In this document: positions 1 to 64,000 of the stretch, piece by piece
Position numbering within the stretch: position 1 is the stretch's first letter
Layout: every line of letters begins with the position of its first letter
Source of the DNA: Heliopora coerulea
Taxonomy: Eukaryota > Cnidaria > Anthozoa > Scleralcyonacea > Helioporidae
Direction of reading: 5' to 3'
NCBI GenBank assembly: GCA_030142905.1
Contig: JASJOG010000003.1
Span: forward strand, 2,354,001-2,418,000
DNA: 64,000 nt
Notes under the pieces: model-generated
Database searches by the model: none
Seen by the model: the letters and a program-made list of their open reading frames with translations, nothing else
Told to the model about the DNA's origin: nothing
Made by a program: the position numbers and the translations under genes

Positions 1-250
1 TAAGTATGATTTCTTTTTCTATTGATTATACAAAACAGTTCACATCTCTATCAGGTTATCGGGAGGGTCACCTTACCCGATGCGTTTACATGGCTTAAAT
101 AAACAAAAAGATAGCCCAGCTACCAGGGTACCCTAGCAAGCTGGTAGGGTCACCCTAGCGCTTATGTAAACGAACCGAGGAAAGGCAATATACGTCTAGG
201 GTTACCCTTGCAGAAGGGTTACCGTACTTCATGTAAAAAGGACCTTAGAT
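1..250. mobile_element. Probable MITE fragment
   Basis: Repeated GGGTNACC motifs on both strands (GGGAGGGTCACC, GGTAGGGTCACCCTAG, AGGGTTACCGT) and GTTTACATG/CATGTAAA pairs suggest a terminal-repeat element. Borders are not clear. Confidence 0.35.
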
Positions 251-1700
251 GGCTGCTTTAAATATTCTGGATACGACAATTTCTTATAAATTACAAAGGA
301 ATAATAATACATGAAATATTTTTCAGAGCAAGACCAAGTGGAAAACATAACAGTAGAGAGTAAAATAGCTAAAAATAAAGACTCGGAAATATAATATACA
401 TTAAGTCATCAGGTATATTAAACCTTCTTCATTGAAAATAACGCGCTTCTCGGGTTCAGTTTTTTATGAATCAGTTTAATAATTTTAAAAAGTTGCAGTT
501 CATTTATATTCTTCTATGACGTAATTCCTACCCCCTGTATAATGTTCACTTTTTCATTCTTCATTTCTCCGTTTCTCACCACCATCACCTCTCGTCCTTT
601 TTTCTCTCATTTTTCTCTTAATTACTCCCCTCCTACGACATTATACCCCTTGATCTGTCAGTTTTTTACATGATAAAAAATTGTACTCCAACCCTCTCGC
701 ATACCCAATGCTTTTCCACCAAACTGCGATAAACTGTACTTCAAACATCAGTATTTTCAGTTAACTTAACATGAAGCGCCACCTTCCAAACCATATTCAA
801 CTACATGTGGACACAGCACAAGCACTAACAAATTAAGGTACCTGAACAATTTGCACGAAACTCTCAACCTACAGGTACTCCGATGGTTTTTTCGTTTTAA
901 TGGAGAATGAAAACAATATTTTGACAGGAGCAGAGGGTCATAAAAAACGGTTGTACTCCTTTTAGTGTTTCTTACGCATGCAAGTGAAAGCTTCTGAACA
1001 AAGGATTACAAGTACTATATCAAACCTGTGGGAACTATTTTAAATCAGCTCTTGTGTGAACAAGTTTAAATCGGCTTGGCATAGTAATGTGAAAAGCAGT
1101 CATACATTAAGGATATTGGCGAGAACTCGCTTCGAAAATGACGAAAAACAGGCGTTTATTAAATGGAGCGGTTGGATGGGGAAAAGATAGCAGTAAAGCC
1201 TACCACCAGTCTCTTGAGAAGGTTAAGTCTGTTTATAGCTATATGCAGGTACTGTTCTTTATCTTGGCAAAAGAAATATAATATCCAATTATAGCCACAG
1301 GTATGACTGTAGTTATAATTTTTTGATCGAGATAGATGAGGAAGCTCAGTGATATCACGGACAATAGGTGGACGTTTGCCAGGCTTATTATCCGTAAAAA
1401 AAAAAAAATTAGAAACAGTCCCTTGTCTCAGAAATGGTCTCTCTAAGGAAATACGATTGACGAAGGTCTGCATATCGTCAATTTATTCATCGTAAAGTAA
1501 GTTATAGTTGTAATATGAGTCCTACTAATTATTTATATGAGAAGTGTTTCAAATATCTTCAATACGACTCGTGATTTCATAATAACCAAATACATTTTTT
1601 GGACATCGTCTTGTGAAAAGCAGGGTTTTGTCTCACCTTCATCCACGGGTCCAACTTTCACTATGGTCTTCGGGGAGGCTCCTGTTCTACATACATACAA
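251..1700. other. No gene seen
   Basis: Only short, low-scoring open frames. A poly(A) run lies at 1397-1408. Confidence 0.5.
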
Positions 1701-1728
1701 TAATTGCTTCCCAGGAAATAGCAAAAAT

Positions 1729-1917
1729 CAGTGGCGTAACGGAACTACCGGGGGCCCTTAGAAGATTTTCGCTCGGGGCCCCCGTCACCGCCCTTAGTAT
1801 AGACATATATTTCAAGACTTTAATGTCAATTGTTTTTACAGATTCATCGGGGGGCACTTAGAGGTCGGGGGCCCTTAGGAATTGCTCTAACCTTGACCAT
1901 AGTCCGTGACGCCACTG
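1729..1917. mobile_element. hAT MITE, 189 bp, exact 8-bp TSD
   Basis: Ends CAGTGGCGTAAC and GTGACGCCACTG; the flanking 8-mers GCAAAAAT (1721-1728 and 1918-1925) are identical. Confidence 0.85.
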
Positions 1918-2538
1918 GCAAAAATACTTTGTTCAAGGACACAAAACGCCATTACTTCACTGAATAAAGATATACTGTATATACTTATGACATCAGAAAC
2001 TTCCATAATATTTACAGCAATATGAACAGCTAGAACGTCCATTGGGCCATGTAAGTTAACAGTGAGTAACTCAACCACTTTCTACCTACACAATTAAAAA
2101 TTATGAGATCTTCGTGGGCGCAGCTTCGTGTGGTGAACGTAAAGACTGCTGATTCAGTCGAACAGGGAAAACGACGAATTCAACAAAATTAACAACTGCG
2201 CTGGAACGGCGTTGTTTTCAACATTTGAGGGAAGTTATCGTCAAATAAATTAAGAAGTGAGACAAGGAGATCACACAAATGTTATAATATCAAAGGTAAG
2301 TGAATGTCAGTTCCATGTAATGAAGCACGCTGCTTAATAACGAATTAAATGTTCGGGTATTCACTTATTTCGTTGCACATATGGTGGCTTAAGTGTGATC
2401 CTATTGTGCGAATTGTATTAATCCTAACAAGTGAACAAATGTAAGCACAATCCACTCGGTTCGAATACTTCCAGTCGTATCTATGACGAGAATGATCGGT
2501 AACGGAAACACAATGGGTAACTTCATCATTAAGATTAA

Positions 2539-3004
2539 GGCCCCGTCCACACGTATACGGATTCGTTTGAAAACGCAAACATATTTTTCCGTTTTCAAAA
2601 AAATTCGCGTCCACACGTAGCGCATCTAAATCGTTTTCGACCGTCCACACGAATACGCTAAAACGACCGAAAACCCTAGAATCACTTACTGAGTATGCGC
2701 TATTATATATTATTATATTCCACTCCTCTGGGCCAACTATGTCGTTGACGAAACTAGCCCACCAAGCACTTGTTCGTCCAGGCCTAACCCAGAATCGTCA
2801 AGATCGTGCTTGACGCCTTCTGTTTAAGCGTTTTACGGTCCCAGTTTTTGCGACTGGCAATGAAAGAAGCCTGATTATGTTCATTCACTTCCTTTTCGGT
2901 TGCGTTTTCGGTGAGCGTATTCGCCGGATACGTGAGGACGGAAGGCGAATCCGCAAAGAAAACGTTGCGTTTTCAAACGAATCCGTATACGTGTGGATGG
3001 GGCC
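2539..3004. mobile_element. MITE with about 40-bp terminal inverted repeats
   Basis: The left end GGCCCCGTCCACACGTATAC is matched in inverse by GTATACGTGTGGATGGGGCC at the right; similarity continues inward through the GATTCGTTTGAAAACGCAA block. No clear target duplication is seen. Confidence 0.75.
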
Positions 3005-3464
3005 CAAGGTACAACAAACACAAGCGGTATAAGCAGCAATGAATTTAGCCATCGCCCTTTGGTAATCAACAGCCCTAAATGCTTCTTTCAGCTTATTCCT
3101 TTTACAACCTGTTTGCCTCGGGTTAGTTTTACTACTTTCGAAGCGGTGGGATATTTTCTTTCGCTTCCAGAAGGTTATAATCGACTACATCATGCCTTTT
3201 GCTGCTGGTTTATCGGATTACATCAAGTTTCACATAAAATCAGGTAGATAATTTTCGTAATAATAATTTCGCAATAATTTTCGCCATTCGTACTAATATT
3301 CCATGATCGGATGATTATAGCTGCGTTGCTGTAAAAATTATTATATTGCATATCCGATGAATTTGTGTTAATGTATTTTGTGAAATGAAAACAACATTCC
3401 AAACAAAACAAAATGCTTACAAATAATTTAAGAATGAAATCAGAACGAAATCTTCAAGACGGTA

Positions 3465-3973
3465 TCAGGAGATAGGAGTAACAGAAAATGTGGATGAGAC
3501 GTTTCTACATAAAGCACGGCAATTGAGCCTAAGTCTGACGATGATCGGTCGCTTCAAATCATCTGTACACTCTAGTTTACTTATGATTTCATTTTTATAT
3601 CTGGTGCTTGGTTCTTCTGCAAGTAGTCAGTCTGCAGTCTTTAAGAATTCAACCAGCTTTTTACAACGTAGCGGTGCAATTTCCATACGTGCAGCTGTTA
3701 CATGTTGTATAACAAAAAGCCTAGGCGGAGGTGTTAATAAAGCTCAAACGGAATAAACGTCTATTTGAATATGAAATATTTTATATTTGTTGCGTTACCT
3801 TTCATTTCACTGTGTTGTTCATTCAGTAAGGCATCCAGAGATGATGCAAAATCGTTTAACACCACATTGGGTGATTGGTTCAACAGGAACTTCTCGTTTT
3901 GCTCACTGTTCGTCAACTTTTCCGACGAAATGGTATCCACAGAACTCTCGCATGTCAACATTTCTATCAGCAC
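3465..3973 (-). pseudogene. Unrecognised two-exon open frame, one in-frame stop
   Basis: Two stretches join in phase on the minus strand: 3973-3799 (acceptor TTTCAAG/GTG, donor AAAG/GTAACG) and 3694-3465 (acceptor GTAACAG/CTGC, stop TGA). The product is helical, with segments NVVLNDFASSLDALLNEQHSEMK, then ARMEIAPLRCKKLVEFLKTA, then STRYKNEIISKLECTDDLKR. A TGA at 3627-3629 interrupts the second exon; CGA to TGA would explain it. No family was recognised. It may be a decayed host gene, a transposon-captured gene or chance. The exon-like stretch at 4815-4950 could belong to it, but its donor phase does not match directly. Confidence 0.35.
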
Positions 3974-4814
3974 CTTGAAAGTAATAAGATTATGGTTGAT
4001 TGAATGTTGAAAAACAACATTGTCCAATTTTGTTAGAAATAATAAACTACGATTATCATTATGAGGCTATTAAGAAATTAGTGATTATATACATGTCGTG
4101 ACTGTTCACGTACAGGAGTAATCCATGCATCCACTTAATAATGCGTACCTCTTTGGCGCAAAAAGCGTTTCAGAACCTCAGAAAATGAAAAATTTCCCGG
4201 ATGAGCATGCCCATGGACTCTCCAAGAGGTAGGCTGTGCTCCCCCCAAAAATTACTCGTTGGTTCCTATGCCTCTGGCTTGCCTAGTTGCAACATATCCA
4301 TTGTTATTAATTTTTTACCTTAGTGTAACATTTCATTGCCATTTATTTTTGCCAAACTAACCTGTAGTCAGCACAGCTCAGCCACATAATTACAGAATGA
4401 ACTAAACTTTTCAATTGACTTTCACTATGCAAGACTGGGGATCCCAACTGATTTTCGACAAGGTCCAGATTTAAAATACGGATGCCTGGCATGAGCTTCG
4501 TCTCACGAAGGCTTTATGTCCACATTTCAAATGAACTTCATTTCTTCATCCACGCAGTTAAGGCATTACATGTTACGTTAGTTTTCAACAATATTCAAAA
4601 CTTGTGCGGAAGAATTGGCACTATTTCAATAGGAGACAGTTGTCAGGTGTTCATATTTTTCTTTGCAGTGGAGTAACGAAAAAACATCCACGTAACGTTA
4701 ACTTTGTTCTTGATCACAATTAAATCTTCAAACCAAAAATCTAACTAGATCATATCTAGGGACGTGGCTGGTCAATTAGTTTAAATGTTAAAGTTTTAGG
4801 TAAACTTAAGATAA

Positions 4815-4952
4815 TTACCAGCATTTACCACTTCTGGAGTCATTTCAAAATACTTCGTAACACCATCCAAAGCTTCTGCATTTGATTTAACGACAACTAC
4901 ATTGTGGACTGATGCAAATTGAATACCAACGTTCAGGCGCCAGTCTAACAAA
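4815..4952 (-). other. Exon-like open stretch, unrecognised
   Basis: On the minus strand a frame reads LLDWRLNVGIQFASVHNVV and continues VVKSNAEALDGVTKYFEMTPEVV. It is bordered by a possible acceptor (TTGTTAG/AC) and a donor (GCTG/GTAATT). The composition is protein-like, but no family was recognised and the phase does not join to 3973. Confidence 0.25.
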
Positions 4953-5118
4953 GCCCAGCAGGCTGATCCGGTAAGTGTAGGTGAATAAAAGCGGCACGCG
5001 CACTTCCTTTAACTGAACTCAAATTTCACCTTGATTAATAGCCAACTATTGACCTTACAGCGCCGTTCGGTAGATAAAACTGGAGTTCAGTTTTTAGCAA
5101 AGCATGGATAGCCGCGCT

Positions 5119-5508
5119 CAGTGGCGTAACTTGGAACTTTTAGTGCGGGTGCAAGACTTAAGATTTTCCGACAAATGGGCGTGGTCATGTGGGCGTGGCC
5201 ACGTAAAAATGCCATATTTAATAACTAACCTACATTACAATAAATCATATCTACTCATTCTTACATACACTAATACACAAATTCATCTTAATTTGTCCTA
5301 TATTACGTCTTTCCGAATTAAGATCATGATTAAGAATTAAGATCATGATTAAGAATTAAGATCATGACAGGAATTTCGCGATATAATTATCTCAACAGCT
5401 AACACCCAAATTTCCGACAGAGGACTACAATTTTCCGACAGATGACCATACTGGTGTCGTGTGGGGGGGCGACCGCCCCCCTGCCCCCCCCCCATAGTTA
5501 CGCCACTG
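5119..5508. mobile_element. hAT MITE, 390 bp, exact 8-bp TSD
   Basis: Ends CAGTGGCGTAACT and AGTTACGCCACTG; the flanks GCCGCGCT (5111-5118 and 5509-5516) are identical. The interior holds a C/G-homopolymer-rich block near 5460-5493 and three copies of a 19-bp unit AAGATCATGATTAAGAATT (5317-5366). Confidence 0.88.
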
Positions 5509-5516
5509 GCCGCGCT

Positions 5517-6612
5517 GTTTACTCGCCAGGACTTATTCACTGTACGAGTAATCCGGACTTCGTGCAACCGGTTCCAGAATATGAAAGAGATTTTTCGAAC
5601 GCAGAGTAAATCAGGGACAGCCTAATTATTTTAATTCGCACCATTTGCATTTAAAAATAATCCATCGGCAAGCGGGCAATGAGGATAGCTTCGTTGTAAA
5701 ATTTACATGCCACTCAAAACTCTCGCCAATCGCACTTCACTACATCAGAAAAACATCAAATTGATTTAGGACGAGTACGAGTCCTCATCCGAGAACTAAA
5801 CTGGTTCGATCTTGCACCCGCTGTCGCCAATTGCAGTGGCTTAACTGATCGTGGGTTTCAGTTGCTAACTTGATTGCAATTTTGACTAACGAAGTTGTAA
5901 ATTCGGAAAACTTCATTGCATATTTTCTAAAAAATTTGCAAATGATCCAGGAAACATTTGCAAAATTCCTAAGGCATTTTCTAACTTCTTGTTCGGCGAA
6001 AAGCTTTGCTAATGGCTAATAAGACGGTCCTCCAACAGCAACAGTGCAGTACAAATCAGGAAGTTCGGAATCTCAATCAGTAAGTCTCTGCCTATGCCGG
6101 TCTGATTAATGTTAACATTTCTAGTATTTGTGGTATCGCACTTAAGTTACCGAAGTTGCGAGTTCTCGACGTCTTATTGAAAATTTCCGACTTCGAGTTC
6201 CGACCTTGGAATTTTGATTGATCACTTGACATATTGGGAATTGTCCCCAGGAAATTTTGCAAAATTCCTCTAAAGTTATCGGGCATGAAAATGCTGGAAT
6301 TTCTTAACTTTACCGCTATAAATCCAGACTTCCTGTTTTCACTGAGCGTTGCTATTGGCTAATGAAAATAATCTACTAATAGCGACGTAGTGCACTGAAC
6401 AGGAAGTTAGAAAAACTTTAAAGAAGTTTAAAGAAATTCTAAGGAATTGTTGGAACATTTGCAAATTGCATTGAAAATTTTCAAGCACGTGTTCCGACAT
6501 AGCCACAGGTTTGTCAGTGCTATGCACTATCAAGTGTTACCCTTACGAAATGAAGTTCGTTCATTCATTCATTCATTCATTCATAGTTTCGCTGTAATTG
6601 CTGAACATGAGT
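5517..6612. other. No gene seen; diffuse repeat similarity
   Basis: Two similar stretches (5940-6010 and 6250-6480; AAATTTGCAAATG-like, GAAAATTTTGCAAAATTCC, AGGAAGTT) suggest decayed copies of one repeat. An (ATTC)n run lies at about 6562-6582. Confidence 0.4.
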
Positions 6613-6713
6613 TTAACCCTTTCCTGTCTAACACGTCTCCTCTTGACAAGTAAAATCGTCTGGCGTTAGCTTGAGCAAAATTAAAACGTCGGGTACGGAC
6701 CGTAGAGAGTTAA
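6613..6713 (+). repeat. Roughly 100-bp TTAACCCTTT repeat, CpG intact
   Basis: Starts TTAACCCTTTCCTGTCT, contains AGTAAAATCGTCTGGCGTTAG and ends GAGAGTTAA. Reference copy for the family. Confidence 0.7.
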
Positions 6714-7454
6714 GAAATTTGTTGATGGAAGTTAAAAAGCTCGTGTTGCCATTGACACTGAAAATACAAACGACTTCGCCATGAAATCGTTGAAGCAGTG
6801 TAAATGTAACAGCGAGTTTTCGTTGGCAAAAGTGCAACTCAGTGGTCGAGACTTCTCGCCCAAGACGTTTATTCTCTGCCTTCAAAACAAGTTGTTACCT
6901 TTGGATATGCTCAGAGACATTTTGTTCAACACTCGCCACCATTGGCGGCGGATGACGTCTCATATTGGGTGGGGAGCCACTTGTTACGAAAAAGCACAAC
7001 AAGGGTAGTGCATACCGCTGACCTCCCACCAAAATTTCAGAAAGTTTAAATAAAGAAACATTTGAAGTAGCATTTTCATACTTTGGTTTCACGAATAAAG
7101 AGCAATTGGGACACAACGTTTTTACACCATTAGTTAAGCAAGATAAAAAGCGAGTTTTTTAGTATAGGCCTGAAATTATTATGTGGGCTTAGCTCCCTGG
7201 TCAGAAATATCGATGAGCTATGGCCTCCCCTGCCCCCTATTCAGCCACCTATGCTCGCTACAACATTCAAGGTTTTGTGACTTATTCAGATGCCATAAAC
7301 ACTCCTGCTAGATGGAGGACGAGCATGTTGTGTGCGGGTTGATCGGGTAACATTGGACACATGAATGTACAGTCTTAGGCTCGTATTTGCACTTTGATCC
7401 CAGCCTCAATTATAGGACTATTTATGCCAGAGAAAATAAGCCCAAACTAATATA

Positions 7455-7540
7455 CGCCGTCCTAGCAGGATGTCTCCACTTGACGAGTAAAATCGTCTCG
7501 CGTTAGCCAGAGCAAGGAAATTGAAGACTGATAAATAAGA
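7455..7540 (+). repeat. Partial copy of the TTAACCCTTT repeat, CpG intact
   Basis: Contains GACGAGTAAAATCGTCTCGC and GTTAGCCAGAGC; the ends are degraded. Confidence 0.6.
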
Positions 7541-7992
7541 CTGAAACAGAATAATTGAGATAGTTGCGACCGTTTCACAGCAGGGCGCTTTCCCTTGACT
7601 AGTAAGTGTAAGCCCAGGTAAAATAATAAAAGACTGATTCTGCGCCTATATAGTTAACTTTCTTGTTGTCTAAAGGCGCTCACTTTTAGCTTAAAAATTC
7701 GTATTCGTTTTTTGAATGCCAAAGGTGACTGAATTTGAGGAGGTTAGAGGGGCTGTTGCTCATGAAATACTTAAGTATGAGGGCCAAAAAACTTACTCAT
7801 TTCCTTGGTAAACTAATCGTAAGAGAAAGGTCTATGCCTTTCATATCTTTATTAACAAAATCAGTGTACAGAAATGCTACTGTATATATATTTCTTTAAG
7901 TTTTTGAAAATTTAGCAGGAGGTCAGCGGAATGCACCCAAGCCGTCCAAGTTTTTCTGAATTAACCCCCACCGACAAAGAACATTTCGCCGC

Positions 7993-8269
7993 TAGTGGCG
8001 TAACCAGCATCTCAAAAAAATGTCCTCAAAACGAGTTTTAAATGTAAAGCGTGATCAAAACTGCGTAAGGAACAGGACCCCCCTTCTGAGGCCCCTCGTA
8101 GGATCCATGGCAAAGTCTTGGTTCGTCAAATTCTGCAAAATCTTTGCCACATATTTTCCTTGTTTTTTTTTCTTTCTTCTTCCTTTCCTCATTTTCCCCC
8201 TCTATTTTCCTCATTGTTTTCTTCCGAGTGGGCGGTGTGTTCACCCTGGAAACCTTGGCCGAGCTAGTG
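7993..8269. mobile_element. hAT MITE, 277 bp, exact 8-bp TSD
   Basis: The left end is TAGTGGCGTAAC and the right end is degenerate (GAGCTAGTG). The flanks TTCGCCGC (7985-7992 and 8270-8277) are identical. Confidence 0.7.
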
Positions 8270-8277
8270 TTCGCCGC

Positions 8278-10330
8278 CAGTGACTCACACCCCTCAAGTT
8301 GAAAGGGAAAGTAGATACTATTAGTTCGTCTTCTTATTAAAAATTGAAAATTTAACGAGTGTCTGTGCTGTGACAGAAACATGAATGACGTCATTTCAGT
8401 CGGAAATACCTCTAGGGGTGTCGCGAATGCTTGCCTCCGCTAAGTTGTACTTCGCGCCAGATCACAGAGTTTCGAGGTTTTAAAGATTTATTTCACTTTT
8501 TGAAAGGATCTCTCACGCTCTCCCTCACCGTCGCACTGAAAAAAACTCCTCAACCTGCTCACATAGTCCACATACTACACTCCCCCTTGCTTTTATCCAA
8601 TTGGCTATATGCTACAATCTAATTAATCCAGTTAACCAGTTCATGAGGGCGCGTGTTCCCAATCAATCGTCGCCTAAGTTAACAATGCTTCAATGACGCT
8701 ACGGATAAAGTAAACTCAAACCATCTCACTCACAACTACTATTAGCCCAGTCTCCGACAGGCGAAACACAAGGGGTGAGGAATGGCGTAAGGTATTTTTC
8801 CGGTTGAAATGAGGTCAGTCATGTTTCTATAATTCTATCACAGCACAGAGACTCGAATGCTATTTTCTACTTGTCTTATAAAATAACCAAGGTTTCTTCG
8901 TATCCTCGTAACGTCGTTCATACCTCTGTGCTTTAATATAAAATGAAAATGACGTCAGCATGTCTGTCTTCCCTTGAGTGTTATATTTTCCTGGTAAAGT
9001 TATATGCGTTGGCCAACAGTTCTAAAAATCACTCAGAAGTTGTACATGTTGTAGGCCTCTCTCGTTCTAAAACCAGCTATCAATTGATTTATCACAAAAT
9101 AAACTATTTAAAATTAAAATTCATATTAAGTATATGGTTGAAATCAAACTAATGAAATTAAACTAAAAAACAAATACAAAATACTGTAAAGAGATGAACT
9201 TTTAGCGCGCGAGGCTGTGTAAGTCATTAGCTGCGAGCTGATGTTGAAAACACTCGTACGCTAGTTCCAGTTAGTATCTGATGAACTTTAATAACTTCGC
9301 TGTACAGAGGAGACAGATCTAAATGGTCGACGAGCAAAAGGGAGAGCTCAGTGTGTCGTGACCTTTTGCGTGACAAAAGAGAACTAACTTTTTGCTGTCT
9401 GTACTAGGAGAGTTAAGTATTTTCTTCGTGGAAGTTGATCGTCCAGGTTAGTGTAGTCTTGAGAAAGACTGATGGTGGAAATCACTTCCACCAACAGTCT
9501 TTCTCAAGACTACACTAACCTGGACGATTAACTTCCACAAACATGTCACGATTCTGCCAGGTTCAAACCATTTACTTTAGTATTTTATTCATTAGTATCG
9601 GAAATATGTGGGTTAGTAAGAATGACGAAGGAGTGTAAAAGGAATGTCCGTGGTAAGATAAACTCATTAGTGCGTCAAAAATTTATATGTGTATTTTATA
9701 ATTTATTAATTTATATGTTATATTTATATGTGTATAAGGTCGTTTCCTTATCAGATTATGTTGCTTACAACCGGTATACATAAAAACTAAAAATAACAAT
9801 CTTAAGTTAACCGCAAGGCAATGTTACAATTAATTTATACACGCGATGTTTATTACTAATAATGAGGAGGCGCTACAAACGCATATCTGCTGTATATGTT
9901 TAAGACAAGCTGCCATAATTATAGTTACATATAAAAAGCATTATGAAACAACATATTCAAAACACGCACCGTGATCAGCTGAAAATTGTGTCTGTTACTC
10001 GGTGGAAACACAGAAAGGCTTACGCCATCATATATGCTATTGACATTTTTCTAACATTAAAAAGGTAGTACCATTTCTATTTTTAAAGGTTGTTTAAGAA
10101 TGGAAAGATAAAAACATTTTTTCTGTGTTCCCACTGAATTATCAAAACACAGGTGTCCAGATGGCAGGGAGCACTTAAAATGGTGGAACACTCAAAAAAG
10201 TTTTCTCTCTCTAAAATATCAACATTTTGACCTGCAGATGTCTCAACTAAGCTGAACAGAATGATTTTTGGCAGTGCTATCTGTAACTGAAAACTTCCAA
10301 AAGTTATCAATTTTTCCAAATCCAAAATTT
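8278..10330. other. No gene seen apart from the 9427 hairpin
   Basis: CpG content is normal up to about 10080 and then drops. An open minus-strand frame at 10325-10083 has no recognisable domain and may be intron or 3' UTR of the LONRF-like gene. Confidence 0.4.
9427..9538. repeat. Near-perfect 53-bp hairpin, 5-base loop
   Basis: The arm GTGGAAGTTGATCGTCCAGG... (9427-9479) is inverted at 9486-9538 with two mismatches; the loop is ATCAC. Confidence 0.9.
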
Positions 10331-10560
10331 AAAAATTGTAAGGGGTCAGGCAAAAAATCCACTGTGATTTTCCATTTGCTTTCTTCCTTCAGTGATGTGT
10401 ATTAGAGTTTTATATGTTGACTTTCAAAAGGTGAGTTTACTGATACAGAAAACAAGAAAGAACTTTCTCTCACCAAGTCACAGCTCTTGTGCAGGAAATG
10501 TAAACTGATAATCCATTTTTGAGAAATTAACTGTCATCAGCCATAGTTAGTTTCTCAAAT

Positions 10561-10772
10561 TAACCCATACAGGGGCAAGGTTTCCCTTTAGTATTTCACT
10601 CTGGCTAACACCAGACAATTTCACTCATCAAAGGGACAAGTCCTACCTCCTTAATGATTTGACAGCCATCTCCTTAACCCACTAAAGGGCAAGGGCACAC
10701 TTGAATATTTTGCTCCAGCTAACACCAGACCATTACACTTGTCAAGGGGAAGAGCCCTGCACCTGAATGAGT
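10561..10772 (-). repeat. Two minus-strand copies of the TTAACCCTTT repeat, CpG lost
   Basis: Copies at 10561-10640 and 10676-10772 read GTCTGGTGTTAGCCAGAG and GGTCTGGTGTTAGCTGGAGC on the minus strand. TG replaces CG throughout. Confidence 0.65.
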
Positions 10773-10939
10773 TAATGTTGCAGCTATGTACTATGTAGAT
10801 GAAGTGTAAAAGTAACATCATGGATCATAACAACTTTAATCTGAAATTCTCACACTGTTAGACCATTACTAATGTCAACTGTAGAGCTACTTATACTTAT
10901 AAATAATGATCATGGGTATGGGCATATTCTCTCTAATAC

Positions 10940-11927
10940 CTTGGATAATGCTTTGGCAACAAATTCATTTTCTGGGTCGATTAGAAGAAACTGGAGATGT
11001 GCTACAGCAGCTTTTGAGTAGTTCTTCAGTCCAAGAAAGGCACAAGCTTTACGATAGAATCCCTGAAAATGAATATATGAATAAATGGTTTTGGCTTTTT
11101 TTGCCTTTTCAATGGCAACCTTGAATTAGGTGTATTCTTAGTAAAATTCCTTCACTACTACACACCTTCTCCCACTTTGGCATTAAGCAGCACACTTTTT
11201 CTGCATAATCCAGAGCTCTTTGATGATTACCCAGAGCAGATGAAACATGTGACAGATTACTCAATATTAAGTGGTTATTAGGATCTAAAAGGAAGTAGAA
11301 AACAACAGTTTTACTCAAGGAGTAGATCTTAAAACAGGTACAAGTATATTAAAATAGTAAATTATGATATAATATGCACACTGTGTTACAAACTTAAAAT
11401 GTCCTTATGAAACATATTAGCCAGAGGGTTTACCCAAACTTATCTTTTTAAAACCAAATCTGCCCAGAACAAATTCTTTCTTCTATACTTGACATTTGAT
11501 TTCATAATGCAGAGTACACATGAATATTTACATGCATGCATGCACTAATGTGCATGGATATATATATATATATATGTATATATGTGTGTGTGTGTGTGTG
11601 TGTGTATAAGTAAATTTCATCTTACTAAGTGTAGGTATGTTCCACTTTCAAGTATGAAAGAGGTATATCAATATTGCAAACCAGGTCTCCAATTAACATC
11701 ATACTTGCTGTCTGAGACCCTATAGTCTAGTGGTAAAACAACTGTACTGGCAATTGGGAGACTTGGGTTCGATTCCCATTAGGGTATTTAGAAATTTTCT
11801 GAGATAAAGCTTGAGAACAAACTTTTCATCATATATATATATATATATATATGATATATATATATATATATGATATATATATATATATATGATATATATA
11901 TATATATATGATATATATATATATATA

Positions 11928-11964
<37 letters not shown>

Positions 11965-14900
11965 ATATATGCTGCTAGTGAATTTGCACACGGTCACTAG
12001 TCTCTAGTTACAGCACTCTGGCATGGCTTAGATGTACCACAAGTGTGGGACATTTGAGTTGCCTATATAATATAGGCTTCTCCATCCTGCTTGTCAGCAC
12101 TACACTGATGAGGCCCAGAAGGCCAAAACAGTTCTGTCTGTAGTTAGATATCGCTCTATGGCCTCTTGATTCATATTGAGCACTCTACAGGACTCGAGTC
12201 ATGCCGCTAGCGAATTTGCACACGCTCACTAGTCTCTAGTTAGAGCACTCTGGCATGGATTAGATGTACCACAAGTGTGGGACATTTGAGTTGCCTATAT
12301 AATATAGGCTTCTCCATCCTGCTCCTCAGCACTACACTGATGAGGCCCAGTAGGCTGAAATATACACACAATATGAATGCATCTACTTAATTACACATAT
12401 ATGACATTGTTCACATATATTTTATCTACTGTATGTATTTTTGATAAGCAGGTAAGTAGGAATGATGAATCATGATCAAGTTGTAATTAAAATACTGTGG
12501 CATTTAAATCTCAGTCAGCTGGTTGACTATGAGGGTCAGCACTGGAATGAATGGAACCACTGAGACCAGGTAACCATGTGGAGACTGGGACTGGAAAATT
12601 AATTACTAGTTTATTTACTTGATAACTTTTTGGAAAAATTCATTGGGGTTTAGGTTACAATGTCACCAAAAGTAACATGCCAACAATTAGAATTAGGGTT
12701 AGGATGAGGACTCTAACCCTGCTCCTAACACTGACCATAGCATGTAAGATAATTCTGAATTTTAAAACCATTGACATTTCTGGATTATTCTGAATCTTAG
12801 GTGAAAGGGTATCAAGTAAAAAAAAAAAACTACTTAATTTTCCATTCCCAGTCTCCACACAGTTACCTGGTCACAGTGGTTCTGGTCTAGTGCCGACCAA
12901 CTATATGCAACCTAACTTCCCTTTCATTTGAACCAATATTATGTCAATTGGAAATTCAATGCAAAAAAAATTTATGCAGTATTATTACACCTATTATACC
13001 ACTAACAATAACAACAACAATAACAATAACAACAATAATAATAACTTCAAAATTCACTGCAGTTGGAGGGGTTAGAACAATTACAGATCAATTACTGCTT
13101 GTCATTTAACATTCTCATCCATTGTACAATTGATATGCCCACAAATTTATCAATTGTGAGAGCTGTTGCATCTGAATACAAAGATTAGTCCAAATTTCTA
13201 CATTTCCAAAGAGCTCAAATTACCCTAACATGTACCTTTAGTTATCCCCTTTCAGTCTGAGACATCTCACCTTGATAAACAAAATTGTCTGGCATTAGCC
13301 AGAGTATAATTGTCCTGTGTTGGCCAGAATAATATTAAAAACCTGGGCAGGAACCATGCAAAAAGACTTAATTGAGGTAATCTTAATGCTTTCCAATTTG
13401 AGACATCTCCCCTTTATGAGTGAATTCATCAAGTGTTAGCCAGAATAAGACTGGCTGGTGTTAGCCAGGATAAAGTTAAAAAGTTGTTCAGGGACCAAAA
13501 CAGCAGCCTAATAGTTTGAATCAATAATGAAATGCTAATGATCTGAGGCACTACCTATGGAGTGAAAGTTAGTTTCAACCAGCAATGACCATTTGTAATA
13601 CTGCAGCAATGTGGTATTCTGTTTTGCTACACTGTACTTGCAGTTCTAACTGGAACTAATATGATAATGAAGTATTTTGATGCATACATAGCTTCCCTTG
13701 ATTTGCACTGCCCAGCATTTGTAGAACTTCAGGAACTTTGTTTGACTGCATATATTTATATATTTGTTGAGGGAATGATATTGTTTGCGTTTGTCAGAAC
13801 TCTTTTCACTCTCTGACAAAGGGCCAAAGCTCAAAACGTTAGAATTCTTCATCATACATCATTCGGCAGTCTACCAAAGTTTTAACTTTTTGTGCTGTTT
13901 TATACTGCCTACGCAGCATCCATTTTTATATTAAATAATATGCTGGTTATCACTACCAGTAACAACTGTCCAAGCAGGATTGATGTCTATTTGGTTTGAT
14001 AAAATTTGCCACACACTTGCAAAAATTTCACAAAAGGTGACAAAAGAGACCCTAATTTGTCAGCTAGGCAAGACAGTACATTTACGTCCACTCTTATGGG
14101 ACGTCTGGGCAACTCATTAGCACTGACACACTCCTCATTCACTTATACACTCAACTTCCTTACAATTTATTGATATCAGAGAAGAGCTTTAATATAGGAA
14201 AGTTCAAAGTGAAAGCACACGATTTGCAGTACAACTGGAGGTAATATTCCCTTGCTGAACTTCCTGAAAGAAGCCTTGTTTATCACTGTTATATTATGAT
14301 ACAAGCTATTTAAATAAATGTAAATATTCTTACCAAGCTCTAATGCTTCACTGTATTTCTTGGAAGCTTCTCGATAGTTATGCTGGGAATAGTAATCATT
14401 GCCCTGGTGACGCAGTTCAGTTGCTTTCGTTTTTCGCTCAAAGCAACTTTCAACAACGTTTGCAATAATAACGTTTACAAAAACTTCATTTGAGTCACAG
14501 TGTACATTCACGCAGTAAAAACACTTCCCCTTTCCTTGGTGGAGAACACATTGTCTACAAAAACTGTGGCCACACACGAGTGTCGTTGGATTATAAAGCA
14601 ACTGACGACAAATTGCACACAGCAAGTTCTGTTGAATTTCTCGTGCCACGCACTGTCGTTTGCGTATTTCTCTCCTGTCACTCAAAGCTTTAAGAAGATT
14701 GGAGATCAGATCATCTAAGCAAGATGACTTCCAGTTTTTATTCTGAACAGCTTTTGCAAAATACTTAAAGCAGTCCGTCCACTGTCCCAGAAAAACCAGA
14801 CAGTTCGCTTTACCCACCAGTAGTTCCAGGTTTTGTGGATTAGTCTCTAGCAGTTTGTCGTAAAGTGCGGAAGATTCTAAAAATTTTCCTTCTTGAAATG

Positions 14901-14997
14901 CATTCTCGGCCTGGATACGAGAATCTTTGTCCATGTTCAGCGATTTACCAGCTAGTATAATTGCGGTAAGTTTGACCCATGTTTGTCTATTCAACAT
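10940..14997 (-). CDS. LONRF-like E3 ligase, 5' part: TPR, RING-HC, TPRs (three exons, 302 aa)
   Basis: The exons on the minus strand are 14997-14334, 11284-11166 and 11062-10940. They have GT-AG borders and matching phases (1, 0, 0). Residues 27-88 form a TPR-like hairpin pair (AENAFQEGKFLESSALYDKLL). Residues 127-162 form a C3HC4 RING with C-x2-C-x11-C-x-H-x2-C-x2-C-x8-C-x2-C spacing. From residue 188 to the end run TPR repeats (ELRHQGNDYYSQHNYREASKKYSEAL, then DPNNHLILSNLSHVSSALGNHQRALDYAEK, then FYRKACAFLGLKNYSKAAVAHLQFLL). This order (TPR, RING, TPRs) is the N-terminal half of LONRF proteins, which continue with a second RING and a LON substrate-binding domain. Those later exons were not recognised below 10940, so the gene either continues outside the window or is truncated. 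An alternative start is Met22 (14934). The likely role is a cytosolic ubiquitin ligase. Confidence 0.85.
11557..11605 (+). repeat. (TA)n(TG)n microsatellite
   Basis: Pure TA run followed by a TG run. Confidence 0.95.
11716..11830 (+). mobile_element. tRNA-like SINE head of another type
   Basis: ACCCTATAGTCTAGTGGTA resembles a Pol III A box and GGGTTCGATTCCC a B box; ACCCTA pairs with TAGGGT at the other end. The D and anticodon stems do not form well, so a working tRNA is unlikely. It runs into an (AT)n tract. Confidence 0.5.
11831..11970 (+). repeat. AT-rich satellite, 19-bp period
   Basis: AT dinucleotide runs interrupted by a G at 11853, 11872, 11891, 11910 and 11929, an exact 19-bp spacing. 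It ends where the retrozyme repeat starts. Confidence 0.95.
12097..12146 (+). ncRNA. Type I hammerhead ribozyme, copy 1 (one core base mutated)
   Basis: Stem I 3' strand ACTACA (12099-12104) is followed by core CTGATGA (12105-12111). Stem II GGCC/GGCC (12112-12115 and 12121-12124) closes loop CAGAA. Then come AAA in place of the core GAA (12125-12127), short stem III ACA/TGT from 12128 with loop GTTC, cleavage base C17 at 12138, and stem I 5' strand TGTAGT (12139-12144), the exact complement of ACTACA. The single defect, G12 to A at 12125, fits CpG decay (CGAAA to CAAAA), so this copy is probably inactive. Confidence 0.75.
12331..12360 (+). ncRNA. Hammerhead ribozyme, copy 2 (stem III lost)
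   Basis: ACTACA, CTGATGA, stem II GGCC with GGCT (one G-U pair) and an intact GAAA (12357-12360) are present. Similarity to copy 1 ends right after GAAA, so stem III, the cleavage site and stem I 5' strand are missing. Confidence 0.65.
13242..13513 (+). repeat. Two copies of the TTAACCCTTT repeat, CpG lost
   Basis: At 13242-13372 (TTGTCTGGCATTAGCCAGAG) and 13383-13513 (GAGTGAATTCATCAAGTGTT). CA or TG stands where other copies have CG. Confidence 0.65.
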
Positions 14998-16375
14998 TGA
15001 ACAGAAACATTATATCACACGTTTGCGGTATATGACATAACAAGGCCATGGGATTATTAATTGGCGAGTTAATTCAAGGAATCACCGATTGACCATTACA
15101 TAATAGTTGGTTGCATCACATTGTCATAAACTATTTGACATGATGATTTCACATGATGAAAGAGTAGACAGCACAGTAACGTTCCCTAATGAAGGGTTCT
15201 TTAGTTGATGGTCCTTTATAGTAGAATATTAGGTGAGAACATTTGTTGAAGTCAGTTCAGTCACAGAATAAGCACACGTGCTGAAACGGAACTGGTGTGC
15301 TTGGTAAGGGCAGGGGCGGATCTAGGGAGGGAACACAAGGGCACAGCAGCATGCGTCAAAAGTAGGTCATTTCAGGGTCATTCCGTGGTAGCGTATCGCC
15401 CCCTCACTCTTGGGATAAGCGCCCTCTCACTGAGTTAAAAAATAAAAATAACCCCCTCCCTCCATTAAAAATATTTATTTTTATCCTTCCTACGGTAAAT
15501 CTTGTTTTTTTATCACAAACAAGCCCTCTCCATCTATTAAGCTCCCTCTGATTAAGTCCCTCCTTTTGATGACTTATTTCAAAGACAGTAAGACGGTATT
15601 TCACAGATTAGACTATTTGATCACTTTAGAAATTACATTTGAAGACTGATATCTGAATCCCAAATACTACGGCCACTTGAGCTTAATGCTAAATCCAATT
15701 ACAGTATAAGTAATTGCTAAATAGCATCAACAAATTCATATGGGGCTTCGAGCATGCAAGTCAATTTACACTAGATCGCATGAAATGGGTTGATAGATTC
15801 GCATGGTCGCGCGTTCGATTACCAAATGGGACTCCCATAGTTGCATTTTTCGCAACTGGCCCTGGTTGGGCTTTAATATGTATCAAACTCTGGCACAAAG
15901 ATTTCCTTTATCAAATATACATTTCTTTTACATGGTCGTAGATCCACCTCCACTTTCAGGACCGTAGCGTGAGGAAGTGCAGCGGTCAGTCCCCCAGTAA
16001 TTTCAACATTACTAAGTTTTTTCTTTATGTATAAAAACACATGAACACTGGACCTTGCTAAAACAGTTGTTCGTTTCAATAATTCTTCAGGTAAAATAGT
16101 TGTTTCGCAGAGTATTTACAACTTCCTTTAAGCCCCTCTTACAGTAATTTTCCGAAAAAAAAATAATCGAATTTTAGTTTTACTTTGATGCGACTATACT
16201 TGGGTGATATTCTGGAAGTAGTATACAGCATCATACACCAAAAGGATAGTTTCATGTGGTACCTCATCAAAAACAAGGCAACGTCTGAAATTTTTATCAA
16301 AGGTCAACCAATACTCCTGGTGCATCAAAGTGCATATAGAAAGAATCCGTATGGAGGAGACCAGGTTAGAGGTTA
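14998..16375. other. Region upstream of the LONRF-like gene
   Basis: No ORF of note. A GGGGCGGATCTAGGGAGG end-like motif at 15314 resembles TIRs of hAT MITEs, but no partner was found. Confidence 0.4.
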
Positions 16376-17100
16376 CAGTGGCGGATTTAGGATTTTTATC
16401 ACCTTAGTTAAACTTCTGAATTTTCATTGCGGGGGGGGTTAGTACAAAACATGCACACGCTCTCCATTTCTCATACGGTAATTACACGAATTTTAGAATT
16501 AACCATAATTTTAGTATGAATGACTGAGTTGAATTTAAATCGGTTCGGACCAATCAATAGTGGATCGGCGTTCATGAAGTATGTCACTTCACACCGCACA
16601 GAAAAACAGCGGGCGCTCAAAAAACAAAAAAAAACATCGAGAGAACGTTCGGGTAGCGCATTTGAAAAATAGCTCCTTTTGTAACACTCAGTTTTAAAGA
16701 CTCTTTTAAGCTGGAGATTATAAAGTTCAAGCGTGGAAAATAAAATCGTTCCAAACCTTGTATGCGGAGTTACTTCCTCTGATATTGTCTCGAGTTCTAA
16801 CAATTAAAAGATCGAAGGCGTTTTGCAGTGGGTCGTCGACAACAATCGAAACGACACTCAAATCGTGAACAAATAGAGAGTACACGTATATTGAAACGTA
16901 AATCAGAACATTCTGTGCATGCGACAGGCTGAAGTAAGGGAATCAGCAGAGGAACCGCAGTCAATTTTTGATTTGGCTTTTTGTTAACAGTTGTAACATC
17001 ACAACACTTTCCTGACGGACTAAAGTGCATCAGAGTCTTCAGTACATGCATCAAGCGCAGTATACAATCTTGGCCTGAATAACAAGGTGTTTAAACAGTT

Positions 17101-17231
17101 TATGTTTTTTTGGAAGTGAGAGCTTGGATATATCTTAAGATAGACGAACGATCGTCAAGCTCTGTACTCAGAAAAACGATTTCCGAGCCCCAGACGGGGA
17201 TCGAACCCGCAACCTTCTGATGACCGGTGAG
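17101..17231 (-). mobile_element. tRNA-derived SINE, 3' part (split by hAT)
   Basis: Read on the minus strand this is the B-box half of a tRNA-like head (GGGTTCGATCCCCGTC), then CTCGGAAATCGTTTTTCTGAG and a tail ending in TATATCCAAGCTCTCAC. Its head continues at 19508-19580 on the far side of the hAT insertion. Confidence 0.75.
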
Positions 17232-19507
17232 TAGGGTCAGGCGGTTCAGGGTAAAAACCGAAAACCGTCTGAAAAAAATCGAAGAAACCGATTTTTTTAT
17301 ACATTAGTTTATTCCTTACTTCTATTGACATTTGACACCACAGTTCGAGCTACAGACTACAGTTCACAAATTCTCTGCCAGGAAGACAAGTTTCTCCACT
17401 TTGTCAGGCTTCAGTTGAGTTCGTGCTGGAGTAGAAATTTGCCCCGCTTTGCTAAAAAGCCTCTCTGATGGCGAACTGGTGGCTTGAATGGCAAGATATT
17501 TTCTTACCAACTGCGAGAGCAACGGTAGTTCCTTAGCGTTGATCTTCCACCATTGCAAAGGTTCGTCATCTCCGTCAATGACTGGTTGTGACAGGTAAAT
17601 GTTAATCTCTTTGGAGAGACGACTACGTGGAGAGGAAGCTGGCGACAGCGTTTCTTTCTTCTTCAAGCTTGTTAATGCCCCAAGGCTGAGTTTTGCCTTC
17701 TTTTGAGCAGGCGATGGCAAGACTTCGTCTTCCTCTTCAATGGCGATGTGACATTCATCAAAGGTTTCAATGCACCATCAACATAACGCGCTTGTAATGT
17801 CGTCAAGACCTCGTTCTTGATTTCGGCGGTCAGTGGCAAATCATCATCTTGAGGAGCTAATTCAGTTGTTGCCAGGCGGTAGAGAAGTGGCTTCAACGCA
17901 CTTATCGTTACGTAGCTGCTCGCAAACATAATATCAGTGAATTCCTTGAGCGGACCAAGAGCTTTATCAACACATTCCAAGACTTCCAAGTCTTGCCATT
18001 TCGGAACCAAGTGGGAAGTATCCTTGTCTTTGCCAAGAACCCGTCTAATGGCCTTCTTATCGTGCAGCACCCTGCTGATCATGTGCTGAGTGGATCCCCA
18101 ACGGGTTGGGCACATCTAAAATGATTGTAAAAATCATTTAGTATAAAACTATTTTGATGTAATTTTTAGTCTAAATAATACACACCACATTACTCAATCA
18201 ACAATAAAATACTCAATCTTTGTTTACTTCATACTCACCGATGTCAAATTCTTGAATTTTTGTCCAGGTTCTTCTTGAACTTGAGCGGCGGCAAGATCTC
18301 GTCGTCTCTTCCAACTTGTGCCAAAAGCTGCCACGATCTTCTTGGAGACAACCAATGCACGTTGTACTCTTGGGTTGTTCTTCAAGGTGTTGGTAATGGC
18401 GAGGTGCAGATTGTGACCAAAACAAGGAACATTTGTCCATTCGTTGTCTTGGCAGGCTTTCTTTATGTTTGAACCATTATCAGTTGTTATGGCAATTTGT
18501 TTTGAAGCGCTTAGCTTCTAATGCGCAAGCATGTCGTTTAGTGTCTCGGTCAACTGTTTGGCAGTGTGGTCTTCGGGAACAAACTTCGTCCAAGGTTTCG
18601 GCTTCGTAACTTCCACTCTGAGTCGATCCAATACAGCGTGAATCCCATACACGGTGTCAGGCCGTGAGAAGACCACATGTCAGTTGTTGATGCGATGTAA
18701 TCCATTCTGCTTAGGTCTGACATAACCGCTTCTCTCGTAACATCGTACAGCTTCGCGACTTTATTCTTCGAGAAAGTTGTCTGGTCTGGGATTTTGTAAC
18801 GTGGCTCTAGTACTTTTAGGAGTTTTTGAAATCCTGGTCGATTTACTGCGTTAAACGGGACATTGTCTTTGCAGAGAAAATACGTAATAGCATCTGTAAT
18901 GCTTTCATGGCGGTTGTTACCAGGTGTTAACGGCGTGCTGCTGGCAAAGAGGCTCTTTACTGTAGGTTGGATAACTTCAGTAGCTGACGAAACTGGGCTG
19001 CTGTCTTTTGCCAGTGCTGACTTTCGTCCTGATGGAGTCATCGTCCCATATTGGAAAGGAAGCGCTCTTCGAAGATGCTGAATTAAATTTGAGGTGTTTC
19101 TTCCCTTGTTCTTAACGGAACGTGTACAGATTTTGCACTCGGCAAAATCCTGCCCTCTTTCAGGCTTCTTAAAGAAATTCCAAGCTGAACTTGTACTCTT
19201 GGTAAAGCTGTTAAACGACTTGTAGATCTAATATGAAAGCTCTACCACGCGCATATTTTCACAATGAGTCATACGCGTAACATACGTTGATGCTTCGGGC
19301 GCTTAGCGGCAATGCTTTACAATCCTGCAATTTTTTGACATAATTTTACTGCCATTTTGCTTCAATGTTACCGAGTTTCAATCATTATTCCGATTTTTTT
19401 TTTCGGTTTTTCCGGTTTTTCGGTTTTTTGTCTCAAGAAAAATCGTTTGAATCGGTTTTCAAAAAAAAGCGGTTTTTTTCGGTTTATCGATAAACCGCCC
19501 GACCCTA
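17232..19507 (-). mobile_element. hAT transposon with TIRs and 8-bp target duplication
   Basis: The left end begins TAGGGTCAGGCGG and the right end reads CCGCCCGACCCTA, so the two ends form inverted repeats with one mismatch. The flanking 8-mers are CCGGTGAG (17224-17231) and CCGGCGAG (19508-19515), an imperfect target-site duplication of hAT size. Next to the right end, several inverted blocks of the motif CGGTTT lie in the AT-rich subterminal region. The insertion splits a minus-strand tRNA-derived SINE inside its tRNA-like head. Confidence 0.85.
17364..19215 (-). pseudogene. hAT (ZBED-like) transposase, frameshifted
   Basis: Reading down the minus strand: a BED zinc finger (SAWNFFKKPERGQDFAECKIC, then NTSNLIQHL) at about 19210-19070; a segment with STTDMWSSHGLTPCMGFTLYW (18740-18620); ITTDNGSNIKKAC and VPCFGHNLHLAITNTLKNN (about 18500-18380), carrying the conserved hAT Asp and the C-x2-H; CPTRWGST (18110); and the C-terminal dimerisation region with LPLLSQLVRKYLAIQATSSPSERLFSKAG (17530-17440). 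The blocks lie in different frames, so the ORF is broken in several places. The order and motifs are those of ZBED1/ZBED4-like hAT transposases. Confidence 0.85.
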
Positions 19508-19694
19508 CCGGCGAGATGCTCTAACCATTGAGCTACCGAGACTCAGATGGCGAGCTAAGGTGCAAGTTCGACATATAGAAGGTTGCGGGTTCGATCCCCG
19601 TCTGCGGATCAGAAATCGTTTTTCTGAGTGCAGAGCTGGACGATCGTTCGTCTATCTTAAGATATATCCAAGCTCTCACTTCCAAAAAACATAA
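19508..19694. mobile_element. Head of the split SINE and an adjoining inverted SINE copy
   Basis: Positions 19508-19580 hold the minus-strand A-box half (GGTAGCTCAATGGTTAGAGC inverted). From about 19578 a plus-strand copy starts inside its head (GGTTGCGGGTTCGATCCCCG) and runs through the tail to 19694. The two copies are head to head. Confidence 0.7.
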
Positions 19695-19726
19695 ACAGCA
19701 TCAATCATTATCCATATACAGTGGCT

Positions 19727-19870
19727 TCCGCTTAGGTCGCACATATATGTCGAACTTCTACCTTAGCCCACCATCCGAGTCTTGGTAGCTCAATGGTTAG
19801 AGCGTCTCACCGGTCATCAGAAGGTTGCGGGTTCGGTCCCCGTCTGGGGCTCAGAAATCGTGTTTAAACA
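19727..19870 (+). mobile_element. tRNA-derived SINE copy
   Basis: The conserved 5' lead is followed by GGTAGCTCAATGGTTAGAGC (A box), GGGTTCGGTCCCCGTC (B box) and the start of the tail, CTCAGAAATCG. It has no plausible cloverleaf with a sound acceptor stem, so it is a SINE rather than a tRNA gene. Confidence 0.7.
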
Positions 19871-20147
19871 GTGCCGGGCAAGCAGTCATTTCACTGCGGA
19901 TTGCGATTCCACGACATTTTACGCCGGTATCGTGAGAACGCAAAGCCTGTCTCATTTGATTTTGTTACGGTTCTATTTCGTACGGTACAGTGTATCGGGT
20001 GAACATAGTCTGAATTACTCTTTAGCATTAACCCGTATTATACTATCCTCAATCAATAAGTCAAATTTTCCTGCATAAATTTTAAGAAAATCTGTTCACG
20101 AAGACCACTTTACCTGAGGGCAATGCCTGTCTTCTTGCCTACTGCAT

Positions 20148-20780
20148 ATGAAATGTCAAAGTACTCGGCGCCAAAATTTATTATCGAGACGTTTATCACC
20201 ATCAGCAGAAAGACTGGGAACGCTTAATATCGACAACAGTGTCTCAGATGAAAAACAAGGTCTTACCATCATCGCTGTTAAGCGCAGCAAAGCTTTTCAA
20301 AAATCTCGTAGACAACATGTTGAAGGACCGTAAGACTGTCACTAAAAACGATCTCCACGCGCTGGTTCAAGCGTTTCAAAGTCAACCAAACACTGCCTAC
20401 GGTAATATGACCAATCAGAAGACAACGGACGAAACGTGATAGTCTCGGCAAGGTGGCATACCTCGGCAAACTCGGCAAGATGACATCACAAATTCGGCAA
20501 AAATCTTCAAAGTATATACCGCTAAGCCAATAGCTGATGCTGTTAAGGAGCGTCTTAAAAGGTTGAGCCAATCAGAGCAAGCGAAACAAAATGAATATTC
20601 GGCAAAAGAGGCAACGAAATTGGTCAAACCAATCACGGCTCACGATAAAAGCAGTTTCAACAAACCAGCCAATTGCAAAGAGGAACACAATCGAAAGATT
20701 CGGCAAACTAATTGAGCTTGACCGAGAAACCGGCTAGAGCGTGATTCTGATGCTCGGCAATGTTAACATAGACGACAAAC
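20148..20780 (+). other. Non-coding or decayed stretch with recurring TCGGCAA motif
   Basis: CTCGGCAA or ATTCGGCAAA occurs at about 20450, 20466, 20474, 20491, 20600, 20699 and 20753. Open frames are short and unrecognised. A CAGTGGCGGATTTAGG-type end (inverted) at 20935-20950 pairs with one at 16376-16391 and may bound a larger element. Confidence 0.35.
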
Positions 20781-21112
20781 GCACTAGATCTAAATACGAC
20801 GTCGGGAATTAAGATTCGATGATGTAAACAAAACTATCTGACGAGTTTACAGCGGCAAATATGCAACACAAAGTCAGTCTGATATCTTAGGATAGTGTGA
20901 TAGTCACTTTAGTCGGCTGACCTATTTGACGTACCCTAAATCCGCCACTGGGTTATTATTACTATCATCGCCGATTTCTCTCAGCATTCTTAAATTTACA
21001 ATTGTATTTTGAGTCATAATAAAACAAACAAAAAAAAAAAAACAAGAAAGAATTCACTTAATTAAGTCATAAGGTTGTTGTGCAACAGAATTCTCCGAGG
21101 ATGGGTCACAAC

Positions 21113-22200
21113 TTAGATGATCAAGCATGTAGTAGAGGAGGTGGAACTCTTCTCTGGCTTATTTTTCTCAAATTTCAGTTTTATTTCATCGCCCGTTCTC
21201 TTCGTCTCGTCTTTATCCACATGATTGCAAGCAGTGACCTTATTTGGGGCTGTCTCAATACTTTCCACGACATCCTCATCAAGGGCACAATTGTTTTCAA
21301 CGCCTAGCTTTAATTCTCCTTCCGACGTGTTTTCTAGAATCTTTGACGACGTTTCCAAGGCATCACACTTTGGATCACTGTTTGTAGCAATAACTAAAAT
21401 TTCATCTTTGTTATCAGACTGATGGCTCTCTGCGTCATTAAGCTTCAATGAAGTTTCCTTTGATCGTTGGATACATCGTCTCAGATGAAAGAAGTTGGCA
21501 AACTTATCGTGCAAGCCAATGAGTAAACACTCTCGTCCCGCCATCCATTCATGCAAAAAGTGTGCAGCGGTGAAGAAACAATACACGATATTTTGCGGGC
21601 ACGTGCAGGACGTCAGTAAGTTGGCTAATTCTGTCGAAGGCATTTCTTTCAGTTGTGCAGGTGTTTTAGTCCACTGATCATCTTCGCAGTTAAAAAAACT
21701 GGGAAATATGTGCGCATAGGTCGGCTTGTCTGGCAGTTGGTCTAATGTAATTGCCAGGAAACACAAACTGGAATTATTTCTTTGCCTACACCAAGCAATG
21801 TTTAGTTCATGGACTAATTCAGGGGATTTCATAAAGCTGCTGGACAGCAAAGGAATGATTAAACGGGCTTGGTCAAGGTAGGACAAGCGGGCTGAGTTGT
21901 TTTCGTCAGAAGAACTCTTAATAATTAGCGATGGATTTTCAGAAAGAATCAACCGACGCAAAAGCTGACAATATTGAGAATCTTCTTCTGAGGAAATGAT
22001 ATAAACGTCTTCATTGGTTGATAAGTTCTTGGGAGTGATTGCAGAACTAGGTAGGGCATAACCAGCACAATCCACGTCAGCGACAACTAAAGAAGTAAAA
22101 TGATTTTCATCTTGAAAAAGGAGGGATCGAGTTTCCTCTAAAACAGATGCCAACGACATCATCTCTTTTTCTTCTACGAAGCTTGGTTTGTTTTGTGGTT
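21113..22200 (-). CDS. Last exon of the macro-TIR gene: TIR3 and CaaX tail
   Basis: The acceptor is TTCATTCAG/AACC, in phase with the G left by the previous exon 9.6 kb away. The exon encodes 361 residues. Residues 506-565 are a linker. TIR3 carries SARLIIPLLSSSFMKSP-like beta-D/alpha-D features (actual local sequence QARLIIPLLSSSFMKSPELV) and the VHEL segment that aligns with the WVHKE of SARM1. TIR3 is the most diverged of the three. The last hundred residues are rich in Glu, Lys, Asp and Ser and look disordered. The protein ends CLII. Confidence 0.88.
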
Positions 22201-25200
22201 CTGAATGAAGATAAAAAATATGCAACTTATTTGTGTGACATTCGCTTGTAGAGGGCCAGCAAACAATCTATTTTGACGCGTTGAATTGGTCAACAAATTA
22301 TAAAGTCCATATGATAAACCTTACTCATTGGCTCAATCTACAGGCCACCAAACACTAACGTAGATACACTAGATAAAATTCACGACTTTTACAGATTGTG
22401 ATCGAAAAGACTTTGTAATGGTCGGTGATTTAAGTCGTGATTTTCTTACTTAGACTAAAGCTAGTCATACAGACTGAATGGTATGCTTGAACTATTTCAA
22501 ATAAAACAAGTAATTACTGACCCAACGAGAATTACAAAAGATACTGAAACTCTGCTAGACTTGTTTACGACTAACTCACTTGAAAAAAATAGTAGTTCAG
22601 GGAATATCGAATACGTAGACATTTGACACTGTCGTCATTGAAAACGTTTTAACGTTCTTACGACGACGTAGATTTCTGGAACTTTAACATCTCCAAGTCA
22701 AGTTCATCGGAGGCTGTTGATTAGACGTACTTTGCAAACGCCAGGGATTGTAGGAATTGGAAAAGAAAATATATTTACACTTTACTCCAATGTCAACGGT
22801 CCTCAGTTTCTTCCTAACATAAAATTTAACCTTGCCATCTAACACCGTATCCGTTTTAGGGCCAGTTTACATGGATGGACGAAGCGACAGCCGGGACCAT
22901 ATAAGCAGCATCCCGTCTACGCCAGGACGATATTATGCTGAGTTTGCAGATATTGAATCGAGACATTTCTCGCTTTTTCGCCCCCCCCGTAAGAAATGAC
23001 CCAGATAAAATCGCTAAAGAACGTCTTGTTCTCCGGAACTGGTCAAAACCAATACTTCTGCCAGACAGACGACCAGGGACCGGAAATCCAAGCAAGACAA
23101 GAATTCTAAAGTTGTCATGATCTTATTACAAGGGTTGTAAATTACTATTCAGATTTTTAGCAGGGATTTAAAAAATTTACTGTACGCGCTCATTCTAATA
23201 CTAAAACGCAGGTAAATGTACGTGCAACATGCGTCTCACCACTTTACAATATTATAAACAGGTCTGGCACTATAATATTCCTGCATATTTATCAAAGGAC
23301 ACTCAGCATTATATAATTATGGGGTGAAAGCGTTTAGCATTCCGACATTGTTTTGAGGGAGCAAACTTTTATGTTCGACCTTTTGTAAGAAAAAGTTTCT
23401 TTCGCAATCTAGTCTTTATTTCAATTCACTAGTCTGCGGAATTTAATATCTATGACCTGCGAGCCTCAAATAAAATTGGTTACATTCAGTGCCGGATTAA
23501 CGAGTCACTTGGGGCACATGCTCTAGGGCCTCCACATAAAGGGGTCCCCCACATAGACAGCTTCACACAAAACAATAATAAACATAACATAATAGCTATA
23601 CGAACAACAGGAACAAGGACAATAATATAAACAACAATTACAACAACTTCTATAATAACTATATAAATATTAAAATATTCTGGAACTGCACCTCCTGATC
23701 GACAGCAGCTAACACTAGTGCACTACAAAAACATTTGTTCAATCAGACGTTATGGTTTGAAAGAACCATAAAACCGGTGAAATCGAGTTGTTTACAAATA
23801 TAAGCAGCTCCAGAGGCACAAACACGGGGCACGCAAGTACCCTAGTGGAGCACAGAAACTATAGCAAACAACAAAAAAAGAAGGTCGTATAAACTCTGTT
23901 GTTTAGAAGTCGAGAAGGCTACAGACGTTCTGTATTAGCCAACTCATCGGCCACCGATACGCGTTCAGCATTAAGCCACGATGACAATTTGAAATTAGTT
24001 GAATCGAAAATTGATCAAAATCAGACAACCATTTTGACAGCTGGAAAGACATTAACGAGGCCATACATTCTGGAACTTTGACTTCCCAACTGTTATCATG
24101 CACCTCTGTAAAGCCAGTAAAGATTGGTTAGATTATCGATAAACCTTCGTCAAACCATAACCTCAGAAAAACGATTTCGGAGCCCCAGACAAGGATCGAA
24201 CCTGTAGCCTTCTGATGACCGATAAAGCGCTCTAACCATTGAGCTACCGAGACTCAGATGACAAACGCACGTGCAAGTACGAACTTATGTGCTGCCGTTC
24301 TATCCTCGTCTCGTGCTCAGAAATCGTTTCTCTGAGGTTAGGGCTTCAAAAATGTTCATTGATCATCGACGATATCTCGAAGCTCTCACATCTACAACAT
24401 ATAACCACCTAACGATTGGTTAATTTAACAATTCTTTCAACGGAGACTGGTGTTTTGGAGATCACTGAACGTGTATGAAATTCTCTCCTAATTTTTTGCA
24501 GCCAAAACAAGGAAGAAATACATCCAAATCGAGGATATAGATACTGGAATGTCATACTAGTATAGTATGAGTTAACTGGTAAAGCACAACCAAACAAACA
24601 TTAGCTGGTAAGTTTGCTGAATATATCCTCAGTGTGGTCAATAGTGTGGAGTAGCGCTTGGAGAATCTGTGTGTGAAGATGAGGACGCCAGAGTTGACAT
24701 TGTCTTGGGTGGGAGACTTTGAGTCACTGAAGGAGTTTGCAAATACGAACTTGAAATTGGATGGTGAGTGGAGTTCTCCTGGAGGAGACAAGAAAGTTTT
24801 TACATATGCCGATGGGCTCTTGGCGAAAGAGTAAAAAATCATTGACAATTGAGGGTAAGGAGATTAACAGACTAAAGCTTAAACTGTGTTCGTTGGTCTG
24901 CGAAAGTGTCTTTGAAGGTGAACATGCCTTGACTGAAGCCGTGAACCATAGTGAGAATCCTTGTTCCTGCAGATGTAATGAACTATTGGTCGATGTCGAA
25001 GGTACTAAACTGGATGTGACTATTGCTGAGCGGGAGATTAGGCATAACACTAATTCTACTCAGAATATTTAGAACGGCCTAAAAAAAATACGCCAAGAAA
25101 TTGGCCAGATGAAGAAGGAATCCCTTAGAATTCATCAACAGTTATGCCATGTTAATTTCATCATCATTTGAATATTCAAATGCTGAAGATAAGGAAAACC

Positions 25201-28200
25201 CAAGGGAAAAGAATTGGCGATATGATAACTCAAATTCTACAAAAGATGTCACCATTAATGAAAGAATTATCTCCAAGTCACTCCATCCTGGGGAGAACCA
25301 CAATCCTAGTATTAATACATACGTTCCAAACTCAGTTAGATGAATACAGAGAAAAGCATCGACAAAGGCGTAGGCGGGCTGACGCACTTTGGATAGAACC
25401 ACAGCGAACACGTCCTTCGGCAACGTTATTAGTCAACGAAACCCAAAATTATGAAATACCGATTCATATAAACCGTTATGAATCTCTACCAGATGAAGTG
25501 CCCCATGTATGGCCAGCTTTTGACCAAGAGTACATGACAAATGCACCAGCTCACAATATACGTTCAAAAGTCAGATCGCCAGCTATAGAGCAGCACATCA
25601 GCTAAAGCATAAAAAAACTACAAAAACGAATAAGAAACGAAATATCGAGCTGTCTCGACAGCGTGAGCAACCAAGTACTAACGAAAGAAGAGTTCTACTG
25701 GTCGGCGACTCGACGATTACACATGCAACACACGAAAATTGAAAGAGCATTTCGTGGGAAAGCAACTTGTCAAGTTTATAGTGGAGCAACCTTGAAAGAC
25801 ATACAAAATAAGATTAAAGGAGGATACAATTTGAAAAAACCGCATGTCTTCTTACCATCGTTGGAGGTTTCAATGCATTAACGGTAATCCGTCATGGCTG
25901 TTGAATCAGTTGGTAGCTTACTGTTAATAGCAAACGTTTACAAGATGGCCAAAGTTTAAGATTTAATATTGGAGTTTGATTTTATCGAAGGTTTATTCGT
26001 TTTATTGGAATCGTTGTTTTAGTTTGATCGAGACGGTTGTGAGATCTTTTATTTAAGGTACAAATCGACCTTCAGTGCTTCCGAATTTCTTTGTTGCAAT
26101 ATTATTACCAATAAGGCTTTGTACGTAAGGCAATGCATTTTATAGTAGGTATACGTTAAAACAGTAAGTAATGATGTGATTTTATGTATATCTTACTAAT
26201 CCACGCATCATTAAGTTTCTTTTGAGACGTCTATGGTCTTTGCATTGCCAGCCATTTGGGAGTGTTTTTTGGGAAATAGTACACAGATAAAAACTGAAAG
26301 CTAATTGATTTCACTTGTTGATTGCCTCTTGAAAAAGGTATCAACATTCATATTTTGTTCGCGCTCACGCTTATGTTTGGACGCCATTTTGATTTTTACT
26401 ACTTTGGATCGAGGTTTGTTTGTAGAACTAATCCGTTGGACATTTTGTATTTCAGCAATGTGACGCCGAGTTCTTCCCTGGGAACATGCCAAAATCATAT
26501 CTTTTTCGCCATGTTTTGAACGGAAAAAAACTCTGAATACATCGTTGTAGATAGAAAGAAAAAAGTCAAGAAGAAAATTATTTAGGTACTTCACTAAAAT
26601 AACTAAATTATAGCCGGCGGTCGGTGGTGAGGTAGCCGGCGGTAAACTGCCGGTAACCGGCTTCTATTGAAAGCCCTGCTATAACTGGAAGAGTGAATGC
26701 AATGAAAAACCCCACACACAGTTTGGCCACAAATTGACAACAACCCAAATTAGAAATTATTTTATATTTAAACAGCTTTTTGTGGTGTTTACAACTAAAA
26801 TTTCAATTCTCCCTTATTAAAACAAAACGTTCGGTGAGAATAACCTTTAACGGTTTAACAAATGTTTAGAGATCCATTCCCACAATTAAACAACGGATGC
26901 TGGTATCAAGACCCTGTATTAGTTGCTAGCTTGTGGTATTTCGTGCTGTTTTCCAATCAAACTTTTCACTCATTTTGCCCTAAAGTAAGATCTTTTTATG
27001 AGATGGCGAGACTGTCCGTCTTATAAGAGAAGCATTTTCATAGGATACCGGTTAGATATCAGCATTTCGGGCAGCTGATGATTGAAAATTTTTTTGATAT
27101 TTTTTTTCTTAAAAAATTGATAAATTCTACATTATAGATTTAAACTAAGTATTCAACCGACGGTATAAGACTTTAGTGACGAAGATAAAACGAATGACGA
27201 AACCAACAAAATAAACAAAGAAAACATGAACGAATTCTGCAATCTTATTGCTGACCAAGAAACAGAAAATAGAAAACAGGGAAAACAAAATAAGACAAGG
27301 AAACCTGGTAAAACATTTGTGACAACAAAAACGAGTTGACAGAAGCAGAAAAAGTACCTTCTACGTGGCTAAACTTAATGCTTCGTTCATTTTCGAATGC
27401 GTAAAAATGAAAAATACCGAAGAGTACAAACCCACAACTATGGTTTTTTATCGAAGCATTTTCCGGCTCCTCAATGAAAAAGGTTCAACGACAAATTTGA
27501 GGAAAGAAGACGAGTTTAAGCTTACCAGAAAAATTTAAAATCTGGAAGAAAGCAGATGCTGGTTTTATATGGAAAAGAAGATAATATTTGATACAAGAAG
27601 TCTCCCTTAGCGAAGAATGAAGTCGGGAAGCTACTTTAGAAAGCTGCTTAAAACAATGGTCTGCAAGGAAGATTAGCGAACCATTCCGTTCGCGAAACTT
27701 GAATTTCAAGGAATCTCAATTTATACGTGCCTGGAAATTTTGTAGCTCAGCTATATCATAATATGATTACCCAAACTTGAAAATTCTCGATTCATTCAGA
27801 TCACCTTCCGTTCAACGTCAGTGAAGAATATCGTTTACCGTGAGTCCAGGGTCCTCATTAGGTAAAGAAGTAGGAGGTGAATTTGATAAAGTAGACGGCA
27901 AAGAACAACCGTGACACAGCAGACGCCGTAGGCGCAAGACATTCAGGGGGTTGGGGGCATGCTGGGAGTCCAAATTGGTTTGCTTTCGTTTCATGATGGA
28001 TGGTCCACTAAATCTAAATGAAGAGCGTAATTCCGTGCATTCCTGCCATTGAACTCTAAAAAGACTGGGACGATACCTGCAAACTGTATTTTGAAGCTAT
28101 CATGGAGGCTGACATGTGGGTCAATTTGCAGGTCATCCCAGTCCCATACGCGATAAAACACGCAATCTATTGTGAAAAACGTCACCCAAATTTCGGATTT

Positions 28201-31200
28201 TTTTGACAGTTTTCTTTTTTGTCCTTAGTAAAGTGGAAGACAATGTCGTCAGGACTGCATATTTGTTAGAATTAACTGTACAATTTTCAGTACAATTTTC
28301 CCCCACGCGTGTTTTTGACCCACGTGGCTACCCCCATGTCGGCTTCACTCAGTTGTAAGGCCAGACCAGTGAACTCAATTTCCATATCTGGAATGCTAAC
28401 TCCCAGTCATTCGATCGGGCAAAAAATGAAGCCAAGATGGCCGCCCATGGAGGGAAATTTTGGACGTCAGTTTCAGTCCTCTTCGCGGTCTTGTACGTTA
28501 GTTCCAGTCCTTTACACGACTTTAGTCTTAAATTTTTGTTTGGTTTGGCTTCGAAAACATTCCCAACCATGGAAAAAGTGTTTAGACAAATTGCCACTTG
28601 ACCAATTTTACGTAATCGAGTATTTAAAAGGATTCATTGTTGTCGTGTGGCCTAAAAAGTGTACTAAATTGTCTGAAGATGGTAAACTAACGGTAAAAAA
28701 AGGACTTCCACTTTGCAGTTTCTTCAAGTAACTTTTCGTAACCGTTTAATCAGGTTTCTCGTATGTCTGGTAATTTATTTTCGTGAAAATATATAACCTG
28801 CAACTCGGTTTGACTTTGTCGAAATATATTTAAAATTCTTAAACTTATTTCTATATTTTGAAGACATGTTTTGTGTGTATTTCCAAAGAAAACTCGTTAG
28901 AAAATGTAAAAAGTCGCGTGGGAGACTAAAACTGACGTACCATCCCGCGTAGGGGACTGAAACTGACGTCCAGTTAGCATTCCAGATATAGAAATCGGGT
29001 TCACTGGGCCAGACATAACGAGGTATCGTTCCAGTCTTTTTAGAGTTCACTGATTGTTGCATGCACGATGAGATCTCGGTTCCAATCCTTTTTCTCTGAA
29101 TCTAGTTCCCAGTCCATGCCGAAAAAAATGGAGGATGATGTTGACAAAGCACGATCTGTCGATGCGCTGGTATTTCAAGTCATTTTCAAGTGTTTAAGAA
29201 TTTTTTTCTTTAATAAAGAAAAGTAGATGGCGAACATTTAGGAAGTAGACGGCGAACTTCGCCGGTCACCGGCTCCTAATGAGAACCCTGGAGTACGTCA
29301 GCAAATGTCCGGGCAACAAGCACCAGCTCGAGTTTCTTTACGGCTTTTGTAAATATTCATCAGAAAGAACAAAGTCAAAGCCTCGCTGTAAAAAGTGGTA
29401 AGTTGGGCATATTCCATGGAGCTAAGTTTGAAAACTACTCTTTCAAAACCCAAGTCTTGAATGGTCCTGTTACCAAGATAGCCTCAAAAACTGAAACCAG
29501 TCGTAAGCACGAACTCTTTTTAAAGAGCGCCACTTCGTGAGCTGGTGTTCAATCGTTTACTGGCTTCAGTGTTCAAATGATGTAAACAACTTCGCAGAAG
29601 TAACTCAGTTTGACGTTGTAGAAATATATTTGAAGTTGTTAAACTCATTTCTATGTTTTGAAGAAATATTTTGTGTGTATTTTCAAACAAAAACTTCTGA
29701 GGAAAGGTAAAAAGTCGCGGGGGAGACTAAAACTGACCTACAAACCTGCGTAGGGAACTGAAACTGACGTCCAAAATTGGCCACCATGGGCGGCCATCTT
29801 GGCTTCACTTTTCATTGTCCAGTTACCATTCCAGAAATGGAAATCGAATTCACTGGTTTGTATATATGTAGGTATCTATCCAAGGATTCCGGTCACTCAA
29901 GTATGCCGTGTGCAAACTCGGGGACTGGTATGTTGTCGACAAAACGAGAGGCCGAATTGAACGTTACTGGTCTCCTTTTTTCGCTTTTATGGACTTCTGC
30001 GAAGTTGTTTACACCAATTGAACACTGAAGCCAGTAAACGATTGAACACCAGCTCACGAAGTGGCGCTCTTTAAAAAGAGTTCGTGCTTACGACTGGTTT
30101 CAGTTTTTGAGGCTATCTTGGTAACAGGACCATTCAAGACTTGGGTTTTGAAAGAGTAGTTTTCAAACTTAGCTCCATGGAATATGCCCAACTTACCACT
30201 TTTTACAGCGAGGCTTTGACTTTGTTCTTTCTGATGAATATTTACAAAAGCCGTAAAGAAACTCGAGCTGGTGCTTGTTGCCCGGACATTTGCTGACGTA
30301 CTCCAGGGTTCTCATTAGGAGCCGGTGACCGGCGAAGTTCGCCGTCTACTTCCTAAATGTTCGCCATCTACTTTTCTTTATTAAAGAAAAAAATTCTTAA
30401 ACACTTGAAAATGACTTGAAATACCAGCGCATCGACAGATCGTGCTTTGTCAACATCATCCTCCATTTTTTTCGGCATGGACTGGGAACTAGATTCAGAG
30501 AAAAAGGATTGGAACCGAGATCTCATCGTGCATGCAACAATCAGTGAACTCTAAAAAGACTGGAACGATACCTCGTTATGTCTGGCCCAGTGAACCCGAT
30601 TTCTATATCTGGAATGCTAACTGGACGTCAGTTTCAGTCCCCTACGCGGGATGGTACGTCAGTTTTAGTCTCCCACGCGACTTTTTACATTTTCTAACGA
30701 GTTTTCTTTGGAAATACACACAAAACATGTCTTCAAAATATAGAAATAAGTTTAAGAATTTTAAATATATTTCGACAAAGTCAAACCGAGTTGCAGGTTA
30801 TATATTTTCACGAAAATAAATTACCAGACATACGAGAAACCTGATTAAACGGTTACGAAAAGTTACTTGAAGAAACTGCAAAGTGGAAGTCCTTTTTTTT
30901 ATCGTTAGTTTACCATCTTCAGACAATTTAGGACAGTTCTCAGGCCAAACGGCAATAACGAATCCTTTTAAACGCTCAAATACGTAAAACTGGTCCAAAA
31001 ATATTTCGTCTGTGCACTTTTTCCATGGTTGTGAATATTTTCGAAGTCGAACCAAACAAAACCTGAAAATCAAAGACGTCTCTCAAATTCATTAATAATT
31101 CACGAAGAAAAACAAAAAGAAATACATAATTAATCAGCAATTAGAAATCGGAGGAAGATTACAGCTGAATTTTTCCAACTTTCAGTTGGATTTTCGCCTA

Positions 31201-34200
31201 AAATACTGGTTCGTTTGAGAAGTAATTTCAAACACTCGTTTAGTGTTCTTCCTCCGATTTCTAGATACCTCGAAACTCGTTAAAAAAACTCGGCTTCGCC
31301 TTTTTTTTCCAACCAGTTTCTCGGTATCTAGAAATCGGAGGAAGAACACCAAGTCGCACTTGAAATATTACGTAAAGGACTGCAACTGATGTACAAGGCC
31401 GTGAAGAGGACTAAAACTGACGTACAAAATTTCCCTCCATGGGCGACCATCTTGGATTCACTTTTTGCCCGGCCAAATAACTGGGAGATAGCATTCCAGA
31501 TATGGAATTTGAGTTCACTGATACAAACATAGACACTGCGAAAATTTTTCTCCCTAGTCACCAAGCGTGTAAATGGACTCCACGCACGTCGAGATTAGTA
31601 CCATCGCACCGCGCTTTGCGCAGTGGGCGAGGGGAAAATAAAGAAACATATACGCGCTGCAGAATTTTTCACCCTAGTCACCACGCGAGTAAATGGACTC
31701 CACGCATGTCGAGATTAGAACCCTCGCACCGTGCTTTGCGCGGTGGGCGAGGGGATTAAATAATGATATTCTTACCTTTCAGTTCTCTCACGATCTGTGT
31801 GCAGACATCAGCTATGACAGTGCTTTCTTTCTCAGGCGTTTGTTGGAAACTCTTCAAAGGTGAAAGTAAGCTTAACCATTCTATGCTCTCAATTAATGGC
31901 TCAATAATAAGAGGCAAAAGTTTGGAATTATGTTGTTGCTGTAACACCATGGACAAGCTGAATTCTTCAACACAAACTTTAGAACGGAGATAATCACCGG
32001 ATATCAAAGCGATCACGAATTTGGAACAATCTGTCAAGGACAAAGTTGAAATATTGAAGTGTTGAGCCAAATACTTTCGAAATCACAAAATGACACAACC
32101 ACAGCATAGATTTACACAAAGAGCCACATAAAAACACTTTAATTTTTTATTTTTTCATTGGGTATTACATGAGATGTTGCAAGTGTGATTTCATCACTTG
32201 AACATCTACTTAGTTGGTTTTTACAGAACTTTTCCCTGCTTTAACAACTGCTTTTAAGCAAGGATACCTCACTAGACAAAAACTAGAAAGAAAAACTCTT
32301 CATCAATCAGAAATCTAGAAGTCACGTAACTTAAGGGTTACTTAATGTGGTTCCACACGGCTTCTTGAAAAATGGAAGTAGGAAAGTTTGACCTCGAAAA
32401 AGTTGTAAATGGATATTTTTGAGGATGATATATAATATTTTTATTGGTAGAAAAACATTTTTGGCATGAGAAAATATTACCGAGAAGTGATTTGCAAGTA
32501 CTATGGCAAAAGAGACATTTCAAAATGGCTGCAAATCCCCATTTAACCTTAATTCGAATATAAGTTCCGTGAAGATCGTTTTCTCTTTTCTCCATTAAAA
32601 CTTTCTAAGATCACTTTACTAAGTAACATTTTTGATGTAAAAAATGGTTTTCTGACTATCACAATGTGTTTCATTCTCCTCACAAATATTCATTTACCAT
32701 TTTTTTGAAGGTCAGATTTGCATTCGTCCTGTTTTTCAAGATATCACCGGGAGTAACTTTAAGCGAACCATACTACAATATACTACCTTGTATCTCACCA
32801 AGGCATGTACAACCCTGTATGGCATGCTGCACAATTAAAGCAATAAAGTGGTAAAGGTCTGGCAAAGTGACTTTCTGACAAAGAAAGGGATTTTTGTGAT
32901 TTTTATTCGATGATGTTTTGTGGCTAACCGAGCCATTTCTACGAATGACGTTTCGTTAATCCAAAAATTAAATGAACGACTCCGCATACACGTCAAACTG
33001 TATTTCCTCTATTTGGCAATTTTACTTTATTGGTATCTTGCTGCTCCATATTCATAATCATGTGGATTCAAAAAACTTGTACTTTTAATATTACCCTATG
33101 ACTAGTTCGAATATTTACCTAAAGCTTCATACAATGTTTGCTGCCATGCACCTCCAGCTTTTAATTCGGCTGTATCGAGGAAAATATTGATATTTGGTTG
33201 TTGGATTCGAAGTTCTTTCATCACTTGTTTAGCCTTATCTTCATTGCGATGACAATACGACAAAAACACATCATAGTTTCCTTTCTCAGACTCATCTTGA
33301 CCTGAGGACTTCAGTGGTGTGGATAAAAGCCAGCTGACAACTGTGATGCAGGCTACACTTATCTTTTCTGCACTGTTGATTCTAGAAAAACAAAAATAAT
33401 AATAATAATAAACAAGATCATCAGGAAAAACATACATATATAACAACACGATACGGTAATCGAAAGTGAAATAACTCTCGCAAACCTCTTACCTGCAGTC
33501 AATGTACTGTGTAAGTCTCATATAGGTCGGCATGTATGGAACTTCAGTCACATATAAAGGAACCAAAATACTCTGATTTTCTTTACGGCTGTGACATAGT
33601 GCAATGTTGTATTGCTCAGTGCATCTTGGAGACCTCAAGTAGGACGGAGAGATTAAAGCCATAACGCGTCTGCAGTTTGTTATCGTACTGTACAGCTTTT
33701 CTTGCCAAGATTCTTCCTCATCTAGCTCTTGTATGGTGGAAAAGATTCGCAAATCACTCTTGTTTTTCTTTAAACCATGTATAACTTCAACCAAATAATT
33801 TTTGTCTTCTTCGCTGTACGATAAATAAATGTCATAGGTTTCCACACTTACCTACGTTATAAAAAGTTGGAAGATAAGAGTCTTACCCTTCAAGTGCTAA
33901 ATAACAGTGTTGAACAGGGAACGTCTGAAAAGTTGCTGGGAGTTCGAATTGACACTAACTTAACTTTTGATGACCGTATTGATGAATTAAGCAAAAAGGT
34001 AGCCCAAAGGATTGGTGTACTTAAGAGTATAAAAAGGAACCTCCCAATTAAGGAACGGAAGCTCTTTTATAACTCCATGATTAAATCAATAATGTTATAT
34101 GGTAGCACGGTTTGGGGCTCCTGTTCAAACGAAAGTATTGACAAAATATTCAAGTTGCAGAAAAGAACCACCCGTGTGATCCTCGATGCGGACATGAAAG

Positions 34201-37200
34201 AAAGAAGTAGTGTAATGTTTAAAAAACTTAACTGGTTACCAATTTGAGATAAAATTGCAATACGTAAATGTTGCCTAATATATAAGGGAATCAATGGTGG
34301 TGTTCCTGATTATATTGATGATATCCTCAAAAGGAATGCAGATCTACACACGAGGTCAACCAGGAATGCATCTATACATTTACTTTGTCCTAAATTTAAA
34401 GAGAGACTGAAGGGGGAAGAACCTTTGAGGTTACTAGCGCAAGATTGTGGAACAGTATTCCTGTAGACATTAGGAAAAAGAACTGTTACAGTTCCTTTAA
34501 TTTGGCCATACGTAAATATTTTCTGGTTAAATAGATGAAAATAAATAATGTCTTTCTATATTCTAATTTAACTAGCTATTGACAACATCTAATTTTAAAC
34601 TGTTCATATTATTTTGCATAAGATAATTTATTTATATTGATTTTATAATTATTTAGATTCATATTTCATAATTGAATTTCTACTCATTGTCAATGTTTTA
34701 CCGATATTTCATATGTTTATATTTATCATGCATTTATACATGCGAAGTATCTTATTTTGAGGGCCATGAGTGCACCAGTGTAAACTGGCAAATGTTACCC
34801 TGATTAAATAAAGTTTAATATAAAAACAAACAAAATCTTCCATTGATATTTCTAAAGAAGACACGTAAGAACGTGAAACGAACCAATTCTTGTAAATATT
34901 ATAAAAATAACAGCAACAAAATCTTGGCGTTATTAATGCTATCAATGGGTTGGACATTTAAATTCAATCTGCTTCTAAAATTCATCGGCAAGAAGATAAG
35001 CGATCAATCAAAGAAATATGTCTATTTTACTTCATTTATCGAAAGCTGATACCTCTGTTAACTTCCTTCACCCATTAACTGCCTTTATCAAGATTAAAGA
35101 GATGTCATTTCAAAGACATTTGATTAACAAACCATGCAAAATTGGTTTGCTAAAATACAGAATGTAGGTAACAGGCTACAGCTTCTACTTATTTCTGTTC
35201 GTTAAACTTAATAAACAACTGAAAACGTATCCTGTTACTTACGGTAGATCTGTGTTCTTCCACTTTTACCGCGTGATTTTCTTTCAAATTTTGGAATAAC
35301 TTAATAAGAAGTTCGTTGTCGGAACTTTTTTTTGTGATATTTCTTGAAAATAGGACAATCTTCAAGCACCGCAACGGTAACCCGGCCTTTATCCAGTGAA
35401 CGGCAGCATTAACAAGCAGCTTAAGCATCAGTTTCTTGGAAAATCGCTGCGTTGAAAAAACCCGCAAAAAGAAAACAAAACAACAAAAAACTTTTTAGAC
35501 AGAAAAGGCCCTCATATTCCTCACCTTATACCTTCGAAAAGCAGCAGTATCAGCTCTTTAAAAGACCAGTAGACGATCCGATTAAGGAAGGTAAGATAGA
35601 AAAAATTTGGTGGGGAAGAGAAGGAGGAAGAAAGTACGAAATTTAGAAAGCGAGAGCAGACAGGGGTGCAAAGCAGGGAGTGAGAGATAAAGGGAAGAAA
35701 ACATTTATATCAGGAAAATTGAAGGAGAGGGAGAAAATGTAAAAGGAGAGGAGCGAGACAACAAAAAAGAGACTGAAATTCATGCAGTCAGGCAAACAAA
35801 GTTGAATTGAATTACATGTATTTCAATATGTCAGTTTTGAAATAAATGTTATTCAATTCAATTCAATTCAAATTCTGCCACTTATATCATGTTTTAGTTT
35901 GTCAGGTTAAACTATTTTTCTAGTATTAACTATGTTCAGAATGTAATACGATACTATCGACCATAATTAACTACAACCTAATGTTCCGCGAAACCGACGT
36001 GGAAGCTCAATGTCAAAGTATTGATGTGTATGGACGCAGGAATTTTTTTTAACCTCGACGGGTGTTAAAGTCGTGAACGTTTTGATCGCGGCAGAGCTAC
36101 TCTGACTGTTGATCTACATGCACAAACTCAGTAGAGCAACAGTTACAATGTAATGGAGCTTTCTCTACCAGTGAGACTTATGTACGCATGTTCACAGTAA
36201 TATTCTCACCTGGTCTCCTGATGCCAGTAGAGGCATGATAACTTTTCCTTCTTTGTTGCCCAAAACCGGGACCAAACATCGGAAAACATCTCCAACAACT
36301 TCCCCAAGCTTCTTTCGAGGATCGAAACTTTTACATATTAATAAAATAACAAAGTAAATAACCAATAAATCACCGGTTAAAATACGGAAACGAGTATACT
36401 ATGGAGAAAAATGGTCTCTTTTACGCATGTTTTTGCACTGTATTCATTTATCGTGAGATAATTCTTGAACGATAGATTCAGAACTACTAAGATAGTTATT
36501 AACACTCACCTTGTGCACAGGAATGTGGTTGTATGTGTCTGTATACGTGAGGCGGTTAGTTAATGTGTTTGTTTGTGCATGCACGTGCTGTCGTTCCGTT
36601 AACCTTCGGTTTAATTTTCTTTTGTTTTGAAACGGTTTACTTCAACAACCAGTCCAATTTTTTTGAAGCAACTCGACTTTTTTAACCAATTTGACTTTTT
36701 TATTTTTAGAACGGTTTGATTTCTTTAAGCAGTTCAGTTTTTGAACCAGCTTAATTTTATTGAACCACAACAGTTGTTGACAATTCGAGTGATTTCATAT
36801 AAATTTTTTAAAACAAGCAAAATATCCCTACTTCTCATTCTTCCACTTTACCTACACCCTCTCTTAAATATCGCCTTCCTTTTATTTTTTAATGGTTCAT
36901 TCTTCTCTCTAACATGCTTCTGTACAATCTATGTTGCTTGAGTCATTTACCCACTTTCTTACCAATCAGGCTAAACTCAAAACCCCGTTTACACTGTTAA
37001 CATTTTGTGCACGGCACGGTTAAAATTTTGCCATGGATGCCGCTGGTTTTGGGCACGGCATGGGTGATTTTCAGTGTAAACGACGCGGACTTCTTAAAAT
37101 TTAGCCATGCCGAGCACCTTCGTATATGTAGGTCTCGGCACGGCTAATCGGCCGTGTCGTGCCCAAAATGTTACAATGTAAACGGGGTTCAAGCTACCAT

Positions 37201-40200
37201 AACAATTAAACCCCGTTTACACTGAAACATTTTGGGCACGGCACGGCTAATCTGACCAACATATTAAGAGTTGCTCAGTACGGCTAAATTTTCAGGCACG
37301 GATATCAAATTTTAAGAAGTCCGCACCGTTTACACTGTGAAGATCACCCGTGCCGTGTCCAAAAATAGCGGCATTTGTGCCAAAATTTTAGCCGTGCGGT
37401 GGCCAAAATGTTAACAGTGTAAACGGGATTTAAGTCGTCTAATCTGTCGGGCCACATATACATCTGCTTACTTAAACACCATATCCATCGAATTAAAAAC
37501 TAATCTGGGAATCAGGACAAACTACGATCAACCATTTGACAGTTACGTAAAGATGGATTCAAATCTGAGCCATAAGTTAACCGAAACAAATTAAAATTGA
37601 TTATCATGTTTGCAAACGCTGTCCCTGACTCTATAATCTTAACGTAAGGTTGTGTTCGGAACAATATTAACGTGATGATTAAAGCGGACATGGCTGGAAA
37701 ATTAAGTTTGATTTATTTGAAATTAGTAGCGTGGCCAGACCTACACTTTTGGGAGGCCTTGTCGGAACGTAGACACGGCTACAAAGAATTTTGGCCATGG
37801 GAGTATACCTACTGATTAAATTTTGAATTTTAGATGCCCCAGATACTAATTCGAGGCAACCTAAGATGTTTTGTGTAATATTTCAAGCAATAATCTTATC
37901 AGTCCAATGAACTTTGGGGAGACTAAGGTCTCCCCCATTGGCCATCCATCCACGGTTCATCCAGTACCGCCGAGAGCTGTTGCGAGCCCCGGGGGGAGAG
38001 GTGGAGAAGTTGGTAGACCCGTACAGTCGAAAGTTAATTTGACTGAACTCACTAACTATCGGGCAGAATGAAGAATGGTGTTCTCTAATTTTCTGAATTT
38101 TTCATGAGACGTTTAATTTGCACAATGAATCCACAGTAATGCACTAACGCCCACTACATGAATTTCACAAATAACATTACTGTAATATTTAAAGACCGAG
38201 CAGAAGTGCTTTATCGGATCAAACACGCGCGGAAAGTTTTTATATATCGTATAAAACGAGTCTCATAATACGCTAATTCGCGAAGAAAGTTTGGAAATTT
38301 TTGTTTTCTAAGCCGAAAAAATTAACTTCTTAATCACATATAAATTCAAATGCGTCCTTATCACATATAGACACTACACCAGGGATGTGCTCAGAAAATT
38401 TTGAGTGCCGGGTAGAAACTAACTGCACTATCGAAGCCAAGGCAAGGAGGACCCGGGCGGGATTCTGAAAATTTGATTCAATGCCGGGCGACAGTGTGTA
38501 CTACCGGGCGGAATCACTCGGTGCCGACCGGCGTGAGCACATCCCTAAGAAACGGTTAACATTTTCCATTGTATTTTTCTTATGAAATCTTAAAAAATCT
38601 AGCTGGTTAAAAAAAAGAAAAAATCAAATTGATTAAAAAAGTTGAACAATGTGTAAAGATTGAACGACTACATATGTAAGACGAGGGGGTGGGGTTTCTC
38701 AGAGATTAACTTCAGAGGTTATCAAGTTACAGTATCTATGATAATGATAAAATGTTTACTGGAACTCATATTATGTGATATGGTGATTTGATTGGGTTCA
38801 TTTGACCAGCAATAACTGTCAACCTAAGACAAAAAACAGTTGAATCATGTACCAAAATACAAAGTTACAGTTTCCCAGTTTTTGAGCTTATTAACCTAAA
38901 TCCCCCACTACCCTTGTTGAGTGTTGTTTCAATACCACTACATTGTTGTTTCAGACATCTTGCAAAATGGTTTGCTAGATGCAACAAGTTGTGTAGGTTG
39001 CCACAACTGTTTTGTACAGTTATAGATCTGTCACAACTCCCCAATTTGCAAAATAGGTCTAGCTCAGATACCTGTATATGGCATTACCTTTTGTTAGCAG
39101 CACTAAGACCAACATGGTCAAGGTAGATGAACGATCTTCAAGCTCAATACTCAGAAAATGATTTCTGAGCCCCAGATGGGGATCAAACGCACAACCTTCT
39201 GATGAGACTGGTTTTCTGAGTATTGAGCTTGAAGATCGTTCATCTACCTTAATATATCCAAGGTCTCACGTTTCTCAAATATCAAACTACACCAACATGG
39301 TCACTTGGAAAAAAAGAACACAAACTGAATAACTACTGCCATATCATCAAGGAAATATAAAAGACTGAGTTGTTCATTGCTGGCATACCTCTTCTGATTC
39401 AATAGATAACCCTCGACCCAGCAAGTACAATTTATTCTGTAGACAATAATTATGTTACTCATCCAAAGCATGGATAATATGGATTGTGCATCTGTGTACT
39501 AATGTCCTCCTGGATAATTATCCCACTACAAATGACCAGTCACTGATTTGCTACAGTTGATGCTGCCTAATCAATATGCCTTACCGTCCTTCAAAACAAA
39601 GAATTTTCCCAAAACTGAAATGGTCAGGTAATGGTTTTGACCACCAACATGAATATAGTTGTCTTAAGTCTTCTTCTTTGTCTTTTGCCAATTTTTTGAC
39701 ACTAAGCATAAGCTTCTGCTGTAACTGTCCAATTAAAGAACTTGGAGTTGGGCTATAGTCACCTAGCAATAAAGAATTATTAAAGTAAGAGGATATCTAT
39801 AATGAACAATATAATACATTCAACTGAACTATTATCATACTGATTAATTCAAACATACTACAGTACATAATTAATTTGAACATCTGGAGTGGGAACTGCT
39901 GTTTTAATGTGATTGTTAAACAATGTCAGGCTCATTTGCAACAGAACATTCAATTACCACTCAAGAAAATTAATACCAATGATAAGTAAACCTGAAAATA
40001 TATAACATACATCAACATAGGAAAAGCTTTCACCCTTTCATGTCTAAGATATCTCCCCTTGATGAGTAAAATCATCTGGTGTTAGCCAGATTAAAATTAA
40101 ACAGTCAGATACTGACTAGAAAGGGTTAATCTGGTTCAGACTTTGCTGTCAGAATATATGGTCTCCTAGTTAGAAACCAATTCTTGATACTAAATAGTTT

Positions 40201-43066
40201 TGATTTTCTCCTCACGTCAATACTTTGCCAAAGTTTAAAGTGTTATAATCTTAAATTTCCAGTGGCAAGATAAAAGATTGAAATAAAAAACATTTTACCT
40301 GTAAATTAAAAACCTATAGGTGAAACATTGTGAAAACCTAGATATATAACTGCAAGAACATTTCAGAGCTACCCTCCTCAAATACATGGAATCTTGACTG
40401 TCTTGAAATGTGATTAAAAATATTAGCAAACTCTCTGTTTATTTAGTATCTCATCAAAGTTCAGGGGTTTTTTTATCATAGTGGTAAAGAGAAAATCAAC
40501 ACATAAGCTGGGAAAGTACTTCACAATGCAGCCCTGCATTGGCCTTCTGAACATTATTACACTTTATCTTAACAGAAGTTCAGTGAAGACTAAAGTATCA
40601 CTGGTCATCTGTGTTAATCCTCTTTGGGTCTTTGAGCATACTCCATTGCTATACTACAGGTAGGGATGATAGATTTAAAGAATAATCAAGATATTATATG
40701 GGTGGAATATGTAGGCAAAGTTAGGTGACATGATAACAACATCAATAAACTTAAGAACTCTGTAATTGTCACCATAATTAACATTGGACCAGAATAAAGA
40801 ACCAAAACAATTAACAATGAATGAATAAACTTTAAGCCATTTGAACCAGAACTCTTTCCTATAAAATTAAATGCTAGTGATTCAGTAGTCAAATATAGAA
40901 TTATTACAATTTTCCTAAATTTGTAGCTATTTTACCTGTTACTTAAAAATTGATATCTTAGGTACTTTCTATATTTTCTACATTCGAAAAATCCATCCAT
41001 ATTTCTTTGAAGACATTTTCAATTCTAATCAGTGTAGTATATACACTTTTACTTCATGACATAACCACCATATTGATGTTCTTTAACAAATGGATTTTGA
41101 TGATTTTCTTTTCTTAAGTACACCAACATGGCCTCCATCCACATTGTCATTCGAATCTCTGGGAATTAAGTGCAAATGTACCCTTAAAGAAAAATGTAAC
41201 TTAAAACTACTAAAAAATTGTCAGTTTTTTTGCTTTTTGATCACGTCATGATAACAACAGCACATCATAAAATAATAGGTCTTTATGGTCATATGCCATC
41301 TATGAGTAATTATTTTTAATCTAATTTTTATCTAATTTTATATAATGTAGTAGTATCTAATTTTATATAATGTAGTAGTATCTAATTTTATTTAATGTAA
41401 TTAAAAGTATGTAGTAGTAGTAGTAGTAGTAGTAGTAGTTAGTATAATTTTATTTGTATTTATAAGGTATCATGCCCCTCCTGTAAATCAGCTTAGTTCA
41501 AAAAGTTGTGAGAGGCTAGCGTGTATAAATAAAAGAGATGTCTGTCTGTCTGTCTGTCTGAGTAGTTGTACTGTAGTGTGTTCTCACATCTGTGGAGTAT
41601 TATCGGTATTTTTTGATTCTAACCTTCCCTAGCAACATTTGATTGTCTATGAGCCCATCTTTTACCAGTTCAAAATTCCAACATTGGAAAAAATTTCAAC
41701 TTTTTGACACTTTTGGGTGTTATTTAGACACCCCTGCCCTGTAGCCACAATGCCTTTGTCCCTACCTGTAGGTTGCAACTTCATATCTTTAATATAAAAT
41801 ACAAAAGAAAATCATAATTGTATCACGTCTTAATATGTGATAGAGACACACAATTTAGATGGGAAGAAGAAGCTAATTTTTTCAGCTCAGAAAACCTAAG
41901 TTTGCAAACATTCTTCACAAAGAAGGTTCATTTTTGAAGACATCTAAAAAACTTGCATTATGTAGATGTGACCACTAAGCAGGGGTTTTATATGCAATAT
42001 TTACATTGACAATACTTTTGGGACTATGACAACTGGTCACTTAAAAGGTAGCCGTCTAATAGGGGTTCAATTGTTTACCGGGATATATATGTAATATTTA
42101 AAAACCAAGAAGGAGTGCTTTAAAACACAAGGAAGTAGTTGAGTGTTTTAGATCCAATAAAGCATGTACTGTGAGTTTTTTTAGATATCTCCTAAAATGA
42201 ACCTCCTGATATGCAAATTTGCAAAAAAATGTTTGGAAATTTTTGTTTTCTAAATCAAAAAAAATTTAACTTCTTCTTCACATATAAATTCATATGTGTC
42301 TTTATAACATATACAGACATGGCAAGATCATGATTTTCTTTTGTATTTTCCTCATGAATTCTTAATCAATTTTAGAAATAAAAATATAAGCCCCTTTTGT
42401 ATATGGGGCTGGGCTTAGACCTAACCCTAACACTATAAAATGACTGCCTATGTGGCTAGCTTTTAGCCACAGAGCCATTCAACAATACCGTTCTCACGGT
42501 GTCGGGTATTCTATAATTGTGTCCAATAAGTAACCTCTGCTTTCTAAATATTACAGTTATGTTCTTAAATCTTAAATTTATTCTAGTATGGCATTAATTA
42601 TTTCGTATATCTTAGATGCTCCATATTAGGTCACAATTTCTTAACAATTCTAGGTTTCAATTGTTTCTTAACGCGCTTAAAATTAACCTTTGCATTGATT
42701 CGTTACGTAGAAGACGCGCTAAATACATCGTTTACAGGTTGTATACTGCAAACCAAGAACATGGAGCATACAGGCCTTACGCTCTTGGTATGTCGAGTCG
42801 ATGTTTTTTCCAGGTGATTAAATTTTAGTATTTGATTTTTTCCGATGACAAACAAGCCTTCTTTAAGCAAAACAGGTATTCAAGGATATTAACCGCAAAC
42901 GCATCCCTTCAAATAAATTGAAGTTACCTGGAAACGCCGATGTAACGAGTACATCAACTTTGTCTTCTTTTGGTAAAGCAGTAATATCACCTACGCAAAG
43001 CTGGATTTGACATTCACCGGTATCAGTAGTCACTGGTAAAGTATCGACGACGAGAATTCCAGCCAT
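21113..43066 (-). CDS. Macro-like domain plus three TIR domains, C-terminal CaaX; eight exons, 867 aa
   Basis: The exons on the minus strand are 43066-42928, 39762-39585, 36327-36210, 35446-35243, 33851-33493, 33381-33119, 32030-31776 and 22200-21113. Every junction is GT-AG and phase-consistent, summing to 2604 nt. Residues 17-213 form a macro-like domain: VGDITALP and VDVLVTSAFPGDYSPTPSSL near the start, VIMPLLASGD (about 136-145) in the middle, and LKIVLFSRN near the end. TIR1 (about 218-345) begins YDIYLSYSEED, TIR2 (369-505) begins YDVFLSYCHRNED, and TIR3 (about 569-680) begins DVYIISSEED. Each TIR keeps a Glu at the position of the SARM1 catalytic Glu (E292, E442, E637). After TIR3 come a helical stretch, a charged low-complexity tail and a terminal CLII, a CaaX-like prenylation signal. 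The product has no signal peptide or membrane segment, so it is probably cytosolic and membrane-tethered. A role in NAD-derived innate immune signalling is inference; adaptor-only scaffolding is the alternative. Introns are filled with transposons. Confidence 0.9.
22390..22740 (+). pseudogene. LINE endonuclease (EEP) fragment
   Basis: Across shifting frames the plus strand reads FVMVGDL, then LNGMLELFQIKQVITDPTRI and TETLLDLFTTN. This matches the GDFN...PTRIT...LLDLI block of LINE apurinic-like endonucleases. Stops interrupt it. Confidence 0.6.
24155..24400. mobile_element. Inverted pair of the same SINE
   Basis: A minus-strand copy (24163-24290; inverted B box GGATCGAACC and A box TTGAGCTACCGAG) is followed by a plus-strand 3' half (TGCTCAGAAATCGTTTCTC and a tail to about 24400). 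The arrangement matches that at 17101-19694. Confidence 0.65.
24679..25890 (+). pseudogene. LINE ORF1-like remnant with SGNH-hydrolase motif
   Basis: The plus strand begins TPELTLSWVGDFESLKEFAN and LDGEWSSPGGDKKVFTYADG. A coiled-coil-like stretch (TIAEREIRHNTN, then LKKIRQEIGQMKKE) follows, and after a charged linker RRVLLVGDSTITHATHEN, then GATLKDIQNKIKGGYN and VGGFNAL in other frames. GDS, GAT and GGFN spacing resembles the SGNH/GDSL esterase domain found in ORF1 of some animal LINEs. There are several frameshifts and stops. Confidence 0.5.
25891..28366. other. Intron sequence, no exon seen
   Basis: Part of the 9.6-kb last intron of the macro-TIR gene. GCCGGCGGT/ACCGGC clusters (26612-26681) resemble the ends GAGCCGGTGACCGGCGAA near 29265 and 30322. 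Confidence 0.4.
28367..31520. repeat. 3.1-kb imperfect palindrome (large foldback element)
   Basis: The left arm, 28367-29601, is inverted in 29993-31520. The inner parts (about 28700-29600 against 29993-30890) are nearly identical, and both arms encode the same 95-codon open frame. The outer parts are more diverged. The right arm has an extra block at about 31090-31365. The spacer (29606-29860) contains a further diverged direct copy of the segment at 28798-29010. It lies in the last intron of the macro-TIR gene. Confidence 0.85.
31143..31347. repeat. Small nested inverted repeats (AGAAATCGGAGGAAG)
   Basis: The motif AGAAATCGGAGGAAG occurs at 31143 and 31330, and its inverse CTTCCTCCGATTTCT at about 31249. 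The last pair encloses a hairpin ending GGTATCTAGAAATCGG. The block is present in only one arm of the larger palindrome. Confidence 0.6.
31539..31756 (+). repeat. Two tandem copies of a roughly 115-bp unit next to an exon
   Basis: Both copies contain GTAAATGGACTCCACGCA, GTCGAGATTAG and CTTTGCGC-GTGGGCGAGGGG. They end 20 bp from the donor end of exon 32030-31776 of the macro-TIR gene. No coding content is seen. Confidence 0.7.
33119..33851 (-). CDS. Two exons of the macro-TIR gene carrying TIR1 and the first half of TIR2
   Basis: Exon 33851-33493 starts VSVETYDIYLSY and contains box 1, the BB-loop region (STIQELDEEESWQEKL) and the segment with the conserved Glu (RCTEQYNIAL). Exon 33381-33119 starts with a linker, INSAEKISVACITVVSWLL, and then NYDVFLSYCHRNEDKA of TIR2. 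TIR2 is cut by an intron just after the WQQTLYEAL helix and resumes in exon 32030-31776 as DCSKFVIALISGDYL. The acceptor of exon 33851 directly abuts a LINE fragment on the opposite strand. Confidence 0.88.
33858..34830 (+). mobile_element. 5'-truncated LINE, reverse-transcriptase C-terminus and 3' UTR
   Basis: From 33867 a plus-strand frame reads LLGVRIDTNLTFDDRIDELS, then LFYNSMIKSIMLYGSTVWGS and KIFKLQKRTTRVILDADMKE, the post-palm (thumb) region common to non-LTR reverse transcriptases. A TGA at 34246 and a frame change follow; SARLWNSIPVDIRKKNCYSS completes the typical C-terminus near 34530. The fragment is antisense to the macro-TIR gene and begins beside its exon at 33851. Confidence 0.8.
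35577..35830 (+). repeat. Purine-rich tract
   Basis: About 250 bases with a strong excess of A and G (GGAGAGGAGCGAGAC and similar), in a macro-TIR intron; a (ATTCA)n run lies at 35850-35870. Confidence 0.7.
36980..37189. mobile_element. MITE with CCCCGTTTACACTG ends, copy 1
   Basis: Starts AAACCCCGTTTACACTGTTA and ends ATGTAAACGGGGTT. The interior has repeated GGCACGGCT motifs on both strands. Lies in a macro-TIR intron. Confidence 0.75.
37208..37431. mobile_element. MITE with CCCCGTTTACACTG ends, copy 2 in opposite orientation
   Basis: Starts AAACCCCGTTTACACTGAAA and ends CAGTGTAAACGGGATTT; its end matches the start of copy 1, so the pair lies tail to tail, 18 bp apart. Confidence 0.75.
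38178..38370 (+). repeat. Interspersed repeat, copy 1
   Basis: Shares TTGGAAATTTTTGTTTTCTA, GCTTTATCGGATC-like and CACATATAAATTCA-T-TG blocks with 42089-42320 in the same orientation. This copy is CpG-rich and the other CpG-poor. Confidence 0.6.
38380..38546. mobile_element. Short MITE, about 167 bp
   Basis: The left end CAGGGATGTGCTCA is matched in inverse by TGAGCACATCCCT at the right. GGGCGG-type repeats lie inside. Confidence 0.65.
39120..39280. mobile_element. Truncated inverted SINE pair
   Basis: Tail sequence TAGATGAACGATCTTCAAGC, the inverted head fragment GGGGATCAAACGCACAACC, then the tail again in the other orientation, GCTTGAAGATCGTTCATCTA. CpG sites of the consensus are partly lost (TCAAAC for TCGAAC). 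Confidence 0.65.
40031..40129 (+). repeat. TTAACCCTTT repeat copy, CpG lost, both ends present
   Basis: CACCCTTTCATGTCTAAGAT at the left and AGAAAGGGTTAAT at the right; the core GATGAGTAAAATCATCTGGT has lost both CpGs. Confidence 0.7.
41318..41570 (+). repeat. Cluster of simple repeats
   Basis: Three copies of an ATCTAATTTTATATAATGTA-like unit, (GTA)n at 41408-41440 and (TGTC)n at about 41540-41562. Confidence 0.9.
42089..42320 (+). repeat. Interspersed repeat, copy 2 (CpG-poor)
   Basis: Same family as 38178-38370; GGATCCAATAAAGCATG replaces CGGATCAAACACGCG. Confidence 0.55.
42928..43066 (-). CDS. First exon of the macro-TIR gene, with start codon
   Basis: The ATG at 43066 lies in a reasonable context (GCAATGG). 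The exon encodes 46 residues and ends in phase 1 at CCAG/GTAACT. It contains the VGDIT motif that begins the ligand-binding strand in macro domains, then VDVLVTSA, the counterpart of the family's VDAIVNAAN. The canonical Asn is replaced by Ser or Ala, so ordinary ADP-ribose chemistry may be altered. Only about 110 bp separate the start codon from a pogo-like transposon. Confidence 0.85.
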
Positions 43067-43551
43067 TGCAAGTGTTCGCCTGCTTGAAATTTAAACGCCT
43101 TCGACAAGACTTGAATATTCATGCCTAATACGTAATAACTTTCGAAACGATCGGAACACCTGACTTTTCCAGTGCACTACCGTATTTCCTCTAATATACG
43201 CCGGGGGCGTGTATTAACTTTTGAAGAAATTTGGTGCGGCGTGTATTGGAGGGGGAGGCGTGTAAAAGAGGGAGGCGTCTATTTTGCAATCAAACTCTTA
43301 ACAAGCTCTGGAGCAAAAGTATGACAATTTAAGTGTTCCACTACAAAGTTCGCATGCAAGGCTTCACATCTAAAAACAGGGCAAATTTAAAATGACTCTT
43401 GCTTTTATGAAGAATCAAATTACTACAATGGTAGCAGGCTCATTCTAGAGGCAAATCTTGAAAGTCACATAAATTGGTTCAAAATATTTAATATTCATCA
43501 AAGAAGGCAATACTTGGGGATCGTAAACAAAGAAACTTAGAAACTCTAAAC

Positions 43552-44971
43552 TTAAAATTCAACATCCAAATCATCTTCGTCTTTATCTTCATCGAGAAGG
43601 TGAAAAGATTCTGCTGCTTCTTCCCTGTCCGAATCGGTGATTTCAAACGGGTTTATCTGCAGCGATGTGTCATCAAGCATTGCTGTTTGGTTATTCAAAA
43701 AGGACAAACCAGCTGCGCAGGGTGAGCCTGATTTAAAGCAGTGAACTATCTCGTCTTCACTTCCATCTGTTTTGAGATTTAGACCACAGCTTTTGAAAGA
43801 CTTCTTAATTAAATCTTCAGATAGGGCATCCCAAGATCCCAGAACCCATTCGACAACTTTGCGTCTTGGCGGTGGCTTCATGTTTCCACCAGCTGTGTAT
43901 TCGTGAACACCATTACTTAGCCATTCGTCGTAACGATTAGTCAGATGTCCTTTGAATGGCTTATTCCATGAAACGTCTGGAGCTTGGATGTACTTCGTAC
44001 AGCCCCCTGGGACCACAACAGAATCTATTTTGGCCATTTTGAGAGTCTTCCTCACTTCATTTGTTGTACGGCATTCGAACGAGTCCCATGCAAGCAAGCG
44101 ACGACGAAATGCAAACTTTCCAATTACCGAGTTAACAAACTGTATAGTCAGTTCTTCGTTCATCCAGGCATTCGCTGATGAAGCAACACAGCAACGAGCT
44201 TTAAATTCGTTATTTAGCGCCTTGCTCTCACGCTTAGCACCACCAAACACTATAAAAGGCTTCAATTTTGTACCGTCGGCTTTGGCTGTCAAACAAACAG
44301 AAACTCTGACTTTCTCATTCCCCGTGGTTTTTAATGGAATGGCCTTTGTCCCAGTAACGTCAACTGTGTTCGGAGATACCACATCTGCTCAAACAGCAGT
44401 CTCATCCATGCCTATAATAGAGCTAGAATCGTAATTAAATTGACGAGATAATCTTCGAATTTGTAGCATATATGCCACCAATTTGTCGATCATATGATGG
44501 ATCTTTTTGAGCAGTTGTGGTTTTTCTTCGCAGGGAAAGGCAGTTTCTTTTCATAAATTTTTCAAGCCAACCACGACTGGCAACAAAACTTGTTTGAACG
44601 GCAGGATCATTGCCAACGCTTTCATCGCGAATTGCTTTTGCCTTTCTCATAATAAGTTTGCGAGAAACTCTCAACATATTGGCACGACGCTCTTGAATCC
44701 AGTTTAAAACATCTTCCTCCAGGTGTAAATTTGTTATTTTTCTGCCTCCACCCTCGAGTCGCATCTTTTTTGCCCCACAAGATTTTTTCTTTATCTCAGA
44801 TAGTGCTTCAAACTGTTGACGCCATTATCTTCTCTCGTCCACGTTAAATTTCTTGGCAGCACTTCGTCCGGGATTAGCTTGCGCATACTTGACAACCGTC
44901 GTTTTAAACTTCACAGTGTACGCTCTTCTTTTGTCGCCTTGTGGGCAAGACGCTTTCCAATTTTTCTCCAT
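43552..44971 (-). pseudogene. Pogo/jerky-like transposase (HTH, CENP-B HTH, DDE), inactivated
   Basis: From the ATG near 44971 the minus strand reads an N-terminal HTH (RRAYTVKFKTTVVKYAQANP, then SAAKKFNVDERR) and hits a TAA where the family has an Ile or Arg-Trp context. Next comes a CENP-B HTH (LEEDVLNWIQERRANMLRVS, then ASRGWLEKFMKR). A frameshift follows near 44490: the reading continues as DKLVAYMLQIRRLSRQFNYD and MDETAV in another frame. A TGA replaces the expected Trp codon after DETAV. The DDE core then resumes with WDSFECR and GGCTKYIQAPDVSWNKPFK and ends in an acidic tail. Two stops and one frameshift make it non-autonomous. Confidence 0.8.
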
Positions 44972-45132
44972 TACCAGATCCTCCAAACTTCACCACTTAA
45001 CAGTGTAATAGATGCTTTAAACACATTTTCAAGCAATATGATCTGGAGACGACACACGACGCTTTAGTGTGAACACATCACATATATGACACACGATTTC
45101 CGTTTGGTGCGAAATTAGCACTTCGAAGCGCA

Positions 45133-45663
45133 TTGAATGATTATTTCTCAAACCTCAAAGTTATGGCAAGGACAAACTATTCGATTCAGTTTCAGCTTTT
45201 TTATCAAATTAACTTTGAAACTAATATACGTGGGCACCATGTTTACAACAACGTTTGGACACCAACGAACGGGGAAAGGCTGATTGCAAAACCTGATAAT
45301 CGACAGGAAGGTTTGGAAATCGACAAACATGCTATTGGAGTTTATCAACACGAAAATGATCTTCTTGTGGGTCACGTTCCCATTGAATTGTCCAGTCTAA
45401 TACACTACTTTCTTGAAGCAGATAAGGGCAACTGTTTGGAACTAAAAGTCACCGGGAAACGCAAACGGGAAGTTGGACTGGTAGTTCCAGCCCTATTTAT
45501 CGCTCTTACAACAAAGAAATCAATAACAATAACTCTGCACGAAAAATTAAAGATGAGGAAAGGAAAACTGCTACACTTCGACTTCAAATACGAGCAAAAG
45601 AGTGAGGACATCAGAAAGACTCCATATTTTAATACAAAAGTTAATTGTGAATCCATCAAATGA
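45133..45663 (+). CDS. HIRAN-like domain ORF carried inside the pogo-like element
   Basis: An intact 176-codon frame runs divergently from the transposase, about 160 bp from its start. The centre reads IRGHHVYNNVWTPTNGERL, then KHAIGVYQHENDLLVGHVPI, then FLEADKGNCLELKVTGKRKR. This resembles the HIRAN-like pattern RGYHVY-x-x-W-x-P-x-x-GE-L with VGHVP that is common in predicted cnidarian proteins. HIRAN domains bind free DNA 3' ends in helicases such as HLTF. No helicase is attached here. A Met at residue 11 (45163) is an alternative start. Whether the ORF is expressed is unknown; its intactness beside a dead transposase is notable. Confidence 0.6.
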   Translation: MNDYFSNLKVMARTNYSIQFQLFYQINFETNIRGHHVYNNVWTPTNGERLIAKPDNRQEGLEIDKHAIGVYQHENDLLVGHVPIELSSLIHYFLEADKGNCLELKVTGKRKREVGLVVPALFIALTTKKSITITLHEKLKMRKGKLLHFDFKYEQKSEDIRKTPYFNTKVNCESIK

Positions 45664-45899
45664 ATATTTTTTACACATGTACATACAAGATTTTTAAAAA
45701 TTTTTTTATGTATAACGTTTTATATTGTCTTATTTTCCTGCAATTATTCTAATAAAACGCCGCTTTTGGAGGGGGGCGTTTACTATAGGGGGCGTGTTTA
45801 GAGGGAGGCGTTTATTATCATTTCTACATAAATTGATGCGGCGTCTATTAGAGGGCGGCGTGTAATTGAGGCTAAGCGTATATTAGAGGAAATACGGTA

Positions 45900-48090
45900 A
45901 CCTGTAACGCTGTCAAAAATGAGATTAGAGTAGTAGCACAGGGCAGGGGGCGACCGCCCCCCTACCGGACATTTCTGTAGGAAAATTTAAGCTTGTTGGA
46001 AAATTTGAGGGAGGATAACTTACTATATATATTTCGTTTGCTGAGAAGTCAAAAAACCTTCCGGACTAGAAACGTCAAAAATTGGACATTCGCAGATCAT
46101 AGAAATGATAGAATATTACGGTAAATTAAAATTTGAAACTAATTTAAACATCTTTAACCTAAACCGAATGCAGAAAATCGAACGTTTTCTTTTGAAATAT
46201 GGCAACTGTCTGCTTACAAATTAGCGTGAGAAAATTCATTCCTCGCGGTTCGTGTTGACAGGCGCCTAACAACGTGAAGTCCGCCCATAGCAACGTCAAG
46301 GTTTCATCTGATAAACTTCAACGTTCTAATTTTGAAACAACGCATTAATTAACGCACAGTGCACAGTCAATTGCAAATGCGGTAGTACAAACAGGAAAAT
46401 CGTGTAATCAAATTAGCCTATAAAGTTGTTGGTAACATTTTGTGTTCTGAAAAGAGGTCGGTCAATGCTAGTTGGTTGGCGCCGCTGTGTCCGCGTACTA
46501 CAGCCGAGGCTAGACTGCTGTTACTAATTCTCAACTCTAAATGACTACTAAAAATGCGTTTGCCGTTTGTTCAGGTAACCCGATTTAGGCTAACTCTTGT
46601 CGGAAATTTTTCAAATCTTGCTTCCCCTCCGGAAATTGTTATATACCCCGCTGGATTAGAGGAGGCGTAATTGGGGTGGAACTGAACCTTGGACCGCTGC
46701 CAATTAATTTAACAAACAGGTTTCATCATTTCGATTTAGTCTGCGTAAATGTCATTGTTATCCTTACAGCTTTGTGAAAGCGTTTTAGCTTCTAAAACTG
46801 GTTAGGTTGAACGTTCAGGGTTAGGATCAATGGTGGAATTTAGACGGCATACGTTGTCTGGTTGGCTCTGTACAGCTTGGGTTTATGAGGCATGCCATGC
46901 CGTACACTTCTCTATCACTTGGTAAACAGCTAGTGATGCGCCGATGCCGATACCCAAACATTTGATACCATCGATACCTGGATAAGTACAGTAAGTATCG
47001 ATACTCACGAAAAATATTAATTCAATATCACATGTGATTCCAGGAGGATCAGGACTTCCATACTTTTGGTCTGCACAGAACAAAAGTAGCATGCAATGAG
47101 GGGTAACTAAGTTTAAGCGTGCTAATAGCAAGGTGAATGATCAGGAGTTGTCTCCAATTTTACTCAGGTAATTCTGTGTCCTTTTGGTCAAATCTTTTAA
47201 TCCCTTGGTGTTGTCTCCTATTACTTCTAAATTTCTGTCAGCAAAGAGCCTTGACTTTCGTAGTTGTCGCAACTGTCTTGTTGAAAAAAATATCGATATC
47301 ACTGTCGATATAAAAAAAAGTTCTGTATCGTACTCCAATTGTATCGAAACAGGAAAGCAGGTGTCCCTTTCTCTATAAACAGGGTTACCTTTATCGTTAA
47401 CGAACAGTGGTGTAACCACAGGGAAGTCAGGGGCCCAGGCCACCCTATAAAAAGCTGGGCCATCTCAAGGGAACACTAACAGTCTCTCTAATTGATAAAA
47501 TAATTTCGTCTTCAACCACCAAAATTGACATTCCCACAACTGCAGCAGTACAAGATGACTTTTTTATGTGTTTGTGACTTATCCCGTCAAATCTGCACCA
47601 CATGTTGACCTGCCACTGTAACAGAAAGTCACTCTAAGGTCGGTGAAACAGTGCTTCCACAGGGCAACTTCCAAACTTTCTTTTTTGTTGAATATTCAAA
47701 TTCCCTGAATGTCCTCAAAATGTGACTCTAATTTCCTTAACATTTCCTTGATTACCCAAAAGTAATGTTCCGTTGGGGTATTTTTACGAAGTCAGTGTTA
47801 TTAAACTGGGTCAATTGATCGATCACTTGCAACATTCATGCCACTGATTTTACTGTCAGATAGGTTGTCGCCGTTTCCTCAAAATGCATTCTCCGCCAAA
47901 AAAGGTCGGAAATTTATGAAGCGCATTCCCCCAACCACATAAAAGCTTGACTTAAAATTCATAAATTTGACATTAACCTACAGAAAGGTTAAACGTTGGA
48001 CCCCTGCGTTAGGCATTGTACCTTTCAAGATTTAAACAAAGACTTGAACAATATACACTATAGGTCTTGCAAAGGTAATATATAGTCTGA
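45900..48090. other. Intergenic, no gene seen
   Basis: Between the pogo-like element and COMMD5. A GTGATGCGCCGATGCCGATA motif at about 46933 resembles a hAT terminus; ATCGATA-rich sequence at 46960-47340 may be its body. Confidence 0.35.
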
Positions 48091-48091
48091 T

Positions 48092-48406
48092 TAGAGGCGG
48101 ATCCAGGATGTTGAAAAAGGGGTTTCAGGATAGGTGGGGAAACATAGGCGTGGTAAGCACACTATTCAAGTGGAGTCTGAGGGCATGCCGCGCCAGGAAA
48201 ATTTTGAAAATTAGACGTGACCACTTCTGGTAGCCTCCGAGGGCTTTAGAAAGTGACAGTCTTATATTTACAGTATTAATGAGATTACAGGACATTTAAA
48301 ATAGCTAACTATGTACTTGGTCAGACAAAAAGAAAAAAACTCGCACTCAGCAGACTTTCAAAGGAGTTTCCGTGGAAATCACGGTAACCCCTCTGGATCC
48401 GTCCCT
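48092..48406. mobile_element. MITE-like element with GGCGGATCCAG ends
   Basis: AGGCGGATCCAGG at the left and CTGGATCCGTCCCT at the right form an inverted repeat; the target duplication was not resolved. Confidence 0.5.
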
Positions 48407-48962
48407 GAGACTTTTTACGATCCACGGCAGAAGCGTACCCTGGGGAGGGGCAGGGGGGGCAGTTGCCCTCCCCAACTTTTCGCCTAGATTAAGTTTGTCG
48501 GTACATCCATAACATTTGTCGGTACAGTCACTTGAGCTTCTCCATCGTGGATTTAGTTTGCGTTTGTAATACCAGGATGAAGTCAATAACTAAGTTCCAA
48601 CTTTTAAATTTAAGTGGATGAATAGCTCTCAATGCGAGGAATCCTGTTTCTACTGATAAAAATTACGTGGCTCGTGCGTACCGACAGATATGGTCTGTCT
48701 CAGGTCGTAGTGGTAGCGGCTTGTGGTAGCTGGTTTTAGTGGCTCCCGACGAATGGAACGTAGTTAATTAGAATATTAAACATCAAATAAAAATGTCATC
48801 ACCATTTTAAATTACCGTTATTGTGCATTGTGCACGATTTACAAGTCCTTTTAGTAAATATGTTCTTTTCAAAAAGCAGAAATCAAGCAAATGTAAGAAA
48901 TATCCAAGCTTTTCCCCGGTCAGTACAATCAAATTAGCAACGTCACAAAGCAAAATTTGAAA

Positions 48963-49741
48963 TACAGTGGAACCCCGCCATACGGCCACCTCGTGATTAT
49001 GGCCACTTGTTTTTGTCCCAGCGAAACACCCATACATTTTATGTGAAAACCCCGTTAATGCGGCCAATGGCCACATTGTGAAATCCCGACATCTATATTC
49101 CTTTATAAATTCACCTCGTTAATACGGCCATTCAAACCAAATGTGCATTCCGAAGGACAGATTAGTGATAAATGAAAATAAATATTGAGAAACAATAACG
49201 AAAAAGTCTTTGACATGACAGTTAATTGAAACAGTCTTTGACATGTCATATCGTTGACTTTTAAAATAGCCATTTCCTTTCCAACGTCAGGAATGTAATA
49301 CTACCTCTATTAAATGATTAAGGAAAGTAAAACTTGACAAACAATATCCGCTAAATTGAAAGATAATTAAGTCATTGTACTTGCACTGAACAAGTCAATC
49401 AAAAGTCACAGATTTTTTTTCAAAATCCTGTTGGAAGTTAATTTGTTAATGAGAGTAACATGTAAAATTGGGGAGTTTGGGGCCTTTGATTAGAAAAGGA
49501 CAGTAAGTATAGCAGATTGTTCCTGTTTATAAGATTCAGTTATTTTTCTTACTGTCTAGTTCCGTTTCAGTTAAATGATATCTGCATTCCAGATGCTTAA
49601 GAACAGTAGTTTTGAGGTGCAGTTGTGATGCAACTGTCATGACGCCACTGAAGAGACCAGCCATGAAATTTGACCTCACCCCGTTAATACGACCAGATAC
49701 TTACGGCTTGTTGGTGGCCGTATTAAAGGGGTTCTACTGTA
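48963..49741. mobile_element. Non-autonomous pogo/Tigger-like element, TA duplication
   Basis: TACAGTGGAACCCCGCCATA at the left and TATTAAAGGGGTTCTACTGTA at the right form long inverted ends inside TA. GGCCAC-type blocks recur subterminally. No transposase is seen. Confidence 0.75.
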
Positions 49742-49849
49742 TTACAAAATTACTTATAACTTTCATTATAACTAATCTCTAAAATTTTACACTAATTAAA
49801 AATGCTAAAACTGGTATAAACGTTGTTGTATCCAATTTATAGATAAAGG

Positions 49850-50342
49850 TGTCTATATGTGACCTGTAAGAATCGTCTTTCCCCCAAGCAAGGCTTTAAA
49901 TTGCTTAACCGTTATTTCATTCGCCTTAACATACGATGATAAATTATTCCAGGATTTAGCGCTAGTGTAACTAATGCTTTTCTTCAAGACACCTGTTTTT
50001 GGCTTATCCAATTGGTACTACGAAGTTGGTATTGCATAGCTTAAACAAATTAGCCATGTTTTCCGGCACATCCCCATTTCTAACCTTGAACATAACTAAA
50101 GCTCTTTTATGGTTCCTCCTTTCTTTTAGAGTTTGCCAATTTAGTTCATTTAATAAGTCACTTGTTGGAGTCTCATATGTTTTGCCTGTGATTATTCTCG
50201 CCGTTCTGTTTTGAATTTTCTGCATTTTATCAAGAAGATAATTACTACAACTTTTCCCGACTAAATTGCAGTAATCCAAGTATGGAAAAATTGAAGATTT
50301 GTATACTGTAGTAAACGTCCATGTTGTGGTTTCAAATCGCAA
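49850..50342 (-). mobile_element. LINE reverse-transcriptase C-terminal fragment
   Basis: The minus strand reads SSIFPYLDYCNLVGKSCSNY, then LDKMQKIQNRTARIITGKTY, then ELNWQTLKERRNHKRALVMF. After a frameshift near 50010 it continues DKPKTGVLKKSISYTSAKSW and QFKALLGG and ends near 49850. This is the end of a non-LTR reverse transcriptase of a subfamily different from the copy at 33867. Confidence 0.8.
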
Positions 50343-50765
50343 TCCAATGTCTTGTCTAGATCGTCGAAACGTGTGGTATGTTTACAAGCGGTTTTCTATG
50401 AAATCATCGATCGAAGGCTATTATTTTAAGTTCAATACTTTCGAAGCCTTTTTTAATAGTGACGATGATGCTCCTTTAACGACAAAATAGACCATGACGA
50501 AATTTTCAATTTTAAATGGAACATGTTGCCAGTTAAATGATGAAAAATTCAGTACAGAACTCTAAAACAGAGACTTGGTCTCAAAAATGCCTGCTGTGCG
50601 GGCTAAAATGTTTCTTGTGACAAACATTGGCGTAATAGACGAATTATTTGACTAAAATGAGCAAAATTTGAGTTCGACGCCCACGCGGAAATTTTAGGTT
50701 ATTCTTAATTTTCGGTACTGTCCAGAAAAATTGAAAATTTAAACCTCAGATCCAGCTAATTTGTC

Positions 50766-51063
50766 TTTGACCCTTTCCGGTCTGAACATCTCTTGTTGGC
50801 GAGTAAAATCGTCTTGCGTCAGCCAGACTAAATAAAATATTCGAGTATGGACGAAGAAGAGCTAAACCTTAGCTTCAGTTCGGAATATGGAACCAGAAAA
50901 AACAAATAAAATGGCCAGCAGTAATAGGAGGTACAATTAACCAAGTGCACTGTCTGAGGCTATTCATTTACCCTTTGTAGAATCACTCCCCTTGACGAGT
51001 AAAAGTGTCTGACGTTAGCCACAGTAAAATAATGCAAGACTGATCCTGCTGTGTACGAATTAA
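50766..51063 (+). repeat. Two copies of the TTAACCCTTT repeat, CpG kept
   Basis: Copies at about 50769-50862 (GGCGAGTAAAATCGTCTTGC) and 50967-51063 (GACGAGTAAAAGTGTCTGAC). A third, more diverged copy lies at 54161-54294. Confidence 0.65.
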
Positions 51064-51509
51064 TCTCAATAGTTATGAGCAACAGCTAGTAATTACACTA
51101 AAATGTCAATGTGACGACTTATGTTGGAGAAGTTCGACATCCTTTTTATAAATAAAAAGTTGCGAACACATGACGAAGTTTCAGTAGACCACGCCCACTG
51201 CTGTTTAACGTTATCCTTTCGTTCACATCTCAGAAAGATGTCTTGTATTGGTCTATCTACAGTGTATGGAACATCGATTGGTATATTATGGTACATTAGG
51301 AACGTTTTCTTAAATTTATTGCGGACACTTGTTTCCATGGTAAATATATTCTCAAAAAATATTTATAAGAACAAAATTAATATTTTTTATCAGGGACAGC
51401 CTATTTCATACTTTCCTTAACATACAGTTTTATATAACTCTGGTTCTCCCTTCAGCTGTTCTTTTAATCTGTTCAGCGTATGTAAGATAACAGTAACTGC
51501 TAAGTTCAC

Positions 51510-54500
51510 CTAGTCTTGTATTTTTAAAATGTTTCGTTTTTCTAAATCCTCCATTTCCTTTAAGATGTAAGCCACGTCATACTCCAGTTCATTGAATTTT
51601 GATAAAGAAACCTGAAAATTAAATAAACAATGGCACAGTAAATTATAACTTTTACTTAACTTTGCGACAAACCTAGACACGACCTGGATAAGTTGCAAAA
51701 TGGACGCGGGAGGTTATCTTTCTATAGGCAATCCTTAAAGCAACCGATCAGCATGTATAATTTGCGTATGGACCGAAAAACAAACCCAGCCAATCATACA
51801 ATTTTAAGTGTCTTTATTTATATTGGATAACCCTATCAACTACCTGAGCTGTGCTCCCTAGAGGTCCAGTAGGGGCCACCCCTCATGGGTCCAGTGTTAA
51901 TACATAGGAGGAAACCGGGGTACCCAGGGAAAACCCACGATACTTGGTAGAGTCAAACTGGACAACATTATTATCACATCTGATCAAGGTAACTTTAATC
52001 AGGCAACAGCACAGGCCCTGGATCGAATCGCAGTCCCAGTGGTGGGAGACACGCCCACTACCACTTTGCCACCAGCTCCCCATGAAGTCTAATATCAGTT
52101 TACTGTTTATTTACTGCTTTGAATGTGTATAAAAAGTGGGTTTAAGGGTTGAGATTGGCAAACTCTGAACTGTACACTATTCCCAGTATAAGTATAAAAA
52201 GGTACACCCAGAAAGCATTAGCGACCTTCATGGAACTTTCATACACAATATTGATACGTTATTGGTCGGAGACAACTATTTAGTAAAAAAAGGCGATTCT
52301 ACATTATTGCTTATGCTATGAAAACGTTCTTGACGCGTACTTTTTATGCTGTCATGAAAAGCTGCAAACCTTGTTTTTCGGCTCAAAATGTGGGGATGTC
52401 TAATTAAGTGCTTTCTCAGATCTATTCTTAACTACTCAAGTCGCCGGTAATTACTAACGCTAAGATGTAGAAAGATTTAATTTTCTCCTCTTCCGAATAA
52501 GATAAATTCTAATGGCAATAAAAAGTTCCAATAAGCACAGAAATTGCAAACAAATGAGACATCCCAAGTCTTATTATATTCGATTGGAAAGGAACGTATG
52601 TTTACTCAAAATACTAAGGTGCGGCGTCATTTATACTACGACTCTGATTTCCGCTCGGTAAATCTTCCGTCAGACTGTATGTTTTCAAGTGTGTCGCGGT
52701 TTAATTGAAGGATCAGGGTTTCTTCCGCCCAGTTTTATGCTCTTAAAGTTTTAGGTGACAACTTTTTCAGGGCGTGTAACAGGTCAGCCCACCTGGATCT
52801 GCTATGTGATTAATATACAGGTATGTTCGTATTTTTTCTCTTACACTGAACGGTGAACAGGAGATTGTCTGATAAAAGTTTTGGTACAGTTTAACGAAAG
52901 GTAAACATATCAAATAATTTTTACAATTGACGACAAAGGTTGACATGAGATCATCACGGTACGGTCCGTGAACATACTTGAAACAAAATTTGGATATTTC
53001 TCCAAAGAACAGAAGAAAGTTTAAGAAAACTTATACTCAAGAAAAAACTGGCACTTTGTGCTCTGTTCAAGAGAAAATTCTCATAAAAGGTAGTTTTTTT
53101 AGTTGGAAGCCTGAAAGGTCAGAGTTTGGTAGACGAAGTACTCATTCTCTAATTTTGATATTCTGGAAATGGGTAAGAAAAAACGTTTCACTTTGGGAAG
53201 ATTTTTAGAGCTCAAACAACGTCAAGATCAGGTGAAATTTGACGTTGTCACGCAAAATTGAAGAGAATATTCCGCAGTGCCTCAACCTTGAGCTACAGAG
53301 AAACTCTACCACGGCGGAGCCCCAAAGTAAAAATACGAAAATGATAACATTATTTCTCGAGTGCAAGAGCAGGAGCGTAACACTATCAACATTGTTTACT
53401 CATTAAACTGAAGGGGCTACCATTCATAAAATTAAGCTTTTTGGCCAGTTTATTAAGACTTACGATAAATCAGATAAAGATGTCACTTTGAAGGTCTCAA
53501 GAAAATGTAAGCACCATTAGTTTTCCCAATTATTTTAAAGCTTTACTGATGTACCTTTCGTAAGGCAAAACAAATGCGTTTATAGCGACAGTTTTAAGTG
53601 CTGCAGACTGTGAGGACGATACCATTTAATCTCACTGGAACCAGGGTCGCCGAGAGAATTAGCGGGGCCTGGGGCAAAACTTTTTCCGGGGCCCTATTTA
53701 TGGCGTCATAGGAGTCATTCCATATGGTCAAAACCAACCCATACTAAATCCTTCCAATTATGGGAGCCCCTTTGAGTTGGGCGCCCGGGGCAATTTGCCC
53801 CCCTGCCCCCCCCCGCTCTCGGCGGCCATGACTGAAACTTGCTCGGACTTGTCAGAGGCGTGTCGGGGATTTTTGATGTGTTGCCTATGGTGAAATTTAT
53901 CTCCAATCAAAGAGGAAAAAGCGATTTTTCCCCCCATCCTAGTAACAGAAACGAGGCCATAAAATTCAATTAGAATTCTAAGTTCCACGACACACTTTTT
54001 GACAGAACATGGGAAGTTTTACTCGTCATCATTCCGTGCCACAAAACCTACCCCCCCCCTACTCTGAGCGGTAACGACAAAGTGTCAGGTAACGATAGTG
54101 TCAACTACCCAAACGTATTAAGATTAAATTTAAATCCCCTTCACAAAAACTCTGGGATATTTACTTATTCCCAACTGAGACATCTCCCCTTGGCGATATG
54201 TCTCACCTGAAAAACACCTGGCGCTACCCTGAGTAAAATAATGCACCGTTAGCCGGAGTAGATATTGAAGTCGGACGCGCCAGGAAAGAGTTAAGCATGC
54301 ACTCAGTAATATTTTTGGTAACTTTAAGAATGTCTACATTTTCTTCAATTAGTTCGCTAGATATTAATTTTGATATTGTCATACGGAGAACTTCAACGAA
54401 CATCTTGAACGCTTATCTAGGCCTTAAAAATAAAGCAACACTGGGCCAAAGTGTACTGTACTTCAAAATACGAGGACAAATTAACCTCAAATGATCTAAT

Positions 54501-57500
54501 GTTTCCATCAGTTGATTTTACTTCCATTAAAACAGTTGGAACCAGCACTCTGTTAAGTGAACTGTTAACAAACAAAAACAAAAAAATGATTAACATTTAT
54601 AAAAACGAGCTTAGAAGACATAAAAAATTCTCACCGAAAACAAATACTTACCAAAACGCATTTGAAAGTGGAAACTTTTGCACATTGTATTTTTACGAAA
54701 GTGAATGACAAACGCAATATGAAATACTGCAGAATTTCATGATTTAACAAACGCTTTTACACGTACACTTTTACTGAATTAATTCCAGTGTGAATAAAAA
54801 TTCCGCAAAATTTTTGCCAATTTTAAATACTAGATTTATTGTATCGAATTACCGTTGTTGGCATACCAACTGAAAAATCCCCCTTATTACTTTACCAACT
54901 TAAAATACGATCATAGCTCTCCTACTCAGCCAAATTCCCATTTATGGGCTTAACAACCATTCCTGAGTTATGACTAGGGAATGTACACTGTATGAGGAGA
55001 GTAAAAACTAGCCAAACTACCTTAAATATGCCCTCCTTCAACATTTGTCGCATACATCCATGTTTCGGCACATCCAGCTCAAAACTGAAAAGAAGGGAAC
55101 CTTGTCCTTTTCCATGTTTTCTCTAGAAGAGTTTCTTTGAAAAGCTCGCAGGGTATAAACCATTATTTTGGAGTTGTTCGAACTCTCTCTTCACAAGATC
55201 GTGCAATATTGCGCGAAACTTAAGTTGAACCTGCACATTAGTTTGCCATCTGAGTCTCGGTAGCTCAATGGTTAAAACGTTTCGCTGGTCATCAAAAGAC
55301 TGCGAGTTCTATCCCCGTCTAGGACTCAGAAATCGTTTTTCTGAGGGTGTGATCTTGGTGAATGTCCACACATGTTGATTTCACCAAACTCCCACCCGTA
55401 CTTTGTAGAATTCAACTCAGTCGATCTCATTATTAGTGTATGGTGGCTGCCGCATAGACAGCACATACGTTGAACCTGCCACTTAGCTCGCCGTTTATGT
55501 CTTGGTACATGTAGCTCAATGGTTATAGCGTGCCAGGTTGCGGGTTTGATCCCCGTCCTGGCCTGGGAAATAACTGATTTTCCGGCATGAAATATATTTC
55601 TAACAAATTTAGAGAAACAGAGCTCGAAGATTTTTCGGCAGACATGGCTCTCGCATTTACACGATTTGCCCTTTCTTTTGAACATCCCGTTCTACCAGAT
55701 TCCTATTTGACCCATACAGCATCAGTAATGTATTAAAATGAAAATTATCAGTCTTAAATCAAACCCAGCTGGGTCTAATATATGTCTATACAAGCCCAAT
55801 ATTCTTATTTGTAATTTGATGGCCTAGTTGACTGAGTTTCTCTATGTAAGTACTAGAGACTTTAGTAACACAAACTTCCAATATGGCGATTCTAAATGAA
55901 ACGGACGCTATTTTGCTGATCATTTTGTGTCCATTTTCCTCGAAGGAATATGTACTGCACACTTAATTATGACTGTCACGGTAAGTTAGCCTACGGTAGA
56001 TGCCTAAAATGGATTAAATTATCTAATAAATTAGCTGAGAAAAATTATTATGAACAAAAAAGATAGTTTACCTGGTGGATATAGCCACGTCTACTCTCCA
56101 TTTTAGTGATTCTAATCCTGGCAGATGTATTCTGTTGCTCAACACAGACATGTTAATATCTGTATGGCTGTATTAAAAGAAACATACATGTACACAAATA
56201 TTACTGAGAGAAGAATTGGGAAAGAAGAGGCTCAGGCCATTTGAATTTTTGCAACACAACTCAATTCATTAATAATTTTTGAATTTTCCAAATTTATAAC
56301 GTGAATTATACCCCATTTAACCCAACAAAGGATTTCTGATAAACCCATTATGGGGTAAGGGCACACAGACACTGTACAATTTTACACAGCCTAATTCCAG
56401 ACAATTGTTTTAGATAAGTTTAAATGAGTTTTGTAAAACTTCTTTCATGTTTTTGCTGTCTGTTCAAGTTTAGACAGTGAAAGAATGTTTGCCAAGCTAA
56501 TTTATAACAATAGTTAGCATGAAATAAAGTGTTCTCACATCACTTGGTAAAAGACCACCAATCAGAACACTAAAAATATGGTACATCAGTGTACAGAAAT
56601 TTAATATTAAATCTATTTATTGAGCACATGTGAAGCTCTCAGAGATATGGTATTCCACAAGATTAACAATGCATTTTTAGCATTCCAAAATAATGGTATA
56701 CAGATGATTATAGCATCAAATATTTCCTGCCCAAGCCCCCATAATTCTCAAAATATTGCCTAGTCTGCAGTACAGTCCTAATAACAATTTACTTATCCAC
56801 AATACATTTTATAATTTCTAACAGACTACAGTATACTAAAAGTTATATCTAAAATTTATGCTGCAAGGACGAATTATTACTGCAATTTGTCAAAGCTTAA
56901 TAGTCTTTAATGTTTATAATCATTTGTGTTTGTTTCCTTGAAACTGCTCAACTACTGTGCATCTGCTGCACACCAGTGCATTTTCATCTGACAACTTACC
57001 AATACAATGAGCTTCTGTGAGCATTTTTGATTGGGTTTGTTGTCAACACCTAATCAATCATTAGGTAAAACAGGCCAGGTAAACACATTGAAATCAATGT
57101 GTTTTTAAATGAAAATGTAAATATTCCTTTACTATCAAATCACAAAATTCATGATAATGGGTAATCAATCATCCTTTAACCCTTTTTGCAATAACTAAAT
57201 GCCCTACTTATTGTTTTTTAAGAGGTTTTGTCATAAGGGCATATTTCACATATCTTTTTAAACTTTAAAAAATGTCATAATTGTTTGCACATTTTAAAAA
57301 ACCCCTTGATTTTGGGAACAGTTTCTACAAAATAAATTTTCATGCTAAGCTTTTCCATGCTTTACACACTATCCAGAACCAGCTGACAACTTTAGGAAAT
57401 AAAGGAACAAAAAGATTCTGAACAATAATGTAATCCTGACAACTCAAGATGCAAGTTAAAATCGAGAGAATTACAATGAAATTGTGATATTTCATCTTTA

Positions 57501-60500
57501 TTTCAAAGACATCATCAGACAGACTAATTACAAAATCAATGCCAGGATCTACATATACAAGCAGTATGATGACATCATCACTGAAGAAGAAGGAAACCTA
57601 TTGGATATTTACAGGATGGATGCTAATTAATGTCACAAAAGATCTCTCTCTTTTTACTTAATTGTTTTCATACATATACTTTCTCTCCACACTCTGTCAG
57701 TTCAGTGATGATGTGTCAATGATTAATTAGCATCCATCCTGTAGATATCTGATAGGTTTCATTCTTCCTCAGCAATGATGTCATCACACTGCTTGTATAT
57801 ATAGATCCTGGCAATGTTTTTGTAATTAGTCTGTCTGATAATGTCTCTGAAATAAAGATGAAATATCACAATTTCATCATAATTCTCTTGATTTTAACTC
57901 ATATCTTGAGTTATCAGGATGACATTATTGTTTGGAGTTTGTTTCTACCTTTATTTACACACTATTATGACCGATTTACAAAGTTTGGTCAACAGCAAAA
58001 AGGAGGAGGAAAGTTTGTGAGAAAAGTTCATTATCCACATACAAATTGTACTGTACTAAAATAAAACCTATTCCAAAAAATAGAGACATCTTGGAAAACT
58101 CAAGATGTGAGTCAAAACAAGACAAGTATATGAGACTGTAATATTTTAATTTTATGACAAAGTCATCATCAGACAGAATGATTAACAAAACTGACTATTA
58201 CAGTCTCATTTACTTGTCTTGTTTTAACTCATATCTTGAATTTTCCAAGATGTCTCTATTTTTTGGAATATGTTTTATTTTATACTTTTTGAAGTTGTTG
58301 GCTGGTTTTGGCCTTTGTACTGTACTGAACAGCACAAATTTTAAAGCAAATTGTAAATATTGTAAATAAAGCAAATTGAGCCAGAAATTTGGGCAGTTAG
58401 CATGGAACATGCATACTTTCCTGAAATACTCATTGGAGCCAAAAGTGGCTTTGGATTTTAAGTACAATTTCATTTTACTCATGGCCATTTTCCCTTTACC
58501 AGAGGCTATGGTTACAATAGCCACAATAAAATCTGAGCCCAGCTAGCCTCATCTGGTTATTCTTTTTTAAAATTACTGTATAATTACATTGACAAACCTA
58601 GGTTGTCAAATCAAAATCTTATCACAATTTGCAATTGTGATAAGGGTTCAACATGACATGGTTTCATTTTTGGATTTGTTTTGGGTTGATTTTTTTTTTG
58701 TTACATTCACTGCTTAAGTAATTATAATCTTCACATCATTACAGCACTACTCACTTTTGTGTATCACTATGAATCTTATCTTTACACTAAATAGAATATC
58801 TTACCTTTTACCAAAAAGAGTTTTAGTAATTTCTTCAGTGAAATTTTCTGGAATTCTAGAGGTAATGATTCAAAATAAACTATGAATGTACATAACAGTA
58901 CCAGATCAAAAAGAAGTAAAAAGCAAATATTATGAGTACAAATACTGTATACTGTAACTATTTCTCAGTTTTATAGTATAGTCAAGGAGGGCAATTGTTA
59001 TGTACTCACACTTGGAGGGTAAATATTACACACCTTATTTTGTGGTATTCTTATCATAGAATCCAACTTTAAAACCTTCTATCACATAGTTCAACTATTT
59101 CTTTATATTTCTAAGCTGTTAAACCATATGTAAAACATGCATAGCCACTAGAACATTGCACACTTTCAACAGCTGTAATTCTTGACCAGATATCAAGTTT
59201 CAAAGCCCATGACTTGACTTTCTATTCTTGCCAAGCCCACTGGCAATACCCAAATGTTTCTGACATGTTTTGAAGGTTTACTATATGACCTTTAAGCTGT
59301 CTAACTTTGGTTTCAATTATCTTTGCACAAATAGCCACAGCTGTATGCATAATATTTTCCCTCCACTTTTATTCCTGTATGGGTAAATATTATGCACTTT
59401 CCTGCCAATTTATTAAACTTAAATCAGCACAGTAATCGGTACATAAATGTGCTTTAAAATTCTTGTAACAATCTGATTAGGAACTTCTTATTACCTTTAA
59501 GACATGACTGATCTAAACAAGTGTATTTGACTGCTGAGTAAGCACTTAGACTATCTTCCTGTAATAGATAATTGTGTGCAATCATGATTAAGAAGTGAAA
59601 GTTTACATTTTTAGCATGGGCAACATTTCTCTCACAATTGACTTAGGAAAACCTTGCCCCAGACATATGTTTAAAACTTTTCCTAAGGCTGAATGCCCAT
59701 AAGATGCTAATGTGCAGTCACATTTGGGCATTATGTCTATCATCATATTGATGCAAACTTGAACCTTAGACCATGTAACATGTTAATTCCATTAGAGTTA
59801 GCAGTTTCCCTATTTACCTAGAAAAATGGATGTAAAATAGGCAATACAAGTTGTTAACCAGACTATTTCATATAATAAAGCACTACATCCTGCATAAAAG
59901 TTGCATTTTTTTCTCAATACTAGACTTCCAACATCTTAGTAGATCATGTTACCATATGTTAGTGTTTAAAAAGATAGTTAGTCATGTCTTGTTGCATAAT
60001 AGTCTACAGCTACCTTTTGGCAAATATTAACCTGAAAAACAGCCTTCAGTCTCTTGAGGCTAGGATGGTAAGTTTAGAAGAACAGGAAAATAAGCTTTAG
60101 GTGCAAAATTTTCATACGTAACATTTCAGTGCTGACGCATAAGTTTCACTAGTTTTGGAGGGTAAACTTTATGCAATGACTTTTTCTTCTTATTGGATAT
60201 TAAAAAGCTGAAGAACTAAAATCTTTCATGGGTATTAAAGTAACCAAGGTCAGTTATAGCACTAAGCATCTAACTTTGAGCAGGAGGGGTGTTCTGTGAA
60301 AAAATCAAACATTTACTGAAAATGCATAATAATTACCCTCCTTGACTATACAGTGACATGAAATGTTACAATTAGAAATGTATGTTATGAGCCCAATGAG
60401 GTGGTAAAACTTACTTGTATGAAAGTAATTCTGCTTTAAATGCTTCTTGTTTTATTGAAGTTAAAGGTTGCCTTAAAGTTGCTTTGACAATTTTATGAAG

Positions 60501-63500
60501 TCCAGAGAATAGCTGATAAACAGCCTCTTCAGGCAGAGTATCCTCCACCAAATCTTGTAGACAGTTTGGTTCAACATCAAGATTTTCAAAAGAAGAACAG
60601 GCAACTATAACAAGATTAAAAAGCTGGATTAATCATACTACCATCACCTTTAATTAAAAACTACTTCCAAGATTGTGTGCAAGGGAGGTGCATAATTAAT
60701 ATTTACTGCTTTTATAAATCAGGTAAAACCTAGTTACAAGGCAAATATTGTTGATTAGTGTACATGGCAGCACTGCACAAAAAATAACCTTAAAAATCTA
60801 TAGTCAAACAGTAGTCATCCAGTTAAACTGTTGTAGTTAAGTGGATAAATCTCCTAACTTAGTTGTTATACCATACAATTGCTAAGACATCAGCAATTAC
60901 ATGTACACGTACTAATACTGTACTGGATATTATTCCTCTTACGCCAGTATTTGGATAAAAAGTCAAATTGATTAGAAATGGGTTTTTTGGGGAGTTGAAT
61001 AAGAATGTCAAGTAAGCCAGTCAGCTATTATTTTCTGATAAGCTTGCTCCATTGATCTACTGTCATTATAATATATTAACACAACTGAACTATGGGTGCA
61101 AGAAAAAAACATCTCTAAAATTGTGGTATCAGGAGAATTGAAAAGAAAGCCTTTTGTTAATGGGATGACCAATGACTTATAATGACGTTGTAAACTTTGA
61201 TGCAATGCATTGGTGTTACCAAGATATTTTTACAGATATGCTTTTGTCCCATTTTTTTTCTCAGATCAGATTAAATTTAAATTTGTTTAAAAATTCAGAT
61301 TAAACCTGGACTGCAGCAGTAAACCCATTGTCTGCACTATTGATTACTTCTTTATACCCTGTGTCAATAAGTCCATGGACTAAAGGGAATAAGTTGCTGG
61401 TCTGAAATTGTGATTTACTCTAAACCCACAGCAGCAGATTACATTACTTTCATTGTGCCCAGGAGAAAAATAGAGAAACCAAAAGTAGATTGTCAAGTCA
61501 CATATCCAGTTTTTCTTCATTTAAAACATTATCTAAAGATTTTCCACAATGTTTTCCTTCATTGCTTCCAAAGTTGTGAGAACTCATTACAATTGTGACA
61601 TGTTACCCTTTAATCACTACAATTACATTAATTTGTACCCATAATCAATTCCTTTATCCATGATGAAATTAAAACTCCTACTGTAACTAACTGTTCAAAA
61701 CTGAGAACCATGTTCTTTTGCTTAAAGGAAAAATTAAAAACACATGTACAGAGTCCAACTTAGCAGTCCAAAACAGGTCCACAACTTTTTTGGAAAATAA
61801 AATTTAGTCTGCACCACTTAGAAAAAATTTTTTTAGAATAATGGATTCTGGTTGCAATCTTTTAGACCAAGTCTGATGCAAAGCATTCATGCTTAAAATG
61901 GATGGGGTTGTGTTACATTTTGCAAGAATTTTTTTTCTTGTTTATTGACATTTCACAGTAAAACATCCATACAGAAAGGTGAGATTTCACCAAGCAGTAT
62001 TTAGGTGAGACTTTTTACTGAGCTTTTAGATAGAACTTTGGAAAATAATTCACTGTGAGAAACTTTTTGGAATGTGGAGTGTTAGTGGCTATTAGCCAGC
62101 CAGCCACTCCTGTGAAAGATAACCAAGGATGACTGGCTGGATGTGTAATTTATTGGATGATGAATGGCATTGTTGCTAGACAAGTTGCATAATGCTTGTA
62201 ATCCAGTGCTACTGTCAAAGAAATGCATTAGACTTGCAATTCCATAAGGTGTAAAATTGATTCTATCAATTAAGTTTTAAACAATGTATGTTCTTCCAAA
62301 AATCTTGATGTGTAATGTACAATTTGTTCAAAAAAATCATCATTGTGATGATTGCAGCATTTTAACAAAGCAGCATGGTCATCATTTCATTGTTAGCACC
62401 ATTTAAGGCTGAACATTGCTAAATGACCTTTGCAGTTTCAGAAAAATCACTTCACAGATTTTTACAATTTTCAAAATTGCTTTGCAATTTGCTAAGTGCT
62501 AATTTGGACTCTGTATGTACTTTTCTGTCCATATCAATGTAATAGCTTACAAAAATAACTACTAAAAGCAGATTTTGAGTGTTTACTTTAACTTATCATC
62601 AGTGCACTCACTAAGCACAACATGTATAGAGATGTTGTTATGGTCTTGAAATTGATTGGATGATCATCTAGCAGAGATTTTGTCATTGGCTAATTGTCAA
62701 CTGCTGCCAAGTAATAGTTTCTGTTATGATGTTGCCTGCATCCTATTTGGTTTATCACCTGATGAAAGGCTTAAATTGTGATTACAAATTTGTAATTGGT
62801 AGTTCAAAATTACTTTTGCTGTTGAGTAATTTTGTAATTGTAATCAATTGCTATTTAAAACCAGTAATTAGAATCAGGAACTTATCACTATGAACAACTT
62901 TAGCCACTTTCTTTTTAACAAACAATGACTGACCTTTCCAGACCCCTATGCTTTTCTCAAACAGAAAATGCTGTTTCATACTTGTTGTCATGACTGTAGT
63001 GTCAATAATAAAGAGGTTGAGTGTATACAAATTTAATTTTTGTGGCCAACTTTTGTTGTCCATTATCTACATCAGAGAGGATTGGTACTATAGAGGATAC
63101 TTAACAGGAAACACAAGATGATTTTGCTGGGAACAAGATATGTGTCCATGATAAAGAGATGCTCGTACTGTATTTGAGGGGTTCAACTCTACAGTACTGT
63201 ATTTCTATCGCGATCAGTTTTTACGTTTTTATGTACATATTCCGCTTACATGTGGGTTTACAACTTCCTGTGGGTCATTCTGCACATACATTACACCAAC
63301 ACAATAACTCATATACCTAACTGCAAGATCCACGTAGGTCTAATAAGTCGCAATTATGAAAAGAAAAAGAGAATAACATTGAAAAGTTAATAGAAAACTA
63401 AAGTCGTAGTCCTAATGGAAACCAGTACCACCAGTCTATATTTAGAAACAAATCAAGAAACGTACTCCAACAAACACATCTTATATCTTAAAATACTGAA

Positions 63501-63756
63501 TTTAAGAGATGTAGTTCTTTCGAATATGATTGTTGTTCGACAGGAACACTGCACAGTGATGATATCGAGTTGTACCACACACCGCCGTGGTGCGATCATT
63601 ACCTTTTATAAGTTTGCTAAACTTTTCCAATTTTAAATTGCCAAGGAGAGGGACCATTTTGCGCACTTCTGTAGGTACCTTTGATCCGTGGAAGAGAATA
63701 CTGTCACCTTGAAACGCCAGAGTTGCAGTTCGTTCTCGCGCCATCTTGCACAGCAC
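51510..63756 (-). CDS. COMMD5: COMMD5 (COMM domain-containing protein 5), complete, six exons
   Basis: The exons on the minus strand are 63756-63603, 60604-60415, 58855-58805, 56167-56072, 54561-54486 and 51611-51510. All introns are GT-AG and all phases agree, giving 669 nt and 222 residues, against about 224 in the human protein. Exon 1 holds the N-terminal segment with KVPTEVRKMVPLLGNL. Exon 2 carries LPEEAVYQLFSGLHKIVKATLRQP split over two helices. Exon 3 has IPENFTEEI. Exon 4 opens the COMM domain with the diagnostic WRVDVAIST (W155). Exon 6 gives the family-typical end VAYILKEMEDLEKR and stop TAG. COMMD proteins form a hetero-decameric ring in the Commander complex with CCDC22/CCDC93 and retriever, acting in endosomal cargo recycling and NF-kB control. 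A second in-frame ATG (63744) may be the true start. A possible ATTAAA poly(A) signal lies at 51463-51468. Introns hold foldback elements, repeats and a 1.4-kb DNA transposon. The paralogue assignment rests on remembered COMMD5 features at both ends. Confidence 0.95.
51850..52085 (-). mobile_element. tRNA-derived SINE, second family
   Basis: On the minus strand the copy starts GGGAGCTGGTGGCAAAGTGG (A box) with GCGATTCGATCCAGGG (B box). A conserved body follows containing ATGTTGTCCAGTTTGACTC, CCTGGGTACCCCGGTTTCC and a final GTGGCCCCTACTGGAC. It lies 240 bp beyond the acceptor of the last COMMD5 exon. Confidence 0.6.
52100..53640. other. COMMD5 last intron, no exon seen
   Basis: Short open frames only; no splice-bounded coding match. 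Confidence 0.4.
53642..53830. mobile_element. hAT-type MITE, 189 bp
   Basis: Ends CAGGGTCGCCGAGAG and CTCTCGGCGGCCATG are inverted repeats. The flanks ACTGGAAC and ACTGAAAC differ by one base. Confidence 0.65.
55225..55345 (+). mobile_element. tRNA-derived SINE copy
   Basis: Contains CTCGGTAGCTCAATGGTTA, a degenerate B box and the tail start CTCAGAAATCGTTTTTCTGA. Lies in a COMMD5 intron. Confidence 0.65.
55430..55575 (+). mobile_element. tRNA-derived SINE copy with shortened head
   Basis: Lead TGGTGGCTGCCGCATAGAC, then GTAGCTCAATGGTTATAGCG, GGTTGCGGGTTTGATCCCCG and a different 3' flank. About 18 bases between the A and B boxes are missing compared with the other copies. Confidence 0.6.
57421..57935. 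repeat. 515-bp foldback in a COMMD5 intron
   Basis: The arm 57421-57630 (AACTCAAGATGCAAGTTAAAA, ATCATCAGACAGACTAATTA) is inverted at 57717-57935 with scattered mismatches. Confidence 0.8.
58072..58268. repeat. Second, related foldback of 197 bp
   Basis: The arm 58072-58142 (CCAAAAAATAGAGACATCTT) is inverted at 58198-58268. It shares AACTCAAGATGTGAGT and ATCATCAGACAGA with the foldback at 57421. Confidence 0.8.
58977..60350. mobile_element. 1.37-kb DNA transposon, TA duplication, no transposase
   Basis: TATAGTCAAGGAGGGCAATT at the left is matched in inverse by AATTACCCTCCTTGACTATA at the right, bounded by TA. GGGTAAATATTA-type motifs recur at 59021, 59382 and 60157. It lies in a COMMD5 intron. 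Confidence 0.7.
60605..63602. other. COMMD5 first intron, CpG-poor
   Basis: AT-rich, with very few CpG sites until about 63200. No exon or clear transposon seen. Confidence 0.5.
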
Positions 63757-63863
63757 AGCAGCGCGTCGGATACTAGTCGGAAACTACCGTATATAAGTTG
63801 TCCGCACGGACAGTTGTGTGCATACGAGAACCACACAGTGGAACCACATCGTTCTCACTCTTA

Positions 63864-64000
63864 GGCCTGGTTCAGACGTCGAAGTTCCGTCGAATTTAAT
63901 TCGTCGCATCCAATGCGACCAATTTTATTCGACGGAAATGCAACGTATGAACTGAATTTTATTCAACTCTTCCTGCTGCGTTGTATTAAATGCGACGCTG
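63864..64000 (+). mobile_element. MITE, cut by the window end
   Basis: Starts GGCCTGGTTCAGACGTCGAA, with GTCGAATTTAATTCGTCGCA and an inverted CGACGG motif inside. It lies about 110 bp upstream of the COMMD5 start codon. The right end is outside the window. Confidence 0.5.

Follow-up and report, generated by a model that had tools for sequence, protein, structure and literature searches.

The locus raises the question of whether one animal gene joins the two sides of ADP-ribose signalling in a single chain and, if so, what the product might do. In this signalling, macro domains read and TIR domains write, and the two meet in bacterial anti-phage systems. One animal chain with both would test nucleotide immune signalling of animals outside SARM1 and the TLR route. 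The gene in the window, the whole stretch of 64,000 nucleotides of Heliopora coerulea DNA that was analysed, encodes a member of an uncharacterized animal protein family, present in several phyla, with a macro-type domain, three TIR domains, and a likely membrane tag; a simpler version of the protein exists in bacteria. In the literature searched, no description of this fusion was found, and an earlier mention in Poole and Weis 2014, Gerdol 2017, or Yirmiya 2025 is possible. A 2026 TIR atlas describes uncharacterized eukaryotic TIR clades, cnidarians included (PMC13142454); in a term search, its main text contained the string "macro" two times, never in the sense of a macro domain, and the string was absent from the searched text of an actiniarian immunome paper (PMC5094078).

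Gene Model and Exon Evidence

The gene was rebuilt independently from the sequence, which gave eight minus-strand exons encoding 867 amino acids, with a single terminal stop and the C terminus CLII (Table 1). All seven introns are GT-AG, with outgoing phases of 1, 2, 0, 0, 2, 1, and 1. The original prediction had joined eight minus-strand exons in phase into 867 codons, and the rebuild agrees with it down to the outer coordinates and the boundary of the macro part at codon 213.

A family HMM was built from 52 relatives without the window protein and run on 1587 six-frame segments of at least 25 amino acids, with iE values up to 0.1 admitted. Eight of the 1587 segments matched, with iE values from 7e-14 to 3e-53, and these are the eight exons; all lie on the minus strand and are collinear, covering model positions 3 to 858. 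The exon set is not due to chance.

The closest relative, P0001, is 60% identical to the window protein over 99% of the query, and the alignment spans all seven exon junctions, the last of which contains a gap of two residues. A single reading frame on a contig of 2,980 bases encodes the 925 amino acids of P0001; the source of P0001 is therefore intronless and most simply a transcript. The sources of P0010, P0016, P0017, and P0040 (766–961 amino acids each, on contigs of 2.7–3.2 kb) are likewise most simply read as transcripts. The predicted layout (macro-like part, three TIRs, tail, and CaaX-type end) proved right, and P0001 holds all of these parts in a single frame on its short contig.

Table 1. 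Exons and protein features of the macro-TIR gene, in window positions
Feature	Position	Strand	Evidence
Exon 1 (start codon; macro strands 1-2, GDIT motif)	42928..43066	-	profile iE 6.8e-21; donor GTAACT
Exon 2 (macro; family motif KEEDLR...CWWS)	39585..39762	-	profile iE 1.4e-31
Exon 3 (macro; phosphate-loop-like PLLASGDQ)	36210..36327	-	profile iE 7.3e-14
Exon 4 (final macro segment; ends at codon 213)	35243..35446	-	profile iE 7.2e-22
Exon 5 (TIR1, residues ~217-332; Q293 at catalytic Glu position)	33493..33851	-	Pfam, family alignment, profile
Exon 6 (TIR1 end; TIR2 first half with H377, D402)	33119..33381	-	family alignment, profile
Exon 7 (TIR2 second half with S437, catalytic-position E443)	31776..32030	-	solved-structure match, family alignment, profile
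Exon 8 (linker, TIR3, charged tail, CLII end, stop)	21113..22200	-	rebuild, profiles
TIR3 (residues ~569-690; divergent TIR with S631, E637)	21647..22012	-	bacterial-relative profile, alignment
CaaX-type C terminus CLII (residues 864-867)	21116..21127	-	rebuild, relatives compared

Second Copy in the Assembly and Repeats Around the Gene

The assembly (430 Mb, 769 contigs) was searched with P0001. The 17 matches comprised the eight window exons, eight matches on contig C223, and one weak TIR match on C761. The second copy (G000:C223:2305966-2323809, loci L028-L029) lies on the opposite strand, and every one of the eight exons has a match in it. All seven of its introns are GT-AG and agree in phase with their counterparts in the window, and five of the eight exons are equal in length. 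Splice sites are thus conserved between two diverged copies and give independent support for the gene model. In the second copy, a stop codon interrupts the frame of exon 7, and no CaaX box closes the last frame, so this copy may be decaying.

Repeats were also seen in and around the window gene. Intron 7 holds a perfect 907-nt inverted repeat (window 28695-29601 and 29993-30899, 391-nt spacer); outside it lie more inverted arms, which match less perfectly. Transposon remains with DDE_1 and HTH_Tnp_Tc5 matches occupy 43552-44824 on the minus strand, a short way upstream of exon 1, and downstream of the gene a BED zinc-finger frame lies at 18550-19227 on the minus strand, which we read as perhaps part of a hAT-like element. 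A reverse-transcriptase-like LINE fragment, recognized by eye (first frame without Pfam match), lies at 33825-34466 on the plus strand, in the macro/TIR1 intron, and extends across the boundary of exon 5, which is read from the opposite strand. Matches to tRNA models at 11716-11787, 19779-19851, and 24181-24253, of modest score (33–38 bits), are possibly tRNA-derived repeats.

The Macro-type Domain

The predicted fold of residues 1-213 is a macro fold, as had been proposed; a fold of another type did not appear. In profile comparison, this part matched AF1521 (E 0.0021) and PARP14 (E 0.0063) weakly. The Pfam Macro model matched 0 of 14 family members at E up to 1, and the window protein did not match it either. 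Pfam, NCBIfam, and PADLOC gave no name to the macro part or to the whole protein, and good matches were limited to the TIRs or to extra fused parts. It is the predicted fold, together with the weak AF1521 profile match, that points to a macro assignment.

We take NAAN and a GGG loop to be the motifs of MacroD-type hydrolases. Among 121 macro domains of the family, NAAN was found in none and GGG in the loop region in none, and the canonical macro domain at L015 has both. GD[ILV] is kept in 112 of the 121 and a P[LIV][LVI]xxG-type loop in 95. The residue-level alignment to a canonical macro domain covers 54 columns, all in the last part of the domain. Because the NAAN and GGG of canonical macro domains are absent, binding of a ligand by this domain is not assured.

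TIR Domains and the NADase Site

Profile searches recovered each of the three TIRs that had been proposed, although not all by the same route: TIR1 and TIR2 are above the Pfam cut-off, whereas TIR3 alone is below it (16.3 versus 28 bits). TIR3 was found by a profile made from bacterial relatives only, with E 2.9e-7 when 46 proteins were searched and E 2.8e-6 among the 1587 window segments (exon 8). These matches rule out a chance reading of TIR3.

The NADase site of Cat1 is reported to consist of S7, H8, N9, N10, D33, S68, and E74 of one TIR with K121 and Y122 of the next (PMC12162218). The positions were placed in 53 animal rows through the TIR2-Cat1 alignment and the family alignment, and the K/Y half of the site lies beyond the TIR2-Cat1 alignment. 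Counted over non-gap rows, animal TIR2 has H in 49/49, D in 49/49, S in 51/52, and E in 51/52. TIR1 has H in 0/53, D in 1/53, and E in 2/50 (Q in 41); TIR3 has H in 2/51 and E in 47/49, with the D column aligned in three rows only. Among 74 bacterial fused TIRs, H is present in 61, D in 70, S in 74, and E in 72. The window protein has the four TIR2 residues given in Table 1, and its TIR1 and TIR3 are without the full site. A full site in one TIR and an incomplete one in two is therefore the pattern of the animal family.

Because of these per-TIR counts, we read the pattern as one live and two dead TIRs: TIR2 is probably active as an NADase, and TIR1 and TIR3 are probably inactive. TIR3 keeps the Glu, and it looks dead by its lost H and D. 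The original prediction had noted that TIRs can be NADases; this is likely for TIR2, which keeps the site residues, and unlikely for TIR1 and TIR3. The best match of TIR2 among solved structures is the NADase Cat1 (E 1.2e-6), and the matches of TIR1 are the TIRs of Hydra TRR-2, MyD88, and TIRAP.

C Terminus and Membrane Placement

A Cys at position -4 is present in 29 of the 52 animal relatives (isoforms and paralogues counted) versus 1 of 75 bacterial or metagenome proteins. The same 52 proteins have one Cys at -3 and one at -5. The CaaX Cys is absent in 23 of the 52, and these include partial records and isoforms. Given the residue preferences of prenyl transferases as we understand them, CLII is presumably a prenylation-type end. 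No transmembrane span is predicted in the window protein (top 19-residue Kyte-Doolittle mean 1.49), and prenylation is its likely membrane anchor.

Spread and History of the Animal Family

The protein is not confined to one animal; it belongs to a family that is spread widely and has no proper name. Named relatives come from Dendronephthya, Montipora, Nematostella, Rhopilema, Ptychodera, and Saccoglossus, and further from several echinoderms, Lineus, Tubulanus, Lingula, Haliotis, and Bugula. Those of Nematostella, Strongylocentrotus, Saccoglossus, Lingula, and others (among P0002-P0046) belong to the same family and have the same domain order. In NCBI, the relatives are named "uncharacterized" or "hypothetical," and in UniRef some are "TIR domain-containing" or "ADP-ribosyl cyclase/cyclic ADP-ri...". 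The literature searched contained no study of these proteins. No vertebrate, insect, or nematode names were among the matches listed, for which a limited number of candidates was scored. One EukProt model, P0011, has glutamate dehydrogenase domains in one frame with an animal-type macro-TIR part and is probably a merged gene model.

An unrooted macro tree was made from 68 selected rows of the 121 full-length macro domains, with P0042 left out as too short. One branch (100/100) splits 25 animal rows, the window included, from 43 bacterial or metagenome rows, where unnamed rows are labelled animal from this tree or from similarity. The window protein clusters with P0001 and Dendronephthya, an octocoral (99/92). 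An unrooted TIR tree covered 11 of 14 animals and 23 of 32 prepared bacterial proteins, leaving out partial-TIR rows and near-copies. Across the 11 animals, TIR1, TIR2, and TIR3 each form one clade (100/95, 100/99, and 100/99), so that a three-TIR form was present in the cnidarian-bilaterian ancestor. A single clade of all 33 animal TIRs was absent from the best tree yet not rejected (p-AU 0.214). Both trees are unrooted, and bacteria to animals is the presumed direction of transfer.

One active site and a well-conserved macro domain have been kept since before the cnidarian/bilaterian split. Uncharacterized relatives occur in Nematostella and Strongylocentrotus, two animals that can be studied experimentally in the laboratory.

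The Bacterial Macro-TIR Unit

Searches with the macro part alone, in which candidates had 0.55–1.75 of the length of the query protein, gave 44 proteins with P0003 and 61 with P0047, all with a TIR label. The forms without animal names include a bare macro-TIR of ~340 amino acids, TIR-macro-TIR, and fusions to NUDIX (P0062/P0063), RyR (P0100), kinase and FHA, Hsp70-like, and glycosyltransferase parts. Screening genome contigs yielded ten loci, which belong to Cyanobacteriota, Chloroflexota, and Pseudomonadota. Nine of them are macro-TIR; at the tenth (L010), the stretch examined contains a macro domain and no TIR. The likeness to bacterial TIR systems that the original prediction had called conceptual goes further, since homologous macro-TIR proteins exist in bacteria. 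This bacterial unit is a family for which no name was found, with several sensor-like fusions.

At E up to 1e-40, the gene was present in 1 of 194 genomes sampled from the phylum to which L001 (Nostoc) belongs and in 1 of 400 from that of L008, in each case the seed genome, and it is therefore a rare accessory gene in those samples. Pfam scans of 20 neighbours selected at L001-L009, nine of the ten loci, and PADLOC scans of 12 of these neighbours revealed no conserved defence neighbourhood. At L005, a neighbour matches the candidate-defence model PDC-M08B, and at L006 a viperin-type model matches a radical-SAM protein. Two further neighbours are suggestive. The next, overlapping frame at L008 (9025-9660) is a NUDIX protein. 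That at L003 has a SLATT-like segment below curated cut-offs, with no solid match among solved structures; its start looks SLOG-like, a by-eye reading without confirmation by a tool. Other scanned neighbours were unrelated, transposases, or without a match. None of the 17 viral_contigs stretches that fitted a pattern was a relative, and neither the phages nor the plasmids searched with the one protein P0103 gave a match. A defence role of the bacterial macro-TIR is plausible.

Proposed Mechanism and Alternative Explanations

The best explanation, for which we see about as much chance of being right as wrong, is a macro-gated TIR2 NADase with TIR1 and TIR3 as scaffold, prenylated and of bacterial macro-TIR descent. 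A bacterial macro-TIR unit would have entered the animal lineage before the cnidarian/bilaterian split. Its product would be a cytosolic protein, probably prenylated at the CaaX end, in which TIR2 would carry out NAD cleavage. TIR1 and TIR3, as duplicates without an active site, would be in-chain scaffold or stacking partners and may help build or restrain the composite active site of TIR2. The macro domain would be the sensor for an ADP-ribose-type nucleotide; candidate ligands are the product of its own or another TIR, or an ADP-ribosylated target. Ligand on the macro domain would lead to self-association, and TIR2 would be switched on at the membrane.

This gating is proposed because of three precedents. 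In Cat1, the NADase site is reported to form between stacked TIRs, and ligand on the nucleotide-sensing part maintains the filament (PMC12162218); ThsA macro domains are described as binding ADPR or IAD and then self-associating (PMC11204291); and for TIR anti-phage systems, regulation by their macro domains has been predicted (PMC9503650). By analogy with Cat1 and ThsA, ligand-gated activation of TIR2 may apply here, overall an evenly balanced judgement. More tentative, and less likely than not, is the wider proposal that early animals acquired a macro-TIR immune unit from bacteria and have retained it since before the cnidarian/bilaterian split as a membrane-tethered, ADP-ribose-gated NADase relay, a possible animal counterpart of STING-TIR in which the macro domain would be the receptor of an ADP-ribose signal and two dead TIRs would scaffold one live TIR within the chain.

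A non-enzymatic scaffold appears rather unlikely. Here the three TIRs would assemble with TIR adaptors in a MyD88-like manner, the macro domain would dock ADP-ribosylated proteins, and the lipid end would bring the protein to the membrane. The lost active sites of TIR1 and TIR3, the resemblance of TIR1 to adaptor TIRs among solved structures, and the reported ability of macro domains to read protein-linked ADP-ribose (PMC11204291) fit this proposal, but a pure scaffold has no need of TIR2 catalytic residues that are almost invariant across phyla, and the top solved match of TIR2 is an NADase.

We also consider improbable a self-limiting NADase, in which the macro domain would capture or hydrolyse the ADP-ribose product of TIR2 in the same chain and so limit the signal. 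NUDIX, fused or adjoining, and RyR co-occur with bacterial macro-TIRs, cADPR is a predicted target of macro domains in TIR anti-phage systems (PMC9503650), and ADPR-based signals are, by the title of one paper, degraded by phage RyR-domain proteins (PMC13232231). However, hydrolysis is unlikely because the canonical NAAN and GGG motifs are absent, and one capture pocket per enzyme would be weak control.

That macro and TIR exons of two adjoining genes were merged by annotation is scarcely credible and was rejected: a 1.4-kb intron with the LINE-like fragment does lie between exons 4 and 5, at a phase 0 junction, but the separate genes that this would imply did not appear, as P0001 has both parts in its single frame on a short contig, the macro-TIR order recurs across phyla and in the second copy, and at 9 of 10 loci the bacterial homologues carry both parts in a single open frame.

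Comparison with Known Systems

SARM1 parallels the window protein in being an intracellular animal protein with a TIR and an NADase-type site, and the SARM1 TIR is held to be of bacterial origin (PMC13142454). SARM1 has ARM and SAM domains, whereas the window protein has neither by Pfam at E up to 1 and has the macro domain instead. MyD88, TIRAP, TLR, and IL-1R are also animal TIR proteins, and TIR1 resembles theirs in sequence; unlike MyD88, TLR, and IL-1R, the window protein is without a death domain, LRR, or Ig (Pfam, E up to 1) or a transmembrane part.

In Thoeris, a TM-macro protein (ThsA) and a TIR protein (ThsB), a macro domain and an NAD-cleaving TIR are described as working together, which the architecture here parallels with a shared macro fold, and the Thoeris macro domain binds ADPR-type nucleotides (PMC11204291). 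Thoeris consists of two proteins with a transmembrane effector, whereas the window protein is one chain without a transmembrane span, with three TIRs and a CaaX end. The PADLOC ThsB models match the TIR parts only, with the best E value (8.2e-9) for P0001. CARF-TIR (Cat1), SAVED-TIR, and STING-TIR likewise fuse a nucleotide-binding-type domain to a TIR NADase. Their sensors are CARF, SAVED, and STING, whereas the window protein combines a predicted macro fold with two extra, inactive-looking TIRs.
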